Shown one piece after another: positions 1 to 64,000 of a stretch of 64,000 bases of DNA. Source of the DNA: Terriglobia bacterium (GTDB taxonomy: Bacteria; Acidobacteriota; UBA6911). The notes beneath the pieces were generated by a model. That model ran no database searches, was not told where the DNA came from, and saw only the letters and a program-made list of their open reading frames with translations. Positions within the stretch are counted from its first letter, which is position 1. Every line of letters begins with the position of its first letter. The stretch spans positions 124,001 through 188,000 of the forward strand of contig JAIQGI010000018.1 in NCBI GenBank assembly GCA_020072565.1, in the 5' to 3' direction. Both the position numbers and the translations under genes were made by a program.

Positions 1-296
1 AGCGGTGCATCTGCAGTGAAGGTCTGCACCGAGAAGTGCCGGATCTCCTGGGGACGACCGTTCTCGAGGATCTGGAAGTCCTCCCGCTTCAAATCCGTTA
101 TCGGGTGATCGCGCGGATCGGTGACGATCACATCCACCGGGATCAGCCGCACGTGGACACGAAAAGTTCCCGGGGGGCCGGGTTGTTGTGTCTGCACCAC
201 ACCCTGGCCTTGCGCGACAGTGGTTTGAAAGGCGGTCGTCAGTGAACCTGACATTGCGACAACTGAGATCAATATCAGATTTCTAAGGAACTTCAT
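1..296 (-). CDS. VWFA-related acidobacterial protein, N-terminal part (cut by window edge)
   Basis: The frame runs from an ATG at 294-296 off the left edge, so only 98 residues are visible. It begins with a signal peptide (MKFLRNLILISVVAMSGSL...) followed by a short Gln/Pro-rich linker. Then comes a strand-rich stretch with VDVIVTD, PITDLKREDFQILENG and QEIRHFSVQ. That pattern, 'voluntary/valued variable V-D-V-x-V-T-D ... L-x-x-x-D-F-x-[IL]-x-E-[ND]-G', is the hallmark of the N-terminal part of the VWFA-related domain family that is abundant in Acidobacteria (TIGR03436-type). These are secreted proteins of unknown function with a von Willebrand A fold; the VWA/MIDAS part would lie beyond the edge. 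The start is chosen because the signal peptide begins directly there. Confidence 0.75.
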   Translation of the reverse strand, partial: MKFLRNLILISVVAMSGSLTTAFQTTVAQGQGVVQTQQPGPPGTFRVHVRLIPVDVIVTDPRDHPITDLKREDFQILENGRPQEIRHFSVQTFTADAP

Positions 297-491
297 AGAT
301 ATCCTGTCTTTCGGGATAGAGTGCACCCCCCCAATTTTACTCTCTGCAGAATACCGCAGACAGAATTTGTTTTGGAAAATGCCAATGTGGCAGGTAAATG
401 CCGATGGGCTTAAGACAATCCCGGCGTCTGGGTACGAGCCCGAACTGTCGTCAGAAGAAATGCAGGTCGGGGTTCCCAGCAGCTTGGAGGT

Positions 492-992
492 CTATCCGTG
501 TGCGAGCAGGGTGGCGATTTGCCTGTCAAGAGCGACCGGATCGAATTTACCCATGACGTAGAAAACCAACTTGCCATTCTGATCGAAGAGCCAGGTGGCG
601 GGCAATGCGCCAAGCCATTGCTTGTCGAAGCCGTTTATGAATGCGTCATCGTCCTGTTTCGGACTCTTCAGCAGGTTGATGAAATCCGCCTTCTGCCTGT
701 CGAGGAAGGGAATCGCAACAGGGGCCTCCGTATCAAATGACACGGCAATCACTTCCAGGCCCCTGGCATGGTATTTCTTATAGAGCTTCACGATGTCCGG
801 AAACTCAGCAACGCACGGTGCACACCACGTGGCCCAGAAATTTACGAACAGCACTTTACCTTTTTGTTCAGCCACTGCCTTTTTCAACCCCGCGGCGTTC
901 ACTTCCGGCAGGGATCGCTTCTGCTGGGCCAGGCTGCCACTCGAGATCGGCAGGGTCGATGCCAACATCAACAACAGGAAGGTTCGCCGCAT
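492..992 (-). CDS. TlpA-family thiol:disulfide oxidoreductase, secreted
   Basis: A 166-residue thioredoxin-fold protein. Residues 1-22 form a signal peptide (MRRTFLLLMLASTLPISSG), so it acts outside the cytoplasm. The redox motif WCAPC sits at residues 56-60 in the context FWATWCAPC, as expected for TlpA/ResA-like proteins, and the cis-proline loop appears as GALPATWLFD. Such proteins reduce or exchange disulfides in exported proteins or in cytochrome c maturation; no cytochrome maturation genes are visible here. The frame stays open upstream to 1106, but the ATG at 992 directly precedes the signal peptide and has a GGGAG ribosome site about 8 bases upstream. Confidence 0.88.
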   Translation of the reverse strand: MRRTFLLLMLASTLPISSGSLAQQKRSLPEVNAAGLKKAVAEQKGKVLFVNFWATWCAPCVAEFPDIVKLYKKYHARGLEVIAVSFDTEAPVAIPFLDRQKADFINLLKSPKQDDDAFINGFDKQWLGALPATWLFDQNGKLVFYVMGKFDPVALDRQIATLLAHG

Positions 993-1219
993 ATCCACGA
1001 CTCCCATTCTGACACTATAATGATGGTTGCGGCTGTAACACTTTTCATCCTGATCCTCCCCGAGTAACGGTGGCGTGGCTGCTCGGCGCCCGCCTGCGAT
1101 TCCCATACACTCGACTCATGATTTTGACACTTGCCGGAGAAAAGTCAAAGCGGCCCCTTGACGCATCGGTGCCTTTCAGGCATGAAGGTGAGCATTGGTT
1201 GTTTCGTGTTGCGCACCTA

Positions 1220-2791
1220 TCACCGCTTTTTAGCAACTGATTTTTGTTGCTTCATGACGGTCGGCTGGCGCAGCCGGTACTTCTGTTGATAGAATGTCGT
1301 CTGGTCTGTGATGGTCACTTCGATAATGCCGTGGGGATTGCACAGATAACGCTCTTCGATTAGCTGCGAGGCGAACTCATCAGCCCGGCGCACTTCGACG
1401 ATGTCGGGTTTGGATGCAGCACGCAGCGCCGGATCAACAGGGAAGACAATCTCGTCCCACGGCGTGATGTCGCCGGCGGGCTGTCCGTCCTCGGTCAAAC
1501 GACTGCACTCCAAGTAGCGGAAATGGGCGACGTTATGGGCGGGATGGTAGATGCGTGTGTGAGCGAGCGATGGTTTCGACCGTTCGGGAAGGGGCGTGTC
1601 TTTGGGAAAGATCGGGTCGAAGACGACACGGCGGCCTGATTCGGCCTCGCGCCAGACGCCGAAGTGACGCGTGAACCGCTCCTTGAGCTGGTGCCCCGCC
1701 TCGGCGTCCGCTGCGATGGCCAGGCCGATGGCGGTGGCGGAATACGGATAGGGGGAGCGGCGCACACGGCGGCCGTAGCGTTCGCGCAGCATGCGGCCGA
1801 CGATCGGCAGGTCGCTGGAGCCGCCGACCAGGTAAATGGTTTCGACACCACCCCAGGCCACACCTGACCGCTGGCGTGCGCGCCCCATGGCTGCCTCCAT
1901 GGCCGTGATGGTCTGTTCCACCAGCGGTGCGCAGCGCGCATACAACTCTTCCGTGGTCACAATCACGGTGCCGCTGCCCTCGATGGCCCTGGCGAGATCG
2001 ATTGCAATCTTGCGCGTGTTGGGATGCAGGCCTTCCTTCTGCCGGCGGCATTCCTCGAGCAGGTAATAACGGGCCGTCTCGGAGAGCTCCTGCCTGCACG
2101 AAGCGCGCGACAGAGCCAGGTCGAGCAAAAGTACATCGACGTCGTCGCCGCCCAGGCAGGCGATTCCCTCGTCGGTTACCACCTCGTGATAGTGGTTTGC
2201 CAGCCCGATGACGGACGCATCAAAGGTTCCGCCCCCAAGGTCGTACACCACAAGGTATTCTTTGCGAGCGGTCCATTCGTTCTTGATATGGCTGTGGGCG
2301 TACTCGATGCCCGCGGCCGAAGGCTCGTTGATCATGCCCAGGACCCGGAAGCCGGCGCGCCGGAAACCTTCCAGGGTCAGGAAGCGCTGATTGCTGTTGG
2401 CGTTGGCGGGGATGGCGATCTGTGCCTCGAGCGGTTCCTTGGATTTTACCTCCAGGTTGGAACATTCATACAGATCCCGGCGCAGGCGGGCCAGGTATTG
2501 GACCAGGAGATCAAAGATGGCTGTGGGCCGGCCGCCGAGCGTAACGGTCGCATCGGGGGAGAGCTCGATGAGGGATCTCTTCAAGGATCGGAGGAAACAC
2601 CACCCTGGTTCGCCCTGATGCGCCTGGGCCTCGAGGCCAAACACCGTCTGGCCGCCTCGCACGCCGATCAGAGAGGGGTACCATGCCTGCATGTCCCCGG
2701 CCTCAGTCTGAAAACTGATCACCGGGTAGTTGCCACGATCCACGGCAGCCACCACGGTTCGTGTTGTGCCAAAGTCAATGCCTAGTCGCAT
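1220..2791 (-). CDS. Hsp70-like ATPase (DnaK/HscC-type, short C-terminus)
   Basis: A 523-residue actin/Hsp70-fold ATPase. The N-terminus reads MRLGIDFGTTRTVVAAV (phosphate-1 motif), the centre has VVYDLGGGTFDASVIG (phosphate-2 motif), NEPSAAGIEYA, and LVGGSSDLP (adenosine motif). The nucleotide-binding part is complete over about 375 residues, but only about 145 residues follow, shorter than the substrate-binding plus lid region of DnaK (about 640 residues in total). It is therefore an Hsp70 homologue rather than the housekeeping DnaK, and no DnaJ or GrpE gene is nearby. It follows the DUF2891 gene on the same strand after about 110 bases and may be co-transcribed with it. The C-terminus is Lys-rich (MKQQKSVAKKR). 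Confidence 0.88.
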   Translation of the reverse strand: MRLGIDFGTTRTVVAAVDRGNYPVISFQTEAGDMQAWYPSLIGVRGGQTVFGLEAQAHQGEPGWCFLRSLKRSLIELSPDATVTLGGRPTAIFDLLVQYLARLRRDLYECSNLEVKSKEPLEAQIAIPANANSNQRFLTLEGFRRAGFRVLGMINEPSAAGIEYAHSHIKNEWTARKEYLVVYDLGGGTFDASVIGLANHYHEVVTDEGIACLGGDDVDVLLLDLALSRASCRQELSETARYYLLEECRRQKEGLHPNTRKIAIDLARAIEGSGTVIVTTEELYARCAPLVEQTITAMEAAMGRARQRSGVAWGGVETIYLVGGSSDLPIVGRMLRERYGRRVRRSPYPYSATAIGLAIAADAEAGHQLKERFTRHFGVWREAESGRRVVFDPIFPKDTPLPERSKPSLAHTRIYHPAHNVAHFRYLECSRLTEDGQPAGDITPWDEIVFPVDPALRAASKPDIVEVRRADEFASQLIEERYLCNPHGIIEVTITDQTTFYQQKYRLRQPTVMKQQKSVAKKR

Positions 2792-2902
2792 ATCCCCCCC
2801 GCTCCTGAAGAAAAGGCAGCCACGGACTCCATAGATTGTTTCCCATGATTCATCGATTCCTCATTACCTTTTTGGTGCTCTCCGCGCCTGCTGCCTCGAT
2901 GC

Positions 2903-3964
2903 TTATTGACTGATGGCCATCTCCTGACGCTCCCAGGTTGACAGCAGGTAGACCGCGAAGGAAGCAAGCCAATGTTCAGCGAGATAATCGCCGCTGGCCA
3001 CGTGTGACAGGGCCGCTGCTGCGTGTTGGCTGGCCGAGGCCGCCAGAATCCGACCTGTGGGATCCTCTCCGGGCAGAGCACAGGCGATGTGGCGCATGCA
3101 CCATGCCCGGCTCAGGTTGAGGCCGTCGAGATGCACCAGCTTGGGATCGCTCCGGTCGATGACGAATGCCGGTTCGAGCAGGGATTTGGGCTCGCCCCGG
3201 CTGAGGACCGGCAAGAAGCGCTGAAACCAGGCACGAAACTCCGCAGGCACGAGCACGCGCCGCATCAGATCCGCCTCCATCAAGGAAGGCGAAAAGAAAT
3301 CCTCGCCACCCGGCTCCCAGGATGCCGGGTAGTCTGAGTCTTGCAGGAAATAAGTCCGGGATCGTTCCGCGATGAGCGTCTCCAACGTGCGGTCCGCCAG
3401 GGCACGTGCATAATCCAGGGCGAAAGCGAGACCGAAGGCCGTGTTGGGATGCACGCCGGTGCGGATCGGGTAGTTCTGCTTAGGCATGAAATCCAGGTAC
3501 CGGGAGACGAAGGCGTTCGACAGCGGCTGCAAGTTGGCGGACCAGTGCCTGCCGTCATCATCTCTCCAGCCGTGCAACTCTTCGGCGAGCTTGAGCAGCC
3601 ACGCCCATCCGTAGGTGCGCTCGAAAGATTGGCGGTTAGGCGCGTTCAGATAGGCTGCCTCGGCGCGCAGGTTCTCGGCGGTGAGATGTGCGTTGAGCAC
3701 CGTGCGGGACTCGTGTTCCTGGGGGAGCCCGGGGAGGAGGCGCACAAGCCGCACCAGCATCCAGTGCCCGTGCACGGAGGAGTGCCAATCGAAGCACCCG
3801 TAGAACGCCGGATGGAGTTCCTTAGGACCGCGCAGGTCGGCGGCGTCGTTCAACACATGATCCGGTTTGTTTGGATATTCCCTGCATATCCCTTTGAGAG
3901 CGAGAGCTGCAAAATGCGATGCCTGCCCCCGGGTCAATACGAGATTTGAGCTGGGATTCAACAT
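2903..3964 (-). CDS. DUF2891 family protein
   Basis: A 353-residue soluble protein that matches the DUF2891 family. Recognisable blocks are HPAFYGCFDWHSSVHGHWMLVRLVRLLP near residue 60, HPNTAFGLAFALDYARAL near 170, and DYPASWEPGGEDFFSPSLMEADLMRRVL near 230. The family has no established activity; the many conserved His, Trp and Asp residues resemble an alpha/alpha-toroid enzyme, but that is inference. An in-frame start exists at 3982, but the ATG at 3964 has GGAGGG five bases upstream and is preferred. It sits immediately upstream of the Hsp70-like gene on the same strand. Confidence 0.8.
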   Translation of the reverse strand: MLNPSSNLVLTRGQASHFAALALKGICREYPNKPDHVLNDAADLRGPKELHPAFYGCFDWHSSVHGHWMLVRLVRLLPGLPQEHESRTVLNAHLTAENLRAEAAYLNAPNRQSFERTYGWAWLLKLAEELHGWRDDDGRHWSANLQPLSNAFVSRYLDFMPKQNYPIRTGVHPNTAFGLAFALDYARALADRTLETLIAERSRTYFLQDSDYPASWEPGGEDFFSPSLMEADLMRRVLVPAEFRAWFQRFLPVLSRGEPKSLLEPAFVIDRSDPKLVHLDGLNLSRAWCMRHIACALPGEDPTGRILAASASQHAAAALSHVASGDYLAEHWLASFAVYLLSTWERQEMAISQ

Positions 3965-4035
3965 ACTGCCCTCCGCTGACAAAGACCATTAAACCACGAA
4001 GGCAGCGGCGCGGCAAAGCAGCATCCAGGACGCGG

Positions 4036-4093
4036 ACCACGAAATATCCGAAATCCATGAAATCTTTGTCGCGTGTTTGGTGTGTTTCGTGGT
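4036..4093. repeat. Imperfect inverted repeat (ACCACGAAA...TTTCGTGGT)
   Basis: ACCACGAAA at 4036-4044 is matched by TTTCGTGGT at 4085-4093, a 9-bp perfect stem with a 40-base centre. It lies in the 275-bp region between the divergent DUF2891 and cation-efflux genes. No coding capacity is evident. It looks like a small palindromic intergenic repeat rather than an operator, but a regulatory role is not excluded. Confidence 0.4.
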
Positions 4094-4239
4094 CTCCATG
4101 AGCCGCGCAGAAGACTGTGCCGACAAGGAGATATCCGCAGCTTTGCCTCGCAGAGACCTCATCGATACTCTACTTGGATTGGTCGTGGTCTTCGAGATCC
4201 TTGTGTTTCGTATGCTAACATCGACCGTATGGAGTGCCT

Positions 4240-4854
4240 ATGTCGGAACGAGATCGTCTGATTCGGCGCGGCTTTCATCTGTCCATTTTCACGGTTATCT
4301 GGAATGTGATCGAGGGGGTGGTGGGTATCGCCTCAGGCATTGCCGCCGGGTCGGTCGCGCTCGTCGGATTCGGTGTCGACTCGTTTGTCGAAACCGCCAG
4401 CGGGATCGTCGTGGGTTGGCGCTTCTCTTACGAGATGAGTGGCCGCTTGCAGGAGCAGGTGGAAAAAGCGGAGCGCTGGGCGGCGCGGCTGACCAGCGCA
4501 CTCCTGCTGCTGTTGGCTGTGTATCTGCTGCTCGATTCATGCCGTCGTCTGCTGGGTTTTGGTCGCGAACCGGCGCCCAGTGTGATCGGCATCGCGCTGA
4601 CCGTCATCTCCCTCGTCGTCATGCCGCTTCTGGCGCGCGCCAAGCTGAGGACTGCCGAAAAGCTGGGAAGCAGGGCGCTCCATGCCGACTCTTACGAGAC
4701 CATAGCATGCGCTTGGCTCTCCGCCACGACGCTTTGCGGCCTGCTATTGAATACCTTGCTCGGCTGGTGGTGGGCCGATCCGGTTGCGGCACTCGCGCTC
4801 ATCCCGCTGATCGTACGCGAAGGCCTGGAAAACCTCCGCAGCAAGGCAGACTGA
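4240..4854 (+). CDS. Cation-efflux (CDF) family-like membrane protein, short form
   Basis: A 204-residue membrane protein with about five to six hydrophobic segments and the layout of the cation diffusion facilitator transmembrane domain. Signs are VALVGFGVDSFVETASGIVVGWRF in the second/third helix, ARAKLRTAEKLGSRALHADSYET before the fifth, and WWADPVAALALIPLIVREG in the last. The C-terminal cytoplasmic metal-sensing domain of classical CDF proteins (about 300 residues) is missing. The usual HxxxD zinc ligands in helix five are not conserved (HADSYETIACAW), so the substrate is uncertain. The ATG at 4240 is preferred over the GTG at 4234 because GGAG lies five bases in front of it. Confidence 0.75.
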   Translation: MSERDRLIRRGFHLSIFTVIWNVIEGVVGIASGIAAGSVALVGFGVDSFVETASGIVVGWRFSYEMSGRLQEQVEKAERWAARLTSALLLLLAVYLLLDSCRRLLGFGREPAPSVIGIALTVISLVVMPLLARAKLRTAEKLGSRALHADSYETIACAWLSATTLCGLLLNTLLGWWWADPVAALALIPLIVREGLENLRSKAD

Positions 4855-4861
4855 CAAATCT

Positions 4862-4895
4862 CAACGCAGGGGCCGCAGAGGTTGCAGAGAAAAAG
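4862..4895. repeat. Dispersed intergenic repeat, copy 1
   Basis: A purine-biased segment beginning CAACGCAGGGGCCGCAGAGG and ending GCAGAGAAAAAG. A related segment lies at 21953-21988. About two thirds of positions match. It sits between the cation-efflux gene and the SDR gene, where the two genes converge. Confidence 0.4.
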
Positions 4896-4917
4896 CTCCC
4901 CTCTCCGTACACTGGGA

Positions 4918-5682
4918 TCAGCCTGCCAGTCCGCCCCCGTCGACGACCAGGGTGGTGCCGGTGACGAAAGATGAGGCGCCGCTGGCGAGATATAGCGCCG
5001 CTCTCGCGATATCGTCGGGAGTACCGATGCGCCCGAGCGGGCGCTGCGCGGCTTCTTCAAGAAAGGCATTGACAGCTTCGCCGAGCTGGTTGGCTTCCTG
5101 CCGCAGCATGGGTGTGTCGGTATCCCCCGGGCAGATGCAGTTGACGCGAATGTTCTGCGGGGCATGATCGAGAGCCATTGCTTTGGTCAGAAGCACGACG
5201 GCCCCCTTCGAGGCGCAGTAGGAGGCGGCCTTCCGGCCGCCGGCCAGCCCCCAACCTGAAGACGTGTTGATGATCACGCCGCCACCGCCGCGGGCCATGA
5301 CAGGAATGGCAAACTTCGAGAACAGGAAGACCGATTTCAAATTGACCGCCATGACGCGGTCCCATTCCTCTTCGGTCGCTTCCACGACCGTGGCGCGCCG
5401 GATGATGCCGGCATTGTTGAAGAGAATATCGAGGCCTCCTAGTTCCGTCACGGATTGCCGCACCGCGCGTTCACAGTCGATCGCGCGCGTTACATCACAA
5501 GGCACGAATATCGCCCGACCACCCTGGTCTTCAATCAGTGTGGCGACAACGGTACCGGCCGTCCGATCGATATCCGCAATCGATACAGCCGCTCCTTCCT
5601 GCGCAAAAAGCAATGCCGTCGCGCGGCCGATTCCTGATGCCCCTCCAGTAACAATTGCGCACTTGCCTGCGAGCTCATTCAT
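4918..5682 (-). CDS. SDR family NAD(P)-dependent oxidoreductase
   Basis: A 254-residue classical short-chain dehydrogenase/reductase. The cofactor loop TGGASGIG is at residues 12-19, the NNAG motif follows the fourth strand, and the active site has SS...YCASK with the Tyr and Lys in normal spacing. The C-terminal VTGTTLVVDGGGL is typical for FabG-like and glucose/3-oxoacyl dehydrogenase-like members. Asp in ISIADIDR-like position after the second strand (SIADIDR) suggests NAD(H) preference. The substrate cannot be told from sequence. The start at 5682 (MNELAGK) is preferred over the upstream ATG at 5724, which adds a stretch unlike the family. It is the last gene of the minus-strand group that includes gcvPB. 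Confidence 0.9.
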   Translation of the reverse strand: MNELAGKCAIVTGGASGIGRATALLFAQEGAAVSIADIDRTAGTVVATLIEDQGGRAIFVPCDVTRAIDCERAVRQSVTELGGLDILFNNAGIIRRATVVEATEEEWDRVMAVNLKSVFLFSKFAIPVMARGGGGVIINTSSGWGLAGGRKAASYCASKGAVVLLTKAMALDHAPQNIRVNCICPGDTDTPMLRQEANQLGEAVNAFLEEAAQRPLGRIGTPDDIARAALYLASGASSFVTGTTLVVDGGGLAG

Positions 5683-5766
5683 GCGATCAGCCCTTGAAGA
5701 ACAGCCGCGGATCTCACGACTCACGCGACAATCCGTATCCTGTAATCCGTATGCACCGTGGCCGGT

Positions 5767-7362
5767 TTATGAATTCTCTCTTTTGCCCCGGTTCTTTCTC
5801 AGATAGGCACGCCAGGTCATCGCCCAGCGAGACGGGTCGTCGAGGGGAGAGTGATCGATAGTGTGGACAGTGCTGTTGTGAGGGGCGCTCTTGACCCGTT
5901 CGGGATCGCTCCGCGCCTCTTCAGCGACATGCGCCAGGATGCCGACATATTCGTCGAGGTCATCTTTGGAATAGGACTCTGTCGGTTCGAGCGTGCAGGG
6001 TTCCGGCACTACGTAGGGGTGGTGGCTGGTCCAGTAATGGACCCCGAAGTCCGCCGCCCGCAACCCGATTTCCTCGGAATGCACGCCCGTCTCATTGGAC
6101 AAACTCTCCCAGCTGTAACGCATCTGCTCGATGCGGCGCCTCCCCCGAGCGTAAGGGGCGCTCACGCCCGGGATCTCCAGCATTTTCTTGAGCAGATAAT
6201 TATTGTTGAGAACAGCGATTTCTGCGACCTCTCTCAAGCCGCGCGCGCCGAGCGACATGACCCAGGCGTAGGAACGCAGGACAACAGGCGCGACGCCGTA
6301 GAACGGGCCCACCTTGCCGATGCTCTCCGGCCGATCATAGTTGAGATGATACCTGCGGCCGTCAAACTCGATGACGGGGACCGGCAGAAACCGGGCCAAC
6401 TTACGCGTTACGCCCGTGGCGCCCACGGCCGGGCCGCCGCACCCATGAGGCGATGAAAACGTCTTGTGAAGGTTGAAGTGGCACAGGTCGAAACCCGCTT
6501 CACGGGCCCTGGTGATACCGAGGATGCCGTTGGCGTTTGCCTGGTCGTAAGAGCACAATCCGCCAGCGCCGTGGATAGCTTTGACGAACTCCTCGATCCT
6601 CGGATTGAAGATCCCCGTATCTTCCGGATTGGTGATCAACAGGCCGGCGGTGCGCTCGGAAACAGCTGCTTTCAGGGCGGGCAGGTCCGGATAGCCGTCT
6701 GCGTCGGGATAGAGAGTGGTGATTTTGAATCCTGCAGTTCGGGCGCACGCGGCATTGGAAGGGTGCGAGAAGATCGTGGTTATGATTTCGTCGCGGTCGA
6801 AGTCGCCACGGGCGTGGTGGAAGGCCCTGATCATCGAGGCGTTGGTGTAGATCGCGGCGGACCCCGCGGCAGGCTGCAGTGAGAATTGATCCATTCCCGA
6901 GATCTCCTTGAGCATTTGCTCGAACCGGTACATGATCTCGAGAATCCCCTGGACGGTATTTTCGTCCTGCAACGGGTGCAGGTCGGCCATCTTCGGCATT
7001 CTGGCCAACTGGTCATTGACCTTGGGGCTGTACTTCATCGTGCACGTGCCCTGGCCCACGTCTATGTTCAGGTCCACGCCGAGGTTCTCCTGGGAGAGCC
7101 TCAGGTAGTGCCTGAGCACGTGAAGCTGCGAGAGTTCGGGCAAAGCGGGCGGCACCGTCCTGCGCATGACTGCAGGCAAGGTCACCCGCACATCTCCGAC
7201 GGCATTTTTGATGCCCTCCTGCACTTCCGGCACGAGGATTCCTCGTTGACCGGGGCAGTCGAGCTCAAAGATCACCGGCTCGTTCCATTGAGCTTGATGA
7301 TACTGTCTCAGCCGGCGCTTGCGCTGATCCGGCGATGGTTGGGTCGGTTCCTGGGTCTTCAT
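5767..7362 (-). CDS. gcvPB: Glycine dehydrogenase (decarboxylating) subunit 2
   Basis: A 531-residue C-terminal half of the glycine cleavage P-protein, a pyridoxal-phosphate enzyme that decarboxylates glycine and passes the aminomethyl group to lipoylated GcvH. The PLP-lysine region is FNLHKTFSSPHGCGGPAVG. Blocks such as YSPKVNDQLARM, FSLQPAAGSAAIYTNASMIRAFH and TNPEDTGIFNPRIEEF are family signatures. The frame is open far upstream (to 7743), but the ATG at 7362 overlaps the gcvPA stop as ATGA and has GGGAGG seven bases upstream. Translational coupling to gcvPA fits the need for equal amounts of both subunits. gcvT and gcvH are not present in this window. Confidence 0.93.
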   Translation of the reverse strand: MKTQEPTQPSPDQRKRRLRQYHQAQWNEPVIFELDCPGQRGILVPEVQEGIKNAVGDVRVTLPAVMRRTVPPALPELSQLHVLRHYLRLSQENLGVDLNIDVGQGTCTMKYSPKVNDQLARMPKMADLHPLQDENTVQGILEIMYRFEQMLKEISGMDQFSLQPAAGSAAIYTNASMIRAFHHARGDFDRDEIITTIFSHPSNAACARTAGFKITTLYPDADGYPDLPALKAAVSERTAGLLITNPEDTGIFNPRIEEFVKAIHGAGGLCSYDQANANGILGITRAREAGFDLCHFNLHKTFSSPHGCGGPAVGATGVTRKLARFLPVPVIEFDGRRYHLNYDRPESIGKVGPFYGVAPVVLRSYAWVMSLGARGLREVAEIAVLNNNYLLKKMLEIPGVSAPYARGRRRIEQMRYSWESLSNETGVHSEEIGLRAADFGVHYWTSHHPYVVPEPCTLEPTESYSKDDLDEYVGILAHVAEEARSDPERVKSAPHNSTVHTIDHSPLDDPSRWAMTWRAYLRKNRGKRENS

Positions 7363-8756
7363 GCGCACACCTCCCGCAAGGTCTGTGCCAGCCGGTCTAT
7401 GTCTTCCTTGGTGTGAATCTCGGTCACACTGTAGAGCGCGCTCTCGCCCAGTTCGGGAAATTCGCCCGACAGATCTTTTCCGCCGAAGATGCCGCGCTTC
7501 AACAGCTCCCGGTTGACATCGGCAACCTTCCTGCCGGTGTCGCCAAGGTTGACGACAAACTCCCCAAAGTGAGGGGAATGGAAAAAGGGAGTCTGGATGC
7601 CGTTTATCCTGGCCAATTCCAACATCGCATATCTGGCTCTTGCCATGATGCCCTCGCCGATTTCCACCATGCCCTGGGGGCCCATGAGAGCCAGATAGAC
7701 TCCTGCTGTGATGCCCCAGAGGGCAGCTGCCGTGCCTACCCACTCTTTGCCCTTTTCCCTGAGCGCAAACGAAGTCCTTTCATAAGCAACGTCGCCGAAG
7801 CCGTATTCCCCTTCCACTCGCGTGGAGGTAATTCCGAATAGCCGTGACGGATACTCCATGACGTATTTTTCCTCGTCGCGCGTGGCGATGAACCCCGCTT
7901 GGCCGCCACCGTACTGCATGTGCATGCCGAGAGGCTGAATGTCGCCGCAGACGATGTCCGCGCCATAGTCGGCCGGAGGAGTCAGCACTCCCAGCGAGAT
8001 CGGGTTGACGCCGACAACGCAGATAGCTCCGACATCGTGGGCCGCGCTGGATATTCTGTCGCCTGCCACCTCGATGGCTCCGAGGTAGGAAGGATTCTCG
8101 AAATAGACGGCAGCGGTTTCAGAAGAAATTGCGGTCCTGAGCGCCTCGAGGTTCATGTGGCCGGTGAGGCGGTCGTAGTCGATAATCCCGATGTCGAGGT
8201 CGGGCTTGAGGTAGTCCCTTATTTTCGAGAGTTTTCCGCTGCTTATGGCCCGGGAGACGAGCACCTCGCTCCTTCCTGTGATGCGGGCAGCCATGCGCAG
8301 CGCGGTCGCACTCGCCTGGTAGCCGTCGTAGGTCGGGACGTTGACGACATCCATGTTCAACAGCTCCCCCATCATGCTGGTGTACTCGAAAAGTGCCTGG
8401 AAGCGGCCGTGATCGTCGTAGGGCTCGCCGGCATAGGCGGTCAGAAACTCGCTGCGCTGGTTGACCTCGTCGCATACGGCCGGCACCTGGTGCTGCCAGC
8501 AGCCGGCGCCGAGAAAGCTGAGATGCTCCCCTGCGGTCTGGTTTTTGGCAAGGATGCCTTCCACGTGCCGTTTCAGGGCATGTTCGGAAAGCAGAGGTTC
8601 AGGCAGGTTCATCCGATCCCGGATCCGGAGTTTTTCGGGCACATCCTCGTAGAAGTCCTCCGCGCTTGTTGCCGCGACCTCCTTCAGCATCCGCGCCTTT
8701 ATATCTGGTGCGGAGTTCGGGATGTAGGGGTAGACAGTCGGCTGTGCGTCGTTCAT
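7359..8756 (-). CDS. gcvPA: Glycine dehydrogenase (decarboxylating) subunit 1
   Basis: A 465-residue N-terminal half of the P-protein, in the two-subunit form typical of many bacteria outside the Proteobacteria. Clear signatures are MNDAQPTVYPYIPNSAPDIKARML at the N-terminus, FLGAGCWQHQVPAVCDEVNQRSEFLTAYAGEPYDDHGRFQALFEYTSMM near residue 80, and DIVCGDIQPLGMHMQYGGGQAGF near 280. The ATG at 8756 has GGAGG seven bases upstream. Its stop overlaps the gcvPB start. The M20 peptidase gene ends 76 bases upstream, so all may belong to one transcript. Confidence 0.93.
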   Translation of the reverse strand: MNDAQPTVYPYIPNSAPDIKARMLKEVAATSAEDFYEDVPEKLRIRDRMNLPEPLLSEHALKRHVEGILAKNQTAGEHLSFLGAGCWQHQVPAVCDEVNQRSEFLTAYAGEPYDDHGRFQALFEYTSMMGELLNMDVVNVPTYDGYQASATALRMAARITGRSEVLVSRAISSGKLSKIRDYLKPDLDIGIIDYDRLTGHMNLEALRTAISSETAAVYFENPSYLGAIEVAGDRISSAAHDVGAICVVGVNPISLGVLTPPADYGADIVCGDIQPLGMHMQYGGGQAGFIATRDEEKYVMEYPSRLFGITSTRVEGEYGFGDVAYERTSFALREKGKEWVGTAAALWGITAGVYLALMGPQGMVEIGEGIMARARYAMLELARINGIQTPFFHSPHFGEFVVNLGDTGRKVADVNRELLKRGIFGGKDLSGEFPELGESALYSVTEIHTKEDIDRLAQTLREVCA

Positions 8757-8832
8757 ATATCCTCCATGGCTGTCATGTCAAACCGCTGGGACCCAAAACA
8801 CCTCGAAGAAGACCAGCTCAAGCCCTTTGTCG

Positions 8833-9999
8833 TTACGAAGGTCCTTTCGGCCTGATTTTCTCTCCAACACAAACGATGCGCGCGAGCTCCGTGAGAACAT
8901 CGCGACAAACCAGCACTTCATCCATGTTGACGTATTCCTCGGGTCCGTGGAGTCCGCCTCCGCCGGGTCCGAAAATGACCGACGGGATGCCCCCATGCCC
9001 GAGAACCGCCGCATCGGTCCAAAAGGACGCACCGCCGCGGTTCGGAATGCGCCCCGTTCCGGCGAGCGCGTCCTCGAGGGCAGGGATGAGAAAATGCTGG
9101 GCCGGGATCTCGTACGGAAGCCGGTCAAACAGGAGCCTCGCGGATGCCCGAAACTCTTCATCCTCCGAGCGGAGAGCCGCGAGGATTGCCTCCACCTCGC
9201 CCAGCGCAGTATCACCATGCTCCCCGGTGATCGAACGGCGCTCCATCCGAAGCACGCAGCTCTCGGGGTAGGTGCTGAGCTCGCGCCCGCCGCTGATCAG
9301 CGAGGCATGCAATGATGCGGTTCCCATCACCGGGTGCGCTTCCCTGGACTGCAGCTCGCGGTCAAGCACCTCAAGGCGTGCCAGGACGCGCGCCATGCGG
9401 AAAATCGCGTCCCGGCCTTCGCGCGGGCGGCTGCCATGGGCAGCGACGCCTTCGGTGACAATTTCAACCCAGGTAAATCCCTTGTGTCCTGTCGCTATCA
9501 TCAGACCAGTGGGTTCCGTGACCACGGCCGCGTCGGCACTCCAGCGGGCAACCAGCGCCTCCGCCCCCAGGCTGGCATACTCCTCGTCGGCCACGGCGGC
9601 GATGATCAGCCTCCCTGCCGGCAGGCCTCCGCTTTGGGCTACGGCTCGCGCTGCGCCGAGCATCGCGGCCACACCCCCTTTCATGTCTTCGGCGCCGCGG
9701 CCGTAGAGCCGGCCCTCGGCCACGACCGGATCAAACGGGGCCGTCATGCCGGTGATACCGACCGTATCCATGTGCCCGCACAGCAACAGGGAGCGGCCCG
9801 GCCTTCGTCCTTCGAGGATGCCCACCACATTGGGACGTCCGGGAGCGGCCTCCATTATTTCAACATCGAGCCCCGCGGCTTGCAACTCCGCCGCGATGAC
9901 CGCAGCGATCCGGGTTTCCCCGGCGCCGCCGGCTACGAGCGACGGATTGACGGAGTCGACGGCGACCAGATCTTGGAGCAACTGTATCGTTGGGTCCAT
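8833..9999 (-). CDS. M20 family metallopeptidase (ArgE/DapE/CPG2-like)
   Basis: A 388-residue zinc-dependent amidohydrolase/peptidase. Metal and catalytic positions are visible: LLLCGHMDTVG (His and catalytic Asp), RGAEDMKGG (bridging Asp), VADEEYAS (catalytic Glu and metal Glu), VVTEPTG, and the C-terminal GPGGGGLHGPEEYV carrying the last His. A dimerisation insert begins at HKGFTWVEIVTEGVAAHGSRP. No signal peptide is seen, so it is cytoplasmic. The natural substrate (N-acylated amino acid or dipeptide) cannot be assigned. It lies 29 bases downstream of the MEMO-like gene and upstream of gcvPA. Confidence 0.9.
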   Translation of the reverse strand: MDPTIQLLQDLVAVDSVNPSLVAGGAGETRIAAVIAAELQAAGLDVEIMEAAPGRPNVVGILEGRRPGRSLLLCGHMDTVGITGMTAPFDPVVAEGRLYGRGAEDMKGGVAAMLGAARAVAQSGGLPAGRLIIAAVADEEYASLGAEALVARWSADAAVVTEPTGLMIATGHKGFTWVEIVTEGVAAHGSRPREGRDAIFRMARVLARLEVLDRELQSREAHPVMGTASLHASLISGGRELSTYPESCVLRMERRSITGEHGDTALGEVEAILAALRSEDEEFRASARLLFDRLPYEIPAQHFLIPALEDALAGTGRIPNRGGASFWTDAAVLGHGGIPSVIFGPGGGGLHGPEEYVNMDEVLVCRDVLTELARIVCVGEKIRPKGPS

Positions 10000-10028
10000 G
10001 GGATCCGATTTTCTCCGAGCGAGAGGTT

Positions 10029-11165
10029 TTACTTGAAGCCCAGTGAAAAGTAGGTCACGAAATGGTGCAGGTTGGAATCCGATGTGGCTCCAAGATCATA
10101 TTCCTTGAGCGGCAGCCAGGGATCGGACAGGCTGGAGCCCGTGCGCATCAGGTGCCCAGTCAGATTTCTGTTCTCCATCATGCGAGCCAGGTGAAGCGCG
10201 AAGTTTATTCCGAAGGGCGCAGCAAACCGGCCGCACCAGGTGACCTTGTACCGCGAAATATCGCCCTCGTCGACCAGCATGGAGAACAGACCATGCACAC
10301 GGTCAGAGCTGGCTTGCCCTACAAGAAAGCCGCTTATCATCCTGCGGTCCAAGGCCAGCGCTTTCCTGTAGCCGTCGGCATCGCAGCCGAACGGATGGTA
10401 ATCGTAATAGCTCCAGCCATAATCGCCGTAATGCTGGCCGTCGGTGGAGCAGAGTACGGCCAGATCGGTGCCGAGCCTCCAATTGTTTTTCCGGGCTATG
10501 TCCGTGACCGCCTGGGCGAGATCCCGGCCAAGCCTGTCAAGGGTGCTCCAGTCCGAAAAGGGAATCAGGATGGGGATGATCTCGACTTTGCGGTTGTAAT
10601 ACTGCAGGTAGGGTATCTCAGCTTCGAGAGAGTGCTCCGTTTCCACGAGTTTCCGGTTGATGCCATAGCTATCTGCCGGCAGCTTCGCGATGATCGTATC
10701 CTGTGCGGACGAAACCTTCACCGGATCGTAAGGGCCTCGCCACCGTTTGAAATCGCCGAAAATCAGCTGGTTCCGGATCCCGAACGTTTCCGACCAGTGT
10801 GCGTTCCCGATCAGAATGACGGTTCGGGCTTTCATGTAACGCTGCACGTGAGCATAGACGTGTCCCGCAAGCATGTAATCATCGTGCGGACAAACGCCAC
10901 AGACCAGAGCGCTAGTGTCCGTCAATGCATATCGCTTCTGATTGGCTTTGATCGCATTCCTTTCGAGATCCTCGCAGGTCTTGCCGATGAAATCCATCTG
11001 ATCGGCGCGCCGGGGAAAACCGACGACGTCCACGAGGCCGCGCAGGTCGCCTTCGGACGGGACAGCGACACGGCTCAACACGCTCTCCATGGGGATCTGA
11101 GGAATTGATCTCGCGGCGGATACCAGCATCAGGCCGAAAACAAAGCAGAGGATTTTGGTCACCAC
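10029..11165 (-). CDS. MEMO-like family protein (AmmeMemoRadiSam protein B type), probably exported
   Basis: A 378-residue protein with the MEMO fold blocks in order: VCPHDDYMLAGHVYAHVQR, VILIGNAHWSETFGIRNQL, ETEHSLEAEIPYLQYYN, and CSTDGQHYGDYGWSYYDYHPFG. These regions correspond to the metal-binding His positions in MEMO1 and its bacterial relatives. A hydrophobic N-terminus (ILCFVFGLMLVSAARS) suggests export or a lipid-free membrane anchor, unlike the cytosolic MEMO proteins. The GTG at 11165 (or 11162) is chosen because GAGGTGA lies eight bases upstream; the frame also stays open to 11261. AMMECR1 and radical SAM partners of the AmmeMemoRadiSam triad are not adjacent. Confidence 0.8.
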   Translation of the reverse strand: MVTKILCFVFGLMLVSAARSIPQIPMESVLSRVAVPSEGDLRGLVDVVGFPRRADQMDFIGKTCEDLERNAIKANQKRYALTDTSALVCGVCPHDDYMLAGHVYAHVQRYMKARTVILIGNAHWSETFGIRNQLIFGDFKRWRGPYDPVKVSSAQDTIIAKLPADSYGINRKLVETEHSLEAEIPYLQYYNRKVEIIPILIPFSDWSTLDRLGRDLAQAVTDIARKNNWRLGTDLAVLCSTDGQHYGDYGWSYYDYHPFGCDADGYRKALALDRRMISGFLVGQASSDRVHGLFSMLVDEGDISRYKVTWCGRFAAPFGINFALHLARMMENRNLTGHLMRTGSSLSDPWLPLKEYDLGATSDSNLHHFVTYFSLGFK

Positions 11166-11408
11166 AATCAAATCACCTCGCCGGTTGTATGCAGACACGA
11201 CGATCTTATCCCACGTCTTCGGGCGCCGCAAGATCATTGGCTGCAAAGGCCCGCCCACCATGGAATGCTTGCAATACGCGAGGTTTTGCGTTTCACAGAC
11301 CTCGTATGCTCGCGGTTTGCTGCAGTTGAAATCCGTTGAATTGGCGGCGTGGAACTCCTATGTTGGGACGACTGTGCGGCTTCCTCCAACCAGAACGTGA
11401 GGTGAACC

Positions 11409-13577
11409 GTGAGAATCCCGACCTGCACCAAGTTCGTGCCAATCCTGCTGCTTTCTGCATTTCCGTGCCTGCTGTGGCCGCAATCTCAAGCCAGGGTCCC
11501 GGCCGTTCTTAAGACACCGCTGCCGCCGCAGATCGTTGCGTTGCTCGCCAACGAGGTGTCCGGGCAAATGGCGTTCAACAACCAAGTGAAGCTCGCGGGC
11601 GCACCCTGGCAAAGGGATCCGCAGGAGTTCACCGGGACTCTTTTTGAATCGCAACAGATCTATGACCTGGTCAGGAGCTATGGAATCGTCACGGCCAGGA
11701 TCGAGCGTTACCCGGCAATCGGGTCAGTCGACTATGCGCGTGAAGGCGAGTTCTGGGTGCTCGAACCGGAGCGCCGTCTGGTCGCCCGGCTGGGAGCCGA
11801 CGCCGCGCTGGTCGCTCAAGGATCGGTTACCGCGGACCTGACCGGTGAACTTGTCTATATCCCGCCTTTGAGCCAGGATGAGATCAAGCGCCTGACCGGC
11901 GCCGGGCCCCAGGACAAGTACCGCGGCAAACTGGCATTGATGTGGTCTCACGTCCGCGGAGATGTCGCCAGAGCCCTCGATGCTGCCGGGATTCAGGGAG
12001 TCATCTCCTTCAGCGCGCAGGAACGCTTTCTGGATCCCGATCAGGTGATTTACTCTTCGGGACAATATGCCGAGCACTCCAATCTCAAGCTCGGCCTCAC
12101 AATTTCCTGGCGCCAGTGGTCTGAGCTGCTCGAGGATCTGGAAGGAAGCCAGAAGGTCGTCGTCCGGGCCAAGACCCTGGTTGAAAAATACCCCAACAAA
12201 TTCGAAGCCGTTTACAGCTGGATTCCTGGGACGCAGCCGGAAGCGAAGGGTGTGGTGTTCACTGCTCATTTGTTCGAGGGCTACACCAAACGCGGTGCCA
12301 ATGACGACATGAGCGGCTGCGTCGTGCAACTGGAGATCCTGCGGGCCTTGCAGGCGCTGATTGCTGCCGGCCAGCTGCCGCAGCCGCGCAGAACCATCTA
12401 CTTCCTTTGGCCGAACGAGATTTCCGGCACCTACGAGTTTATCAAGCAGCACCCGGGCTTCGCCGACACGGTCGATATCAATATCAACATGGACATGGTC
12501 GGCGAAGGTTTGCGCAAGAACAATGCAGTGTTCACCCTGAGCGAGTGCCCGGGACATCTCCCCAGCTATCTCGACGGCCTGGCAAAATCGATCATGAACT
12601 ACGTCTGGCGCACGAACGATATCGTCTACCTGCCGGATTCTCCGCGCGGCAGGCCGCGGGGGCAGTATTTTTCCAATCCCATGGTCGAGAAGAACGGATC
12701 CGACGATGCCTTTCGGTTCTTCATTCACCGGGCCACCGGAGGCAGCGATCACATATGTTTTAACAACGCATCGGTTGCGGTCCCGGGCATCGAGTTCTTT
12801 GTCTGGCCCGACCAGTGGTACCACACGGATCACGACACTCCGGACAAAGGCGACCCGACGGAAATGAAGCGGGTGGCCTTCATCGGCGCGGCCGCGGCCT
12901 GGGTGGCCGCCAACTGCAGCGACGATGTGGTTTCGGGCCTGGTCGACGCCGTGTCGGAATTCGGTTACGGCAGGGTTGCCGAACGTGAGATCCCGCGTGC
13001 CCTCGCACACATCGAAGGCGCAGAGGCGAAAACGCTGGCGGCCGAAACGAGCCGGGCCCTCAATCTCGTGGATGCCGGCATCCGGCGCGAAATTGGGGCC
13101 CTCCGATCGATCGAGGATATCTACACGGGGTCGGCTCTCGCCAGGACAGTGGTGACGAACCGGGTACAACAGTGGAATCTGTATCGAACCGGGCTGAGGA
13201 GCCAGATGCTCGGCTATGCAAGGCTCAAGGCTACACAGCTGGGCACGGTCGCGCCGGTGGAGCCGGGCGTATCGGCGATGCAGAAAAAATACGAATCCCT
13301 CATTCCGGCCCTTGCCCCGTCCGTCAAGGGCCGCGAGTTCCAGATATCCGCCAACGAGCGGTACGGCAACTACATGAAGGATCATCCAGATGCGCTGAAA
13401 TCGATCGGCGTGACTGCGCCGCAGGCAGGCACGATTCTGAACTACATCAATGGGAAACGATCGATCACGGAAATCCGCAGCGCCGTCGCCGGCGAATTGG
13501 ACGAAGAGGTGCCGCTCGAGAGTGTCGTCGCGTATCTGGAGCTCCTGAGAACAATCCAATGGGTGGTGTTTCAGTGA
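11409..13577 (+). CDS. M28 family metallopeptidase with C-terminal winged-helix-like domain, secreted
   Basis: A 722-residue exported protein. A signal peptide covers about residues 1-28 (ILLLSAFPCLLW). A PA-like insert occupies roughly residues 130-250. The M28 zinc site is in FTAHLFEGYTKRGANDDMSG (His and bridging Asp), FLWPNEISGTY (Glu), NINMDMVGEG (Asp) and WYHTDHDTPD (final His). After a helical region of about 150 residues the C-terminus (about 670-722) reads ILNYINGKRSITEIRSAVAG...VVAYLELLRTIQWV. That pattern resembles PqqD-type winged helices. The start is a GTG with GAGGTGAACC directly in front. It diverges from the MEMO-like gene across a 243-bp region. Confidence 0.87.
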   Translation: MRIPTCTKFVPILLLSAFPCLLWPQSQARVPAVLKTPLPPQIVALLANEVSGQMAFNNQVKLAGAPWQRDPQEFTGTLFESQQIYDLVRSYGIVTARIERYPAIGSVDYAREGEFWVLEPERRLVARLGADAALVAQGSVTADLTGELVYIPPLSQDEIKRLTGAGPQDKYRGKLALMWSHVRGDVARALDAAGIQGVISFSAQERFLDPDQVIYSSGQYAEHSNLKLGLTISWRQWSELLEDLEGSQKVVVRAKTLVEKYPNKFEAVYSWIPGTQPEAKGVVFTAHLFEGYTKRGANDDMSGCVVQLEILRALQALIAAGQLPQPRRTIYFLWPNEISGTYEFIKQHPGFADTVDININMDMVGEGLRKNNAVFTLSECPGHLPSYLDGLAKSIMNYVWRTNDIVYLPDSPRGRPRGQYFSNPMVEKNGSDDAFRFFIHRATGGSDHICFNNASVAVPGIEFFVWPDQWYHTDHDTPDKGDPTEMKRVAFIGAAAAWVAANCSDDVVSGLVDAVSEFGYGRVAEREIPRALAHIEGAEAKTLAAETSRALNLVDAGIRREIGALRSIEDIYTGSALARTVVTNRVQQWNLYRTGLRSQMLGYARLKATQLGTVAPVEPGVSAMQKKYESLIPALAPSVKGREFQISANERYGNYMKDHPDALKSIGVTAPQAGTILNYINGKRSITEIRSAVAGELDEEVPLESVVAYLELLRTIQWVVFQ

Positions 13578-13621
13578 GTCTGTCTAAAAGAGTGATTCTG
13601 CGATGTCCGATACAAATTCTG

Positions 13622-13650
13622 TACACAGGGCTAACCGATCGTGCTATAGT
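13622..13650 (+). promoter_or_regulatory. Possible sigma-70 promoter for the gene at 13850
   Basis: TACACA (13622-13627) and TATAGT (13645-13650) are separated by 17 bases. The -10 element matches five of six consensus positions and the -35 four of six. It would give a leader of about 190 nucleotides before the ORF at 13850. The leader contains GGCGTCCCTGACGCC, a short hairpin with a six-base stem. Confidence 0.4.
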
Positions 13651-13849
13651 CTTTTCGGTTCTTTGCAACCACAGGACCACGGCGGGCGTCCCTGACGCCT
13701 GTACGGCACGCACACCCCCTCGCGTGCTGAAGCTAAGTGCTGTTGTCGGCAACATAATTTTCGGCTGAGTTTTGGTGTCCCCGTGTGGAACCTACAGTCT
13801 TCACGGCGGGACATTGTGCATGTAGAAGGTGAATACCGCGAGGGATCAG

Positions 13850-14179
13850 ATGTTGACCAGCAAGAGACAGGAATGGATTCTGCAGATGATAAAGGGCCCC
13901 GACATTACTCCGGTGGGAAATTGTCCGGGACACTATACCTCGAAGAGCACGATTAGCATCACGGCGGATGATCGGCAATTGACCATCAGGCCAACCGACG
14001 TGCTCGACCTGTCAAACCCGCAGTTTTTGGTCGTTCACTTCAACGACCGCGAGAGCACCATTCCATGGGACCGGATCTCCAACCTGGATTTTGAGGAGCA
14101 GGAAGTCGCCACAACAAAGCCCCTGCGGACCGCAGCGCACCGGATGTTGTCCTTTCCTCTGGGAAAGAAGGTTGTGTAG
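13850..14179 (+). CDS. Small protein of unknown function (109 residues)
   Basis: I do not recognise a family. The protein is soluble, without a signal peptide or membrane segment. It contains alternating hydrophobic strands (STISITADDRQLTIRP, FLVVHFNDRESTIPWDRISNLDF) that suggest a small beta-rich fold, then a basic C-terminus ending FPLGKKVV. The ATG at 13850 has GAGGGA six bases upstream; a GTG at 13829 would overlap its own ribosome site and is less likely. It lies alone between the M28 peptidase gene and the convergent hexosaminidase gene. Confidence 0.6.
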   Translation: MLTSKRQEWILQMIKGPDITPVGNCPGHYTSKSTISITADDRQLTIRPTDVLDLSNPQFLVVHFNDRESTIPWDRISNLDFEEQEVATTKPLRTAAHRMLSFPLGKKVV

Positions 14180-14335
14180 GGAGGTTCCTGTCCCGGGAGC
14201 CCCCGACCTGATGCGTTTTCTTGCCTCATCGCGAGTTTGACAGCAGTCCCAATTCACGAGGATGTCTGCCGGGGTCAAACTGCAGGTAGACGCCGATGCA
14301 CGGAAGCGCAGATTTCCCCTGGATTAGCGTTCTCC

Positions 14336-16423
14336 TTAGCTTTTTTGCTGCTTGGGATCCTGCGGGATCTGATTCGCGGCTGCGATCAGCTTGCGCAGAC
14401 CCGGGATGATCATCACCAGCACCTCCGCTGCGGGCTTGTCGGCGCGCTGCAGAAGCGCTGCCTGCTCGCGGCCCCACGATTCCGGAGGTTTTCGGCCGAA
14501 TTCCAGACACTCCAGCGCCTGCAGGCCGGCATTGGCGAGCGCCGTCACGTTTTCCGACAGCGGTTCCAACTCGCGCAGCAGGTAGGATTCCCGCAGAGCC
14601 GGCTGCAACAGGGAATGGTTATCGTGCCAGCGCGTCAGCCACATGCGAAGGTCTGCGGACTGGGCCTGCAAGCCGGACTGCGATGCCAGTGCCAGATCGA
14701 CCCGCCGGTTGAAATCCCGCGCCAGATCGCTTTCCGGGGGAACGGCGTCGGCAAGGCGATTCATCGGGGTGAAGCTCGTATAGGGGCGCAAGCTGCCGCG
14801 CCGCAGCTGCTTCACGGACTCGACGATGTCGCCCAACGTTCTGAGCGCAGCCGGCACCTGTTCTGCAGTCATGCGCTGCAGCATACACGGATAGCTGGAG
14901 TTGTGCGTCAGGCCCAGGGACTCGAGGTGCCGGCTGATGTATGCCAACCGGCCATACATGTCGTCCACGTCCTTCACCTCGGGTGGCGACCACAAACGCT
15001 CTGCAATGGCTGCCGCGCGGGGCCAGATGCGCGAATCGATGTTTGCGGACGTAATGTACTCTCCCCACATGCAAGCCTCACCGCCCAGGATCAGGGCCTT
15101 CTGTTCCACGGCCAGCGATGCAGCCTGTTGGCCCAAAGGGTCCACCTGATAGTGGTAGGCAGCGGGGCGTAAATGGTCAAGGTAATAACCGTAGGAGAGG
15201 ATTCCCGAGTACCCTTTCTGCGCACTCTGCGCGAGGGAGGCCTGACCACGCCATGACTGGATCACGGCGCTCTTCGGCAGGTCAGGGTGCAGTATTTCGT
15301 CCCAGCCGACCGCCTTCTTGCCGTGCCTGGTTAAGAGAGTGACCAGGCGCTTGTTGAAGTAGGCCTGCAGATCTTCGTTGTTTTTCATACCGCGGCGGTT
15401 TTTAAACGCTGCGATTCTGGTATTGGCGTTCCACTGCCTACCGTTTACTTCGTCCCCACCGATGTGCCAGAACTGGTCCGGAAACAGCGGCACGATCTCG
15501 GTCAGGAAGGAGTCGAGGAACGCATATACCTCCTCGCGGGTGGGATCCATCACGGGATCGAAGACGCCCCATTTGCGCTCAATTTGATAGGGGCCGGGAG
15601 CGCTTGCGAGCCTGGGATATCCTGGGAACCAGGCCGTCGTGTGGCCAGGCATGTCAAACTCGGGGACAACGCGGATCCCGCGGTCGTGCGCATAGGCCAC
15701 CAGCTCGCGCACCTGAGCCTGAGTGTAATAGAGCCCGTCCGAACCATGCGTCTGGAGTCTGGGATACCGCTTCGACTCGACGCGGAACCCCTGGTCTTCC
15801 GACAAATGCCAGTGGAAGACGTTCAGTTTGACGGCAGCCATCGCATCGAGGTTGCGCTTGATGACCTCGACCGGCTGCCAGTGGCGTGCCACGTCGATCA
15901 TGAGGCCTCTCCAGGGAAAGCGCGGGCGGTCCTGAATGCTCACGGCAGGGAAGAAGAATGATTCCGAATCGATGTCAATCAGTTGCAGCATTGTCTCCAG
16001 CCCGTGGAGTACACCCAGCGGCGAAGGCGCCGTGAGCCGAGCCCCGACCGAACTGATTTCCAGGCGATACGACTCATCTGCCCGCACCGACTGCACACGC
16101 TCTCCCGGGCCGGCGCAATCGATTACGAGCTGCGCTTGACTCGTATCCGGCGTCGTTCCGTACGCGAAGCGAAAACCGGTGCGCTCCTGCAGCCGCTCGA
16201 GGAACCTTGACAGGGCGCGTGTCAGTCTCGGCTCCGCAAATCCGGTCAGTGTGGCACGGAAATTCTCATCGATCTTGAGCCTTCCCTCGGACGGCGTCAG
16301 GACCGTCGGAACGGGCATCATTCGGAATGGCCTGGCGGGCGATTGATTCTGTGGCGTTGCAGAAACGTGCGCCAGCAGCAGGGCAACCAGGCCCAGACAT
16401 AAGAAAAATCTCGGCAGACTCAT
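14336..16423 (-). CDS. Beta-N-acetylhexosaminidase (GH20), exported
   Basis: A 695-residue glycoside hydrolase family 20 enzyme that removes terminal N-acetylhexosamine residues, for example from chitin or peptidoglycan fragments. Residues 1-22 form a signal peptide. A GH20b-type alpha/beta domain precedes the TIM barrel. The barrel shows WRGLMIDVARHWQPVEVIKRNLDAMA, LNVFHWHLSEDQGF, PEFDMPGHTTAW and the catalytic pair in HIGGDEV (Asp-Glu). WDEI, IQSWRG and EACMWGEY supply the substrate-binding tryptophans. The ATG at 16423 has GAGGAG seven bases upstream. The region 14180-14335, where this gene meets the small unknown gene, holds nothing recognised. Confidence 0.93.
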   Translation of the reverse strand: MSLPRFFLCLGLVALLLAHVSATPQNQSPARPFRMMPVPTVLTPSEGRLKIDENFRATLTGFAEPRLTRALSRFLERLQERTGFRFAYGTTPDTSQAQLVIDCAGPGERVQSVRADESYRLEISSVGARLTAPSPLGVLHGLETMLQLIDIDSESFFFPAVSIQDRPRFPWRGLMIDVARHWQPVEVIKRNLDAMAAVKLNVFHWHLSEDQGFRVESKRYPRLQTHGSDGLYYTQAQVRELVAYAHDRGIRVVPEFDMPGHTTAWFPGYPRLASAPGPYQIERKWGVFDPVMDPTREEVYAFLDSFLTEIVPLFPDQFWHIGGDEVNGRQWNANTRIAAFKNRRGMKNNEDLQAYFNKRLVTLLTRHGKKAVGWDEILHPDLPKSAVIQSWRGQASLAQSAQKGYSGILSYGYYLDHLRPAAYHYQVDPLGQQAASLAVEQKALILGGEACMWGEYITSANIDSRIWPRAAAIAERLWSPPEVKDVDDMYGRLAYISRHLESLGLTHNSSYPCMLQRMTAEQVPAALRTLGDIVESVKQLRRGSLRPYTSFTPMNRLADAVPPESDLARDFNRRVDLALASQSGLQAQSADLRMWLTRWHDNHSLLQPALRESYLLRELEPLSENVTALANAGLQALECLEFGRKPPESWGREQAALLQRADKPAAEVLVMIIPGLRKLIAAANQIPQDPKQQKS

Positions 16424-16658
16424 GAAGGTACTCCTCGGCTAGGTTTTGCATTCATGTCCACGCTCAGGCGTCAAAGAAGGTAAATGTAACCACTCGGGGG
16501 CCCGTTGTCGAGTCGTTTGGAGGAATTCAAGAAATCCACTGCCGCCGGGTCTGTTCCATATTTCACGGCGCAGGCATTGCCGCACCGCGGGTGCATCCCA
16601 ATTGACTTTGAATGGGTTGTCAGGTACTTTCATGCGAGCTCACATAAAGGAGAAAGCT

Positions 16659-17255
16659 TTGGACAACGAGATAGGAATCATCGGCGAACCAACGGTCAAT
16701 CCGGCTGTGTGTAGATTCACGGTCGACCGTCCGGTCTACGCCGGCGGATCGGCGTATTTTGCCAACCGGGAGGTCGCGAAGCTTTCTCCCCTGGCCGCCC
16801 GGATTTTTGAAGTGCCCGTGGTGCAGAATGTCTTGATCGCCGAGAATCAAATCACGGTCACGAAATCAGGATTCGAGGCCTGGCCCACAATCGGCAAACA
16901 GATCGGCGCCAAGATCCGCGAGCACATCCGATCGGGCGAGCCTGCAGTCAGCGAGGAGTTTGTTCGCGGCATTCCTCCGGAGGCTGAAATACGCAAGAAG
17001 ATACAACAGCTGCTCGAACGCGAGATCAATCCGGCTCTGGGCATGCACGGCGGTTGGGTGCAATTGATCGACGTGAAGAAGAACTCGGTGTATCTGCGTC
17101 TGGGCGGCGGCTGTCAGGGTTGTGGCGCGGCGGACGTTACATTGAAGCAGGGAATCGAAAGGTCGATCCGGGAGATGTTTCCGGAAGTGGGTGAGATTCT
17201 CGACACCACCGATCATGCCGCCGGACGCAATCCTTACTATCAGCCCCGCAAGTGA
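16659..17255 (+). CDS. Nfu-type iron-sulfur cluster carrier (Nfu_N + NifU C-terminal domain)
   Basis: A 198-residue protein with two domains. Residues about 8-95 match the Nfu N-terminal scaffold domain (PTVNPAVCRFTVDRPVY, SPLAARIFEVPVVQNVLIAENQITVTK). Residues about 115-190 are a NifU-like C-terminal domain with the cluster ligands in GGGCQGCGAADVTLK (CxxC). Such proteins carry Fe-S clusters to target enzymes. The start is taken as TTG at 16659, since AAAGGAG lies six bases upstream; the ATG at 16632 is in frame but lacks a good ribosome site. Many Fe-S clients (the radical SAM proteins) are encoded later in this window, but no other Fe-S assembly genes are adjacent. Confidence 0.85.
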   Translation: MDNEIGIIGEPTVNPAVCRFTVDRPVYAGGSAYFANREVAKLSPLAARIFEVPVVQNVLIAENQITVTKSGFEAWPTIGKQIGAKIREHIRSGEPAVSEEFVRGIPPEAEIRKKIQQLLEREINPALGMHGGWVQLIDVKKNSVYLRLGGGCQGCGAADVTLKQGIERSIREMFPEVGEILDTTDHAAGRNPYYQPRK

Positions 17256-17287
17256 AACGCCTCGATCAAAGCATCGCTGTTCGAGCA

Positions 17288-17366
17288 AAAAGGGACATTC
17301 CGGAATTGCATCGACCGTATGAACTCCGCCGTGGCCGGACTGGAAATTCAGAATGCTCCCTTTTTC
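17288..17366. repeat. REP-like imperfect hairpin, copy 1
   Basis: AAAAAGGGACATTC at 17288-17301 is complementary, with one extra base, to GAATGCTCCCTTTTTC at 17352-17366. The layout (A-rich start, GGGACATTCC, about 50 bases, GAATG, TCCC, T-rich end) is shared with 61300-61384. This is the look of a mobilised palindromic element; no transposase is in the window. Confidence 0.5.
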
Positions 17367-17515
17367 GAGCCCCAAACCTCAAATTTCTTGAAAAAAGGCC
17401 ATAAAATACGAAATTGATGATTGCTTTTTCTGAGAATATCCGCAAAATGTCAGTGTCTTCGTTTGAATGTACATGTTGAGACAGTTCAGAAAGAACCAAG
17501 TCAGAGGAGGTAGGT

Positions 17516-17815
17516 ATGGCTGGAAAAGTGATGACGAAGAGTCAGTTCATTTCGCTCATAGCAGAAAAGAATGGAATGACGAAAGCCGCAGCGGGTGCAG
17601 TTCTCGAGACGATTGCAGATACGGCTATCGCTGAAACCAAGAAGAACGGCCAGTTCGTGGTTCCCGGACTCGGCAAGCTGGTGAAATCGCATCGCAAGGC
17701 GCGGATGGGGCGAAATCCTCAGACAGGTGCTTCGATAAAGATTCCTGCGAAAACCGTGGTGAAGTTCCGCGTGGCCAAGGCCTGCAAGGACGCGGTGGTT
17801 CCGCCGAAGAAGTAG
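17516..17815 (+). CDS. HU/IHF family DNA-binding protein
   Basis: A 99-residue histone-like protein. It has the helix pair (MTKSQFISLIAEKNGMTKAAAGAVLETI) followed by the beta-arm region with VPGLGKLVKSHRKARMGRNPQTGASIKIPAKTVVKFRVAKACKDAV. The GRNPQTG motif with the Pro at the arm tip is diagnostic. HU proteins bend and compact DNA as dimers. An AGAGGAGG ribosome site lies eight bases upstream of the ATG, suggesting high expression. It is followed by a strong hairpin at 17905. Confidence 0.93.
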   Translation: MAGKVMTKSQFISLIAEKNGMTKAAAGAVLETIADTAIAETKKNGQFVVPGLGKLVKSHRKARMGRNPQTGASIKIPAKTVVKFRVAKACKDAVVPPKK

Positions 17816-17904
17816 CGAACCTGCTTTCCGCATCGGGCGGGTCGGTGCCGGACGAGGCCATCTTCTGATCAAGCAAAGGACTGAGGGTGCCATTGGCACG
17901 GATT

Positions 17905-17938
17905 GCCCCTGCGGGTCAGGTGTTACTCCCGCAGGGGC
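17905..17938. terminator. Hairpin between convergent HU and ABC permease genes
   Basis: GCCCCTGCGGG and CCCGCAGGGGC form a perfect 11-bp stem with a 12-base loop. No T-tract follows on either strand, so it is not a textbook intrinsic terminator. Its position about 90 bases after HU and 130 bases after the end of the converging ABC operon makes a bidirectional transcript end likely. Confidence 0.6.
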
Positions 17939-18067
17939 GCCATCCCTTGGCGTCTGTCCTGAGGCCCAGTGGTTTGTGACGCTGCGCCTGCGACTGCTGC
18001 ATGAAGCATGAATGCGGCGGATTGCCTGTCGACAGGGGCACCGACGCGAGTTCTCGGAGCTCGCCTT

Positions 18068-19096
18068 TCAGGCGAGCTGGGTGGGTTCTTTTGCGCGCAA
18101 CCGTCTGCCGAAGCTGTTCAGGCAAAACAGCGTGACGAATACGAAGCCCAGTGGTGACAGGTTCCACCAGAAGTCCGTAAGAACACGCGGATCCTGTGTG
18201 AGATTGCGAAGCATCGCGCCCCAGGAAGCCCAGGAGTTCTGAAATCCGACATTGAGGAACGACAGGATCACCTCGCCAAGTATGAATACAGGCGCGGCTA
18301 CTGCGATCTGCGCCATGGCAAAGGGTGCCAGGGCGGGAAGCATGTGACGCCGGAAAATGTACCACGGCGAGGCTCCAAGGGCTCTGGCTGCTTCCACGTA
18401 GCCGGCGTTCCGAACCTGCAGGATCAGCCCGCGCACTCCCCTTGCCATGGGCGGCCAGGTTACACCTGCGATCGTGGCGGCGGTGAGCAAAGCTGTCTGC
18501 CAGAAAGGCATCTGCGGCGGCAGCAACGCACGCACTGCCACCACCAGGTAGAGCGCCGGCAGCGCAAGCACGAACTCAGAAAACCGCATGAGAACTACGT
18601 CAATCCAGCTGCCTGCCATTCCTGCGCACGCTCCGATGGTCACTCCCAGCGCGAAATAAAGCGCGATGCCGAACAGCAGGACCAGCATCGAGCTGCGCGT
18701 TCCTGCCAGGGTTTGCGCCAGGACATCCCGCCCTTGTGCATCTGTGCCCCAAGGGTGAAACATCCCCGCTGTCCGGGTGCCGACCAGGTGCGTGGATGCG
18801 GGGATAAGGCCGAGAAAACGATACCGGTATCCCTGGCAGAAGAACTCCAGAGGGTAAACCTCATCGCCTTGCACCTGATAACGCGCATCCAGAGCATCAG
18901 TCAGCTTCATGCGATGGACAAAGGGCCGCCAATGAAAGTTCCCTTGTGCGTCCAGGAGGTGGATGCGGCTGGGGGGTGCGTAGAATTGGTTCAGGTCTTG
19001 CAGATCCGGGGCGCTGGGGGAGAGGAAATCGCTGAGGAGCGAGAGGAGCAGAAGCAGGACGGCGAACAGGCGCGCCAGCCGGTTGATGATATTCAT
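18068..19096 (-). CDS. ABC transporter permease, DppC/OppC-like
   Basis: A 342-residue inner-membrane permease of the peptide/nickel transporter type. An N-terminal helix is followed by an unusually long periplasmic stretch (about residues 28-115). Then come five helices, with the coupling-helix EAA motif in GYVEAARALGASPWYIFRRHMLPALAPF. It partners with the DppB-like protein whose gene overlaps its start by four bases (ATGA). It is the last gene of the operon; the expected ATPase genes do not follow. Confidence 0.9.
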   Translation of the reverse strand: MNIINRLARLFAVLLLLLSLLSDFLSPSAPDLQDLNQFYAPPSRIHLLDAQGNFHWRPFVHRMKLTDALDARYQVQGDEVYPLEFFCQGYRYRFLGLIPASTHLVGTRTAGMFHPWGTDAQGRDVLAQTLAGTRSSMLVLLFGIALYFALGVTIGACAGMAGSWIDVVLMRFSEFVLALPALYLVVAVRALLPPQMPFWQTALLTAATIAGVTWPPMARGVRGLILQVRNAGYVEAARALGASPWYIFRRHMLPALAPFAMAQIAVAAPVFILGEVILSFLNVGFQNSWASWGAMLRNLTQDPRVLTDFWWNLSPLGFVFVTLFCLNSFGRRLRAKEPTQLA

Positions 19097-20076
19097 AGCG
19101 CACCCCCCGCGACTCGCGTTCTCGGATCGAGGATCAGCAGCAGGATATCAGCCGCCAGATTGCCGGCCACAAGCAGAATGGTGCTGCCGATGACGCAACC
19201 GGCCACCAGTGGCACATCTTTATTGAAAAGTGCGTTCAGGGTTGCCTGCCCCAGTCCGGGCCAGGTGAAGATCACTTCCAGGACGAGGCTCCCGCTCAGA
19301 ATGCTGCCGAGCAGCGGTCCGGAAGTGGATAGGATCGGATTCAACGAAGGCCGCAGCAAATAATGCAGGAAGATGTGCTGTTGCGGCAATCCGCGCGCGC
19401 GGGCGGCCCGGACGTAGGGCTCATTCAGGAGATCCTGCGTCGCGGCACACTGGATCCTTTCCACATATACCAGAATGGGCAGCGTCAGGCAGGCCACGGG
19501 GAGCACGAGATGATGGATCCTGTCGGCAATCCCCACGAGGAAATGCGGATCCTGCAGGCTGGTTGAACTCATGCTCCCCAGGGGGAACCAATGCGTGGAC
19601 GCTGCGATCAGGAGCGCGCCCAGCCCCAGAACCAACGTGGGCAGGGCGAGTGCCACGGTCGAGAGCAGATCGAGCGCGAGACCGATGAAGGTGTAACGGT
19701 TGAGAGCATGCATCGTCCCGAGCAAAACTCCTCCGATCATGCCCAGCATCAATGCCGGAACCCCCATCCACAGCGTTTTCGTGAGGGCGTCGAGCACGAC
19801 GCCTTGCACCGGTTGTTGATAAAAAAGGGAATTGCCGAGGTCCAGGCGCACGCACCGGCTGAGCCAACGGCCATACTGCACCAGGAGCGGCTGGTCGAGC
19901 CCGTACTGCTGACGCATCTGATCGATCGTCTGCCGGCGCACCGTCGGATCAAGCTCCCGGGCGGAGAAAAAGTCCCCCGGATTTAGCGACGACAACAGGA
20001 AGGTGGCCGAAGCGACCAGCAGGGAGAGGACTGCCAGCTGAAGAATCCGTTTCAGGATGGCAGCGAAAACCTTCAA
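19093..20076 (-). CDS. ABC transporter permease, DppB/OppB-like
   Basis: A 327-residue permease with six predicted membrane segments. The N-terminus (ILQLAVLSLLVASATFLLSSLNPGDFF) and the sequence RQTIDQMRQQYGLDQPLLVQYGRWL are typical for this subunit. The EAA motif appears as EPYVRAARARGLPQQHIFLHYLLRPSLNPI. It forms a heterodimeric channel with the DppC-like subunit. The gene starts 13 bases after the substrate-binding protein gene ends. Confidence 0.92.
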   Translation of the reverse strand: MKVFAAILKRILQLAVLSLLVASATFLLSSLNPGDFFSARELDPTVRRQTIDQMRQQYGLDQPLLVQYGRWLSRCVRLDLGNSLFYQQPVQGVVLDALTKTLWMGVPALMLGMIGGVLLGTMHALNRYTFIGLALDLLSTVALALPTLVLGLGALLIAASTHWFPLGSMSSTSLQDPHFLVGIADRIHHLVLPVACLTLPILVYVERIQCAATQDLLNEPYVRAARARGLPQQHIFLHYLLRPSLNPILSTSGPLLGSILSGSLVLEVIFTWPGLGQATLNALFNKDVPLVAGCVIGSTILLVAGNLAADILLLILDPRTRVAGGAL

Positions 20077-20089
20077 GATCTGCGCCTCG

Positions 20090-21856
20090 CTAGCGCGTCC
20101 GTTTGGTCAGTTCCTCGACATTCCAGAGCAGATACGGCACCAGGATCGACGGCCGGATATTTCCCAGGTTGTTTCTCCAGCCGGTGAGAATATTCGGGGC
20201 TACGGTCGCGATGGCCGGCATCTCCCGCGCCCAGATCTCCTGCACTTGAAAGAATGCTTTTTTGCGCACCGCATCATCCAGGCTTTGCACCAGCCGGGTT
20301 GTGAGAGAATCGACCTCAGCTTCCCAGGGGGTATTGGGCTTGCTCTGCTCCGGGTACCAGAAGTGGTTGCCGCCACTGCTGTACCAGAGGTCGGTCTGAA
20401 GGTCAGGGACGACATCGGTCGGGGTGTTACTCAGGAGAATTGCCTCATAATCGAAGGAGCGGCTGAAGCGGGGCGCGAGCTCGTTCATGAGAAGGAGCTG
20501 GACATTCACCCGTATTCCGACTTGCGCGAGATATTGCCTGATGATCTCGGCCGTTTTTTCCCTGGTCGCATTCCCCCTGGTTGTAAGGAGGACAATTTCG
20601 AGAGGGCGGCGCAGAGTGCCATACTCCACGATGCCGTCTCCGTTGGTGTCCTTGAGGCTGATCTGTGCGAGCAGTGCCCGCGCCCGCTTTGGGTCGAAGG
20701 GTGTGGGCCGCAGGCTGGTGTTGTACCAGACCCTGTTACCGGAGCTGATCGGGCCATACTGCGGCACCGCCAGCCCGCCATATACGGATCGTGCCACCGC
20801 CTCGCGATCCAGCGCGCAGGAAACCGCCTGCCGGAACGCGGCCTGTTCGAAGACGCTTTGTTTTTCCGGATCGAGAAACGGAGTGCCGGATGGGCTCTTG
20901 CCCGGGTTCAAATTGAACCACATGAAATCCATGCCCAACCCGGCGCCGAGATCCTGTACGGTATATTCCTTCGTCCTGTCCGGGCGGCGCAGCCGGGCAA
21001 AGTGCTCGGAATTCATGGAGCCGAGAACGTCGATTTCGCCGGCCTCAAAACGAAGGGCTTCCGCATTGCGATCCGGAATAATCAGGAAGGTCAGGGTATC
21101 GAGATACGGCAGCGTCTGCCCGGCCTTGTCTTTCTTCCAGTAGAAGGGATTTCGCTCGAGCACGATCCGGACGCCGCGCTGATACTCCTTCAAGCGAAAG
21201 GGTCCCAGTCCCGCGACCTCTTGCGGCGAAGCGGTGGGGCCCCATGCGGAAGCAAGGGCTCCTTCCTGATAGGTTTTCACCAATCGATTCTTGGGCAGCA
21301 TGGGGATCGAATCGAGCGATCGGAGTCCGGTGCCCACCGCCCTCGGCCAGGACAAGAGTACCGTAAAGTCATCGACCTTGGCGATCGCCGGAAACTTGCC
21401 GTCAGCTTGAAATTGATCGGCTCGGGTCGACGGATTCCGCGAATCCTGGAGCGCATTCAGGGTAAAAACGACATCGTCGGCAGTGAAGGGCCTCCCATCC
21501 GAAAAGCGCAATCCGCGCCGGAGATGGATGGTGTAAGTGCGGCCATCCTTGGCTGCCTCCCAGCCCGTGGCCAGAGAGGGCTCGAGTTCATAAGTACGCC
21601 GGTTGATGTGAACCAGGTCGGCCGACAGCGGCTCAGCGACCATGACATTCGCCACTCTGCCGGCGAACATGAGATTGAAAGTCGCCGGATCCTCACTCAC
21701 CGACGCGATCAGGCTGCCGCCGCGTGTGCCACCCAGGTCCGAACGCACCAGATAGTCGATGGTTTCTTTTTGCTGCGCATGTGCCGGACAAAAGGTAAGC
21801 GCGCAAGGCACCATGCCGACGACAAGAGCTGCCACGAGCCTGCATTTAGCGAACAT
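20090..21856 (-). CDS. ABC transporter substrate-binding protein, family 5
   Basis: A 588-residue exported solute-binding protein. Residues 1-28 form a signal peptide ending PAHAQ. The family signature is in YELEPSLATGWEAAKDGRTYTIHLRRGLRFSDGRPFTADDVVFTLNAL, and the C-terminal lobe has RQAVSCALDREAVARSVYGG and NTPTDVVPDLQTDLWYSSGGNHF. Family 5 proteins bind oligopeptides, nickel chelates or sugars. The reading frame continues to 22054, but the ATG at 21856 starts the signal peptide. It heads the operon with the two permeases. Confidence 0.9.
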   Translation of the reverse strand: MFAKCRLVAALVVGMVPCALTFCPAHAQQKETIDYLVRSDLGGTRGGSLIASVSEDPATFNLMFAGRVANVMVAEPLSADLVHINRRTYELEPSLATGWEAAKDGRTYTIHLRRGLRFSDGRPFTADDVVFTLNALQDSRNPSTRADQFQADGKFPAIAKVDDFTVLLSWPRAVGTGLRSLDSIPMLPKNRLVKTYQEGALASAWGPTASPQEVAGLGPFRLKEYQRGVRIVLERNPFYWKKDKAGQTLPYLDTLTFLIIPDRNAEALRFEAGEIDVLGSMNSEHFARLRRPDRTKEYTVQDLGAGLGMDFMWFNLNPGKSPSGTPFLDPEKQSVFEQAAFRQAVSCALDREAVARSVYGGLAVPQYGPISSGNRVWYNTSLRPTPFDPKRARALLAQISLKDTNGDGIVEYGTLRRPLEIVLLTTRGNATREKTAEIIRQYLAQVGIRVNVQLLLMNELAPRFSRSFDYEAILLSNTPTDVVPDLQTDLWYSSGGNHFWYPEQSKPNTPWEAEVDSLTTRLVQSLDDAVRKKAFFQVQEIWAREMPAIATVAPNILTGWRNNLGNIRPSILVPYLLWNVEELTKRTR

Positions 21857-22228
21857 GGGCGCAGTTTCGGGGAATTCGGTTCCGGTGTCAAGAACTAGCT
21901 GGATTCTGAAACGCCGCGGAGATGAAATCAGCGACTGCACGGAGCAAAACCCCAACGCGGAGGACGCTGAACGCGCAGAGAAAAAAACGAAAGCCAAACA
22001 TATGCCGACCGTTGGGGCCAAAGCCGGAGCTTGAAGCCAGTCATAACGCCACATTTACTGCGCCCTGTGCTTTGGAGTTTTTCATGGATACGGATTTGAA
22101 GGCATGCGATTCTTGATCGGGATTGCCCGTTTTTGGCATAGAATCTTCGCACGCGACCAAGCTGCACGCTACAGCAGGCGCAAGGCTGCCGTCCACTGCG
22201 GAGCCTCCCCTCATGAAGCGAGGCATCG
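21857..22228. other. Divergent intergenic region (372 bp)
   Basis: This stretch separates the ABC operon (minus) from the large sigma-54 regulator (plus). It holds the repeat at 21953-21988. No sigma-54 -24/-12 element (GG-N10-GC) was found in front of the regulator gene. GAGG six bases before 22229 is the only clear translation signal. No small gene is convincing. Confidence 0.5.
21953..21988. repeat. Dispersed intergenic repeat, copy 2
   Basis: Begins CAACGCGGAGGACGCTGAAC and ends GCAGAGAAAAAAA. It is related to 4862-4895. The pair shares the start CAACGC, the centre and the GCAGAGAAAAA end. Confidence 0.4.
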
Positions 22229-25200
22229 ATGACATCACCGGGTCTGAAGGAAGGGACAACTGTCGGGGATCGGTATCACGTGGACCGGCTTCTGGGGCAA
22301 GGGGAACTAGGCCGCGCCTACCTGTGCCGGGACCTGATGGATGAATCCCTGGTTGTACTCAGGACGCTGACCGAGTGGGACTCAGCGGAGGGAGTCGGAA
22401 GCCTGCGGCAGGAGCTGTCCTTCCTCAGCCGCTTCAAGCATCCCCACCTGGCCCATCTGTTGGACTTCGGCGTGATCGATCATGCCGCAACTCCTTACGT
22501 GGTGCGTCAGTTTGTGGAAGGAGCGGATGCCTTTCACGGATCCGCCGGCTGGAGCATCGATCGGGTGCTGTCATGCCTGGCAAAGCTCTGTCGCGTGCTT
22601 CAGTTCCTGCATTCGCGGAACATCCTGCACCACCACTTGAAGCCATCCAACGTAATTCTCGTCGACGTGGATGGCCGCGAGGCGGAGCCGAAGATATTGG
22701 ATTTCGGACTGAACCGGCGGGCAAAAATGGGCAGGCGCAGTCCGGCAACGATCGCATATACAGCCCCCGAGATTCTCCTCGGGCATGCGCGCAATCCCAG
22801 ATCCGATCTTTATTCCCTCGGTATCCTTGCCTATCAACTGCTCGCGCGCCGCCTCCCGTTTGATGATGAGGATGAAGGCTATCTGATCCAAAAACACCTG
22901 CAGGGGAAGGTGGACACGCGCCCGATCGAACGCCTGAGGGGCGGCGCCGGTCTCGCCCAGGTGCTGCTGGGCTTGCTGGAGAAGGACCCGGATAAGCGGC
23001 CGTCTTCGGCTGAAGATGTGGTCAGGCTGCTGAGCGCGGCGAGCGGTCGGGATTATTCGGGGACGGTGTCGGGGTCGATGGAAGCCTACTTCTCTCCGGG
23101 ACGATTTGTCGGGCGGGAAAAGGAGATGGCATGTTTGCAGGAGCGGGCGATCCGGGTGCGGCAGGATGGCCGCGGCTGGACCATTTTTTTGACCGGTGAG
23201 GGCGGCTCGGGCAAGTCGCGATGCCTGGAAGAGCTCAGAACCTGGGCTTTGCTCGAGGGCTGGAGAGTGGTTGAGGCTGCCTGTCTTCCCTGCGAAGACC
23301 GGTCGTATGGTCCTTATCGGCGCATCTTGGCGCGCGCCGCGCAGTTGCGACCCGCGCAGGGAGATGCCACGCGTGAGCATGCGATCTTTCGATTTGAAGA
23401 TGCAGCCCGGGCAGCGGAATCGCCGCGCTTTGAGTTGTCGTCCGGGTCGGCCGCGGGCCCTTTCCGGGACCAGCTGACGCGCGAGGTGGTGAGACTCCTG
23501 GCCGACCGCCCCACGCTGTTTTTGTTGCATGATTTTCATTGGGCGGATGAGGCGACGGTCACCGTTCTGGACTATTTGACTTCGGATATTCTCGCGCACC
23601 CCATCTTTTTGTGTGTGAGCCTGCGGCCCGCGGAGGCGGAACAGGGCCCCCTGAGACGGTTGATGGAACTGTCGGCCCGGCAACTCAGGGCGGAAACCCT
23701 GGCTCTGGAAGCTCTTCCCCTGCAGGCGATCGAGGATCTGATTGCCGGAATCACAGGCGAAACCTCGCTTGCCGGCGAGATCGGAACCTGGGTGCACAAG
23801 TCCAGCGGCGGAAACCCGTTTTTTGTGGAGGAGATTCTCAAGCACCTCGTCGACCGGGAGCTGCTGTGGCGTGAGTCGGGCCATTGGCGTCTTGCCTCCG
23901 AGGGTTTTGAAGATCTGGAGGTGCCGGCGAGTGTTGCCGTAGTGCTCAGGCGCCGGCTGGCCCAGTTGTCGCCCGGTGCGTTTGCCGTGACGGAATGGCT
24001 CGCCTTGGCCAGGCGGGCGCTTCCCAAGGACCAACTGCGGGCGCTGAGCTCGCTGGACTCGGATGAGCTCGAGACAAGGCTCAGGGAACTCATCTCCAGA
24101 CAAATCATTGGTGAAGTGAGCGGAAGAGGATGCTTCGAATTCCGGCATGCGCTGATCTCCGAGGTGATCACGGAGGATCTGCCTGCAGGGAAACGCCGCC
24201 GAATGCATCAGAGGATCGGAGAAATCCTCGAGGAGCACCACGGTACTCAGGAAAACCTGCAGGAATTGGCAATGCATTTCACGGAGGGGAGGTGCGGGGA
24301 GAAAGCAATCAGCTACGCCTTGAGGGCAGCCAGGGCATGCAAAGCCGAGTTTGCGAACGAGTCGGCATTGCGCTTCTACGAATATCTCCTGAACCATAAG
24401 AAGCTCTTGTCCATGGAACAGCAGTGCGACGTTTCGATCGAGGCTGCCGACAGCTGCTGCGCCCTCGGCAACCCAAAACGAGCTATCAGAATTCTAGGGG
24501 CTCAGTTGCACGATTTAGGGAAGGGCAAGAGGGCGCTTGCGATTCGTCTCTATACTCAGCTTTCACGGTCATTCCAATATCTTGGAGATATGGAAAAGTC
24601 CGAACAATCAGCAAAGCATGGAATGACACTTCTAGGGCGCCCAATTCTGGATCTGAATAAAAGCGAAGCGGAAATTCCGTTGCTTTCACAACTTGCTTTT
24701 TGCAGGTTGGCACATTCACAGCCCAGAAAAGGTCTGACCATGATCAGGAGCGCTTCGCGCTTCCCCTCAAAACCTCAGCAGACTATTATCGCCGGACATC
24801 TCCACATTCTGATATCTGCATTATGTAGCGTCGCATGCGATTTTGTTGAAGGAGCAAAAGCCGCCAAGACGGCAATCGAGATTCTTGAGCCACTGGGTGC
24901 CGATCACTTGCTTCCCATGGCTTATTCACATCTGGGTAACAGTTTGATAGGTATGGGCAAGCTGGGGAAAGCCCTGCACGAGTTCCAACGGGCGGTATCG
25001 ACGGGGAAGCGAACACGATCTCCTTTTTTGCTTGCCCAAGCTCTGTGCAATTTGACCGAGTGCTTCTGTAGGTCGGGCCAATTTGCCGCAGCGACCGAGA
25101 ATTCAACTAAAGCACTGAAGGCTGCATCGGAAACCGAAAACCGCCACATCTTATCAGCTGGCCTTTTGTGTGTGCTCGGGACTCAAATTGCGACAACTGA

Positions 25201-27652
25201 ATGGTCGCTCGCCTGTAACACGAAGAGGCTTCTAGCATCTCAAGACCTTGCATCGTTGCCAGTATATGCAAGGGCCCAGGCACTGTTTTTCTCAGCTTCA
25301 CTACACACGGAACTTGGTAGTTTTGAGGACGCGCTCTCAGACTTGGATTCTTTGCAGCGATTGGTCTCTTCTGAAACCCCGATATATGAAGCCAGCTTGG
25401 GCGAAATCCTAAGAGCCAAAATCTATTGCCAGCAGGGTCACATTGAGCAGGCGAAGGATTTGTTGCTAGAACTGGAAATCACGGTAACTCAAAAGCGGTG
25501 GGCTTATCAAATGACCCTCGCTAAGCTGCAGCTGGCCCAAGCGTTTCTCATGGCCGAAGATTGGCAAGAGGCATTCGCGCGAGCTCGCGGTTCACTTCGA
25601 CTCGCACGAGCAATGCCAGCCTTGCACCTTCAAGCTCAAGCCCACTATCTTTTGGCTAATATCTCACTCTTACGGGCGGAAAAGTCAGCATCTGCCGAAG
25701 GTGGTCCTAGGCTAATACAACCCTTGAACAATCAGGATTCATTGAAAACTGCTTATGCGGAATTTGAAAAAGCTCTGGCACTATCAGACAACCCGTTCAT
25801 GATCGAGACCGCGCGGCGTACGCACTACGCGATGATGCGCATTTGTAGGCTAGGCTATGAACCTGATGGTGCACTCAGACATGCCCAAAAGACATTGGAG
25901 TTACTCTCAGTAATTGAAGGAAGAGTACCAATTGACAAGTTAGATGCTTTTAAAAAGATGGAGGAACGCGAGCGCAGTAAGAACGAGTGTGAATGCCACA
26001 TACGCAAGTCTCTTGCGGACGGGGGAAAGATAACTCCGTCGATTGGTGACTTGGAAGAAGCACAGCTTCGCATACTATTCCGAATGAGTAGCACGATTAA
26101 CGCGATTCGAGATTTGGATGATCTAATGGAGGAAGTGCTCGGATTGCTGGCCACGGCTATGTGTATGGAACGCGCTCTGATTGCCCTGAAAGACAGGGAG
26201 ACTGGTCAAATCCGAATGGCGCGGAAGAGAAATCTAGGTTTTGCGTCGCTGGAGACAATGGATGTAATGAGCCGGAAGGTCATTCAGGAAGTTATTCGGT
26301 CGGGTAAACCATTTGTGACGGCAAATGCACGTTCGGACCCTCGTCTAACATGCCAAATCCGTGACGAATCCGCTGTGGGATCGTTTTTTTGCGCTCCCTT
26401 GGTGGCATGCGGACGTACTCTTGGGCTTCTTTACGCCGATCACCGATTTGCTATGGAAAGGCTTAACGAATCGACCATCAACTTGTTTGCCGCATTCTGC
26501 AATATTACTGTTGTCGCCATTGATAATGCCCTTGCTCATCGCCACTTGATGCAGGAAAAGAAGGAACTTGAACAATACCTCCGCCAGGCCAGGGGCGAGT
26601 ACCCCGAATTGATTGGAAAGAGCCCTGCGGTGCAAGAACTCCGGGAACGGATTGGACTTGCAGCTGCTTCACCTCTGGATGTTTTGACTTGGGGTGAGAG
26701 CGGGACCGGGAAGGAACTCGTCGCGCGGGCCCTTCATCGCACCGGACGCCGCGCCGGTGGCAAATTTGTCCCTCTTGACTGCGGTTCGCTGTCCGATACC
26801 CTCGTCGAGGGTGAACTCTTTGGCTATCGCAAGGGGGCATTCACCGGCGCCGTCGAAAACCGACCCGGCCTGTTCGAAGCCGCCGAAGGTGGAGTCATCT
26901 TCCTTGATGAGATCTCCAACTTGTCCTTACGACTGCAGAGGAAACTTCTGCGCGTGCTGCAGGAGCGCGAAGTAAGACGGATCGGAGAAACCGCTGCCCG
27001 CAAATTCAACGTTCAGGTTATCGTAGCCACAAACAGAGACCTGCGGCAGGAGATGCGCGAGGGGAGGTTCAGAGAAGATCTCTATTTCCGCCTGAATGCC
27101 ATGGAGATCAGAGTGGCGCCTTTACGCGAGCGCACCGAGGACGTGCCGCTTTTGCTCGAGTGGTTTCTGGACAAAGTCGGCAAAAATGAAGGTGGCAGGG
27201 TCAAGACTTTTTCCCGGGAGGCGCATGCGCTCCTCGTGCACTACTCCTATCCCGGTAATGTGCGGGAACTGAAAAACATAGTCGAGGGATCGTACTACTC
27301 CACCCCAGGTGACATTATCGGGGTCGGCCATCTGCCCACCGAAGTCCGGGACGGTGAAGCAGGAGCAGCTCCATGGGAACCTGCCCCCGCGGCATGGCAG
27401 GTTTACAAGCGGATCCGTGACGGCTTGGGGATCTTTGACGACTTGGTGAAAACTCCATTTCTCAAACGCCAGATCGGGTCCTCACAGGTCCGCCAAATGA
27501 TTCATTTGGCCCTCGCCGAAACCGGCGGCAGATACCGGGATGCATTCCGGCTCCTCGGCATTCCTGCCCGCGAATATGCCACCATGATCCAATTTCTAAA
27601 GCGGAACGATTGCTACCTGGACTTCCGGCCTTATCGCAAGCCACCCCGTTAG
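22229..27652 (+). CDS. Pseudokinase-AAA-TPR-GAF-sigma-54 activator fusion protein
   Basis: A 1807-residue multidomain regulator. Residues about 14-270 have a Ser/Thr kinase fold (LLGQGELGRAY, DFGLN at 158-160, APE as YTAPEILLG). The catalytic positions are altered: Arg45 (VVLRTL) at the ATP-anchoring Lys, and His134-His135-His136 in place of His-Arg-Asp. Residues about 291-470 are an AAA_16-type ATPase (FVGREKEM, Walker A GEGGSGKS). About 680-1280 is helical TPR-like repeats. About 1284-1450 is a GAF domain. About 1457-1690 is the sigma-54 interaction ATPase with GESGTGKE, GAFTGA (near 1535) and GGVIFLDEI. The end has a Fis-like helix-turn-helix (ALAETGGRYRDAFRLLGI). It should activate sigma-54 promoters; targets are unknown. 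Confidence 0.9.
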   Translation: MTSPGLKEGTTVGDRYHVDRLLGQGELGRAYLCRDLMDESLVVLRTLTEWDSAEGVGSLRQELSFLSRFKHPHLAHLLDFGVIDHAATPYVVRQFVEGADAFHGSAGWSIDRVLSCLAKLCRVLQFLHSRNILHHHLKPSNVILVDVDGREAEPKILDFGLNRRAKMGRRSPATIAYTAPEILLGHARNPRSDLYSLGILAYQLLARRLPFDDEDEGYLIQKHLQGKVDTRPIERLRGGAGLAQVLLGLLEKDPDKRPSSAEDVVRLLSAASGRDYSGTVSGSMEAYFSPGRFVGREKEMACLQERAIRVRQDGRGWTIFLTGEGGSGKSRCLEELRTWALLEGWRVVEAACLPCEDRSYGPYRRILARAAQLRPAQGDATREHAIFRFEDAARAAESPRFELSSGSAAGPFRDQLTREVVRLLADRPTLFLLHDFHWADEATVTVLDYLTSDILAHPIFLCVSLRPAEAEQGPLRRLMELSARQLRAETLALEALPLQAIEDLIAGITGETSLAGEIGTWVHKSSGGNPFFVEEILKHLVDRELLWRESGHWRLASEGFEDLEVPASVAVVLRRRLAQLSPGAFAVTEWLALARRALPKDQLRALSSLDSDELETRLRELISRQIIGEVSGRGCFEFRHALISEVITEDLPAGKRRRMHQRIGEILEEHHGTQENLQELAMHFTEGRCGEKAISYALRAARACKAEFANESALRFYEYLLNHKKLLSMEQQCDVSIEAADSCCALGNPKRAIRILGAQLHDLGKGKRALAIRLYTQLSRSFQYLGDMEKSEQSAKHGMTLLGRPILDLNKSEAEIPLLSQLAFCRLAHSQPRKGLTMIRSASRFPSKPQQTIIAGHLHILISALCSVACDFVEGAKAAKTAIEILEPLGADHLLPMAYSHLGNSLIGMGKLGKALHEFQRAVSTGKRTRSPFLLAQALCNLTECFCRSGQFAAATENSTKALKAASETENRHILSAGLLCVLGTQIATTEWSLACNTKRLLASQDLASLPVYARAQALFFSASLHTELGSFEDALSDLDSLQRLVSSETPIYEASLGEILRAKIYCQQGHIEQAKDLLLELEITVTQKRWAYQMTLAKLQLAQAFLMAEDWQEAFARARGSLRLARAMPALHLQAQAHYLLANISLLRAEKSASAEGGPRLIQPLNNQDSLKTAYAEFEKALALSDNPFMIETARRTHYAMMRICRLGYEPDGALRHAQKTLELLSVIEGRVPIDKLDAFKKMEERERSKNECECHIRKSLADGGKITPSIGDLEEAQLRILFRMSSTINAIRDLDDLMEEVLGLLATAMCMERALIALKDRETGQIRMARKRNLGFASLETMDVMSRKVIQEVIRSGKPFVTANARSDPRLTCQIRDESAVGSFFCAPLVACGRTLGLLYADHRFAMERLNESTINLFAAFCNITVVAIDNALAHRHLMQEKKELEQYLRQARGEYPELIGKSPAVQELRERIGLAAASPLDVLTWGESGTGKELVARALHRTGRRAGGKFVPLDCGSLSDTLVEGELFGYRKGAFTGAVENRPGLFEAAEGGVIFLDEISNLSLRLQRKLLRVLQEREVRRIGETAARKFNVQVIVATNRDLRQEMREGRFREDLYFRLNAMEIRVAPLRERTEDVPLLLEWFLDKVGKNEGGRVKTFSREAHALLVHYSYPGNVRELKNIVEGSYYSTPGDIIGVGHLPTEVRDGEAGAAPWEPAPAAWQVYKRIRDGLGIFDDLVKTPFLKRQIGSSQVRQMIHLALAETGGRYRDAFRLLGIPAREYATMIQFLKRNDCYLDFRPYRKPPR

Positions 27653-27669
27653 GCTGATTGTGGCGAGGC

Positions 27670-27687
27670 CTTGCAGCGCGCTGCAAG
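27670..27687. terminator. Perfect 18-bp palindrome between convergent genes
   Basis: CTTGCAGCGCGCTGCAAG lies in the 45-bp gap between the sigma-54 regulator and the converging HD-GYP gene. It could fold into a stem at the 3' end of both transcripts. There is no T-tract, so the terminator assignment rests mainly on position. Confidence 0.4.
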
Positions 27688-27697
27688 CTGCTGATCC

Positions 27698-30115
27698 TCA
27701 AATTCGAGGAGGAAATTCGAGCACGTTGCCTTCCGACCCAGACGCTTGAGGGTTGGCAAGCTTTGCATGTTCGGTGAGCGCTTTCTGAGCGGCCTGGAGC
27801 AAAACCAGCAAGGTAGGCCCGTCATTTGGATAGGATGCGACACCTGTCTGGCACGCAACAAACCAGGTATTTCCGGGTGCCAGATTCACTGGTGTGCTCT
27901 TGATCAGCTGCTGCAGCCGGTGGACATAGCGAAGCGCCTGCGGGCTGCCCACCCCCGGGAGCAGTGCGACGAATCCATCGTGTCCGAAGCGGACCAGGAT
28001 ATCTGTCTGGCGCAGCTCGGACCGCAGGACGTCTGCCACCTTGCGTAGAATCAGATCACCCGTGCCTGCTCCATAGAGCGCGACGCTGTGCGCGAAGTTC
28101 TTGATTTCAAGAGTAACAAGGGATAGCGGAGTCTCCGTCTTCGCAGCATGTGCAAGCATCTGCGCGCCTGCAACTGAAAGGTAGGCGACACGATAGGTTC
28201 CTGTGACGGGGTCCAGGAGGCCTTCATCCCCAGACTTGCCGATGGCGCCGGCTTCGCGCACGAGCGGGGCGACCTGCTCCGCGACGGTTTGGAGGAGAGA
28301 GAGGTGAGTCGGGGAATAGAAGGTATGTTCGCGGGCATAAAGAGAGATTGTGCCGAGGCATTCTCCATCCTGAACCAGCGGAACGGCAAGGGCATCTTTC
28401 AACGCGGTGAAATCTCCTGCGAATCCCTGGAATTCCAGGGCGGCACCGGTGTTGAGCATAGGCCGTTTGTAGGCAGCCACCCAACCGCTGATTCCTTTGC
28501 CGAGCCCTATACTGAGGCCCTGCAAAGACTCTGCGAGGTCGCCACAGGCATATGCCGCTTTGAGGGAACCGTCATCCTGATTCAAATAAAAAGCACAGGT
28601 GTGATAAGGCACAATCCGCTCCAGACGGCGGGCCAGAATCGGCAAGGCGTCGGCAAGTCCAAGAGATCGCCCCATGCCCCCGCAGAACTCGAAAACGCGG
28701 ACGAGTTCTTCCGATGCGGTTGTCGGCGGCGATTGATCTGCAGGTAATGCCTCAGCTTGGGCGATGGCGCTGTCTACATTCTCGAAATACTTTCGGAACG
28801 AAAGTTCTGAAAGGTTTCGTGTTGCCTCGTCTGCTGAAGCCTCCAGTTCGTTGATGTGGCTGATAAAGAGCTCAACGAGCCTGGGATCATAGCTGCTCCC
28901 CGCCTGTGCCCGCAGCAGCTCAACCGAATCGTCGATGCCGAACGCCGATTTGTACGGCCGCGTGGACCTGATTGCATCGAAAGCGTCGGCAATTGACAAA
29001 ATCCTGGCCCCAATGGGAATTTCCTCACCTCTTAATCCGTCGGGATACCCAGACCCATCCCATCGTTCATGGTGGCAGCGGACGAATCTGGCAACGGGAA
29101 ATGGGAATTGGACTTGTTGAAGGATTTCGTCGCCGGCAGTGGCATGCAATTTCATTTTCTCAAACTCCTGTTTACTCAGCCTGCCGGGTTTGTTAAGTAT
29201 GTAGTCTTCAATGGCCAACTTGCCGATGTCGTGAAGCAGGGATCCAGTTTCGATTGCCTTGAGTTCATTTGCGTCAGTTATATGGCTGAGTTTGGCCAAT
29301 CCCAAAGCATAGGCCCTGACACGGCGAATGTGCCCATAGGTTGTTTGATCTTTTGCATCAACTGCCAACGCCAACGTCTCCACAGTTCTCAAATACAGGC
29401 CTTCCTGCTCATTCAAATGCTTCTCTGCTTCCATAGCCTTTGCCTGGTTAATCTTGTTCCATCCCCATACAACACCCACGAGCGGAGCCGCAGCGAAAGG
29501 AACATAATCATTCGCAGACTTCAGAGCAACTATAATGGCTGCCGAGACTGCGGATACAGAGAAGTCAATGTAGAGAGGAAGATAATTCTTGGACCAAAAC
29601 CGTAGTATGCCATCCCCCGTTGTCCAAGCGATAACTGTGGAAGTGATAAGAGAATTGTATAAGAAAAATGTAATTGTCAGTACGGCAGCTGGCAGGACCA
29701 TTAATCCAAGGTCACTGCTAAGATCAGGATTTAGAAAACGATATAGGCTGCTGTATAACCAAGCACCACAGATCATGCTGGAGGTATTGAAAACAATTTT
29801 GTAAGGAAGAACTCTACGTCGACATAATAGAGCGATGAGAGTGTGACAGAAGGTAGCAACTATGCATGGCGTTGGCCCATATAGCATCGCGACAGACATA
29901 ATGTACGCATCGCTAATTCCAATCATTGTGTTTACAGAAGGCAAGGCAAGAAAGAAGGGCACAGAGCCAACTGCCAAGAGAACAAGGATTATCCAAGTTA
30001 TCTGTGGAGGGTTATATAGTAAATCCCAAATCGCCCACGAGAAGATAGGGAATGCAGCTCCTGTCACCAGGATTATTAGGGTTTTTACTTTGAGTGGAAG
30101 CTGCATCCATGTCAT
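27698..30115 (-). CDS. Membrane HD-GYP phosphodiesterase with GAF and degenerate GGDEF domains
   Basis: An 805-residue protein. The N-terminus has about six to seven membrane helices (residues 1-215). An HD-GYP domain follows at about 230-425, with GHIRRVRAYALGLA, HDIGK, CHHERWDGSGYPDGLRGEEIP and RILSIADAFDA. The metal and GYP residues are intact, so it probably hydrolyses cyclic-di-GMP or a related dinucleotide. A GAF domain lies at about 470-620. The C-terminal GGDEF-like domain (about 635-790) reads RFGHDGFVALL, so the GG(D/E)EF loop is GHDGF and diguanylate cyclase activity is unlikely. The 5' part encoding the membrane region is AT-rich relative to the neighbourhood. It converges on the sigma-54 regulator gene. 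Confidence 0.9.
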   Translation of the reverse strand: MTWMQLPLKVKTLIILVTGAAFPIFSWAIWDLLYNPPQITWIILVLLAVGSVPFFLALPSVNTMIGISDAYIMSVAMLYGPTPCIVATFCHTLIALLCRRRVLPYKIVFNTSSMICGAWLYSSLYRFLNPDLSSDLGLMVLPAAVLTITFFLYNSLITSTVIAWTTGDGILRFWSKNYLPLYIDFSVSAVSAAIIVALKSANDYVPFAAAPLVGVVWGWNKINQAKAMEAEKHLNEQEGLYLRTVETLALAVDAKDQTTYGHIRRVRAYALGLAKLSHITDANELKAIETGSLLHDIGKLAIEDYILNKPGRLSKQEFEKMKLHATAGDEILQQVQFPFPVARFVRCHHERWDGSGYPDGLRGEEIPIGARILSIADAFDAIRSTRPYKSAFGIDDSVELLRAQAGSSYDPRLVELFISHINELEASADEATRNLSELSFRKYFENVDSAIAQAEALPADQSPPTTASEELVRVFEFCGGMGRSLGLADALPILARRLERIVPYHTCAFYLNQDDGSLKAAYACGDLAESLQGLSIGLGKGISGWVAAYKRPMLNTGAALEFQGFAGDFTALKDALAVPLVQDGECLGTISLYAREHTFYSPTHLSLLQTVAEQVAPLVREAGAIGKSGDEGLLDPVTGTYRVAYLSVAGAQMLAHAAKTETPLSLVTLEIKNFAHSVALYGAGTGDLILRKVADVLRSELRQTDILVRFGHDGFVALLPGVGSPQALRYVHRLQQLIKSTPVNLAPGNTWFVACQTGVASYPNDGPTLLVLLQAAQKALTEHAKLANPQASGSEGNVLEFPPRI

Positions 30116-30271
30116 GGCAGCCTACTCCGAACACAGTTTCTCACGTCCATTATCGTCAGCCGGTTCTCGGAGGATTAGTTCTCAGTCTCGCGGACAGGAT
30201 GAGGTCAAAAAATAGTAGAAAAACCATTGCTTTGAGGTAAGATCTTTTCCAAAACAAATTACTCTCAGCTT

Positions 30272-30320
30272 TAAACGCCGAAGGCTTGAGAATCTCGGTA
30301 GCTATTCTTGTCTCTCCTTT
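30272..30320 (-). repeat. Decayed fourth copy of the small-ORF unit (no ATG)
   Basis: After the last intact copy, the minus strand reads AAAAGGAGAGACAAGAATAG, then CTACCGAGATTCTCAAG. This resembles the ribosome site and the ACCGAA...ATTCTTGAG core of the intact copies, with a six-base deletion. The expected ATG is ATA, and no 19-codon frame with the right stop exists. I read it as a degenerate copy. The alignment is short and the call is tentative. Confidence 0.35.
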
Positions 30321-30344
30321 TCTGTGATTAAAGAAGCGCTTGAG

Positions 30345-30404
30345 CTAAATCCACAGAACGCTCGGCGTTTCACGGGTCTCAAGAATTTCGATTTCGGTTT
30401 GCAT
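30345..30404 (-). CDS. 19-residue peptide, array copy A
   Basis: The ORF encodes MQTEIEILETRETPSVLWI and ends in TAG. GAGGAG lies eight bases upstream of the ATG (minus strand AGAGGAGAATCGAAA). The peptide is acidic in its first two thirds (five Glu) and ends in a hydrophobic Val-Leu-Trp-Ile. It is identical in sequence to copies B and C. Compared with B, the two codon differences (CTG/TTG Leu, ATT/ATC Ile) are silent. It has no Cys, no double-Gly and no obvious signal peptide. I do not recognise the family. Context suggests a precursor or signalling peptide handled by the PqqD-M50-HlyD protein encoded upstream. Confidence 0.7.
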   Translation of the reverse strand: MQTEIEILETRETPSVLWI

Positions 30405-30449
30405 TTTCGATTCTCCTCTTGTGCTAGCGTGCTCGAATTGTCGACTTCA

Positions 30450-30509
30450 CTAGATCCACAAAACGCTCGGCGTTTCACGGGTCTCAAGAATTTCGATTTC
30501 GGTTTGCAT
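30450..30509 (-). CDS. 19-residue peptide, array copy B
   Basis: The product is MQTEIEILETRETPSVLWI, identical to copies A and C. GGGAGAGACGCGA lies in front of the ATG and supplies a ribosome site. It is separated from copy A by 45 bases and from copy C by 40 bases; these spacers are much less conserved than the coding parts, although both retain ...AGTGA and TCGAG fragments. Against copy C, eight codons differ (Gln, Leu, Glu, Thr, Pro, Ser, Val, Ile) and all eight changes are synonymous. This is direct evidence that the peptide, not the DNA, is under selection. Confidence 0.72.
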   Translation of the reverse strand: MQTEIEILETRETPSVLWI

Positions 30510-30546
30510 TCGCGTCTCTCCCGTTATGCTCGAATTAGGGATCTCA

Positions 30547-30606
30547 CTAAATCCACAAGACACTTGGTGTTTCACGGGTTTCGAGAATTTCGATTTCGGT
30601 CTGCAT
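30547..30606 (-). CDS. 19-residue peptide, array copy C
   Basis: The product is again MQTEIEILETRETPSVLWI. AAGGAGATGCAG directly precedes the ATG, the best ribosome site of the three. It is the most diverged copy at DNA level and differs from A at eight of nineteen codons without one amino-acid change. It is the first of the three in transcription order and follows the 10-codon ORF at 30659-30691. Confidence 0.72.
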   Translation of the reverse strand: MQTEIEILETRETPSVLWI

Positions 30607-30658
30607 CTGCATCTCCTTAAGAGAATGTGCTGTTAGTCAAGGTGTGCGAGTCGAGCGA

Positions 30659-30691
30659 TTACAGCCAAAGAATAGCGCCTGGCTTATTCAT
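30659..30691 (-). CDS. 10-residue peptide with matching Leu-Trp C-terminus
   Basis: ATG AAT AAG ... TGG CTG TAA encodes MNKPGAILWL. AGAAAGGA lies about seven bases upstream of the ATG. The last residues, Ile-Leu-Trp-Leu, parallel Val-Leu-Trp-Ile of the three 19-mers, and a Pro lies just before in both. An ORF this short could arise by chance; the ribosome site, position directly upstream of the array, same strand, and shared C-terminus raise its credibility. Confidence 0.45.
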   Translation of the reverse strand: MNKPGAILWL

Positions 30692-31314
30692 GATTGGTTC
30701 CTTTCTGACAAATGGTCCAAGTAGAAACGAACTGCCGTTTGTTACGACGTACTAATGCCGATTATGCAAATCACGGGATGGCTGGGCTGTGCCCAAAGAA
30801 GCACCGATTTGGCGGCGGTACAAGTCCCCAAGAAGCCCAGCCGGCAGCAGCGAATCCTCCTGTACCGTAAAAGGGCGCCGTGTACAAGCATCCTGCTTGC
30901 GATACTCGCCCTTGGCCGCACGCTCCAGCCACCCTGAAAGCATGCGGCTATGCTGGCGCTCCAAACCTTCCGCTCAAATCAGCTTAGCTCTTCCGCTGGG
31001 GGGTGATCAGGTCCGTTCGGTTCCCGACCAAGTGACCTGACCCACCTCATGGTGGGAGAGCCATTCGAGAAACTGACTGCCGAACAAAGGCGCAAACTAT
31101 TGATACGCCTAATCTTACTGATCAATGGATACTTCTAAAACAACACCTGAAGACATCGGACGAAGCGACCCAACAGCCGCAACTCCGTCCCAACAACTTT
31201 TATAGGTAATCATTTATACGAAGATTGAATAATTATGTCAACAAAAATCTGCGAAGATCATGAGAAATCGGAATTTCTGGACACGGCGAGGAAATCTTCC
31301 CTTCCAGTCACGCC
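30692..31314. other. 623-bp region without a confident gene, leader of the small-ORF array
   Basis: This region lies between the array and the M50 fusion gene. It holds a strong minus-strand promoter at 31213-31241. Plus-strand 31049-31138 is an open 29-codon frame (starts MVGEPFEKLT) without a ribosome site; I cannot support it as a gene. The part around 30870-30960 (CCGTGTACAAGCATCCTGCTTGC) looks like degenerate repeat material. If transcribed from 31206, it would be a 5' leader of about 515 nucleotides. Confidence 0.5.
31213..31241 (-). promoter_or_regulatory. Near-consensus sigma-70 promoter facing the small-ORF array
   Basis: On the minus strand TTGACA (31241-31236) and TATAAA (31218-31213) are separated by exactly 17 AT-rich bases. 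This is the best housekeeping promoter I found in the window. It lies 74 bases past the stop of the M50 fusion gene and points towards the 10-mer and 19-mer ORFs, with an expected start near 31206. Confidence 0.72.
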
Positions 31315-33741
31315 TCATGGCAGATATTCCCAAAACTCGGTCCGCAACCACCTGATGGCCCGGCGGGTGACGAGTTCCCCGATCATGCGCTTGCCGCAGA
31401 GAATCTTGCCTACGCCGGTCATGCCTGCCTTCAACGAGCCGTCAGCATTCAGCAACTCCCCCCGAACCACGACCTTGCGTTCTTGAGCACCTTCGACGGC
31501 GATTGGAGAGATGCTCTTCACCTGAGCATTAAGCGGTCGTTTCGAAAAAGCGCTCACCTTGACCACGATGGGGTAACCTACGGCGACATCGGCGATCTCC
31601 TTTTCAGGAACCGGCATATCGAGGATCACAAGCCTGACATCCACAACCTGGCAGAAGAGATTCCCCTTTTCGATATATGCGCCGAGCTTGTTCTTCAGAT
31701 ACGGAGTCGATACCACACCGTCGATGGAGCTTCGGATCTTCAGATGTTCGAGCTGCTGTTCCAGGATGCTCAGTTTTTCCTCGAGTCTGGCCACATCAGC
31801 CTCGACCGCCTGGATCGACTCTTTTCGCGAGCCGGCCAGAAGGATCTTGAGTTCACTATTCGCTTCTGCAAGCGCCTTCGTCCGGAGGAGCCTGTCTCTA
31901 TCTGTGCGCTCTTCGAGGACTTTGAGCTGGCCTTTCGCCTCGGCGAGTTCTTTTTGTGCCACCGCAAAAGCAGTCTGATTGCGCTCCAGTTCGTTTTTGG
32001 CAATCAGACCTCCCAAGAAGAGTGACTGGCTGCGCTCAAAAATGCTTTGCGCATTTTGCAGCTCCGCTTCCTTCTTGGCCACGGTGTCGAGCAGCAGTCT
32101 GCGCTCCTCGTCCACCCGCCCGGCATTCTCGAGATCGGTTCTTCGGGTCTCAACCGCCCGCTGTGCGCGTTCGATCTCCTCCGGACTTTTGCCGGCTTTG
32201 AGGAGATTCAGAGAAGCCCTGCTTGACGCAAGCTGTCCCCGGGTCTCCTCGTATGCGTTGCTCAACACCAGATTCTGGATCTCGGCGAGCACGTCTCCTT
32301 TTTTAACTTGACTCCCTTCATCGACATAAATCGACCTGAGCGTTCCCTCAACATCCGGGTTTATGCCCACGGTCTTGCCTGGCAGTATCACGAAATCTCC
32401 TGTGACTTTGAGCTCCCACGGGAAAAAGCCCGCAGCCAGGACGATGGCTGCGCCGATCAGCAGGTAGGGAGCCTTCCGAATCCTGGTGCCCACCCCGCCC
32501 GCCAGCTTGCCCGCGGCCGCGATATTTTCCCTGCTGGTTACCGGGACCACCATCAGACAAACCACTGAAAACAGGAGAATCCCCCATGTCTGATATTGAC
32601 CCACCATCCAGGCGCCCAGGCGTCCGAGTAAGATCAGAAGCAATCCCGCGGAAAAGGCAAAGGAGGAGACTCCGTAGAGAACGAAAATGCGCCGCTCCCG
32701 CGCGGTCAAAAAGGGGCTGCGTCTCCCCGTGCCGATCAACAGGTAGCTCAGCCTGCGTTTCAGGTAACCGAACGACTTCTGCCTCAGATTGGGCACTTCC
32801 AGATAGTCGCTCAGCAGGTAATAGCCGTCCAACCGCAAGAGAGGATTGAAATTAAACAGGGTCTGGATTCCGGAAAAGGCAATCGTGATCAGGCAGATGC
32901 GGCTTCCGAGTGTCTCAGGCGACAATAATCGCCACGCGATCGTGGCCCACGACCAGAGAACCAGCTGGATAAATCCGCCTGCGCATGACACCAGCATTCT
33001 TTCTCTCTTCTTGAGCAACCAGGCGTCACTTACATTGCAGTAGAAGCCGGGGATGAGGTAGAGAACCAGCAAGCCCATTTCTTCCACCTTTCCGCCGAAA
33101 TGCTTGAGCGTCAGGGCGTGCCCGAACTCGTGGATGGTCATCACGGTGAATGCGACCATCAGAATCAACGGAATGGAGTAGAGCGTGAATATCTGCGGCA
33201 GGGTGAAGACAAGCTGGTCCCAATTCACGAGGGAAAGGATTGCGCCCGCGGCGATCGACGCCCATCCCAGCACCTGGAACCCCGGACCGAAGAAGAAGCG
33301 GCCCAGCCTGGCCTCCATGCGCGTCAGCAACCGGTCTGGATTGGATGCGTGGATCTTGATCGACAGTACGCTGTCGAGCAGGCGGTGCCTGCGTTTTGAC
33401 AGCTTTTCGAGGCGGGACCACGAGGACGCATTGTCCAGCAACAGCAAATCCTGGAGCTTGTCAATGAAGTCCTCAACCTGACTCGTTTCCACTTTGACCT
33501 GGCACTGCTCGGATGCTGCTCCGGCCACCGCTCCCGCATTATGCAGGCCGTCGAGCCGGGCAAGCACGGTCGCTTGCACCCAGGTGAAACGGTAGAAGCG
33601 TCTCGAAAGCGGATCCTTCACTACGACAGGAGAGTGCGGATCGGAGGTCTCCGGTCGGATCTCGAGATCGGAACGCAGCTTTGCGCGGGTGTCGGCCAAA
33701 TCAAACCTCAGCGGATCAATACAGGCGACCACGGCGATCAT
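31315..33741 (-). CDS. PqqD-like / M50 site-2 protease / HlyD adaptor fusion protein
   Basis: An 808-residue protein. Residues about 20-105 have a PqqD-like pattern (VVVKDPLSRRFYRFTWVQATVLARLDG ... VEDFIDKLQDLLLLD), the fold that binds RiPP precursor leaders. Residues about 165-440 are a multi-helix M50 domain with HEFGH near 203-207, and LLRLDGYYLLSDYLEVPNL carrying the metal Asp. From about 453 a HlyD/membrane-fusion part has biotinyl-lipoyl halves (ILPGKTVGINPDVEGTLRSIYVDEG; IRSSIDGVVSTPYL) flanking a long coiled coil (about 495-630). It may cut and export a peptide. The ATG at 33741 lacks a good ribosome site; a TTG at 33699 with GAGG six bases upstream is an alternative. No ABC exporter or outer-membrane factor is adjacent. 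Confidence 0.85.
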   Translation of the reverse strand: MIAVVACIDPLRFDLADTRAKLRSDLEIRPETSDPHSPVVVKDPLSRRFYRFTWVQATVLARLDGLHNAGAVAGAASEQCQVKVETSQVEDFIDKLQDLLLLDNASSWSRLEKLSKRRHRLLDSVLSIKIHASNPDRLLTRMEARLGRFFFGPGFQVLGWASIAAGAILSLVNWDQLVFTLPQIFTLYSIPLILMVAFTVMTIHEFGHALTLKHFGGKVEEMGLLVLYLIPGFYCNVSDAWLLKKRERMLVSCAGGFIQLVLWSWATIAWRLLSPETLGSRICLITIAFSGIQTLFNFNPLLRLDGYYLLSDYLEVPNLRQKSFGYLKRRLSYLLIGTGRRSPFLTARERRIFVLYGVSSFAFSAGLLLILLGRLGAWMVGQYQTWGILLFSVVCLMVVPVTSRENIAAAGKLAGGVGTRIRKAPYLLIGAAIVLAAGFFPWELKVTGDFVILPGKTVGINPDVEGTLRSIYVDEGSQVKKGDVLAEIQNLVLSNAYEETRGQLASSRASLNLLKAGKSPEEIERAQRAVETRRTDLENAGRVDEERRLLLDTVAKKEAELQNAQSIFERSQSLFLGGLIAKNELERNQTAFAVAQKELAEAKGQLKVLEERTDRDRLLRTKALAEANSELKILLAGSRKESIQAVEADVARLEEKLSILEQQLEHLKIRSSIDGVVSTPYLKNKLGAYIEKGNLFCQVVDVRLVILDMPVPEKEIADVAVGYPIVVKVSAFSKRPLNAQVKSISPIAVEGAQERKVVVRGELLNADGSLKAGMTGVGKILCGKRMIGELVTRRAIRWLRTEFWEYLP

Positions 33742-33893
33742 GACGGCTTCGGAGTGGCATGATATCGGCAGGAGGCTGCAAATGCAACAGTATTGAAAGT
33801 TGCAGGAACCCTGAGAGGAATACCGCCGGGAATTCCGGGACCTAGACGGTGAAGGCCCAGGTTTCAAGACACCCCCTTGCACTTTGATCTCTA

Positions 33894-33950
33894 AGCTCTG
33901 AGCGCACTCTGCATTGAGATTTTCCGGATGCAGCTGCGCGGTGTCCCGTT
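33894..33950. repeat. Dispersed intergenic repeat (GCGCA...TTGAGATTTT type), copy 1
   Basis: The segment CTCTGAGCGCACTCTGCATT followed by GAGATTTTCCGGATGCAGCT and GCGCGG matches 40213-40262 along most of its length. Both lie between genes. No coding role is seen. Confidence 0.5.
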
Positions 33951-34009
33951 CTTGAGGGTTGAATTCGTACCCCAGTCTCTGAATCGCGGCGGATGACGTT
34001 TTTCTCGAA

Positions 34010-34039
34010 TTGACTGCCTTGCGGCACCGCGTATATAAT
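34010..34039 (+). promoter_or_regulatory. Sigma-70 promoter of the FGE-fold lipoprotein gene
   Basis: TTGACT (34010-34015) and a perfect TATAAT (34034-34039) are separated by 18 bases. Transcription would start near 34047, giving a short leader of about 38 bases, and AAGGAG lies eight bases before the ATG at 34085. Confidence 0.75.
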
Positions 34040-34084
34040 CGCGCGTTCTGACACCTACACGCAGAGAACTCACAAGGAGATGTC

Positions 34085-34954
34085 ATGATCAGAAAAACTA
34101 TTTACGTCCTAGCACTCATACTCGTGGTTCTTGCGCTGGGGGCATGCGGGCAGAAGCAAGAGGCCCAGCCTCAGGCTCAGCAGGCAGCAGCAGTCCCAGA
34201 AAAACCGAAAGTTATTCCAGGCGAGATGGTGCTGATTCCGGCAGGAGAATACACGATAGGGACGAATGAAAAAGATCCCGGCGACCCTGCAAAGAAAGAT
34301 TTCACAAACGCCTATCCCGAACACAAGGTGAAGCTGCCTGCATTCTGGATCGACAAATACGAAACAACGGGCAAGGAGTACCTGGAATTTTCCATCAAGA
34401 CTTCTTACGTAGTCGAGGGCCAGGAAGAGGGTAAGACCTGGAGAACGTTTTTCTCTCTCGAAAAACCCAACGTTCCAGTCACGTACATCACCTGGAAGGA
34501 TGCCAACGAATACTGCAAAGCACAGGGCAAACGGCTGCCGACGGAAGAGGAATGGGAGGCAGCGGCACGTGGACCCAATGGATACCGCTACCCATGGGGC
34601 AACGAATGGGACGCCACCAAGGCTAACACCGCGGACGCAGGCTACCGCGTCCCGGTGGACATAGGTCAGTTCGACGATGTCAGCCCATTTGGCGTTCATG
34701 ACATGTACGGCAACGTCCAGGAATGGGCATCGGATTCGTACAAGCCCTACAAAGGAAATCCGAAGGCCGGCGGGCTGGAGTTCAATTCCGGCTACAAGGT
34801 TCTCCGGGGTTTGGGCTCCCGCTACACCGGTACCAAGTCGTCAGGTCTCTGGGCGCGAACGGCCTATCTGCCGAACTACCTCGCTGACTTTGGTTGCCGC
34901 TGCGCCAAGTCCGCCACTCCGGAAGAGGCGGCCAAGGCTGTGCCGGCCAAGTAG
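34085..34954 (+). CDS. Formylglycine-generating-enzyme-fold lipoprotein (SUMF1 family)
   Basis: A 289-residue lipoprotein: the signal peptide ends in a lipobox (LALGACG, Cys at residue 22), followed by a Gln/Ala linker. Residues about 45-275 match the FGE-sulfatase domain: GEMVLIPAGEYTIGTNE, PVTYITWKDANEYCKAQGKRLPTEEEWEAAARG, YPWGNEWD, GVHDMYGNVQEWASD and FGCRCAKS. The family includes sulfatase-activating enzymes and many non-catalytic or Fe-dependent oxygenase relatives. The paired active-site Cys of true FGE is not evident, so sulfatase activation is not claimed. It is under its own promoter and converges on the RlmI-like gene after 20 bases. Confidence 0.87.
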   Translation: MIRKTIYVLALILVVLALGACGQKQEAQPQAQQAAAVPEKPKVIPGEMVLIPAGEYTIGTNEKDPGDPAKKDFTNAYPEHKVKLPAFWIDKYETTGKEYLEFSIKTSYVVEGQEEGKTWRTFFSLEKPNVPVTYITWKDANEYCKAQGKRLPTEEEWEAAARGPNGYRYPWGNEWDATKANTADAGYRVPVDIGQFDDVSPFGVHDMYGNVQEWASDSYKPYKGNPKAGGLEFNSGYKVLRGLGSRYTGTKSSGLWARTAYLPNYLADFGCRCAKSATPEEAAKAVPAK

Positions 34955-34974
34955 CCTCGCTCACGTCGCGCGGC

Positions 34975-36159
34975 TCAGAGCACTCTGAGGATGAAGCATT
35001 TCAGATAATGCGTTTCAGGCATTCCGAGAAGGATGGGGTGGTCTGTACCTTGCGCGCGCCGCTCCAACACTTGAACGCGACGGTGAGCATCCTGGGATGC
35101 CTGGTGCAGCAATTCCGAGAAATCTGCCTCGGATAGGTGGTAAGAACAGCTCGAGGTTACCAGAATCCCTTCCGGTGCGAGCAGCTTCATGGCACGAAGA
35201 TTGATTTCCTTGTAGCCCCCGCGGGCAGCGCGAAGAGCACTTCGGTTCTTGGCGAACGCAGGAGGATCGAGGCAGATGGTGTTGAATCTGTCGCCGGCCT
35301 TCTCCCGCTCCCGCAGGTAGTCGAAAACGTTGCCCTCCTGAAACTCGACGTTTTGCAGCCCATTGAGTTCGGCATTGCGTCGCGCCTGTGCCAGCGCCTC
35401 AGCCGAAGCATCCACGCCGACTACGGATGCGCAGCGCCGGGCGAAGTGGAGAGCAAAAGCTCCAGTGTTGGTGAAGCAGTCCAGACCGCGTCCCGATGCA
35501 TAGCCGCGCGCCGCGAGCCGGTTGTCCCCCTGATCCAGGAAGAATCCCGTCTTCTGGCCGTGAGCGAGGTCGACCCAGAAACGAACCCCTCCTTCGGAGA
35601 TCCGCACCTGCTCCGGCACCTCCCCCCACAGGACGCCGCGGCATTCCTCGAGCCCTTCGAGCCGGCGCGCCTTGACGTCATTCCGTTCCAGCACCCCGAC
35701 AGGATTCAGCGAGTCGCGCAGGATGTCCACCAACAGGCTCTTGAGGACTTCTGCGGTGCTGGACAGGGTCTGCAGCACCAGGTAGTCCCCGTAGCGGTCG
35801 ACCACTACCGACGGGAGGGAATCCGCCTCGCCGAATATCAGACGGCATGCCGCTTCCGGCTGCAGGCGCCCGTGGCGCCGTTCGATCGACTGGCGGACGC
35901 GATCGCGGATCAACGCCACTGTGGGCGGCTCAGTGTCCCGTGACAGAAGGCGCAACCGGATTTGAGAGTGCGGGCTGTAGAACGCAAACCCAAGAACGTT
36001 GTGCGCCGCGTCCCGTACCCTGACAATGGGCGCCGGCGACAGGGGCGCGGCGGCGACATGGCCCCTGTAGACCCACAGGTGTCCCCGGCGCAGACGCTGG
36101 GCGCCTTCAGCGGATACCTCTACTTCGCCGTGAGTTGCAAACAAATCTGCTTCCGTCAT
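34975..36159 (-). CDS. Class I rRNA methyltransferase, RlmI-like (PUA + SAM domain)
   Basis: A 394-residue protein with an N-terminal PUA-like RNA-binding part (about 10-80; RLRRGHLWVYRGHV) and a Rossmann methyltransferase. GLDCFTNTGAFALHFAR is the SAM loop, VVGVDASAEALAQARRNAELNGL the acidic strand, and LDPPAFAKNR the catalytic DPP motif; TSSCSYHL supplies the Cys seen in m5C enzymes. RlmI methylates cytosine 1962 of 23S rRNA; the exact position here is inferred. It begins two bases after the tRNA nucleotidyltransferase gene ends and is probably co-transcribed with it. Confidence 0.9.
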   Translation of the reverse strand: MTEADLFATHGEVEVSAEGAQRLRRGHLWVYRGHVAAAPLSPAPIVRVRDAAHNVLGFAFYSPHSQIRLRLLSRDTEPPTVALIRDRVRQSIERRHGRLQPEAACRLIFGEADSLPSVVVDRYGDYLVLQTLSSTAEVLKSLLVDILRDSLNPVGVLERNDVKARRLEGLEECRGVLWGEVPEQVRISEGGVRFWVDLAHGQKTGFFLDQGDNRLAARGYASGRGLDCFTNTGAFALHFARRCASVVGVDASAEALAQARRNAELNGLQNVEFQEGNVFDYLREREKAGDRFNTICLDPPAFAKNRSALRAARGGYKEINLRAMKLLAPEGILVTSSCSYHLSEADFSELLHQASQDAHRRVQVLERRAQGTDHPILLGMPETHYLKCFILRVL

Positions 36160-36161
36160 TA

Positions 36162-37475
36162 TCAGCCTGTGGGCTTCTCCAATGGGAAGGCCTGGCGCAC
36201 ATGCTGCAGGGCCTGCTCGCGGGTCAGCTGCGGGTTTTCCAGTTGCAGGTCCTCGACACCCTCCAGGATCTGCCGAAAGAGCGGGCCCGGCAGATAACCC
36301 ATGTCGATGAGATCGTCGCCGGAAATGAGACGAGGAGGCGGCGCTGGCTCCTGTTTCAGCTCTTCGTGCTTTTTCCTGGCAAACAAGTAACTGTCAAGGC
36401 TGCCGTGGCTGCTCAGGCAGTCGACGCGATGCAGTTCGAGATGGGTCTCGAAGTCAGGCCGGCGCAGAAATCTCTTCAGCGTACTCGGGCGCATCTTATG
36501 AATATTCATGAAGCGCAAGTGATCCTCAACCAATTCGACGACCAGCTCGATATCCTGATTGGACATGCGCAGGCGCCGGCAAATCTCCTCCGCGATCCGG
36601 GCGCCGACCTCCACATGCCGGTCAAACCTGATGCGCTCCTTGACCGCGAAGGTCGGCGGCTTGCCGACGTCGTGGAGCAATACCGCAAGAGCGAGAGCGG
36701 GGGCCGGGTTGTGGAGCAGTTCGAGCGCATTCCGGGTGTGAACGAACACATCTCCCTCGGGATGGAATTCCGTCGGCTGCGTTATACCGCGCATCGCTTC
36801 CACTTCCGGCAGAATCTGGGTCAGCAGCCTGGTTTCGTGCAACAGCTCGAGCCCGCGGCCCGGTAGCGGGCCGGTCAGGATCTTGAGCAGCTCATCCCGG
36901 ATTCGCTCCCAGCTTACCTCCAGGATGGACGGCGCAAGCTGGCGGATGGCTTGGAAGGTTTCAGGTGCGATCTTGAAGTCCAGACTGCAGGAAAACCGCA
37001 CCGCTCTCAGCATGCGGAGCTTGTCCTCGCGGAATCTCTCCTGCGGCTTGCCGATCGTGCGGAGGATGCGCCTTCGAATGTCGGCCGCCCCGCTGACATA
37101 ATCGATGACTCGGTCGGCAATCGGGTCATAGAACAGTCCGTTCACGGTGAAGTCTCTGCGCAGGGCGTCCTGCTGCGGCCCCGAGAAGCTCACAGAGGAT
37201 GGATGCCTGCCGTCCAGGTACGGGCCCTCACTCCGGAAGGTGGCGACATCGTAAGCGTGCCCATACAGGCGCACCTGAACGACTCCGAACTGGGCGCCGA
37301 TCGGCATGGCACGCGGAAAGATGCGGAGCACATTTTCGGGCAGGGCACTGGTGGCGATGTCGATATCTTTCGGCTTTCTCCGCAACAGAAAATCCCTTAC
37401 CCACCCGCCGGCGAAAAATGCCTCATGGCCGTGCAGGCGCAGCTTCTCCACAATTCGCTGGGCGGCTCTTCGCAT
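36162..37475 (-). CDS. CCA-adding enzyme / poly(A) polymerase family protein with HD domain
   Basis: A 437-residue class II nucleotidyltransferase. The catalytic head has FAGGWVRDFLL and DIDIATSA (metal Asp pair), then RRDFTVNGLFYDP and the ERxxxE-like RFREDKLRMLRAVRF region. The neck is SWERIRDELLKIL. An HD domain follows (HTRNALELLHNPAPALALAVLLHDVGKPP). Enzymes of this family either repair tRNA CCA ends or add poly(A) to RNA; sequence alone does not decide which. The HD part adds phosphohydrolase-type metal binding. Confidence 0.9.
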   Translation of the reverse strand: MRRAAQRIVEKLRLHGHEAFFAGGWVRDFLLRRKPKDIDIATSALPENVLRIFPRAMPIGAQFGVVQVRLYGHAYDVATFRSEGPYLDGRHPSSVSFSGPQQDALRRDFTVNGLFYDPIADRVIDYVSGAADIRRRILRTIGKPQERFREDKLRMLRAVRFSCSLDFKIAPETFQAIRQLAPSILEVSWERIRDELLKILTGPLPGRGLELLHETRLLTQILPEVEAMRGITQPTEFHPEGDVFVHTRNALELLHNPAPALALAVLLHDVGKPPTFAVKERIRFDRHVEVGARIAEEICRRLRMSNQDIELVVELVEDHLRFMNIHKMRPSTLKRFLRRPDFETHLELHRVDCLSSHGSLDSYLFARKKHEELKQEPAPPPRLISGDDLIDMGYLPGPLFRQILEGVEDLQLENPQLTREQALQHVRQAFPLEKPTG

Positions 37476-37562
37476 CGTTTTTCCGGGGAATTCCTAGGTG
37501 CCGTGAAGTCTGTTCCCTTCGGGCGGCCCGGTCGCCGCACCGCTGAAAAGGCGGCTCAAGGG

Positions 37563-38693
37563 CTAGTTTAGCTTGTCCAGATATGCGATCCAACTGTCTC
37601 CGCCAAATCTCTTCCGGCACAAGGAACGGTACTTGGCGAAGCTTCTCTTGTCGCCCAGCTTGTACTGACTGAGGGCCATGCGGAAATAGAACAGATTATC
37701 GCCCGGAAACCTCTTGGCAATCTTCAGCGTCTTCTCGCCCTCGGTTGCGGCTTCCTTGTAGCGCCCCAATTCGTAATAATTGTTGGTAAGGTAACTGCGG
37801 ACCTCAGCCTTCTCGAGCTTGTTTCTCGGCCGCCGCCGCAGCGCCTCCAGCGTCACCAGCAGGGATTTTTCATAGCGCTCGAGGCGGAACTGGCATTGCG
37901 CGATCTTGATATACAGCCAGATCAGGTTTTCGCGCCTGCCGGTCAGTTGCTTGAGCTCGAGCATCTTCTCGTAGGTCTCCAGCGCCATATGATCGTTAGT
38001 GAGCTGCTGATAGCAGCTTGCGACCTTAATATGGATGTCATCGCTGCGCTCGAAAGCCGGATCCAGCTCCATGACCTTGGAGAAATACTTGATCGCCTCG
38101 TGATACTGCTTGAGGCCCATGTAGTTGTTTCCCATGCTTTCGTAGAGATACGCCAAGCCCGGATCGTTGTCGCTCAACACCTGGATCGCTTTTTGAGAGT
38201 ACTTGATGGCTTCGTCGTGCCGGCCCAGCAATTCGCAGTTGCGGCTGATGCCGGCATACAGCATCCACTGCGTATCCCTTTCCTGGGCCTCCACATACTT
38301 CTCGCAGATCTGCCGCGCCTCGAGGGATTTGGTGACCTTGCCGTAGTATTCAAAGAGCGATCCCAGGTAGAAATGAACGAACCCGCACATGTCCGGCATG
38401 AACTCGGGCTTTTGAGGATCAAACAGGCGGGCGGATTTCAGCAGATGATGCACCGCCTCTTTGTCGTTTCCTGCGTTGTACTGGCAGATTCCGATCTGCC
38501 CGGTGAAATAGGCGCGCACATTCGGCTGTTTTGCCAGATCCAGGGCCTGCTGGTAAAACTCGCCGGCTTCCCCGTAGCGGCCCTTTTCGAACAGGTTTTC
38601 GGCATGGGAATCCAGCAGGGAAATCCGGTCTTCTTTTGAGGCAGCATTTGCCAGCCTGGTTTTGAATTCCTTGAGTTCCATCGTGATGTGCAT
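37563..38693 (-). CDS. TPR-repeat protein of unknown function
   Basis: A 376-residue soluble protein made of about eight tetratricopeptide repeats. Clear ones include AENLFEKGRYGEAGEFYQQALDLA, NNYMGLKQYHEAIKYFSKVMELDPA, ASCYQQLTNDHMALETYEKMLEL and NNYYELGRYKEAATEGEKTL. TPR repeats form protein-binding scaffolds; no enzyme domain is seen. The start may be 38693 or the second Met at 38681. It lies between the unknown membrane protein gene and the nucleotidyltransferase gene on the same strand. Confidence 0.85.
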   Translation of the reverse strand: MHITMELKEFKTRLANAASKEDRISLLDSHAENLFEKGRYGEAGEFYQQALDLAKQPNVRAYFTGQIGICQYNAGNDKEAVHHLLKSARLFDPQKPEFMPDMCGFVHFYLGSLFEYYGKVTKSLEARQICEKYVEAQERDTQWMLYAGISRNCELLGRHDEAIKYSQKAIQVLSDNDPGLAYLYESMGNNYMGLKQYHEAIKYFSKVMELDPAFERSDDIHIKVASCYQQLTNDHMALETYEKMLELKQLTGRRENLIWLYIKIAQCQFRLERYEKSLLVTLEALRRRPRNKLEKAEVRSYLTNNYYELGRYKEAATEGEKTLKIAKRFPGDNLFYFRMALSQYKLGDKRSFAKYRSLCRKRFGGDSWIAYLDKLN

Positions 38694-38741
38694 CCTGTAG
38701 AAACAATGAATGAAAAGCTATACTAACATAATCCGCACCCT

Positions 38742-39401
38742 CTACTGATAGACCACAATATAGCCCGCGTGCACGTCGACCTTCTGGATTCTGTACGGCA
38801 GCGTGGACGGCTGCATCGGGTCGAAGGGCGGATTCTGCTTGCGGCCCACCGTGGTGATGATCTCCGCTACGAGAAGGTTGGGCAGGGTCATGCTGTCGAA
38901 GCGCGCCTCTTCGAGCCGGAAGTTCGCCTTGCCTGTGCCGGAAACCAGTATTCCCCTTACTGTCAGCGTGTGCACTCCGGTCAGCATCTTCCGGAGCAGA
39001 CTGGTCAGAAGCTGGGTGGGATTGAGCTGCAGACGGTCAAAATCAACGGCCGCCACCCCTTGCAGGTGCCCTTCCTCGAACTTCAGCCGGATGCTTTTTA
39101 AGCAGGCGTTGTAGTGCGGGCTGAGAACAAAGGCGAGATACGAATTCATCTCGGTCTCGGATAACCGGGTCGTCTGCTTCTTGACAGGGTCATGAGCGGC
39201 GTCAAAGGCCTCCAAACGGCTTATCTTGGCGTTGCAGCTGTCGGCTGCAGCTTTGGAGATCCCGGGATCAGCGGATCGCATTGCCGGCAGGTTGCGCACG
39301 AGCAGGATCATCGTTGGCAAAATCAGGCACAACATCCCGGCCCAGCCGTAAGCGGAGCATCGGCCTCGCGGTCTCTCCTGCCTCACGGAGTACCCGATCA
39401 T
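38742..39401 (-). CDS. Unknown protein with N-terminal membrane anchor (219 residues)
   Basis: I do not recognise a family. One N-terminal hydrophobic segment (AGMLCLILPTMILLV, about residues 21-35) anchors the protein. The rest is probably outside the membrane: LSETEMNSYLAFVLSPHY, then alternating strands LQGVAAVDFDRLQL, VHTLTVRGILVSG and YRIQKVDVHAGYIVVYQ. The strand pattern resembles lipid-binding or AsmA-like beta folds, but this is only a resemblance. The start overlaps the signal peptidase stop by four bases (ATGA), so the two are translationally coupled. Confidence 0.75.
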   Translation of the reverse strand: MIGYSVRQERPRGRCSAYGWAGMLCLILPTMILLVRNLPAMRSADPGISKAAADSCNAKISRLEAFDAAHDPVKKQTTRLSETEMNSYLAFVLSPHYNACLKSIRLKFEEGHLQGVAAVDFDRLQLNPTQLLTSLLRKMLTGVHTLTVRGILVSGTGKANFRLEEARFDSMTLPNLLVAEIITTVGRKQNPPFDPMQPSTLPYRIQKVDVHAGYIVVYQ

Positions 39402-40117
39402 CGAATGACCTTAAAAGACCTGCTCCATCGAGTCTTAGTGAAGAAGTTCAGGAAAACGTCCGTAAACTGGCTTACATGATCTCTGAGGCTGGTTTGGAGG
39501 TACTCATCCCGCGGGGTTTCATAGGACCAGTAGATGACCAAGGCTTTGCCGATAAAGTGATCCCGCGGCACGAATCCCCAGATCCTGCTGTCCTGGCTGT
39601 TGTCCCTGTTGTCGCCCATAGCAAAGTACTGGTCCAGCGGGACTTCAATGGGACCATATTGTCCGTAAACGCTCGCCGGATCAATGTACTGGGTGTATTT
39701 TTCCTCGAGCGGCTTGCCGTTGATGTACACGGTGCGCCCGATCATTTCCACACGATCGCCCGGCAACCCGATCAGCCGTTTCACGTATGCCGTATCGGGG
39801 CTCTTGGGATACTTGAAAACGATCACATCACCGCGCTTGAGATCCTTGTAGGGCAGCAGCTTCCAGAGCCATCCGTCATGCAGCCCGTAAACAAACTTGT
39901 TGACCAGCAGGTGGTCGCCGATCAGAAGATTGGATTCCATCGAGCCCGTCGGGATCTTGAATGCCTGCACCACAAAAGTGGTTGCAAAGAGTGCAATGAT
40001 CGCCGTGATGACGATGGACTCGAAATACTCCCTCAGCGTCGATTTGGTGAATTGAGCTTGTGAACCTCGCGGCGCTTCAGACGCCGGTACTTCCTGTGAC
40101 CCCTGTGACTCTTCCAC
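39398..40117 (-). CDS. lepB: Signal peptidase I
   Basis: A 239-residue membrane-bound serine protease (S26) that removes signal peptides from exported proteins. A single N-terminal membrane segment (SIVITAIIALFATTFVVQAF) precedes the catalytic Ser in KIPTGSMESNL. The general-base Lys is in YVKRLIGLPGD, and the family box GDNRDNSQDSR is intact. The first codon is a GTG. It heads the minus-strand group running through the unknown protein and the TPR protein to the RNA enzymes. The many secreted proteins in this window are its likely substrates. Confidence 0.93.
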   Translation of the reverse strand: MEESQGSQEVPASEAPRGSQAQFTKSTLREYFESIVITAIIALFATTFVVQAFKIPTGSMESNLLIGDHLLVNKFVYGLHDGWLWKLLPYKDLKRGDVIVFKYPKSPDTAYVKRLIGLPGDRVEMIGRTVYINGKPLEEKYTQYIDPASVYGQYGPIEVPLDQYFAMGDNRDNSQDSRIWGFVPRDHFIGKALVIYWSYETPRDEYLQTSLRDHVSQFTDVFLNFFTKTRWSRSFKVIR

Positions 40118-40212
40118 TCCGATTGCAGCCTCCAGCTAGATATAAAGGAACACGTAGTTTAGCACACCAACGCTCTTGCGACAAGGCGGCCGTCTGTGCG
40201 CTTGTGCGTCTG

Positions 40213-40262
40213 CGATCTCAGCGCATTCTCGTTGAGATTTTTTGAATGCGGCTGTGCCGCGC
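40213..40262. repeat. Dispersed intergenic repeat (GCGCA...TTGAGATTTT type), copy 2
   Basis: CGATCTCAGCGCATTCTCGT followed by TGAGATTTTTTGAATGCGGC and TGTGCCGC. It pairs with 33894-33950. It lies upstream of the signal peptidase gene and downstream of the prolyl oligopeptidase gene. Confidence 0.5.
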
Positions 40263-40292
40263 CGTGCAATTTATGGCGGAGGATCACCTTTC

Positions 40293-42413
40293 TCATTCGT
40301 ACTTTAATTTTGCTCTGACATTGTAAAAGAAGAAAGCATAGCTGTCAGCCGTCCGCTCTATGCTCTTGGTGACGTTGCTTGCACCATGGCCGGAACGAGT
40401 TTCGATCCGGATCAGGACCGGGTTTTCCCCTTTTTGCTTCTCCTGGAGGGTGGCAATGAACTTAAACGAATGGGCCGGAACCACCCGATCATCGTGGTCG
40501 GCGGTGGTCACGAGCGTGGCCGGATATGCGACTCCGTCCTTGATGTTGTGAAGCGGTGAATACGCGAGGAGGGACCTGAAGTCACGCTCATTGTCACTCG
40601 AGCCGTACTCGACGACCCACCCCCAGCCGACAGTGAATTTGTGGAAGCGCAGCATGTCCATGACGCCGACTGCGGGCAGGGCGACTTTGAACAGGTCGGG
40701 CCGCTGGGTCATGGCTGCGCCCACGAGCAGCCCGCCATTGGAGCCGCCGGCGATGGCCAGCTTGTCCTTCGTGGTATACCCGGCCTCGATCAGGTACTCG
40801 GCCGCCGAGATGAAATCGTCGAAAACACGCTGTTTGTTCTGCAACATCCCCGCCTTGTGCCAGGTCTCACCGTACTCCCCGCCGCCGCGAAGGTTGGGCT
40901 CGGCGAATACGCACCCGTTTTCGAGGAGCGGGATCAGCGCCGCGTTGAAGCTGGGCTGCACGCTGATATTGAATCCTCCATACGCGGTCAGGTAACAGGG
41001 ACTCTCGCCGTCAAGGACCAGGCCCTTTTTGTAGACAATGAACATCGGGATTCTGGTCTTGTCCTTGCTCTGATAGAAAACCTGCTTTACCTCGTAATCC
41101 CCAGGCGTGAACTTGACCTCGGCCTTGTGGAAAACGTCGCTCTTGCCTTCTGCAATTTCATACCTGTAGATCGTCGGCGGGAACGTGAACGATGTGAAGT
41201 TGTAAAAGAGCGTCTTATCGTCCCTCCATCCGCCGAATGCGCTTGCGGTGCCGAGTGCCGGAAGTTCGATCTCGCGGACGAGCTTCCCTTGGTAACTGTG
41301 CTGATAAATCCTGGTATTGGCGTCTTTGAGATAACCGCAGAAGAGCTGGCCCCCCGCAGCGTTGGCCCAACTCAAGACCTCGGGCTTTTCGGGAATCACG
41401 GTCTGCCAGTTCTCTTTGGCTGGCTTCCTGGGATCAATCAAGACGACCTTGAAATTCGGAGCGTCCATGTTGGTGTAGACGAGATATTTGTCACCCACGG
41501 CCTCGATGGGGCTGCTGTCGTTGTCAAATCCTCGGATCAGAGGCTGAAACGATCCGCCCGTCTTCCTCAAGTCCTTCCAGTAGAGTTCGTTGCCGGACGT
41601 ACCCTCGGAGATGGTCAGGAAGGCATATTTCTCGTCCTCGGTCGTATCCAAGCTGAAGTAGCGCAGGGGATGCTGCTTGTCCTCATAGACGAGCCGGTCT
41701 TTCTCCTGAGGGTCGCCGAGCTTGTGGTAATAAATCTTCTGAAACTCGTTCTTGGCCGTCAGCTCCCGGCCTGCGGCGGGCTTGTCATAGCCACTGTAGA
41801 AAAAACCATCGCCCAGCCAGGCCGCGCCCCCGAACTTGACCCACTGAATACGGTCGGGAAGCTCCTTCTTGGTGGCGATTTCCATGACCCGGGTCTCCGA
41901 CCAGTCCGAACCTGCCTCGCCCCGGGAGATGGCAACATATTTCTTATTGCCTGAAAAGCTGACGAGGCTTGTGCGAACGGTGCCGTCGGGCGAGAGTTTG
42001 TTGGGATCGATAAATACCTCGGGCTCGCCGTCCAGACCCTTCTGGACATAGATCACGGATTGATTCTGCAGCCCGTCGTTTTTGTTGAAGAAATAGTATT
42101 CTCCCGCCCGCGACGGCGACGTGTACCGCGGATAGTTGTAGATCTCGGTCAGGTGCTTGCGAAGTGCATCGCGGAAAGGGATTTTGCTGAGATACCCGAA
42201 AGTCACGGCGTTTTGCGCTTCGACCCATTTGGCGGTCTCCGGCGAATTGTCATCCTCCAGCCATCGGTAGGGGTCAGCCACATTGGTGCCGAAATAGTCA
42301 TCCACCTGCGCCACCTTCATGGTAGCCGGGTAGGTGATCTTGTCAGCCTTATTGCAGGATGGGAGCATGACCGCGGCTGCTGAAAGAAGAACGCTGAGCA
42401 TTTTCTTGTTCAT
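40293..42413 (-). CDS. Prolyl oligopeptidase family (S9A) lipoprotein
   Basis: A 706-residue serine peptidase. A lipobox (VMLPSCNK, Cys at residue 20) marks it as a lipoprotein. Residues about 30-430 form the beta-propeller (DPYRWLEDDNSPETAKWVEAQN at its start is an S9A signature). The alpha/beta-hydrolase part has the nucleophile in GGSNGGLL, with DHDDRVVPAHSFKF (Asp) and RSGHGASN (His) completing the triad. It should cut short proline-containing peptides outside the cytoplasm. AAGGAGG lies five bases before the ATG. No neighbour is on the same transcript with certainty. Confidence 0.93.
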   Translation of the reverse strand: MNKKMLSVLLSAAAVMLPSCNKADKITYPATMKVAQVDDYFGTNVADPYRWLEDDNSPETAKWVEAQNAVTFGYLSKIPFRDALRKHLTEIYNYPRYTSPSRAGEYYFFNKNDGLQNQSVIYVQKGLDGEPEVFIDPNKLSPDGTVRTSLVSFSGNKKYVAISRGEAGSDWSETRVMEIATKKELPDRIQWVKFGGAAWLGDGFFYSGYDKPAAGRELTAKNEFQKIYYHKLGDPQEKDRLVYEDKQHPLRYFSLDTTEDEKYAFLTISEGTSGNELYWKDLRKTGGSFQPLIRGFDNDSSPIEAVGDKYLVYTNMDAPNFKVVLIDPRKPAKENWQTVIPEKPEVLSWANAAGGQLFCGYLKDANTRIYQHSYQGKLVREIELPALGTASAFGGWRDDKTLFYNFTSFTFPPTIYRYEIAEGKSDVFHKAEVKFTPGDYEVKQVFYQSKDKTRIPMFIVYKKGLVLDGESPCYLTAYGGFNISVQPSFNAALIPLLENGCVFAEPNLRGGGEYGETWHKAGMLQNKQRVFDDFISAAEYLIEAGYTTKDKLAIAGGSNGGLLVGAAMTQRPDLFKVALPAVGVMDMLRFHKFTVGWGWVVEYGSSDNERDFRSLLAYSPLHNIKDGVAYPATLVTTADHDDRVVPAHSFKFIATLQEKQKGENPVLIRIETRSGHGASNVTKSIERTADSYAFFFYNVRAKLKYE

Positions 42414-42541
42414 GAAGCCTCCTTGTCGCCATGCGGGGCGAAGAGATCTTCTATCACAAGTAAGGGCGCTCCGGAAATTCTTTGCAACCGGGGGGGGATA
42501 ATTCGGGAATTTGAGGCGCTGAATTCTGAGAAGATTTCGCG

Positions 42542-44008
42542 CTACTTCCGCAAGCGCTGCGCCAAACGCTCGGTCAAGCCGATCAGTTCCGCCTTGTACG
42601 GGGACGGATTCTGCTTTCGGAGTTGCTGCAGGTCCCGGATGAGCATCTGACGCTCTTTCTGCATGCCCATGACAAGGCTAATTGAACGATCGGCGTCGGG
42701 TTCCTCCGGATTTTGCGCCTCGAGGTGGGCGATCAACCTGTCGGTGGCCGCAGCCATTTCCGGCTCCGGCAGCACCCCAATGGCCCGCAGCAATGGAACA
42801 ACTCTCGCCGCCTCGGCCTGCCGGCCAGCCCAGGTGTCATTGAGTTTCTGGATCGCGGCGGGATCGCCATCCGCGGTGCCATCGCGGAAGATCACGCAGG
42901 CGATTTCAAGTGGGGGATCTGTATCGAGGAGCGCATCATACCTGAACTCCGCTACTGTCCCGGGCGCGATTGCATGCCCGGCAACCGCTTCACGGTAGCT
43001 CTTGGAAATCAACATCAGGTCGTTTGGTTGACGCAGCGTCAGGGCGTACTCCACGATTTCCTTGTCATAACCATTCCGCAGGACGAGTCGCACGAGGCTG
43101 TCCCCTTCCTCCTCTGCCCTGACGAGATGAAAGCCGGATGTGAGGTTGGTAATCGGGTGCTTGAGTGCGACGACCAAGGGCGGAGCATACGGCCGCTCTC
43201 CCGAAGGGAAAGACCTGCTCTGTGCGAGTGTTTCCTGGATCTTTTGCTGCAACGTTACGGCAAGGTTGGCACTCGCTGCGGTTGCATCGAATCCATGATT
43301 CTCGATCCCCTGGATCAGATTCGAAACCAGGGATTGCAGATTCCTTCGCTCGCGCATCGCCGTGCTGTCGCAAAGGAGCTCGTCAGGGATCAAAGGATCG
43401 GCGCTGAAAAGCATCTTCTCGAAGGCTCTTATTTGTTCGATCGCACTGGCGGCTTTGCGAGCCGCCTGAAAACGCTCCTGCCAATACTGCAGGGCGCCGA
43501 GGCGCATCCGTCTTTCGTTGATGATGAAATCGAGCAGATGGAGATCCCCCTCTGCGGTTCCGTCCTCGAAGAGCACTGCCGTGATTTTCGCGTCGGCCTC
43601 GAGGAGAATGATGTCCGGTTCACCGATCTCCAGGTGTGCCGAGCAGGAACGGGTCTGGCCCGGCGCCAGTTGCGCTCCGGCTTCGTGCGTGCAGGCCTCC
43701 GACGTCAACACGAGGGTGGCAGGCCAGGTTTCGCCCGGAGGAATCTCCATCTTGATCGCGACCCTCATCAGCCACGACCGGACCGGTTTGTCCGATTGAT
43801 TCACGGCTTCGAAATCAACCGTGTGCTTTTCGTGATCCAGGGCCAGGTTATGGATCACCAGCGCAGTCGTCGTCTGGGCTCTCACCGGGAGGGTGACCAG
43901 TAGACCAAATGCCACCACAATAAGTCTCACCGCCGGCTTGCAGTGCTTCCCTGGGACATCCTGAGGTTTTTCAGCCCGGCCCGTTGGAATGCCGTTCACA
44001 ATGCTCAT
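42542..44008 (-). CDS. Unknown exported protein (488 residues)
   Basis: No family is recognised. A hydrophobic segment (VRLIVVAFGLLVTLPVRAQ) near residue 30-48 looks like a signal peptide. Two beta-sandwich-like parts each contain an 'I-x-x-V-x-F-x-D-G-T-A-[ED]-G-D' motif (ITAVLFEDGTAEGD and IACVIFRDGTADGD), so the protein is probably an internal duplication of such a domain. The C-terminus is helical and charged (KERQMLIRDLQQLRKQNPSPYKAELIGL). The start is uncertain; a TTG at 44035 is also in frame and neither has a clear ribosome site. Confidence 0.7.
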   Translation of the reverse strand: MSIVNGIPTGRAEKPQDVPGKHCKPAVRLIVVAFGLLVTLPVRAQTTTALVIHNLALDHEKHTVDFEAVNQSDKPVRSWLMRVAIKMEIPPGETWPATLVLTSEACTHEAGAQLAPGQTRSCSAHLEIGEPDIILLEADAKITAVLFEDGTAEGDLHLLDFIINERRMRLGALQYWQERFQAARKAASAIEQIRAFEKMLFSADPLIPDELLCDSTAMRERRNLQSLVSNLIQGIENHGFDATAASANLAVTLQQKIQETLAQSRSFPSGERPYAPPLVVALKHPITNLTSGFHLVRAEEEGDSLVRLVLRNGYDKEIVEYALTLRQPNDLMLISKSYREAVAGHAIAPGTVAEFRYDALLDTDPPLEIACVIFRDGTADGDPAAIQKLNDTWAGRQAEAARVVPLLRAIGVLPEPEMAAATDRLIAHLEAQNPEEPDADRSISLVMGMQKERQMLIRDLQQLRKQNPSPYKAELIGLTERLAQRLRK

Positions 44009-44192
44009 AAGATATAAGAACGCCCATCGATGCAAAAAGTCTAATCAAAGTGTCAGACCCGTTTTTCTCCCGGGGCCGGCCCACGGATATCGAGATTCCG
44101 CGTGCGCGTCGCTCGGGCCTGAGGGTCAGCTTCTAAACAAACATCATTGGAAACGAGGAACGAAAAAGACCAGACAGCCGAGAGTGAGCCCG

Positions 44193-44564
44193 TCAATGAA
44201 TTATGATTTTCCCCTTCATCCCGCGGTGACCGGTACCGCAAAACACGCAGCATTTGAATTCCACTGTTCCGGCTTTTTCCGCCAGATACTCCACGGTGAC
44301 GGTTTCTCCCTTTTTGATTTGAACACAGCTGTTTTTGACGTTTTGGATCTCAAAGCCGTGTTCGCGATCCAGAGCGGTTATTTTGAAGATGATCCGCGTG
44401 CCCACGTTGACTTCCACTGTGCTGGGCGAGAATTCGTACTTCTTGGCTGTCATCTGGACTTCTTTGGTTATTTGACCTGCAGTGGAAGACTGCGCGCGGA
44501 TGGCTGACGCTAGTGCAATCAGAGCCAGAACTGCAAACGCGCTGACGATGGAGACTTTTCTCAC
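44193..44564 (-). CDS. Exported cupredoxin with CuA-type copper site
   Basis: A 123-residue protein with a signal peptide (VSIVSAFAVLALIALASAIRAQ) and a small cupredoxin fold. The C-terminal loop reads CCVFCGTGHRGM, which fits the CuA pattern C-x3-C-x3-H-x2-M of cytochrome c oxidase subunit II. A further His in DREHGFEI is placed like the first CuA ligand. It may be a periplasmic electron carrier or copper carrier. Start is the GTG at 44564 with GGAGG five bases upstream; the frame is open to 44609. No oxidase subunits are nearby. Confidence 0.82.
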   Translation of the reverse strand: MRKVSIVSAFAVLALIALASAIRAQSSTAGQITKEVQMTAKKYEFSPSTVEVNVGTRIIFKITALDREHGFEIQNVKNSCVQIKKGETVTVEYLAEKAGTVEFKCCVFCGTGHRGMKGKIIIH

Positions 44565-44831
44565 GACATCCTCCGATTCCGAATTGATCCTAAAGGCCAT
44601 CCGAACCACTTTCTGGAGTGCTCATCGCAGGAAATTGTACCACGCGCCGTGGGGTCAATTCGTCGGAATCCACCTGATGGCCGGACGTCCGTGATCATGA
44701 GTCGCTGATGGCGTGGAGTTGACTTCCACCTTCCATTGAAAGATGGCATGATAGCTGGCATGGATCGTTGAGAAGGGTGCTTTGCCGAAATTACCACAGA
44801 GGACTTCGACACTCAGTCGGAAGGGGGTCGC

Positions 44832-45308
44832 ATGCTGCTTTTTCTGGCGCAGAATCACTCGGCAATGACGCATCTGCCCATCGCTGCTGCCATCCTGGCA
44901 GCAATTGCCGCGTTCGTAGCGTTGTTTGTTTTCAGAAGGGAAATCGTCTGGGCTTGGGCTGCCCTTTCAATCACTGCATTTTTGACGGTCCTCCCTACCG
45001 TGGTCACAGGGATTGCCGCGGCCAAGGGAAGACTCAATGAGGAAGGGAAACCGTATATTCAAAATGGTTTCATCGTCGACCACATACCGGCAAACACACG
45101 CATCTGGTTCCATCAAATGCTGGGCATCTCCGGTTTCGTGGTTGCTGTCATCCTCGCCATTCTGGCGCTTGCCCGGCTGCGCGGCCGGGATCCGAACAAG
45201 TACGTTATTGCGCTTTTGGCAGTGCTTCTGGCGCTGCTCTGGGGACTTGGCGGACACCTCGGCGGAAAGGAACTATGGGGAGCGGATACCTTCCCCGGCT
45301 TTCATTGA
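44832..45308 (+). CDS. DUF2231-like membrane protein
   Basis: A 158-residue protein with four membrane helices: THLPIAAAILAAIAAFVALFVF, WAALSITAFLTVLPTVVTGIAA, MLGISGFVVAVILAILAL and YVIALLAVLLALLWGLGGHLGG. The His residues at helix ends (HLPIAAA, FHQM, GGHLGG) and the overall layout resemble DUF2231 proteins, some of which accompany heme or cytochrome genes. GGAAGGGGG precedes the ATG. It diverges from the CuA-cupredoxin gene, so both could serve electron transfer; that link is inference. Confidence 0.65.
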   Translation: MLLFLAQNHSAMTHLPIAAAILAAIAAFVALFVFRREIVWAWAALSITAFLTVLPTVVTGIAAAKGRLNEEGKPYIQNGFIVDHIPANTRIWFHQMLGISGFVVAVILAILALARLRGRDPNKYVIALLAVLLALLWGLGGHLGGKELWGADTFPGFH

Positions 45309-45534
45309 CGGCCCGCAGCGCAACGAATCCAGACCGGCTGACACGAGCGGTTTTCGATAACCTGCCGTGAAAAGCGCCGGCGCGAACGGCGTATGGCCGC
45401 GGCACCGCTCAGGGATAATCCTGCCCATAGCCGTCACGCAGATATCGAGGATTGCGGCGCCGGGTTCCTGCTGCTAATCTCTGATGGCAACGCTGTGAAC
45501 TGTCCCACTTATCGGCTGGGAATCGTGTCCTGGA

Positions 45535-46572
45535 ATGAAGTGTGAAATCGAAGAGTCCCGCTCGTTTTCCCCGTGGATCAGCGCAAGCGTGCCGGGGAAA
45601 ATCCTTGTGATCAGGCTGCAGGCAATTGGCGACGTAGTCGTCACACTGCCGGCCTGCTTTGCCCTGAGGCAGATGTTCCCGGACGCGCGTATTGACCTTC
45701 TGACCTCCGATGCCTGCCTCGGGATTCCTCGGGCAATCCGGCTCTTTGACCGCGTCCACTCTCTGGCCCAAAGCAGAAGACGGTGGATACGTGCCTGGCG
45801 GGTACTGACACAAGGCACAAGAATGCGCGGCGAGCATTACGATGTCATCATAGACCTGCAGAGGCATCGGGCCAGCCGATTCATCCGTCGCATTGCCCGT
45901 CCCCGTGCCTGGGGAGAATTTGACCGGTTTTCGCCACGACACGCCCTGGAACGGGTCATCGACACTTTTCATCAGACCGGTTTTTCTGATCTGGAACCTG
46001 TGTTTGAGCTGGACCTGAAGGCAGAGACAATGGAACGAGCTCTCCGGATTCTGCAGGAGTGCGGATGGGACGGGAAGACGAAGCTGGTGATACTGAATCC
46101 GGCGGGCTTGTGGGTGACGAGGAATTGGCCGTTGCCGTGCTGGGAAGAGCTTGCGAACCTCTGGTCCGACATCGAACCGGTTCGATTCCTGTTCCTGGGC
46201 ACTAGCAGAATTGATGATAGGGTCAGCTACCTTTCGGGCAAACTGGCACGCCGCGCCATCAGTCTGATAAACAGGACGACCCTTGCAGAAGCGCTGGGTG
46301 TCCTGCAGCATGCTTCGGTGGTGATCAGCGAGGATTCGGGACTGCTGCACATGGCATGGGTATCCGGAATTCCCACCGTCGCGCTGTTCGGCTCGACACG
46401 CAGTGATTGGACTCGTCCATTGGGCAAGTGGAGTCGCTACGTCGCCTCTGAGGATCTGCCCTGCGGGGCTTGCATGGAGGCTACCTGCAGGTTCGGCGAT
46501 GTGCATTGCCTCAGCCGCCACTCGGCTGCTACGATTCTGCAACTCGCGCGGGAGGCGGAGAGGGGTTCATGA
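45535..46572 (+). CDS. Glycosyltransferase family 9 (heptosyltransferase-like)
   Basis: A 345-residue GT-B glycosyltransferase. The N-terminal domain begins KILVIRLQAIGDVVVTLPACFALR, a GT9 signature. The C-terminal domain has LNPAGLWVTRNWPLPCWEELA and ISEDSGLLHMAWVSGIPTVALFGST, the nucleotide-sugar-binding part. GT9 enzymes add heptose or related sugars to lipopolysaccharide cores. It is the first gene of the envelope-polysaccharide-type cluster. The start is uncertain, since about 20 residues precede the conserved beginning. Confidence 0.9.
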   Translation: MKCEIEESRSFSPWISASVPGKILVIRLQAIGDVVVTLPACFALRQMFPDARIDLLTSDACLGIPRAIRLFDRVHSLAQSRRRWIRAWRVLTQGTRMRGEHYDVIIDLQRHRASRFIRRIARPRAWGEFDRFSPRHALERVIDTFHQTGFSDLEPVFELDLKAETMERALRILQECGWDGKTKLVILNPAGLWVTRNWPLPCWEELANLWSDIEPVRFLFLGTSRIDDRVSYLSGKLARRAISLINRTTLAEALGVLQHASVVISEDSGLLHMAWVSGIPTVALFGSTRSDWTRPLGKWSRYVASEDLPCGACMEATCRFGDVHCLSRHSAATILQLAREAERGS

Positions 46573-46603
46573 AGCTCTCGAGTTCGCCGGGAAGGCCTCA
46601 ATT

Positions 46604-48316
46604 ATGATCCGCTTGACCGAAGAACTCGATCGCGTGCGAACTGCCGGCTTTGCCTTGCTGCTGATGTCTGCGGCCATCCTCCCCTTCGAACTAAAGACGC
46701 CGATCATGCATGTCGGGCCGCTCGGGATCACCAGCGTTGAGATCGTCCTTTACCTGACTATGGGATTATGGGGCGCAGCCTGGCTGGCGGGCCACCGCCC
46801 GCATTGGACGGCCGCGCACACGGCCGTGGGAGTCTGGGCGGCAGTCCTGATCCTCTCCGCTCTACTGGCCCCATCGCACAGGGCCGAGGCGTTGAAATTC
46901 GCGCTCCGGGGCCTGGGAGGTTGTGTCCTATGCCTCGCCGCCGCCGACTTTGTCCGCACGCCTCGATCTGCAGCCCGCGTGGGGCTCGCGCTTTTGGCTG
47001 GTTCGTGCTTGTCGGCTGCCGCCGCGCAAGCCGAAACATGGGTGCCAGGTGCTGCAGTCTTCCTGCGAAATTTTAAGACAGAATCCTCTCACATCGGCAG
47101 CTTCCTCCGCGCCAGCGGCACATTTCAGTATGCCAATATCGCTTCAATGTATTGGGAGGCCTCGCTGCCGTTGGCGCTGGCAGTCCCGCTTTGGTGGGGT
47201 TCTCGAAGGTTTGCTCGACGATGGTGGTGGACTGGGGCGGTCTGTTCGTTCGTCCTGATCGAGGGCATCCTTCTCGCTGCCAGTCGTGCGGGCATCCTCA
47301 TAGCCATCTTTACCCTGGCAGCGCTGCTGATTATTTGCAGAAGATCAGCTGTTCGTTTGCCATCGCTTGCCGTCGCCGTTCTCGTTTCCATGTTTTTGCT
47401 GCTCATGGTCCACGCGGCGAGTAACGAACTGCTCGTACTGCGTCTGACAACTCTCGCCGTCTCAGACTGGTATCGTGCAGACTACCGGGATCTCCCGGAG
47501 CGCCTGGCGCTGGTGGCGGGAACCACGGTGAGGGTGCCGCTGGCCATCCGAAACAGCGGCCGAATGAAATGGCGAGCACGGGGCAGACAGTCGGTAGCTG
47601 TTAGTTACCACTGGCTGGATCCCGCGGCTGAAAACATTTTGATCTGGGGAGGTGCCCGCTCTGAGTTGCCCTCGGACGTAGAGCCGGGCGCTACGGTGAA
47701 GGTAGAGCCTTGGATCAAAGCTCCCGAGAGGCCGGGCAGCTACACCTTGCAATGGGATATGCTGCAGGAAGACGTAGCTTGGTTCAGCGTTTTCGGACCG
47801 GGCAAAGCACAGATGAGAGTTCAGGTCGTTCCTTCACCTATTGCCAGGGTGTTGCCGGACCGTCCTCCACCGCTCGCATTGCCCTTGCCCTCAGCGCCGG
47901 TGCGAATGGATTTGTGGCGTGCGGCCCTGCAAATGTGGCTGCAAAGGCCTTTCCTTGGGGTGGGACCGGATAACTTCCGCCGCCTTTACGGCTCCGTCCT
48001 GGGCCTGAAGCATTCTGACGATCGCGTTTATGCCGGCAACCTCTATCTCGAGACACTCGCAAACGTCGGCCTGCTGGGGACATTGGCTCTAGTGGCCGTG
48101 TTACTCTCTCTCGTCGTTTGGATTCGGAAGGCCTGGATCGGGTCAAGACTCCCCGAAGATAGATTACTACTTGTTGGAATTGGGACGGCGCTGGCTGCCT
48201 ATTGCCTCCACGGCCTGGTGGACTACTTTCTCGCATTCAGCTCCACATACGGGCAGTTCTGGATATTGGTCGGCATCATATTGGGTTTGGGGCAAGGCGG
48301 AGAAAGACCGCGATGA
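46604..48316 (+). CDS. O-antigen ligase-like membrane protein with embedded extracytoplasmic domain
   Basis: A 570-residue protein with about ten to twelve membrane helices and the Wzy_C/WaaL-like region (IEGILLAASRAGILIAIFTLAALLIICRRS, then RAALQMWLQRPFLGVGPDNFRRLYG, the conserved 'G-x-G-x-[DE]-N-F' block). Between helices, at about residues 290-420, there is a soluble beta-rich domain (YRDLPERLALVAGTTVRVPLAIRNSGRMKW ... PERPGSYTLQWDMLQEDVAWFSVFG), like an Ig/NBR1-type sandwich. The ATG at 46604 has GAAGG about eight bases upstream; its stop overlaps the next gene's ATG (ATGA). Confidence 0.82.
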   Translation: MIRLTEELDRVRTAGFALLLMSAAILPFELKTPIMHVGPLGITSVEIVLYLTMGLWGAAWLAGHRPHWTAAHTAVGVWAAVLILSALLAPSHRAEALKFALRGLGGCVLCLAAADFVRTPRSAARVGLALLAGSCLSAAAAQAETWVPGAAVFLRNFKTESSHIGSFLRASGTFQYANIASMYWEASLPLALAVPLWWGSRRFARRWWWTGAVCSFVLIEGILLAASRAGILIAIFTLAALLIICRRSAVRLPSLAVAVLVSMFLLLMVHAASNELLVLRLTTLAVSDWYRADYRDLPERLALVAGTTVRVPLAIRNSGRMKWRARGRQSVAVSYHWLDPAAENILIWGGARSELPSDVEPGATVKVEPWIKAPERPGSYTLQWDMLQEDVAWFSVFGPGKAQMRVQVVPSPIARVLPDRPPPLALPLPSAPVRMDLWRAALQMWLQRPFLGVGPDNFRRLYGSVLGLKHSDDRVYAGNLYLETLANVGLLGTLALVAVLLSLVVWIRKAWIGSRLPEDRLLLVGIGTALAAYCLHGLVDYFLAFSSTYGQFWILVGIILGLGQGGERPR

Positions 48317-49434
48317 TCTCCGGTGAGAGAGGATTGGTCGGTTTTGAGGCAACAGCGCTGGAATTGCGCAACAGGTCAGGTGTGGGGCACTATACGGCGC
48401 AATTGCTGGGAGGCCTCGTCCAGCGCGGCGGATGGCGCTACGCCCTCTTGACGAGCAGACCGCCCGCGGGCCGCATTCCTCAAGGCGTGGTAATCCCACC
48501 CCAGCGGCACTTCCCGAACAGGTCGTTGTGGGTCCAGCTCGTTCTCCCGCGGATCGTGGCGCGGCTTCATCCCCGATTGTGCCACTTTACCAACTCTGTT
48601 GCGCCCCTGGCACTCTCCTGTCCTTTCGTCGTCACAGTGTATGACATGTGCCTTTTCCTTTTTCCTCGACTCCAACCCCGAAAGAGCCTTTTGTCGGTAC
48701 GTTCCATCCTCCCGTATGTGGCCAGGAAAGCATCCGCCATCATCACGATCTCTCACAGTGCCCGGCGAGACATCCTGCGTGTGCTGAAGGTGCCAGCTCA
48801 AAAAGTGCATGTCGTGTATGCTGCCGCGGCTGACGAGTATCGCATGATCGAAGATGCCGCTGAATTGGAGCGGGCACGGCGGAAGTACCGGTTGGACACC
48901 CCATTCTTCCTTGCGGTAAGCACGGTCGAGCCGCGCAAGAACCTGTCCGGGCTGATCAAGGCCTTGGCAAAACTGCGGCGACGCGGGAGAAAGGAGCAGT
49001 TGATCCTGGCGGGACAACTCGGATGGCGATACCGGCCGCTCTTGCGACAGATTGAACAGAGCGGCCTGAAGGATACGGTAAGGCTGTTAGGCTACGTGCC
49101 TGACCGGGATTTGCCCGCCATCTATAACCTGGCACGGGCGGTGGCTTTCCCATCTTTCTATGAAGGATTTGGATTGCCCATAGTCGAAGCCATGGCCTGC
49201 GGCACCCCCGTGCTGACCAGCAACCGGTCATCGATGGCCGAGGTGGGTGAGGGGGCTGCACTTCTCGTCGATCCATCCAGTGAGGATGAGATCGAGCAAG
49301 GGATGCTCCGCCTGGTGACCGAGGAGTCCCTCCGCGCGGAGCTTCGTGCGGCAGGGTTAGCGCGCGCCGCTCAATTCTCCTGGGCTCGAGCCGCGGAAGA
49401 GACGGCTGCTGTCTATGGGATGGCTGTTCCCTAG
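48313..49434 (+). CDS. Glycosyltransferase family 4
   Basis: A 373-residue GT-B enzyme of the GT4 type. It begins GLVGFEATALELRNRSGVGHYTAQLLGGL, typical for mannosyl/rhamnosyltransferases. The donor-binding half has FLAVSTVEPRKNLSGLIKALAKL, LAGQLGWRY, VRLLGYVPDRDLPAIYNLARAVAFPSFYEGFGLPIVEAMACGTPVLTS with the E-x7-E motif. It is coupled to the ligase gene by ATGA. It converges on the next glycosyltransferase gene after 49 bases. Confidence 0.9.
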   Translation: MISGERGLVGFEATALELRNRSGVGHYTAQLLGGLVQRGGWRYALLTSRPPAGRIPQGVVIPPQRHFPNRSLWVQLVLPRIVARLHPRLCHFTNSVAPLALSCPFVVTVYDMCLFLFPRLQPRKSLLSVRSILPYVARKASAIITISHSARRDILRVLKVPAQKVHVVYAAAADEYRMIEDAAELERARRKYRLDTPFFLAVSTVEPRKNLSGLIKALAKLRRRGRKEQLILAGQLGWRYRPLLRQIEQSGLKDTVRLLGYVPDRDLPAIYNLARAVAFPSFYEGFGLPIVEAMACGTPVLTSNRSSMAEVGEGAALLVDPSSEDEIEQGMLRLVTEESLRAELRAAGLARAAQFSWARAAEETAAVYGMAVP

Positions 49435-49483
49435 CGACCCTCAGGCGGGACACACGAGCCGGATCTCCGGTTTGCCGTCAGGC

Positions 49484-50593
49484 TCAGCTCTGGTGCTTCA
49501 ACCTTATCTCAGAGGGGACAGCCTGGAGAATGCCTTCGCAGAACTGCTCGACGGTGAATCTCCTGCTCGAGCGTGCTACCTGCTGCCGGTCAAAATCCAT
49601 CTGCTCGAATCTGCGGACGGCGTCAACGATGCTGCTTACGCTCTGTTCGTGAAAAAACACGCCTGTTCGGTCCTCCTGCACTATCTCCAGTGCACCCCCC
49701 CTGGCAAAGGCTATCACGGGAGTCCCGCATGCCTGGGCCTCGGCGGCCACCAGACCGAAATCCTCCACCTGTGGGAAAAGAAAGGCCTTGGCGCCGCTGT
49801 AGAGTGCTCGTAACTGGCCGTCGCTCACATTGTGAATCAAACGAATGTTCTTGGACCCGGCTGCCAGCGCTTGGATCCGGGGCATCTCGGGCCCTGTGCC
49901 GACGATCCAGAGATCGGATCCCAGTTCCAGGAAGGCTTCGACCAGAAGTGCAAACTTTTTGTAATGCAGGAGGCGTCCGGCGGCGAGGTAATAGTGAGGA
50001 CGATCCGGTGCCGGCTGAAACAGACTGTCGAAGAAAAATTTCCGGTGGTCGACGGGTGGGTAGAGCACCGTGGCCGTGCGGCCATAGTTTTTCCGGATCT
50101 TTTCCGCGATAAAACCGGAGACTGCCAACAACTGATTCGGCTTTTGCGCCGCCCTGAAATCCCAGTGCCTCAGGTAGGCGAACGCCGGTTTGAAAACTGT
50201 CTTGAACACCGGGTTCGCAAAGTAGGTATTGATTTCCCAGGCATACCGTAGCGGAGTATAGCAATAGGACAGGTGGAAAGTGCCACTGTGATGTGGTACT
50301 CCTTTAGCATAGCCGGCGCTGTCGGAAAGGATCAAATCATACTGGTCTGGAACTGCCAGGCTTCTGACCGCGCAGGGCATGAGAGGGATAAACAACCGGT
50401 GATGATGCCTGGCCAGCGGGAAGTCCAGGAGACTCGTCTTATACACGCTCTTTTGGAAGCGCCTGGAAGTGCTCTCCGGGCTGTAAAGCAGGGTGTAAAT
50501 ATGAGCGCCGGGGAAAAGATCCAAGAGGGTTTCGAGCACACGCTCGGCGCCGCCATATTGATTCAGGTAATCGTGAACCAGAGCAACCCTCAT
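49484..50593 (-). CDS. Glycosyltransferase family 4
   Basis: A 369-residue GT-B enzyme. The N-terminal signature is RVALVHDYLNQYGGAERVLETLLDLFP; the donor half has YYLAAGRLLHYKKFALLVEAFLELG, IVGTGPEMPRIQALA, and AFLFPQVEDFGLVAAEAQACGTPVIAFARGGALEIV. It is the only minus-strand gene of the polysaccharide cluster. The ATG at 50593 is chosen since MRVALVHDYLN is the conserved beginning; the frame is open to 50614. Its start region lies close to that of the divergent nucleotidyltransferase-like gene. Confidence 0.9.
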   Translation of the reverse strand: MRVALVHDYLNQYGGAERVLETLLDLFPGAHIYTLLYSPESTSRRFQKSVYKTSLLDFPLARHHHRLFIPLMPCAVRSLAVPDQYDLILSDSAGYAKGVPHHSGTFHLSYCYTPLRYAWEINTYFANPVFKTVFKPAFAYLRHWDFRAAQKPNQLLAVSGFIAEKIRKNYGRTATVLYPPVDHRKFFFDSLFQPAPDRPHYYLAAGRLLHYKKFALLVEAFLELGSDLWIVGTGPEMPRIQALAAGSKNIRLIHNVSDGQLRALYSGAKAFLFPQVEDFGLVAAEAQACGTPVIAFARGGALEIVQEDRTGVFFHEQSVSSIVDAVRRFEQMDFDRQQVARSSRRFTVEQFCEGILQAVPSEIRLKHQS

Positions 50594-50658
50594 TGAAATC
50601 TCTGTCCCGCCCAAGGCAGGTAGTTTCTCACGGGCGGTCCGCCTTTTTCCAGTTTAGA

Positions 50659-51606
50659 ATGTCACCACTGGAAGCCATGCAACAGATACCGAAGTCGCTC
50701 CCGAGGGTGCAGGCGGAACGCGCCATCCTCAAGACTGTTCTATATTCAGATCTCTTCGATTACGCCCTGACCATCGGCGAAGTCGTCCACTATCTCGCCG
50801 AAACAGCCGGTTGCAGGGAGCAGGTCGAGGCGATTCTGGCTTCACCCCACGGGCTCAACGGCCAGATTGTGCAGGTGGATGGCTATTTCACCATGCCGGG
50901 GCGAGAGGACCTTGTGAACCGCCGGCGTGCGAGGAACCTCACTTCGCGCCGGCTCTGGCGGATGGCCCGGTTATACGGCAAGCTGTTAAGCTGCCTCCCC
51001 TTCGTGAGAATGGTTGCCGTAACCGGTGCGCTGGCGATGGACAACAGCGATGAGCACGACGACGTCGATGTCCTGATCGTGACGGCGCCGGCAAGAGTTT
51101 GGCTGGCCCGGGCTTTTGCCGTGCTGATCGTTTATGCCGGCAAGCTCACAGCGACCAGGCTCTGCCCTAACTTCGTCTTATCCGAGGGAGCACTCTCCTT
51201 GGAGCCGCGCACGGTGTATGTGGCGCATGAATTCGTCCAGATGGTCCCCCTTTCCGGATTCGCAGTCTACCAACGGATGCGCGCTGCCAATTTGTGGGTC
51301 AGGCACTACCTGCCAAATGCAGAACACCCTCTTCACCATGAGCCTGAATATCACCCGGGATTTATTCCCCGGAGTTTCAAGCACGTCGCCGAATGGCTGC
51401 TTTCTGGGCGGCTGGGCGACCGGCTGGAAGCCTGGGAGATGCGGCGAAAGATCCGTAAGTTCACCGCATTGAGCGCCGTGGGAGGAAGCGTCGTCTTCAA
51501 CCGGCACCAGGTGAAGGGTCATTTCGACGACCACGGTACGCTTGTATCAGCGGAATACCAGTGTCGGCTTGAAGAAAATAACCTCGACGTCCATGAGAGT
51601 TCCTGA
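50659..51606 (+). CDS. Nucleotidyltransferase-fold protein
   Basis: A 315-residue protein. The N-terminal about 100 residues are helical (RAILKTVLYSDLFDYALTIGEVVHYLAET) and resemble a winged helix. The centre has VTGALAMDNSDEHDDVDVLIVTAP, matching the nucleotidyltransferase motif (Gly-x-x ... Asp-x-Asp). The C-terminal half is variable. Such proteins occur beside polysaccharide and B12-radical SAM genes; the substrate is unknown. The start could also be the GTG/ATG further upstream at 50593, which would overlap the divergent gene. Confidence 0.72.
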   Translation: MSPLEAMQQIPKSLPRVQAERAILKTVLYSDLFDYALTIGEVVHYLAETAGCREQVEAILASPHGLNGQIVQVDGYFTMPGREDLVNRRRARNLTSRRLWRMARLYGKLLSCLPFVRMVAVTGALAMDNSDEHDDVDVLIVTAPARVWLARAFAVLIVYAGKLTATRLCPNFVLSEGALSLEPRTVYVAHEFVQMVPLSGFAVYQRMRAANLWVRHYLPNAEHPLHHEPEYHPGFIPRSFKHVAEWLLSGRLGDRLEAWEMRRKIRKFTALSAVGGSVVFNRHQVKGHFDDHGTLVSAEYQCRLEENNLDVHESS

Positions 51607-51728
51607 TCCGCACCGCGGGATTTTGCCGAAAAAATGCCCTACTCCGAACCTTCCTAAGCGTGGTTCAAACCCTTATACTGGTGGCGTTGGTTCAGACGAA
51701 TGAACGCCCTAAGATCAGGCGCGAAATA

Positions 51729-52739
51729 ATGCATCTTCGTACCCTGCTGAATCTTCATTCCCAACGGCTGCATGCGCTCCCGGTGGCCATCCTTCATCTT
51801 ACTGATAAATGTAATTCCCGCTGTAATTGCTGTGACTACTGGCGTTTCGGACAAGGAGAGATTTCATTGGAATTGGTCCGGCAGCTGGCAGGTGAACTGT
51901 CGCACTTCGGCACGCGCTTTATATTGCTCTCAGGGGGCGAGCCGCTGCAGCATCCCCGTTGGGAAACGATCGCGGCCACGTTCAGGGCTGAAGGTCTCAA
52001 AGTGGCCATGGCGACGAATGGCATCCTGCTTTCCAGTCAGGCCGGTGCGGTGGCAGGCTGCATCGATGAGTTATTTGTCTCGCTGGATGGAGCGAATGGG
52101 GAGTCATACCGGATGATTCGCGGCGTCGATGGATTCGACTTGGTAAGGGAGGGGGTAGGGAAGCTGGCCGGTAAAGTTCCCGTGACCTTCAGAACCACGG
52201 TGCAACGCGCGAACTATCGCGAGATTCCTGCCCTGATCCGCCTCTCGCGTTCCTGGGGGGGGTGCCATCACTCATTTCTTGCAGTAGATGTGAATACGCA
52301 TACTGCTTTTGCCCGCAGCGGGGAATTCGACCGATCGATGGCACTCAGGGAGGAAGATCTCGACACGTTCGGCCGGGTGATCAGGGAAACAGAAAAGGAG
52401 TGCGCAGCTGAATTCGAGCTGGGCTACATAATCGAAACCGGGAGCAAGCTGCGCCTGATGCACGACTACTTCGCGGCGTTATTGGGCTACCGGCCATTCC
52501 CGCCGGTGCGCTGCAATGCTCCCCGATTCTCGGCGGTGATCGAGACGGACGGATCGCTCAGACCCTGTTTTTTCCTTCCTTCCACGGGGCGTTTCGACGG
52601 CGGCCGTATCTCGGCAGCCTTGAACTGTCATGCCGGAAAAGACCTCCGGCACCAGCAGCGGTTGGGCCGGAGGCAGGAGTGTTTGCGATGTGTTTGCCCG
52701 GCCTATAAGGGTGTTGGCGAATTGCTGGGGGTATCATGA
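51729..52739 (+). CDS. Radical SAM protein with SPASM-like C-terminus
   Basis: A 336-residue radical SAM enzyme. The 4Fe-4S/SAM site is CNSRCNCC near residue 30 (C-x3-C-x2-C). GGEPL follows at the expected distance. The C-terminal region has RCNAPRFSAVIETDGSLRPCFFL and a late Cys group (ECLRCVCPAYKG), as in SPASM/Twitch proteins that bind auxiliary clusters. The substrate is unknown. It starts the uninterrupted run of radical SAM and methyltransferase genes; its stop overlaps the next ATG (ATGA). Confidence 0.88.
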   Translation: MHLRTLLNLHSQRLHALPVAILHLTDKCNSRCNCCDYWRFGQGEISLELVRQLAGELSHFGTRFILLSGGEPLQHPRWETIAATFRAEGLKVAMATNGILLSSQAGAVAGCIDELFVSLDGANGESYRMIRGVDGFDLVREGVGKLAGKVPVTFRTTVQRANYREIPALIRLSRSWGGCHHSFLAVDVNTHTAFARSGEFDRSMALREEDLDTFGRVIRETEKECAAEFELGYIIETGSKLRLMHDYFAALLGYRPFPPVRCNAPRFSAVIETDGSLRPCFFLPSTGRFDGGRISAALNCHAGKDLRHQQRLGRRQECLRCVCPAYKGVGELLGVS

Positions 52740-54232
52740 CCCGCATTCTCTTAGGTCAGTCCTACTACCTCCGCTTTGATCCCAAGCTGTATGCCGCCAT
52801 GCAACCGTATCCTCCTCTCGGGACTCTCTATGCAGCTTCCTGCCTGCGCAGGCGCGGACACCCTGTCGCACTTTTCGATGCCATGCTCGCCGACAGCGAA
52901 GAAGAGTGGACTGCCGCGCTCAACACCCACCAGCCGCGTTACGCGGTTCTGTATGAGGATAATTTCAACTATCTGAGCAAAATGTGTCTGTCGCGCATGC
53001 GAGAGGCAGCGCTCCGCATGATAAGCGCGGCAAAAAGCAGGCTGTGCACCGTGATCGTTTGCGGGAGCGATGCGACCGATCATGCCGAAGCATATCTGAA
53101 TCATGGTGCGGACTACATCATTCAGGGCGAGGGGGAGGAAACGCTGGTTCAGTTGATAGACGCGCTCGAAGGCCGAGAGCCGGTACCGATCCCAGATGTA
53201 GCCGGACTTGTCTGGCGGGAGGATGAAAGCGAGGTGCGACGTAACCCGAGCCGCCCCCACCTTACCCGGCTGGATGACCTCCCGTTTCCTGCCTGGGACC
53301 TCGTGGATATAGCGCGGTATCGGCGCCTGTGGAGGGCGCGGCATGGCTACTTCTCGCTGAACCTGGTGACGACGCGCGGTTGCCCATATCGCTGCAACTG
53401 GTGTGCGAAGCCGATCTGGGGCCAGCGGTTCAGCTCGCGTTCACCCGAAAACGTTGCCGCGGAGCTCGAGTGGCTGCTGAATCTTTATCAGCCGGATCAC
53501 ATCTGGTTTACAGACGATATCTTCGGCTTGGAGCCGGGTTGGGTGGAACGCTACGGAAGCCTTCTCCGGGGAAAGCGGGTCAGCGTGCCGTTCAAATGCC
53601 AGATGCGCGCTGATCTCGTGCTGCCTGCCACCGTTGCAGGCCTGAAAGCTGCGGGATGCGATACCGTGTGGCTGGGCGCAGAGTCCGGGTCGCAAAAGAT
53701 CCTCAATGCAATGGACAAAGGAACAACGACAGAGCAGATTTGTCAGGCGCGGCGCCTCCTTGCCGGTGCCGGGATCAAAGCTTGCTTTTTCCTGCAGTTC
53801 GGCTATCCCGGTGAGACGCGCGCCGACATCGATCTGACGCTGCGGATGGTCCGGGAGCTTCTGCCCGACGACATCGGGATCTCGGTTTCATACCCGCTGC
53901 CAGGAACCAAGTTCTATGAACGCGTCCGTGACCAGTTAGGGCACAAGCAGAACTGGATCGATAGCGACGACCTCGCGATGCTATACCAGGGACCGTTTCC
54001 CGAAGCCTTTTACCGTGTGCTGTACGGTGCGGTTCACGCCGAGTTCCGCATGCGAAGGGCCCTGGTGAAGGTCAGGGCGTCAAGCGGGCGCCGGCATTTC
54101 TTGCAGGCAGGATATTTGCGCGCGCTGGCTTCGGTTCCGAAGCACTGGCTCGACTGGCACGCGCAACGGTGGCGTCTGGACCGGTTTGAGGAGCAACCGG
54201 AGGCATCTTCACTGGCTGCGGAGCAGATGTGA
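52736..54232 (+). CDS. B12-binding-domain radical SAM protein (type A)
   Basis: A 498-residue protein. The N-terminal Rossmann-like B12-binding domain has YPPLGTLYAASCLRRRGHPVALFDA and HGADYIIQGEGEETLVQLIDAL; the DxHxxG cobalamin-ligand motif is not evident. The radical SAM domain has CPYRCNWC, then VWLGAESGSQKILNAMDKGTT. It closely parallels the protein at 55676 (type A'), more than the neighbours in between. Such proteins methylate unactivated carbons or rearrange substrates in lipid, polysaccharide and cofactor pathways; the reaction here is unknown. Confidence 0.88.
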   Translation: MTRILLGQSYYLRFDPKLYAAMQPYPPLGTLYAASCLRRRGHPVALFDAMLADSEEEWTAALNTHQPRYAVLYEDNFNYLSKMCLSRMREAALRMISAAKSRLCTVIVCGSDATDHAEAYLNHGADYIIQGEGEETLVQLIDALEGREPVPIPDVAGLVWREDESEVRRNPSRPHLTRLDDLPFPAWDLVDIARYRRLWRARHGYFSLNLVTTRGCPYRCNWCAKPIWGQRFSSRSPENVAAELEWLLNLYQPDHIWFTDDIFGLEPGWVERYGSLLRGKRVSVPFKCQMRADLVLPATVAGLKAAGCDTVWLGAESGSQKILNAMDKGTTTEQICQARRLLAGAGIKACFFLQFGYPGETRADIDLTLRMVRELLPDDIGISVSYPLPGTKFYERVRDQLGHKQNWIDSDDLAMLYQGPFPEAFYRVLYGAVHAEFRMRRALVKVRASSGRRHFLQAGYLRALASVPKHWLDWHAQRWRLDRFEEQPEASSLAAEQM

Positions 54233-55650
54233 TGCGCCCGAGAGTGGTTCTCTATAACCCGCGTGCCGTTTTCTGGACCATGCCGCTTGCTCTGGTTGCG
54301 GTGGGTTCGGCCCTTGCCCGGTCAAAGTTTGAGGTGGTTATCGTGGATGGGCGCCTCGAACCCGACCCGGTCCGTTCGCTTCTGCGGCACCTGGGCGATG
54401 ACGCCGTGTGCCTGGGCATAACCGTGTTGACCGGTGCCCCGATTCGCGATGCTCTTGCCGTGTCGCGCGCGATCAAAGGCCTCAGGCCCTCGCTCCCCAT
54501 CATCTGGGGGGGATGGCACCCGTCGCTCTTTCCGGCACAATGCCTGTCAGAACCCAGTATTGATGCGGTTGTAATTGGACAGGGCGAAGTGACCTTTGCG
54601 GAGACCGTTGAGCGGTTGGCATGCGGAAGACCGTTGGACGGGGTTGCCGGCTGCGCTTACCGCTTGGGAGCGGAGACTCCATTTGTCAACCCGCCTCGGC
54701 CTCTTCGCGATATCCAGGAACTGCCGGAACACGACTACAAACTTGCAGACATCGAACAGTACTTCCAGCGCAAAGGAAGACGCCAGTTTGACTACGTCTC
54801 ATCGCAGGGATGCCGTTTTCGCTGTTCTTTTTGTGCCGACCCGAATCTCTATAAGCGCGGCTGGTATGGGCTCGCTTCCGAACGCGTGGCACGCGAGCTT
54901 GTCTCGCATCATCGCACCTACCGCTTCGAGGAGGTGTCGTTTCAGGATGAGACGTTTTTCACCAGCCCTGAGCGGGTCGGGGCGATCGCGGAAGCATTTC
55001 TTACACACGGCCTCGAGGCTCAGTGGACCGCGACGATGCGTTCGGACCAGGGTACCAGGTTGGATGACCGGGTTCTGGCACTGTGCAGGCAGTCAGGCCT
55101 GAAGCGGGTGATGATCGGCGTGGAGTCGGGCTCCCCGGAGACGCTACGGCGCATCCGCAAGGATATTTCGATTGCCCAGATCTTCGATAGTGCGGCGAAG
55201 TGCGCGCACCACGGCATTGGCGCGATCCTGAATTTTATCGTCGGATTCCCGGGCGAATCAGACGAAAGCGTCCGGCAGACTCTGGATCTGGCGGCGCAAT
55301 TGCGCGCAATGAGCCCCGACTTCGAGGTGTCGATCTTTTATTTCCGTCCATACCCCGGTACTCAAGTAGCCGAGGAACTGGTGCGCGATGGGTATCGCTT
55401 CGCCGAGACCCTGGAAGCCTGGGCTGACTTTGATTACGTACGGGGAAGGGAAGAATGGGTCACCGACGAACGCTGGAAGCAAGTCGAACGCTTCAAGTTC
55501 TATCAGCGATACGCGTTCGGCCGTGACCGCGCCCTCCTGCGCCGGCCGTTGCGAGCGGTCAGTCGCTGGCGCATTCACAGGCGCTGGTATGGATTTCCGG
55601 TGGAGAAGATGATCCTGGATATGATGCGGCCGGCGCAGAGGCAATCTTGA
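54232..55650 (+). CDS. B12-binding-domain radical SAM protein (type B)
   Basis: A 472-residue protein. It begins MRPRVVLYNPRAVFWTMPLAL, then a B12-binding-type domain with PIIWGGWHPSLFPAQCL and DAVVIGQGEVTFAETVERL. The radical SAM site is CRFRCSFC, followed by VMIGVESGSPETLRRIRKD and FYFRPYPGTQVAEEL. Its beginning and WGG[WY]xP block are shared with the protein at 57918 (type B'). The ATG overlaps the preceding stop by one base (TGATG); a GTG three bases earlier is possible. Confidence 0.88.
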   Translation: MRPRVVLYNPRAVFWTMPLALVAVGSALARSKFEVVIVDGRLEPDPVRSLLRHLGDDAVCLGITVLTGAPIRDALAVSRAIKGLRPSLPIIWGGWHPSLFPAQCLSEPSIDAVVIGQGEVTFAETVERLACGRPLDGVAGCAYRLGAETPFVNPPRPLRDIQELPEHDYKLADIEQYFQRKGRRQFDYVSSQGCRFRCSFCADPNLYKRGWYGLASERVARELVSHHRTYRFEEVSFQDETFFTSPERVGAIAEAFLTHGLEAQWTATMRSDQGTRLDDRVLALCRQSGLKRVMIGVESGSPETLRRIRKDISIAQIFDSAAKCAHHGIGAILNFIVGFPGESDESVRQTLDLAAQLRAMSPDFEVSIFYFRPYPGTQVAEELVRDGYRFAETLEAWADFDYVRGREEWVTDERWKQVERFKFYQRYAFGRDRALLRRPLRAVSRWRIHRRWYGFPVEKMILDMMRPAQRQS

Positions 55651-55675
55651 AGGCGACTGAAAGCTGGTAGACAAG

Positions 55676-57112
55676 ATGGACATCCTGCTGACGCACGGCC
55701 ATTTTCTTCACGAGGATGCTCATGAACTCAAGGTCATGAAGCCGTATCCGCCTCTGGGCATCCTGCACCTCTCTGCGTACCTCAAGCAACGGGGGTTTCA
55801 CGCCCGCGTCTACGATGCAACCTTCGGTTCTCTTGCCGAATATAAAACCCTCCTGGAGCACGAGCATCCGGCGGCGGTAGGCATCTATGGTACGCTCATG
55901 ACGAAGTTTTCCGTCCTCGAGATGCTCCAGCTCGCAAAGGCTGCCGGATCGGTCGTGATTCTGGGCGGCCCCGAACCGGTCAACTATCTGAACGAATATC
56001 TGGATCTCGGCGCTGACGTCATCGTGTTGGGTGAGGGCGAAATGGTGCTGGAGGACCTGTTGCCGGTTCTCGCCACATCCGGATGCCACGCCCTTGAGCG
56101 GATCTCAGGCATCGCTTTTCGGCGCGAAAACGGATCGGTCTTTCGAACGGCTCCCCGGCCCCTGATCGAGGATCTGGATTCACTCCCCGATCCGGATCGC
56201 GACGCCGTCGACATCGATGAGTATCTTGGTGTGTGGAGGGCACATCACGGCATGGGCTCGGTATCCGTAATTTGCGCGCGCGGCTGCCCCTATCATTGCA
56301 CGTGGTGCAGCCGCGCGGTCTATGGGAACACGCATAGACGACGCTCGCCACGACGCGTGGCTTCGGAGGTGGAACATATTCTGGCTCGATATAAGCCGGA
56401 TCAGCTGTGGTATGCCGATGACGTGTTCACGATCCACCACCCTTGGTTTTTCGAGTATGCGGCCGAACTGAAGCGGCGCGGGATCCGGGTGCCTTTCGAG
56501 TGCATTTCCCGCGCCGACCGCCTCAACGAAGAGGTGATCGACCAGCTGTCGGAAATGGGATGCTGCCGCCTATGGCTGGGATCGGAATCGGGATCCCAGA
56601 GAATCCTGGACGCGATGCGGCGAGGGGTGAAGATCGAACAAGTCCGGTCTGTGGCTCGCGCCTTGAAGCGGCGTGGAATTCAGACTGGGATGTTCGTCAT
56701 GCTGGGATACGAAGGAGAAGATACGAATGATCTGAAGGCTACACTGGATCTCATCACAGAATGCGCTCCGGACTCGTTCCTGACCACGGTGGCATATCCC
56801 ATCAGGGGGACGGAATACTACGAAACAGTGCATGAGCGGATTCTTGATGGCGCTTTCTGGGAGCTTCGGACCGATCGTGATCTCGGGGTGCGCGGGCGCC
56901 ACTCCCGGCGATTCTATTCCTTTGCCACCCGCTGGATAGTGAACTCAGTCGCCCTGCAACGAGAGCGCAACACAGGCCCCCACCTTTTTCGACTGGCCAA
57001 GGCGGCAGCTGCCACGCTCGTCGGCAGACTGGGAATGGTGATGACGCACCGTGAGGTGGATCGAGGCGCGCGTGGCAGTCGGCGAGACAGGCAAGGGGCG
57101 GTGCGATCATGA
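55676..57112 (+). CDS. B12-binding-domain radical SAM protein (type A')
   Basis: A 478-residue protein that parallels the type A protein. MKPYPPLGILHLSAYLKQRGFHARVYDATFG and LGADVIVLGEGEMVLEDLLPVL are in the B12-binding-type domain. The radical SAM site is CPYHCTWC. LWLGSESGSQRILDAMRRGVK follows. The C-terminus after about residue 400 is short and basic. The gene starts 25 bases after type B and overlaps the methyltransferase gene by ATGA. Confidence 0.88.
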   Translation: MDILLTHGHFLHEDAHELKVMKPYPPLGILHLSAYLKQRGFHARVYDATFGSLAEYKTLLEHEHPAAVGIYGTLMTKFSVLEMLQLAKAAGSVVILGGPEPVNYLNEYLDLGADVIVLGEGEMVLEDLLPVLATSGCHALERISGIAFRRENGSVFRTAPRPLIEDLDSLPDPDRDAVDIDEYLGVWRAHHGMGSVSVICARGCPYHCTWCSRAVYGNTHRRRSPRRVASEVEHILARYKPDQLWYADDVFTIHHPWFFEYAAELKRRGIRVPFECISRADRLNEEVIDQLSEMGCCRLWLGSESGSQRILDAMRRGVKIEQVRSVARALKRRGIQTGMFVMLGYEGEDTNDLKATLDLITECAPDSFLTTVAYPIRGTEYYETVHERILDGAFWELRTDRDLGVRGRHSRRFYSFATRWIVNSVALQRERNTGPHLFRLAKAAAATLVGRLGMVMTHREVDRGARGSRRDRQGAVRS

Positions 57113-57921
57113 GCCTTCAGGCGTTTGATGAAATCGCAGAAAGCTACGACGGCTCTTTCACGGATACCATGATCGGCCGTGAATTGAGGCAGATCATCTG
57201 GCGCAATCTGCAAGGGATTTTTCAGCCGGGCGCTCATGTTTTGGAACTGAACTGCGGCACGGGTGAGGACGCAGTCTGGCTGGCCGGCAGAAAAGTACGC
57301 GTCCTGGCGACGGATGGCTCTTCCGCAATGCTGGAAACGGCGGGGCGCAAGGCCGTTTTGCACGGCATGTCCGACAAGATTGAGTTCCTGCAGTTGGACC
57401 TTGCCAGCCCCTTCGCCGGTTGGCCGGACTTCAAGTTTGACGGGGCGCTGTCCAATTTTGGAGGGTTAAACTGCGTCTCGGATCTGGGTCCTCTCGCAGG
57501 GATGCTGGCTCAAAGGATAAGGCCAGGTGGGCATTTGATCATGGTCTTGATGGGCCGTTGGTGTTTTTGGGAGATACTCTGGTACATGCTCCGCCTGCAG
57601 CCGCAGGTTGCTTTCCGCAGACGATTGCAGGGAGGAAGAGCGGCCCGCATCGGCAATGGGAGCATCGGCGTATGGTATCCATCTGTCGGAACTTTACGGC
57701 GAATCTTCAGCCCCCAGTTCAGGCTCCGGCGCCTGCTGGGTCTGGGAGTGTTCCTGCCGCCTTCCTATCTCCAAGAGGCGATCACGCGGCGGAGACATCT
57801 CCACCACCTGCTGCGCCGGCTTGAAACTCTCACGGCAGCAACCTGGATCTTCGGCCGCTTTGGTGACCACATTCTCTTCGACTTTGAACGTACGACTGTT
57901 GTGCCGCGAGACCACCGATGA
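57109..57921 (+). CDS. Class I SAM-dependent methyltransferase
   Basis: A 270-residue protein. The SAM-binding loop is VLELNCGTGEDAVWLA near residue 45, followed by VRVLATDGSSAMLE and IEFLQLDLASPF. FDGALSNFGGLNCV is the post-motif region. The C-terminal half contains a hydrophobic, basic segment (LGVFLPPSYLQEAITRRRHLHHLLRR), which may touch a membrane-linked substrate. Both ends overlap the flanking radical SAM genes by four bases, showing tight coupling. Confidence 0.9.
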   Translation: MSLQAFDEIAESYDGSFTDTMIGRELRQIIWRNLQGIFQPGAHVLELNCGTGEDAVWLAGRKVRVLATDGSSAMLETAGRKAVLHGMSDKIEFLQLDLASPFAGWPDFKFDGALSNFGGLNCVSDLGPLAGMLAQRIRPGGHLIMVLMGRWCFWEILWYMLRLQPQVAFRRRLQGGRAARIGNGSIGVWYPSVGTLRRIFSPQFRLRRLLGLGVFLPPSYLQEAITRRRHLHHLLRRLETLTAATWIFGRFGDHILFDFERTTVVPRDHR

Positions 57922-59396
57922 AGCCCAGGATTATTCTTTACAATCCCAGGAGTAATTCTTCAGGCAAGAAAATTCTGCCCATGTCTCTCCTGGCTCTTGG
58001 GGCGGTTCTGGAAGGGCGATACGAATACAACATTGTCGACGGGAATGCCTCGCCTGAGCCCTTGCGTCTTGTCCGCGAACAGGTACGTCAGGGAGCGGGC
58101 GTTCTAGCGGTCACGGTCATGCCGGGACCGCAACTGCTGCAAGCCTTCCCCGAGTGCCGGGCGCTAAAAACTGAATACCCGCAGTTGACCGTCGTCTGGG
58201 GAGGATACTTCCCGACTCTCCATGCGTCCTCTTGCTTGAGATCACCGGCTGTAGACTGCGTGATACAAGGCCACGGTGAATTGGTGTTTCTGCAGTTTCT
58301 GGATCTCCTCGAGCGCAATGGAGACCTGAAAACCTTGGATGGGCTGGCGTATCGCGACCGCAATGGGACCGTGATTGAAAATCCGCCGGCTGCGATTCCA
58401 CACCCGGAAACCTTGCCGCCGTTTCCCTATCACAGGATTGATATGCTCCAATACGTACGGAGCACATTTCTCGGCTCCCGCACCCTGGGCCACCACTCAA
58501 GTTACGGGTGCCCTTTCCAGTGCAACTTCTGTGCGGTCGTAAACATGGTGGATGGGCGCTGGCTGCCGCAGCCGGCCGAGTTGGTCGCAGAAATAGCCAG
58601 GCTCTATGTAAGACGCTGGCAGGTGAACGCAATCGAGTTCTATGACAACAATTTCTTCACTCACGAAGCCCGTGTTGCCGAGGTTGCAGCGCGCATTGCC
58701 CCGCTGCGACTCTCCTGGTGGGGGGAGGCACGAATCGACACCCTGCTGAAGTATTCAGAGGCAACCTGGCGTTCCATGCGAGACTCCGGACTGAAAATGG
58801 TTTTTATGGGGGCGGAATCAGCCACTGCGGGGACACTTCAACGCATGCGCAAAGGGGGTTCCATGACTCCCGCGCAGACGCTCGAAATAGCCGCGAAAAC
58901 CAGGGAATATGGAGTTGTGCCCGAGTTCTCTTTCGTTGTCGGGAATCCCCCTGATGCGGAGGCCGATGTCCGCAATACGTTCGGATTTATCCGCCGTCTC
59001 AAGAAAGTGAATCCTGCGAGTGAGATCATCCTCTACAATTACACGCCAGTCCCTCTCGACGGGGAGTTGTATCGTGCGGCTGTGGCCGGCGGTTTCGATT
59101 TTCCGGAAACCCTGGAGGAGTGGGTGAGCGCAGATTGGATGGAGTTTTCATGCCGGCGTCACGCCCGTGTGCCCTGGCTTCGAGAGGGGTTGCGACGCAA
59201 AATCAGGGATTTCGAACAAGTGCTCAACGCATACTACCCAACCCGGACCAATGCGAGCCTGAACGGAGGCCACCGCGCCTTACTCCGGGCGGCAAGCGCG
59301 TGGCGCTATCATACTGGAGTCTATGGCTTCCCCGTGGAGCTGCGTGTGTTCCAAAAGCTCCTTCACTATCAACGCCCCGAGACCGCGGGCTTTTGA
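57918..59396 (+). CDS. B12-binding-domain radical SAM protein (type B')
   Basis: A 492-residue protein that parallels type B: MKPRIILYNPRSNSSGKKIL at the start, VVWGGYFPTLHASSCL and DCVIQGHGELVFLQFLDLL in the B12-binding-type domain. The radical SAM site is CPFQCNFC. MVFMGAESATAGTLQRMRKGGS follows. The C-terminal region has YNYTPVPLDGELYRAAVAGGFDFPETLEEWVSADWM, close to the end of type B (GTQVAEELVRDGYRFAETLEAWADFDYV). Confidence 0.88.
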   Translation: MKPRIILYNPRSNSSGKKILPMSLLALGAVLEGRYEYNIVDGNASPEPLRLVREQVRQGAGVLAVTVMPGPQLLQAFPECRALKTEYPQLTVVWGGYFPTLHASSCLRSPAVDCVIQGHGELVFLQFLDLLERNGDLKTLDGLAYRDRNGTVIENPPAAIPHPETLPPFPYHRIDMLQYVRSTFLGSRTLGHHSSYGCPFQCNFCAVVNMVDGRWLPQPAELVAEIARLYVRRWQVNAIEFYDNNFFTHEARVAEVAARIAPLRLSWWGEARIDTLLKYSEATWRSMRDSGLKMVFMGAESATAGTLQRMRKGGSMTPAQTLEIAAKTREYGVVPEFSFVVGNPPDAEADVRNTFGFIRRLKKVNPASEIILYNYTPVPLDGELYRAAVAGGFDFPETLEEWVSADWMEFSCRRHARVPWLREGLRRKIRDFEQVLNAYYPTRTNASLNGGHRALLRAASAWRYHTGVYGFPVELRVFQKLLHYQRPETAGF

Positions 59397-59399
59397 CCC

Positions 59400-60071
59400 A
59401 TGTTTCACTGGATGGAGTGCCTGTTTGTTCGCCGGACTCGACTCAGTGTTGCCGAGGCCTATGCCCGCTGGGCACCCAGTTACCCTGCACGGGCTCATAA
59501 CCAATTGATGGCACTGGAAGAGCAGGCCGTTCTCGAGATGATGCCGGATGTTGAGGGACGCGCTGCGCTTGATCTGGCATGTGGAAGCGGCCGGTATCTC
59601 GAGATATTGATGCAGCACAAAGCGCAACCGATAGTCGGACTGGATGCATCGGCCCCCATGCTCGCGCGCGCCAGAGCCAATGCGGCAAATCTGGTGCAAG
59701 CCGATCTGCTTTCGCTGAGCCTGCGCGCAGGCAAGTTCGATATCGTCACCTGTGGCCTGGCGGTCGGCCACATAAGGGATTTGCGGCGTGCGTTGTTCGA
59801 GATCAGCCGGGTGTTGGCCCCAAAAGGTACAGTCGTCTATTCCGACTTTCATCCTATCGGATCATGGCTGGGCTGGGAGAGGACCTTCCGAGGCGAGAAC
59901 CGGCGAGAATATGTGGTTCCGCATTACACGCACCTCTACTCCGATCACGTAGCCGCCTGCGCGGCCGCCGGTTTGAGAATTGACGATGTGCGTGAGCCTC
60001 GCATTGATTTCGGGCGCGAATGGCAGGGCTGCCCGGCTGTGCTGGTCATTCGCGCCTGCAAACCGGATTGA
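59400..60071 (+). CDS. Class I SAM-dependent methyltransferase (UbiE/COQ5-like)
   Basis: A 223-residue protein. The SAM loop is ALDLACGSGRYLEIL, then PIVGLDASAPMLARARANA and VQADLLSLSLRAGKFDIVTCGLAVGHIRDLRRALFEISRVLAPKGTVVYSDFHP, the family pattern of methyltransferase type 11/25. It starts three bases after the type B' gene and ends three bases before the amidohydrolase gene. The substrate is unknown. Confidence 0.9.
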   Translation: MFHWMECLFVRRTRLSVAEAYARWAPSYPARAHNQLMALEEQAVLEMMPDVEGRAALDLACGSGRYLEILMQHKAQPIVGLDASAPMLARARANAANLVQADLLSLSLRAGKFDIVTCGLAVGHIRDLRRALFEISRVLAPKGTVVYSDFHPIGSWLGWERTFRGENRREYVVPHYTHLYSDHVAACAAAGLRIDDVREPRIDFGREWQGCPAVLVIRACKPD

Positions 60072-60074
60072 CCC

Positions 60075-61259
60075 ATGCGGTTCTTCCCACCCCGCCCTAT
60101 AACCTTCCTGCAAGCGCACGGCTACGGCCCCGGCGGCACAATCCTATCCTCGCTTCGAGTCGCCGAAGGCCGGGTTGCGGGTTTGAACTGCGCACCTGAA
60201 CCGAAAGACACTGTTATTAAACTCGGCGATGCTCTCGTCCTGCCGGGACTCATCAACGCACATGACCACCTGGAGCTCAACAACTTTCCACGCATGAAAT
60301 GGCGGGATCAGTACGCCAATGCTCGTGATTGGATCGCCGATTTTCAGCCTCACTTCGAAACAGATCCCACCCTATCCGCCGCCATGTCCATTCCCCTCAA
60401 GGACCGGCTGCTATTGGGAGCTGTCAAGAACCTGCTCAGCGGTGTGACAACCGTCTGTCATCATAATCCGCTATATCGCCAATTGCGGCGCGGATTCCCC
60501 GTCCGAGTGGTCCGCCGCTACCGGTTCAGTCACTCGCTGCTGATCGATGGCGAGGCGGTCAAGCGTGAATGCCGGAGGACTCCCGAGGATTGGCCATGGA
60601 TCATCCATGCCTCCGAGGGTACGGACGTCGCAGCTGCCGGCGAGTTTTCCCAATTGGACCGCTGGGATTGCGTGGGGCCAAACACCTTGATTGTTCATGG
60701 CGTGGGGCTGGGAAAGAGAGAGCAGGCGACGCTGATCCACAGGGGTGGGGCACTGATCTGGTGTCCTTCTTCCAACGATTTCCTTCTGGGTGCTACAGCC
60801 GATGTTTCCGCGTTCACCGATGCCCGGCGTGTCGCGCTGGGAACCGACTCGCGCCTGAGCGGGGAGCGCGATCTGCTCACTGAAATGAATTATGCCGCGA
60901 CGCATCACTATGTGAGTGCGGCCGACCTGTTGCGCATGGTAACGGTCGACGCGGCAACGCTGTTGAAGTTGTCCGACGCTGGCGCGTTGCGGCTTGGCGT
61001 TCCCGCGGACCTCATAGTTATTCCTCTCACCTCGTCAGTGCCTTTGGATACCATCCTGGCATCGGACCGATCAAAGATCCGGCTGATTATGTTGGGGGGC
61101 CGGGCGCAGGTCGGCGATGTCGACATGTCGCCGGTGTTTGCCGCTACCCGTGTGCCGTGGGTGGAGGCGCGGATCGATGGGCAGGCGAAACTGATGGCAA
61201 GAGCGCTGGCGAACAGAATGAAAGACTGCGCCGCCCACGAACCGGGACTCGAGCTGTGA
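60075..61259 (+). CDS. Amidohydrolase family protein (cytosine deaminase/TrzN-like)
   Basis: A 394-residue metal-dependent hydrolase. Ligand motifs are in order: LINAHDHLEL (HxH), VCHHNPL, WIIHASEG, LIVHGVGL (His), WCPSSNDFLLG and ALGTDSRLSGERDLL (catalytic Asp). ALRLGVPADLIVI completes the composite beta-sandwich fold. Members deaminate or dechlorinate ring compounds, or hydrolyse amides; the substrate is unknown. Its last 17 codons and the following bases recur at 62784-62849. Confidence 0.88.
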   Translation: MRFFPPRPITFLQAHGYGPGGTILSSLRVAEGRVAGLNCAPEPKDTVIKLGDALVLPGLINAHDHLELNNFPRMKWRDQYANARDWIADFQPHFETDPTLSAAMSIPLKDRLLLGAVKNLLSGVTTVCHHNPLYRQLRRGFPVRVVRRYRFSHSLLIDGEAVKRECRRTPEDWPWIIHASEGTDVAAAGEFSQLDRWDCVGPNTLIVHGVGLGKREQATLIHRGGALIWCPSSNDFLLGATADVSAFTDARRVALGTDSRLSGERDLLTEMNYAATHHYVSAADLLRMVTVDAATLLKLSDAGALRLGVPADLIVIPLTSSVPLDTILASDRSKIRLIMLGGRAQVGDVDMSPVFAATRVPWVEARIDGQAKLMARALANRMKDCAAHEPGLEL

Positions 61260-61274
61260 ATCCATCCTCTCGGT
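61208..61274 (+). repeat. Direct repeat of a gene junction, copy 1
   Basis: It covers the last codons of the amidohydrolase gene (...CAAHEPGLEL, stop) and the next bases, GTGAATCCATCCTCT. Those bases could encode Met-Asn-Pro-Ser-Ser, the beginning of the GNAT protein at 62831, before a stop codon. Copy 2 is at 62784-62849. About four fifths of positions match. Confidence 0.65.
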
Positions 61275-61299
61275 AGCTGGCCGGGATGGACTGCATCGG

Positions 61300-61384
61300 G
61301 AAAGGGGACATTCCGACTTTCCGCACGTCCTGTCGGGTGCCAGGGTCACCGCCGACACATGAAAAAACGAATGTCCCCTCTTTC
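61300..61384. repeat. REP-like imperfect hairpin, copy 2
   Basis: AAAGGGGACATTC (61301-61313) is complementary to GAATGTCCCCTCTTT (61369-61383) with one extra base. It has the same design as 17288-17366. It lies just after the amidohydrolase gene, inside the segment flanked by the junction repeat. Confidence 0.5.
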
Positions 61385-61424
61385 TGCTCGTTTCTCGAGG
61401 GAGAGCTGTGCTGTCGGGTGGAGT

Positions 61425-62282
61425 TCAAAAATCGTTGTCGCCGTGTTCGTCCAAAGGCGCCAAGATCACGACTCCTCCAGCGGGTATGTTAATGCCTACG
61501 AAACTGCTTGCCGACGTCCCGTTAAGATCTGCTACCAGCGGCTGGCCATTCTGTCCGAAGATATCCACGCGGACCGTAATCGCTGAAGCTCCTGTGTTGG
61601 CAAGGACAATCTCCGTTTCCCATCCGCCTCTCGCGGCGAATTGTGGAAGGATGACTGCCGCGGGCCCACCGATGCCCGGGCTGATCACGGGGACAGGTGT
61701 TGGTACCGACAAGTTGGTGGCAGGGAGAGTGCTGAAGTTCTGTCCCCGGAAACGCAGGCCGATGACTGCGACCGGCAGATCCGAGGAGATGTCCAGGGTG
61801 CCGGTCAAATCGCTAGGGACGGACGGCTGGGAACTGAAAAGCTCCGTGACGAATTTGGCCGTCTGGTTCAGTGAGTTCACCGTAAGAGTCTCCGTTGCCA
61901 AGGTTGCTCCGCCATCATCACGCAATGACAGCGTAATGTGGGCAGCCGTGGGCCCCGGGTTCGCAATGGCGACTCCCAGATTGCGGGAGAGGCGGCCGCT
62001 TGTGCTCACAACCAGGATGGCATGCATGGTCATGTTCGCAGGAAGAACACCGGCCTGGGTGGTGTCGGTGCCTCGCCTTTTGCCGAACGTTTCAAAGACC
62101 ACGAGGCCTGCCGTGGCTGCCGAGGTGGGCGTAACGACGGCGTAACCGGTTTGCACGGGAGTGTTGTCATGATGGGCGCTCGGCTGCTGCAATGCCGCCG
62201 CCCTGGGCACTGATGTCTGCTGGAATGCCATGATCATCAGGGCAATTACCAGGATTTTGACTGACTTCTCAATGCGATTCAT
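61425..62282 (-). CDS. Unknown exported beta-sandwich protein (285 residues)
   Basis: No named family is assigned. Residues 1-30 form a signal peptide (ILVIALMIMAFQQTSVPRAAA). The rest carries two similar halves of Ala/Thr-rich strands: LGVAIANPGPTAAHITLSLRDDGGATL and EIVLANTGASAITVRVDIFGQNGQPL. This suggests a tandem beta-sandwich as seen in many exported acidobacterial proteins. AAAGGGGAAAGAC precedes the ATG. It is on the minus strand inside the inserted segment that interrupts the polysaccharide-type cluster. Confidence 0.75.
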   Translation of the reverse strand: MNRIEKSVKILVIALMIMAFQQTSVPRAAALQQPSAHHDNTPVQTGYAVVTPTSAATAGLVVFETFGKRRGTDTTQAGVLPANMTMHAILVVSTSGRLSRNLGVAIANPGPTAAHITLSLRDDGGATLATETLTVNSLNQTAKFVTELFSSQPSVPSDLTGTLDISSDLPVAVIGLRFRGQNFSTLPATNLSVPTPVPVISPGIGGPAAVILPQFAARGGWETEIVLANTGASAITVRVDIFGQNGQPLVADLNGTSASSFVGINIPAGGVVILAPLDEHGDNDF

Positions 62283-62830
62283 GTCTTTCCCCTTTCAGAC
62301 TTATTTGTTCATCTCACCTCTCAAAAACCCTGCAACTGGTGCGCCAGTGCGTTTGCCATTTTCCCATCATGAAGCTGGAATCCTGCAAGCGTTTGAATCA
62401 GGAACAAATAAAGCATGGACACTGTTGTTTCTCGCGCATGCCGGCTTCGCTGAACAGAACATCGACGCTTCCAGTCATGGAAAAATTCCCTGATAAGTGC
62501 CTCTCGACAGCGCTTTGGCATATGTATTGGCAAGGCTCTCGACGGCAGACTGGAGGGCGGAAATATCGGAAGCCGCTTCCCGCCACTTTTCGATTTCAGG
62601 GTTTACCCTGATTCTCGCTAGGGAATAGCCTTGGTAATTATCATGCACATGTTATGACTGCAACGGGATTTCAATGACTGACAATCGGTCTTCGCGTTTT
62701 TCAGTAGAGCCCTCTGCCGATTGAGATCGGGATTTGCTCACGAAATGAGATATGCTGCGACTCATACTATTGCTATAACACCGGCGGACAGAGTGAAAAA
62801 CTGCGCTGCGCATGAACCGGGACACGAACT
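62283..62830. other. 548-bp intergenic region with a possible gene remnant
   Basis: The minus strand at 62475-62648 has a 57-codon frame starting with GTG (VHDNYQGYSLARIRV..., ending TYQGIFP) with protein-like composition but no ribosome site. It may be a remnant or a small unknown gene. TCAGGGTTTACCCTGA near 62595 is a short inverted repeat. The right end holds copy 2 of the junction repeat. Nothing else is supported. Confidence 0.4.
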
Positions 62831-62849
62831 GTGAACCCTTCATCCAAAA
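62784..62849 (+). repeat. Direct repeat of a gene junction, copy 2 (amidohydrolase 3' remnant + GNAT start)
   Basis: GGCGGACAGAGTGAAAAACT and the following bases repeat the 3' end of the amidohydrolase gene. Translated, it gives ADRVKNCAAHEP against ANRMKDCAAHEP, then a one-base deletion (CCGG for CCGGG) breaks the frame. The remnant runs into the GTG start of the GNAT gene. Confidence 0.65.
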
Positions 62850-63907
62850 CGCCATCCTGGGTAATCCGATGCTTTCAGTCCGGCGATGAACAAGGAGTTA
62901 CGGGCTTGTTTCGAAGCGTCTTCGGTCGCCTTGTGGCCGAGGGGTACTGGGAGTGGAAACTGCGCTCTCTTCCGACACAAGCCGAAAATGAGTGGGTTGC
63001 AGTGGCCGATGGCAAAATTGTAGGCCACTATGCAGTGACGCCCGTCCGATTCAAAGTTTGCGACCGGGAGTTCCTTATCCCCCATGGTTGTGACGCAATG
63101 ACACATCCCGGGTACCGCCGCCAGGGAATCCTGTCAGCACTGGGGCGACGGGCCAATGAGGTCTGGGGACGGGCTGGAGCCCCGTTCCAAATAGGGTTCC
63201 ATTACGGCGGCTGGGGCTCGGTGCGCGAAAGGCTCGGATGGCAGCCCGTTGCCCGGCTCCTCTGGGTGAAGCGTTGGATCAGACCGTTCGCCTCTTTGGC
63301 ACAGCGATTCCGCCTTCCCGGTACGCGGATCTGGACAAGAGCTGATTCACTGTTCAACCGGATTCGCGTTCCCAAAGAGCAGGATTCGGATTTCGGCTCC
63401 GCCGCAGGGAGGATCCGATTAGAGCGCGTCCGGCGTGCCGGCGGCCAGTTTGACCGGCTGTGGGAGAGGCTTTCTTCCGCCTACGGCATTCTTGCAATCC
63501 GGGACCGCGCCTGGGTACAGTGGCGCTACCTTGACATGCCCGGTGTGGAGCAACAGTTGATTCTGGCAAGCCGTGAAGATCAACCGCTGGGATACATCGT
63601 CTTTCGGATTGCACAAGAAGCGGGCATGGTGCGGGCCGCCATCGTTGATTGTTTCGTCGCTCCGGAAGATACGGTCACGTTGAGAGCGCTTGTGAGCCAT
63701 GCCGTTGATGAGGTGTCCGGGCGGGGTGCACGGAGCCTTGCGGCACTCGTGATGCCGGATTCACCTCTGTGCGGCCAATTCCTGCAGGCTGCTTTCTGGA
63801 AAGGGCGGCACGGATTCGATTTTTCGGTCATTCCCTACTCATCCACGATTTCCGACCTGATAGCCGGCGGCTGGTTTGTGACCGGCGCAGAAGGGGATGT
63901 GATTTGA
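62831..63907 (+). CDS. GNAT-family N-acetyltransferase-like protein
   Basis: A 358-residue protein. The N-terminal half matches a GNAT domain: WVAVADGKIVGHYAVTPVRF, then DAMTHPGYRRQGILSALGRRANEVW, the acetyl-CoA loop (Q/R-x-x-G-x-[GA/L]). The C-terminal half is a second, more diverged domain (ILASREDQPLGYIVFRIAQEAGMVRAAIVDCFV). Similar proteins occur in polysaccharide and lipid-modification clusters. The start is a GTG inside the junction repeat, suggesting that it originally overlapped the amidohydrolase stop as GTGA. Confidence 0.78.
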   Translation: MNPSSKTPSWVIRCFQSGDEQGVTGLFRSVFGRLVAEGYWEWKLRSLPTQAENEWVAVADGKIVGHYAVTPVRFKVCDREFLIPHGCDAMTHPGYRRQGILSALGRRANEVWGRAGAPFQIGFHYGGWGSVRERLGWQPVARLLWVKRWIRPFASLAQRFRLPGTRIWTRADSLFNRIRVPKEQDSDFGSAAGRIRLERVRRAGGQFDRLWERLSSAYGILAIRDRAWVQWRYLDMPGVEQQLILASREDQPLGYIVFRIAQEAGMVRAAIVDCFVAPEDTVTLRALVSHAVDEVSGRGARSLAALVMPDSPLCGQFLQAAFWKGRHGFDFSVIPYSSTISDLIAGGWFVTGAEGDVI

Positions 63908-64000
63908 AACTGGCGGCCGCATCGGATCCGGTAGCCGAAGTTCTCTGGTACGCGGGATTTGCCGCCATCCGACCTGTGGTGCGCTCCCGCGTCTCGCGAT
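63904..64000 (+). CDS. Start of an unknown protein (cut by window edge)
   Basis: A TTG at 63904 overlaps the GNAT stop (TTGA) and opens a frame that runs to the edge: LKLAASDPVAEVLWYAGFAA followed by IRPVVRSRVSR. The overlap style fits the coupled genes of this cluster. Only 32 codons are visible, and I cannot assign a family. Confidence 0.4.
   Translation, partial: MKLAAASDPVAEVLWYAGFAAIRPVVRSRVSR

Follow-up and report, generated by a model that had tools for sequence, protein, structure and literature searches.

Gram-positive pheromones of the SHP and ComS types work with Rgg/ComR receptors, the M50 protease Eep, and Opp import. Precedent for the cutting of small ribosomal peptides by M50 proteases comes from TglG and TmoG (pearlins) and from EpeP (epipeptide), the last being a precedent for export as well (PMC10885120); an RRE-M50-HlyD fusion is not met in the portions of the RRE-Finder paper that were consulted (PMC7470986). 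We found no described system that matches the locus reported here. This locus lies in the window (i.e., the whole stretch of 64,000 nucleotides of DNA analysed), and its usual order is a gene for an RRE-M50-HlyD fusion, a structured 5′ RNA, an ORF for a peptide ending in AILWL, one or more MQTEIEILETRE peptides, and a gene for an HD-GYP protein. The reading that we prefer, and which in our judgement has about an even chance of being right, is that the locus encodes tandem RRE-guided precursors of a secreted Trp peptide under c-di-GMP-linked control, which would act via the membrane HD-GYP protein. These role assignments are inferred from synteny, linked motifs, and structure prediction, and no experiment yet backs translation, cleavage, export, or sensing.

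Tandem micro-ORFs and their recurrence in the family

The following small features were identified in the window:
30345..30404, minus strand: copy A of the 19-aa peptide MQTEIEILETRETPSVLWI, with ATG, TAG stop, and ribosome site
30450..30509, minus strand: copy B of the same peptide, with ATG, TAG stop, and ribosome site
30547..30606, minus strand: copy C of the same peptide, the earliest transcribed copy
30265..30320 (about), minus strand: decayed fourth copy, read by eye, ATG and frame lost (AATAGCTACCGAGATTCTC...), ribosome site retained
30659..30691, minus strand: second micro-ORF, MNKPGAILWL-stop, 10 codons, upstream of the 19-aa copies

Three copies encoding one identical peptide had been reported on the minus strand in an initial annotation, and they were found exactly where it had placed them, each with its own ATG, TAG stop, and ribosome site (GGAG/GAGAG type). 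Nucleotide differences number 2 between A and B, 8 between A and C, and 8 between B and C; all are silent and fall at codon position 3 or are Leu C/TTG changes. Synonymous sites represent ~21% of all sites, and an all-silent outcome was obtained in 0 of 200,000 simulated sets with nine random substitutions each. The 36-nt flanks of the copies presented an identity of only about 45–59% with gaps allowed, which bears out the annotation's remark that the spacers are less conserved than the ORFs. One antisense frame was equally unchanged in a six-frame comparison of the copies, though it lacks a start and is interrupted by a stop. Neither the decayed fourth copy nor the AILWL micro-ORF appears in that annotation, which likewise makes no mention of the structured 5′ RNA, a link to c-di-GMP, or the subtilases with tryptophan repeats described below.

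Of the 15 family genomes, 10 carry the 19-aa peptide, without exception at this position, and it was found in every relative whose contig spans that place, with the same gene order and a protein identity of about 50–57%; these ten genomes represent uncultured Acidobacteriota, and all family genomes besides that of the window that could be named are metagenome assemblies. Contigs of two of the remaining genomes (G004 and G012) stop just short of the peptide position, a third (G001) presents two AILWL peptides followed by the contig end, with no 19-aa peptide reached, and no M50-HlyD gene was seen in the other two (G003 and G013), whose assemblies are incomplete; because all five negatives represent ended contigs or incomplete assemblies, no clear loss of the peptide was seen in the family. 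Intact copies start with MQT[ED]IE[IV]LE and keep R11 and P14, with W18 kept where the copy is complete, while the residues after the Trp vary (I, T, Y, A, GGKGR, TIGQP, TVAQP, and GWH), so that the tails differ in length with the frame kept. Codons 2–14 presented a pN/pS of 0.14. One relative (G008) carries three tandem copies plus a degenerate one. No convincing distant copy was found beyond the family among 38 genomes of the class, 396 genomes of the phylum (one genome per species being sampled in these collections), or in a pattern scan of 84,980 species, in which the other matches occurred in unrelated bacteria and look like chance; no NCBIfam or Pfam family matches the peptides.

The initial annotation had inferred selection on the peptide, had seen in it a candidate for an undescribed system, and had held that recurrence beside the same neighbours with a dN/dS well below 1 would support it; the relatives present just this pattern, with a pN/pS of about 0.14 in the same gene order. 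It had named repeats kept with a broken reading frame in related genomes as grounds for refutation; all intact copies keep the frame. Judged on sequence, the 19-aa ORFs are real coding genes under selection. That the repeats are instead conserved as RNA or DNA elements, with the ORFs incidental, is barely credible to us: the repeats do lie downstream of a structured RNA, but not one difference between the copies alters the peptide, pN/pS stays low from genus to genus, and the tails after the Trp differ in length yet keep the frame.

The second micro-ORF reads MASAILWL, MASGILWL, or MQKFGAILWL in relatives, with a ribosome site in each case, and its last five codons presented a pN/pS of 0.046. 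Very stable GC-rich hairpins directly follow the peptide stop in two relatives (L018 and L020), with a T run next in L018, which hints that transcription of the peptides is able to stop ahead of the HD-GYP gene.

Neighbouring genes, the RRE domain, and a leader motif

The larger genes around the peptides are as follows:
18068-22054, minus strand: oligopeptide-type ABC permeases and binding protein (Opp), beside the kinase-sigma54 gene
22229..27652, plus strand: Ser/Thr kinase-AAA-TPR-GAF-sigma54-activator protein, convergent, syntenic in the family
27698..30115, minus strand: membrane (MASE9-like)-HD-GYP-GAF-GGDEF protein with intact HD-GYP motifs and a degenerate GGDEF motif (GHDGF)
31315..34086, minus strand: RRE (PqqD-like)-M50 site-2 protease-HlyD adaptor fusion, HEFGH and LDG motifs intact
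33334..33690, minus strand: RRE domain of the M50-HlyD protein, predicted by AlphaFold2 (pLDDT 84) and Foldseek
34085..34954, plus strand: FGE-sulfatase-domain lipoprotein, divergent, syntenic in the family

The full order is thus the divergent FGE-domain lipoprotein gene, the M50-HlyD gene, a TTGACA promoter, the leader RNA, the AILWL ORF, the MQT peptide(s), the HD-GYP-GAF-GGDEF gene, and the convergent gene for the kinase-sigma54 activator. Two loci depart from this order (L017 and L022, both without a recognisable leader RNA, L017 also without the AILWL ORF). The catalytic HD-GYP motifs HDIGK and HHERWDGSGYPDG are present in the window protein; its N-terminus matches proteins that match Pfam MASE9, with no direct match to the MASE9 model itself. 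The Opp permease genes were considered as an import partner and rejected, being missing from the syntenic position in relatives. A search for sigma-54 sites returned 13 matches (≤1 mismatch) across the whole window, none of them near the peptide locus.

Translation of the RRE-M50-HlyD protein probably starts near 33730. Pfam PqqD matched the N-terminus of a relative's M50-HlyD protein with E 2.1e-4 and 22.0 bits, under the curated cut-off of 23.4. The AlphaFold2 model, built from nine aligned sequences, presents a strand-strand-strand-helix-helix-helix arrangement; its top PDB match in Foldseek was TbiB1 with leader peptide (probability 1.0, TM 0.70 by target), and other top matches were PqqD, lasso B1 with leader, and sactipeptide maturases. 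The first seven matches had a probability near 1, but E-values were weak (best 9e-3). The RRE fold rests on structure prediction, and on the model the locus has the PqqD-like RRE expected of an RRE-dependent system. The M50 domain of the window protein scored 195 bits with the daptide model (cut-off 300) and 55 bits with the YydH/LiaK model (cut-off 225).

Peptides with the pattern hE.LE.[RK].[AT]P occur beside RRE-M50-HlyD genes elsewhere in the phylum. In 19 such loci (189 kb), all outside the window peptide's own set, 15 peptides were found and 11 loci were positive. The corresponding figures were two peptides, in two of 15 loci with an M50 match lacking the RRE part, and zero for 313 kb of controls (79 loci); as the pattern was framed after several members had already been seen, these counts describe rather than predict. 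The window leader matched the hE.LE.R.AP profile with an hhalign P of 1.5e-4, with 1 of 2000 shuffles as good, and its closest single member is MELTIEVLEERIAPSV in L221. The association of the leader with an RRE thus rests on genomic association and a profile match only, without binding data. The family of leaders also occurs away from HD-GYP genes, and a literature search on the motif returned nothing relevant. Leader peptides with repeated GYEGQPGNQ-type cores adjoin RRE-M50-HlyD genes in five loci (L216, L218, L219, L221, and L222), including three different ones in tandem in L221, and ~97-residue proteins with the same leader (KVEELESRIAPSVG...) are located near M50 genes without a matched RRE part (L230:7477, plus strand, and L239:7743, minus-strand count).

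Under the preferred reading, the three ORFs would be tandem precursor genes, each encoding a leader (MQTEIEILETRE-T/N-P) and a short C-terminal core that ends hydrophobic-hydrophobic-Trp (SVLWI in the window). The PqqD-like domain of the fusion protein is inferred to bind the leader, the intramembrane site-2 protease may then cut it, and the HlyD adaptor would pass the core outward. The AILWL peptide does not fit easily here, as its 8–10 residues offer the RRE no leader. The comparison that the initial annotation drew with RiPP and pheromone precursor genes gains weight as regards an RiPP-like origin, because the neighbouring M50-HlyD protein carries an RRE and the leader motif recurs beside such proteins; there is as yet no proof of a RiPP modification or of a pheromone role. 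Since no modifying enzyme adjoins the peptides (none was found among the genes examined beside them, the rest of the genome being outside the search), an RiPP in the strict sense has not been demonstrated.

The same parts may be read differently, with the peptides as precursors of antimicrobials or other effectors under c-di-GMP control and the HD-GYP protein only setting their expression. Loci for peptide natural products typically contain such RRE, M50 protease, and exporter parts, and the M50 protease EpeP matures the epipeptide EpeX and is thought to export it (PMC10885120). We nevertheless consider this unlikely, as the locus has neither a conserved immunity gene nor a conserved modifying enzyme, the AILWL-type peptide and the HD-GYP gene are linked across families, and the Trp ending recurs in the tails of subtilases.

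Leader RNA, c-di-GMP riboswitches, and the tryptophan motif

Two further features are located between the M50-HlyD gene and the micro-ORFs:
30982..31076, minus strand: conserved structured 5′ leader RNA (TTCTCGAATnGCTC...), long helix, compensatory changes in the upper stem
31213..31241, minus strand: putative promoter TTGACA-17 nt-TATAAA, 5′ of the leader RNA, TTGACA conserved in relatives

A stricter promoter scan rejects the putative promoter because its second hexamer ends in A. The leader RNA is a 100-nt element whose start, TTCTCGAATAGCTC, pairs with a conserved GAGC; both sides have changed in all four pairs counted in the upper stem. Pairing was found in 93% of cells, as compared to 85% in column shuffles and 34–39% with the partner slid; because the structure was drawn from these same sequences, the comparison with the slid partner is biased in its favour. 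The covariance model of the RNA gave one match per genome, only at this locus (the G005 copy being weak, E 0.09); the loci listed are the window, L018–L026 (L022 without a recognisable copy), L102, and L103. No Rfam model, including that of the c-di-GMP-I riboswitch, matched the window RNA.

Known riboswitches were identified in two sister loci. In one genome of another family of the same class (G022), the order is M50-HlyD, two c-di-GMP-I riboswitches, MKETYGVIWV, MTENTALLNEIAQIEELEQKTAPSASAVVV, and MASE9-HD-GYP-GGDEF; in another family of the phylum (G375), a single c-di-GMP-I-GGC riboswitch comes after the M50-HlyD gene, and then a leader peptide and an HD-GYP-GGDEF gene. The leader RNA of the window family occupies the place held by these riboswitches and is a candidate riboswitch, its ligand not being known; because a c-di-GMP-I riboswitch holds the same position in two related families, the window RNA probably couples peptide output to c-di-GMP. 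It counts against the preferred reading that c-di-GMP riboswitches occur only in the sister loci and are absent from the window.

The position of the ORFs, in the 5′ region of the HD-GYP gene and below a structured leader RNA, would also suit cis-acting attenuators (uORFs) that control the HD-GYP gene, with the peptide itself functionless. This is very unlikely, in that conservation covers the N-terminal leader instead of being limited to the final codons, where stalling would be expected, the number of copies varies and ribosome sites are separate, and two relatives have stable terminator-like hairpins after the peptides; moreover, members of the leader family are also found where no HD-GYP gene is near, and protein tails too carry the Trp motif.

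A search with the membrane domain of the HD-GYP protein gave matches in 42 of 396 genomes of the phylum. Many of the HD-GYP genes found are preceded by a gene for a protein (a subtilase where checked) with a tandem-repeat C-terminus, e.g., (TIIWGD)13, (QIIWGD)12, IAWSDG, TIVWTN, or AILWGD, and micro-ORFs between the repeat protein and the HD-GYP gene end in a similar motif (MSRLIIWGE, MAKLIIWGE, MRKLIIWGE, MVAVIIWGD, MQKIIVWD, MRIIAWGS, MQFIVYWGD, and MNKIVHWTD). Of 16 MASE9-HD-GYP loci with a preceding W-repeat protein, 14 had such a micro-ORF, as against none of 21 lacking the repeat protein (Fisher 2e-8), with 0.2 per 16 expected from shuffles; the motif count that delimits the repeat-tail set was picked after inspection. 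In repeat-protein loci examined later, micro-ORFs were seen at no locus without a following membrane HD-GYP gene and at only part of those with one. Three tandem, non-identical micro-ORFs (MIAQIVYWTD, MNTEKIVYWGD, and MNNGKIVYWDD) occur in L152 (G018; oriented view 186–449), which parallels the tandem copies of the window.

Repeat proteins, mostly subtilases and often several per genome, occur in at least 49 of the 396 Acidobacteriota genomes, and no Pfam or NCBIfam model spans the repeat tail; literature searches on the repeat motif, and on MASE9 with peptides, returned nothing relevant. Loci with Trp-repeat-tail proteins include L136, L142, L134, L147, L139, L121, L133, L130, L129, L131, L119, L151, L152, and L154. 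Within the window family, one genome (G001) encodes two subtilases with AILWGD-type repeats as well as micropeptides ending in AILWL. A subtilase partner in the window genome was ruled out, as its three S8 proteins have no Trp repeats. A rigid solenoid was also rejected for the repeat, whose spacing ranges from 6 to 12 residues and is better accounted for by a repeated linear motif.

Leaderless micro-ORFs just 5′ of MASE9-HD-GYP genes (MASAILWL, MAKLIIWGE, and MQKIIVWD) may suggest that the W-ending peptides are intracellular small protein regulators that bind the MASE9 domain directly, without export. This we regard as quite improbable, given that the 19-aa peptides have an RRE-type leader and adjoin an RRE-M50-HlyD gene, and that the motif is also found in the tails of subtilases, which are usually secreted.

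Proposed circuit and comparison with known systems

To complete the preferred reading of a secreted, RRE-guided Trp peptide, the cis-regulatory 5′ RNA would control the operon, and the Trp core together with the leaderless AILWL micropeptide, which has the same ending, may target or work together with the MASE9-HD-GYP c-di-GMP phosphodiesterase encoded downstream, so that peptide level and c-di-GMP would be joined in a loop; both the ligand of the RNA and sensing by MASE9 are inferences. A wider and only tentative possibility, which we would not yet bet on, is an Acidobacteriota-wide hydrophobic-hydrophobic-Trp peptide code, carried by free micropeptides of 8–20 residues and by subtilase tails, read by MASE9-HD-GYP proteins, and made under c-di-GMP RNA control; it would represent a new class of peptide-c-di-GMP signalling circuit, in which the leader class (hE.LE.R.AP) and, in one family, the riboswitch would be new as well. 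Genes of 8–20 codons are routinely missed, and the set described here is shown to be genuine by silent-site conservation and by phylum-wide linkage to neighbours. What MASE9 membrane sensors respond to becomes open to testing through this locus, which also contributes a fusion of RRE, protease, and exporter that has a leader class of its own, along with riboswitches that link peptide production to c-di-GMP. It further brings to light a structured RNA whose ligand is not known and Trp-repeat-tailed subtilases of unknown purpose.

Compared with RRE-dependent RiPPs (PqqD/B1-type RRE), the locus shares short precursors, a conserved acidic/hydrophobic leader, and an adjoining PqqD-like fold protein and protease, and the expectation of a short precursor with leader and core under coding selection is met. 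It differs in that its RRE forms one protein with a site-2 protease and an HlyD adaptor, no modifying enzyme turned up beside the peptides, the core can be as short as about 5–7 residues, and a c-di-GMP riboswitch and HD-GYP genes are neighbours. The proteases of epipeptide (EpeP/YydH/LiaK) and daptide systems likewise represent M50 intramembrane proteases acting on a small ribosomal peptide; however, the window M50 domain falls under both model cut-offs and is fused to HlyD, and its neighbours include no radical-SAM epimerase or daptide enzymes. A pearlin-type scaffold peptide was rejected, as no such ligase occurs among the neighbours examined. Like c-di-GMP-I riboswitch operons (RF01051 and RF03167), two sister families have riboswitches 5′ of the peptide and HD-GYP genes, whereas the window family has a different structured RNA with no Rfam match. 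The SHP/ComS systems share tiny, hydrophobic, Trp-containing peptides and an associated M50 protease; in contrast, no Rgg/ComR-type regulator was found among the genes examined here, the Opp genes of the window are not conserved in relatives, and the conserved neighbour of the window peptides is a c-di-GMP enzyme.

Follow-up and report, generated by a model that had tools for sequence, protein, structure and literature searches.

A candidate route to very short peptides: an RRE-protease-adaptor fusion beside a micro-peptide array in Acidobacteria

In a contig of a Terriglobia bacterium, we analyzed a stretch of 64,000 nucleotides (the window) in which a gene joining a PqqD-like domain, a membrane protease and an HlyD adaptor lies beside an array of very short open reading frames. 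The question raised by this locus is whether the fusion protein matures and exports the encoded peptides, as the first-pass annotation had proposed. We consider it likely that very short peptides are produced and released here through RRE binding, cleavage after a proline and adaptor-mediated export; the co-occurrence and motif data given below support such a function, within which binding, cutting and export are predicted steps.

The fusion protein and the adjacent peptide genes

The fusion gene and its parts are located as follows:
31315-33741, minus strand: RRE, M50 site-2 protease and HlyD adaptor fusion gene, with a probable TTG start at 33699
33400-33699, minus strand: N-terminal RRE (PqqD-like) domain, from profile, AlphaFold2 and Foldseek
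32542-33339, minus strand: membrane metalloprotease part (HEFGH, NPLxRLDGYY), limits approximate
31318-32424, minus strand: HlyD/EmrA/MacA-like adaptor part with coiled coil, limits approximate

The product had initially been called as a protein of 808 amino acids; alignment to 12 relatives, together with the TTG codon at 33699, suggests that its true start lies around residue 15 of the called ORF. Profiles, AlphaFold2, Foldseek and an invariant HExxH motif agreed on the three-part architecture originally assigned to it. Pfam PqqD matched 16 of 23 homologous domains, the domain of the window itself giving no Pfam PqqD match at E 0.1. The best PDB profile matches of the latter were TbiB1, TfuB1 and PqqD (E 0.012-0.04), and its AlphaFold2 model (pLDDT 92.4) retrieved RREs as top Foldseek matches with a probability of 1.00. 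In the protease part, all 13 aligned sequences keep H204, E205 and H208 of HExxH; the Pfam Peptidase_M50 score in the window is 23.9 bits, under the 27.2 cut-off. The score for Pfam HlyD was far over its cut-off, and the C-terminal half has the barrel-sandwich and alpha-hairpin fold of HlyD/MFP adaptors (EmrA at 3.6e-20 in Foldseek). The model of the whole fusion was of moderate quality (pLDDT 75.6, pTM 0.45).

Four peptide genes were recognized downstream of the fusion:
30659-30691, minus strand: type B leaderless micro-ORF MNKPGAILWL, 11 codons including the stop
30547-30606, minus strand: type A peptide gene, copy 1, MQTEIEILETRETPSVLWI
30450-30509, minus strand: type A peptide gene, copy 2, same peptide
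30345-30404, minus strand: type A peptide gene, copy 3, same peptide

The array consists of three 19-codon genes (30345-30606) on the strand of the fusion, in direct repeats of 97-105 nt, each preceded by an SD-like GGAG or GGGAG and all encoding an identical 19-mer. Nine of the 19 codons vary among the copies and every change is synonymous; with an expected nonsynonymous fraction of 0.74, nine silent changes would arise by chance with a probability of about 5e-6. Because the copies differ only synonymously, the 19-mer is under purifying selection. Overall, the first-pass observation is confirmed, and the case for it is stronger than first stated. The 10-residue type B gene just upstream of the array had been missed; it has homologues at 10 of 11 testable loci of the family (Acidobacteria gp18), the window counted. 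Among relatives of the 19-mer, the leader MQTEIEILE is near-constant and the C-terminal ends are variable, the last residue being Ile in the window, Thr in the copies of genome G266 and different again elsewhere; the peptide cores have no Cys. In a search of the whole phylum, the C-terminal pattern ETPSVLWI had an exact match in the window only; what is conserved in the 19-mer is the leader.

Co-occurrence and a shared leader motif

Orthologues of the fusion were found in 13 of the 15 gp18 genomes, and homologues of the 19-mer lay directly downstream of it in 10 of these 13; the three remaining contigs stop 178, 231 and 726 bp past the fusion gene. Two family genomes that have no fusion (76% and 84% complete) have no peptide either. 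Across 396 genomes of the phylum, the peptide pattern occurred in ten, all of which have the fusion. These counts bear out the consistent pairing anticipated by the first-pass annotation.

In order to extend the comparison, we examined 80 loci kept from 347 fusion relatives, distributed among Acidobacteria, Rokubacteria, Verrucomicrobia, Planctomycetes, Zixibacteria, Gemmatimonadetes and others; gp18 loci were present both as genomes and as named contigs, and the 80-locus counts take the named set only. The motif E-x-L-E-x-[RK]-x-[ATN]-P, which was written with the peptides of gp18 and gp5 and the daptide paper already in view and then run with controls on all 80 loci, was found in 63 short ORFs near the fusion at 38 of them, against 0-2 loci and 0-2 ORFs for seven control motifs. 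Its spacing is fixed: of the nine spacings tried, one accounted for 63 ORFs, another for 4 and the other seven for none. [RK] occupies its position in all 63 ORFs. This count includes the arrays of loci L112 and L113, which are on the opposite strand; 42 of the 63 ORFs are upstream of the fusion. A bridge peptide of locus L098, MEENLVLEVEELEEKIAPNVIWVS, links the common form of the motif to that of the window, and none of ten peptides tested was covered by Pfam or NCBIfam models. The leader, initially described as acidic, has a more specific character, being a version of the daptide-like recognition motif E-x-L-E-x-x-x-x-P.

The converse situation, a fusion without short ORFs, was partly observed, since the strict search gave no motif ORF at 42 of the 80 loci, in several cases for want of further contig sequence. 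Relaxed criteria, applied without control, recovered the motif in 12 of the 34 strict-negative loci outside gp18 and gp5. A very loose pattern at the level of 199 genomes was discarded as uninformative, because its matches in 56 genomes were similar in size to those of the controls; nine of them, seen by eye, were no more than about 2 kb from a fusion (G003, G019 three times, G046, G137, G148, G177 and G188). The search expression for type B peptides, chosen after the gp18 examples, gave 21 sense matches, of which the independent ones are in gp5 loci L088, L089 and L130; MTSACLLFWLPSKRIL in L085 is probably a chance match.

Slippage does produce direct repeats of 97-105 nt, and the array could in principle be a chance tandem repeat encoding no peptide, next to an ordinary efflux adaptor. 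The exclusively synonymous changes, the retention of the peptide in ten family genomes and the motif statistics already contradict such an origin, which we regard as extremely improbable. Since the pairing of fusion and peptide recurs across distant phyla, an RRE-protease-adaptor beside genes for peptides of 8-23 residues looks like a widespread, little-described route to very short released peptides in soil and sediment bacteria. The data suggest that one leader motif is common to many phyla with a large share of uncultured members, and the motif beside an RRE-M50-HlyD gene offers a search rule for secreted peptides below gene-caller size.

Relation to daptides and other peptide systems

The published daptide pathway has an RRE fused to a site-2 protease (MpaP/DapP) and precursors with the leader motif ELExMEAP that are cleaved after this motif (PMC10036551, PMC12338566). 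Compared with that account, the present locus shares an N-terminal RRE on an intramembrane protease, several short ORFs and the L-E...P leader spacing; cleavage would likewise follow the motif, here after its Pro. It differs in that the protease is additionally fused to HlyD, [RK] stands at the Met position, usually followed by IAP or ETP, and there is no invariant C-terminal Thr. Moreover, the peptides are as short as 19 residues and are accompanied by leaderless 8-10-mers, and no MpaB/C/D/M-like genes are near. The closest NCBIfam model to the protease was daptide_HExxH (195.5 bits, cut-off of 300 not reached). The system may be classed as a variant of this RRE-site-2-protease type, possibly a c-di-GMP-gated peptide signal.

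In the mechanism that we propose, the 19-mer would be a precursor composed of the N-terminal recognition sequence MQTEIEILETRETP and the product SVLWI. EIEILE would be the strand to which the RRE domain binds; the HExxH protease, embedded in the membrane, would cut behind the conserved Pro, and the HlyD adaptor would pass the product to an outer-membrane channel. This suggests that a single protein may read the leader, cleave it off and act as adaptor for export. No TolC-like gene was recognized near the fusion of the window; in 13 planctomycete-type loci, the fusion has an outer-membrane efflux (OEP) gene cluster as its neighbour, with one representative scanned. The type B peptides, which have no leader, and L087, where a GVIW stretch is placed before the motif, are left unexplained by a simple cut after Pro.

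A modifying enzyme would be unnecessary to account for the locus. It does have RiPP features, namely a ribosomally made precursor whose leader is conserved and whose core varies, together with an RRE nearby, and the RRE, the ELE-type leader and the RRE-site-2-protease fusion are a daptide signature. The peptides might therefore give rise to a modified RiPP, of the daptide or another type, through tailoring enzymes encoded at a distance in the genome, leaving only leader removal and export to the fusion; a divergent FGE/PvdO-like lipoprotein gene (34085-34954), which adjoins the fusion here and in 11 of 11 loci on contigs of the gp18 genomes, could act on the exported peptide. However, among 13 proteins scanned from the 18-42 kb region of the window, leaving aside overlapping ORFs, one had no match and none was recognized as an oxidoreductase, aminotransferase, alcohol dehydrogenase, YcaO or radical SAM protein. 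No tailoring enzyme is annotated among the recurrent neighbours over the 80 loci, where three clusters had no Pfam match, and the cores lack Cys. We judge a modified product unlikely and retain direct release of the cleaved peptide as the preferred reading.

Two further systems are comparable in part. The YydH/LiaK epipeptide protease (NF058609; 55.4 bits, cut-off 225) has a related membrane metalloprotease part but, as far as the length of the model shows, no fusion to RRE and HlyD. Epipeptides require a radical SAM enzyme, and none is beside the fusion of the window. In streptococcal short hydrophobic peptide/XIP signalling, the products are very short and hydrophobic, some with Trp, and the membrane protease Eep is implicated. 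The earlier comparison with Eep and pheromones stands as an analogy only; the Opp importer near the window's fusion is not conserved. EmrA and MacA resemble the C-terminal half in fold, whereas here an RRE and a protease precede the adaptor.

Regulatory elements and neighbouring genes

Three further elements flank the peptide genes:
31213-31241, minus strand: promoter-like TTGACA-N17-TATAAA ahead of the peptide transcript, found by eye, its TTGACA column aligned in the family
30981-31076, minus strand: conserved leader RNA (TCTCGAATRGCTC... GAGnnAGAGC), a candidate regulatory element
27698-30115, minus strand: membrane HD-GYP/GAF/GGDEF c-di-GMP enzyme, a conserved downstream neighbour

The promoter-like sequence was absent from the output list of the promoter scan. 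The leader RNA and the conserved HD-GYP gene had also gone unnoticed in the first-pass annotation. A model of this RNA (R1) had a single match in each of 10 of the 15 family genomes, all at the peptide locus (E 2e-7 or better; nine of the ten are training sequences). Its energy z-scores ranged from -0.95 to -4.0, its conserved stem showed no compensatory changes, and terminator scans near the leaders stayed at shuffle level. Rfam gave no match for it and no c-di-GMP aptamer in the window or the gp18 loci searched. In gp5 loci L088, L089 and L130, two Rfam c-di-GMP-I riboswitches in tandem precede the peptide ORFs; locus L087 has no riboswitch. The gp18/gp5 subtype is marked by ultrashort Trp peptides, leaderless 8-10-mers and the HD-GYP/GGDEF neighbour, which occurs at 8 of the 80 fusion loci, all eight with Trp peptides.

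In gp18 and gp5, a riboswitch or riboswitch-like leader would govern the peptide genes, with the membrane HD-GYP/GGDEF enzyme coming next; these ties to c-di-GMP suggest a probable role for the peptides as a signal, either between cells or in the envelope, and would connect such short peptides to c-di-GMP control. The position of the type B ORFs (8-10 codons, after the leader RNA and before the HD-GYP gene) and their conserved hydrophobic-Trp end, as found in some arrest peptides, could also be expected of regulatory leader or arrest peptides that govern translation of the HD-GYP gene and are not secreted. This is very unlikely, given that the type A motif is shared with precursors in phyla without an HD-GYP neighbour, where most of the ORFs precede the fusion, that the copies are in tandem and that the motif accompanies the RRE-protease. 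Returning to a secreted signal, we put forward, tentatively and as rather doubtful in its entirety, a c-di-GMP-gated circuit of Acidobacteria. Riboswitch-controlled genes of 8-19 codons would yield Trp oligopeptides, the single RRE-protease-adaptor would cut and export them without other enzymes, and the HD-GYP/GGDEF neighbour would sense the peptide and reset c-di-GMP, the gp18 leader RNA being an unclassified riboswitch in the same place.

An oligopeptide importer (Opp), considered as a return path, was dropped as a conserved part of the locus because it had no match in G122 or G037 and was on another contig, without the neighbours, in G266; the window carries it at 18-22 kb, near the fusion, and the L098 genome has it next to the HD-GYP gene. 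A viral scan found nothing. The methyltransferase encoded nearby (34975-36159) has a PUA domain and resembles an rRNA methyltransferase.

Domains of the fusion protein and layout of its locus

The first-pass annotation had read the gene as a PqqD-like domain joined to an M50 site-2 protease and an HlyD adaptor. In Pfam and NCBIfam searches the HlyD domains scored above the cut-off, and the C-terminal half of a weaker whole-fusion model (pLDDT 75.6, pTM 0.45) resembled EmrA and MacA, which bears out the adaptor. For the protease part the M50 match fell below its cut-off; the nearest model was the daptide protease, which scored 195.5 bits where 300 are required. When the N-terminal 100 residues of the window's fusion were aligned with those of 22 relatives, Pfam PqqD matched 16 of the 23 domains, the window's own copy being unmatched. 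TbiB1, TfuB1 and PqqD ranked first in a PDB profile search (E 0.012-0.04), and the AlphaFold2 model of the domain (pLDDT 92.4) gave leader-bound lasso-peptide B1 proteins and PqqD as best Foldseek matches (probability 1.00, none reaching E 0.001). On these profile and structure matches combined, the N-terminal domain is an RRE, in agreement with the PqqD-like domain first proposed. The locus is arranged as follows.

Features of the locus in the window, in order
33741-31315, minus strand: fusion gene
between fusion gene and leader RNA, minus strand: promoter-like site
31076-30981, minus strand: conserved leader RNA
30691-30659, minus strand: 11-codon ORF MNKPGAILWL, stop included
within 30606-30345, minus strand: three 20-codon ORFs MQTEIEILETRETPSVLWI, stop included
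30115-27698, minus strand: membrane HD-GYP/GAF/GGDEF gene

The three 19-mer genes differ only silently, at nine codons; the residue-altering fraction expected for random change is 74%. No second array copy was found across the 7.46-Mb genome. Past the third gene (30116-30347, minus strand) an SD-like AAGGAG followed by ACCGAGATTCTCAAGCC may be a decayed fourth copy, and a similar one in family genome G266 ends VIAWK. Divergent to the fusion lies an FGE/sulfatase-modifying-factor-like lipoprotein gene (34085-34954, plus strand), conserved at loci of the window's family and not seen adjoining fusions of acidobacterial group gp5.

Peptide genes beside the fusion in the family

The fusion was present in 13 of the 15 genomes of the window's GTDB family (here gp18, a name resting on one label among the named matches, MAGs called Acidobacteria), the two genomes without it being 76% and 84% complete. 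As the proposed pairing predicts, 19-mer homologues lay 3' of the fusion in 10 of the 13, including MQTEIEILESRETPGVLWTIGQP, MQTDIEILETRETPIVLWGWH, MQTEIEVLETRETPGILWGGKGR, MQTEIEILESREAPMIVWY and three copies ending VIVWT. Three of the ten (G180, G242, G196) were shortened by contig ends; in G196 the array falls on two contigs, the second bearing a further copy and then the HD-GYP gene. The fusions without a homologue (G322, G188, G250) are on contigs that stop 178, 726 and 231 bp past the gene. The leader pattern (at most one mismatch) occurred in 10 of 396 phylum genomes, all fusion genomes of this family; in none of the 396 was it found without the fusion.

Of the 11 family loci of sufficient sequence, 10 also carry a micro-ORF, preceded by an SD, that encodes 8-10 residues and has no leader (MASAILWL, MASGILWL, MNKPGAILWL, MQKFGAILWL, MRTLSAILWL, MFSAKAILWL); it is absent from G037. 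The gp5 relatives, of about 38% identity, carry MNETYGVIWV (L088), MKETYGVIWV twice (L130), or longer ORFs combining a GVIW or SVIW stretch with the leader motif (L087, L089). Scanning for such micro-ORFs downstream of fusions gave 21 sense matches versus 1 antisense.

A leader motif across phyla

Relatives of the fusion were collected in one scan of genome_contigs, and the best 80 of 347 were searched, up to 3 kb from the fusion, for short ORFs with an SD and E-x-L-E-x(2,4)-[ATNV]-P. This gave 63 ORFs in 38 of the 80 loci, up to five per locus and 42 of them upstream of the fusion; reversed, scrambled and L-substituted motifs gave 0 to 2 matches in the same loci. The spacing is fixed (63 matches at three residues, 4 at seven, 0 at the other seven spacings tried), and the sixth position was [RK] in 63/63. 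Typical forms were M...IEELEERIAP and IEELEQRIAP followed by Gly/Asn-rich tails, and MEENLVLEVEELEEKIAPNVIWVS in locus L098 links this form and the window's peptide. The fusion occurring widely without short ORFs, named beforehand as adverse, was seen in part: 42 of the 80 loci had no strict match, some of their contigs ending immediately, but 38 had motif ORFs, and a looser search, run without control, found the motif in 12 of 34 strict-search-negative loci outside gp18 and gp5. Ten motif peptides matched no Pfam or NCBIfam family, the one Pfam match (E 0.12) being below cut-off.

Near-identical Gly/Asn-rich tails such as NNPPLNNTNNPGNEGTGGQVSTG follow the motif upstream of the fusion in L093, L100, L107, L111, L121 and L151, which belong to different phyla; this recurrence suggests transfer or strong constraint. 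In L112 and L113, MAKKSTKKVVKLNVERLEKRIAPTRAAIAMG stands in three to four tandem copies downstream, on the opposite strand. Pfam-negative neighbours of the fusion recur at planctomycete and other loci (L150 4828-5538, L137 4582-5739, L145 8502-9413).

Comparison with daptides and the c-di-GMP link

According to published work on daptides (PMC10036551, PMC12338566), their biosynthesis uses an intramembrane site-2 protease with an RRE domain at its N-terminus; this protease removes the leader from precursors bearing ELExMEAP, the cut falling after the ELExxxxx motif. The L-E and Pro spacing of that leader is identical in the window's ILETRETP. From this shared spacing and the published cleavage we infer, by analogy, that the RRE would bind EIEILE of the 19-mer and that a cut after Pro would release SVLWI, whose export the fused HlyD part would guide. 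In 13 of the best 80 of 347 loci the fusion is flanked by members of one gene family, an outer-membrane efflux channel judging by the one member scanned, which fits export. The fusion would act much as the protease that strips the leader from daptide precursors; membership of the daptide pathway was rejected, as the window's peptide lacks the C-terminal Thr, the partner enzymes were not found among the neighbouring proteins scanned, and the protease scores below the NCBIfam threshold. No tailoring enzyme was recognised among the scanned proteins neighbouring the window's fusion, and neither HlyD-fused RRE proteases nor this leader motif were found described in the literature searched. Overall, the original reading of a peptide maturation and export locus was supported and widened.

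In each of gp5 L088, L089 and L130 the stretch from the fusion to the peptide ORFs contains two tandem c-di-GMP-I type riboswitches on the same strand; the search found none in L087 (gp5), and the L090 sequence stops at the fusion gene. At gp18 loci another conserved RNA, with no Rfam match in the loci searched, occupies this place. Homologues of the window's HD-GYP gene, which has a single full-length copy in its genome, follow in 8 of the best 80 of 347 loci (L077, L078, L084, L085, L086, L087, L089, L098), all with Trp-bearing peptides; the L100 match is a fragment outside these eight. The peptides may act as a signal.

Facing the HD-GYP gene is a 1807-residue protein kinase-AAA-sigma54 activator (22229-27652, plus strand), whose relatives adjoin that gene in gp18, gp5 and L098 loci. 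Oligopeptide ABC importer genes (18068-22054, minus strand) also adjoin it in the genome of L098 but are not conserved neighbours in G122, G037 or G266. At 51660-59396 (plus strand) a methyltransferase gene clusters with five radical SAM genes, of which three encode B12-binding domains.
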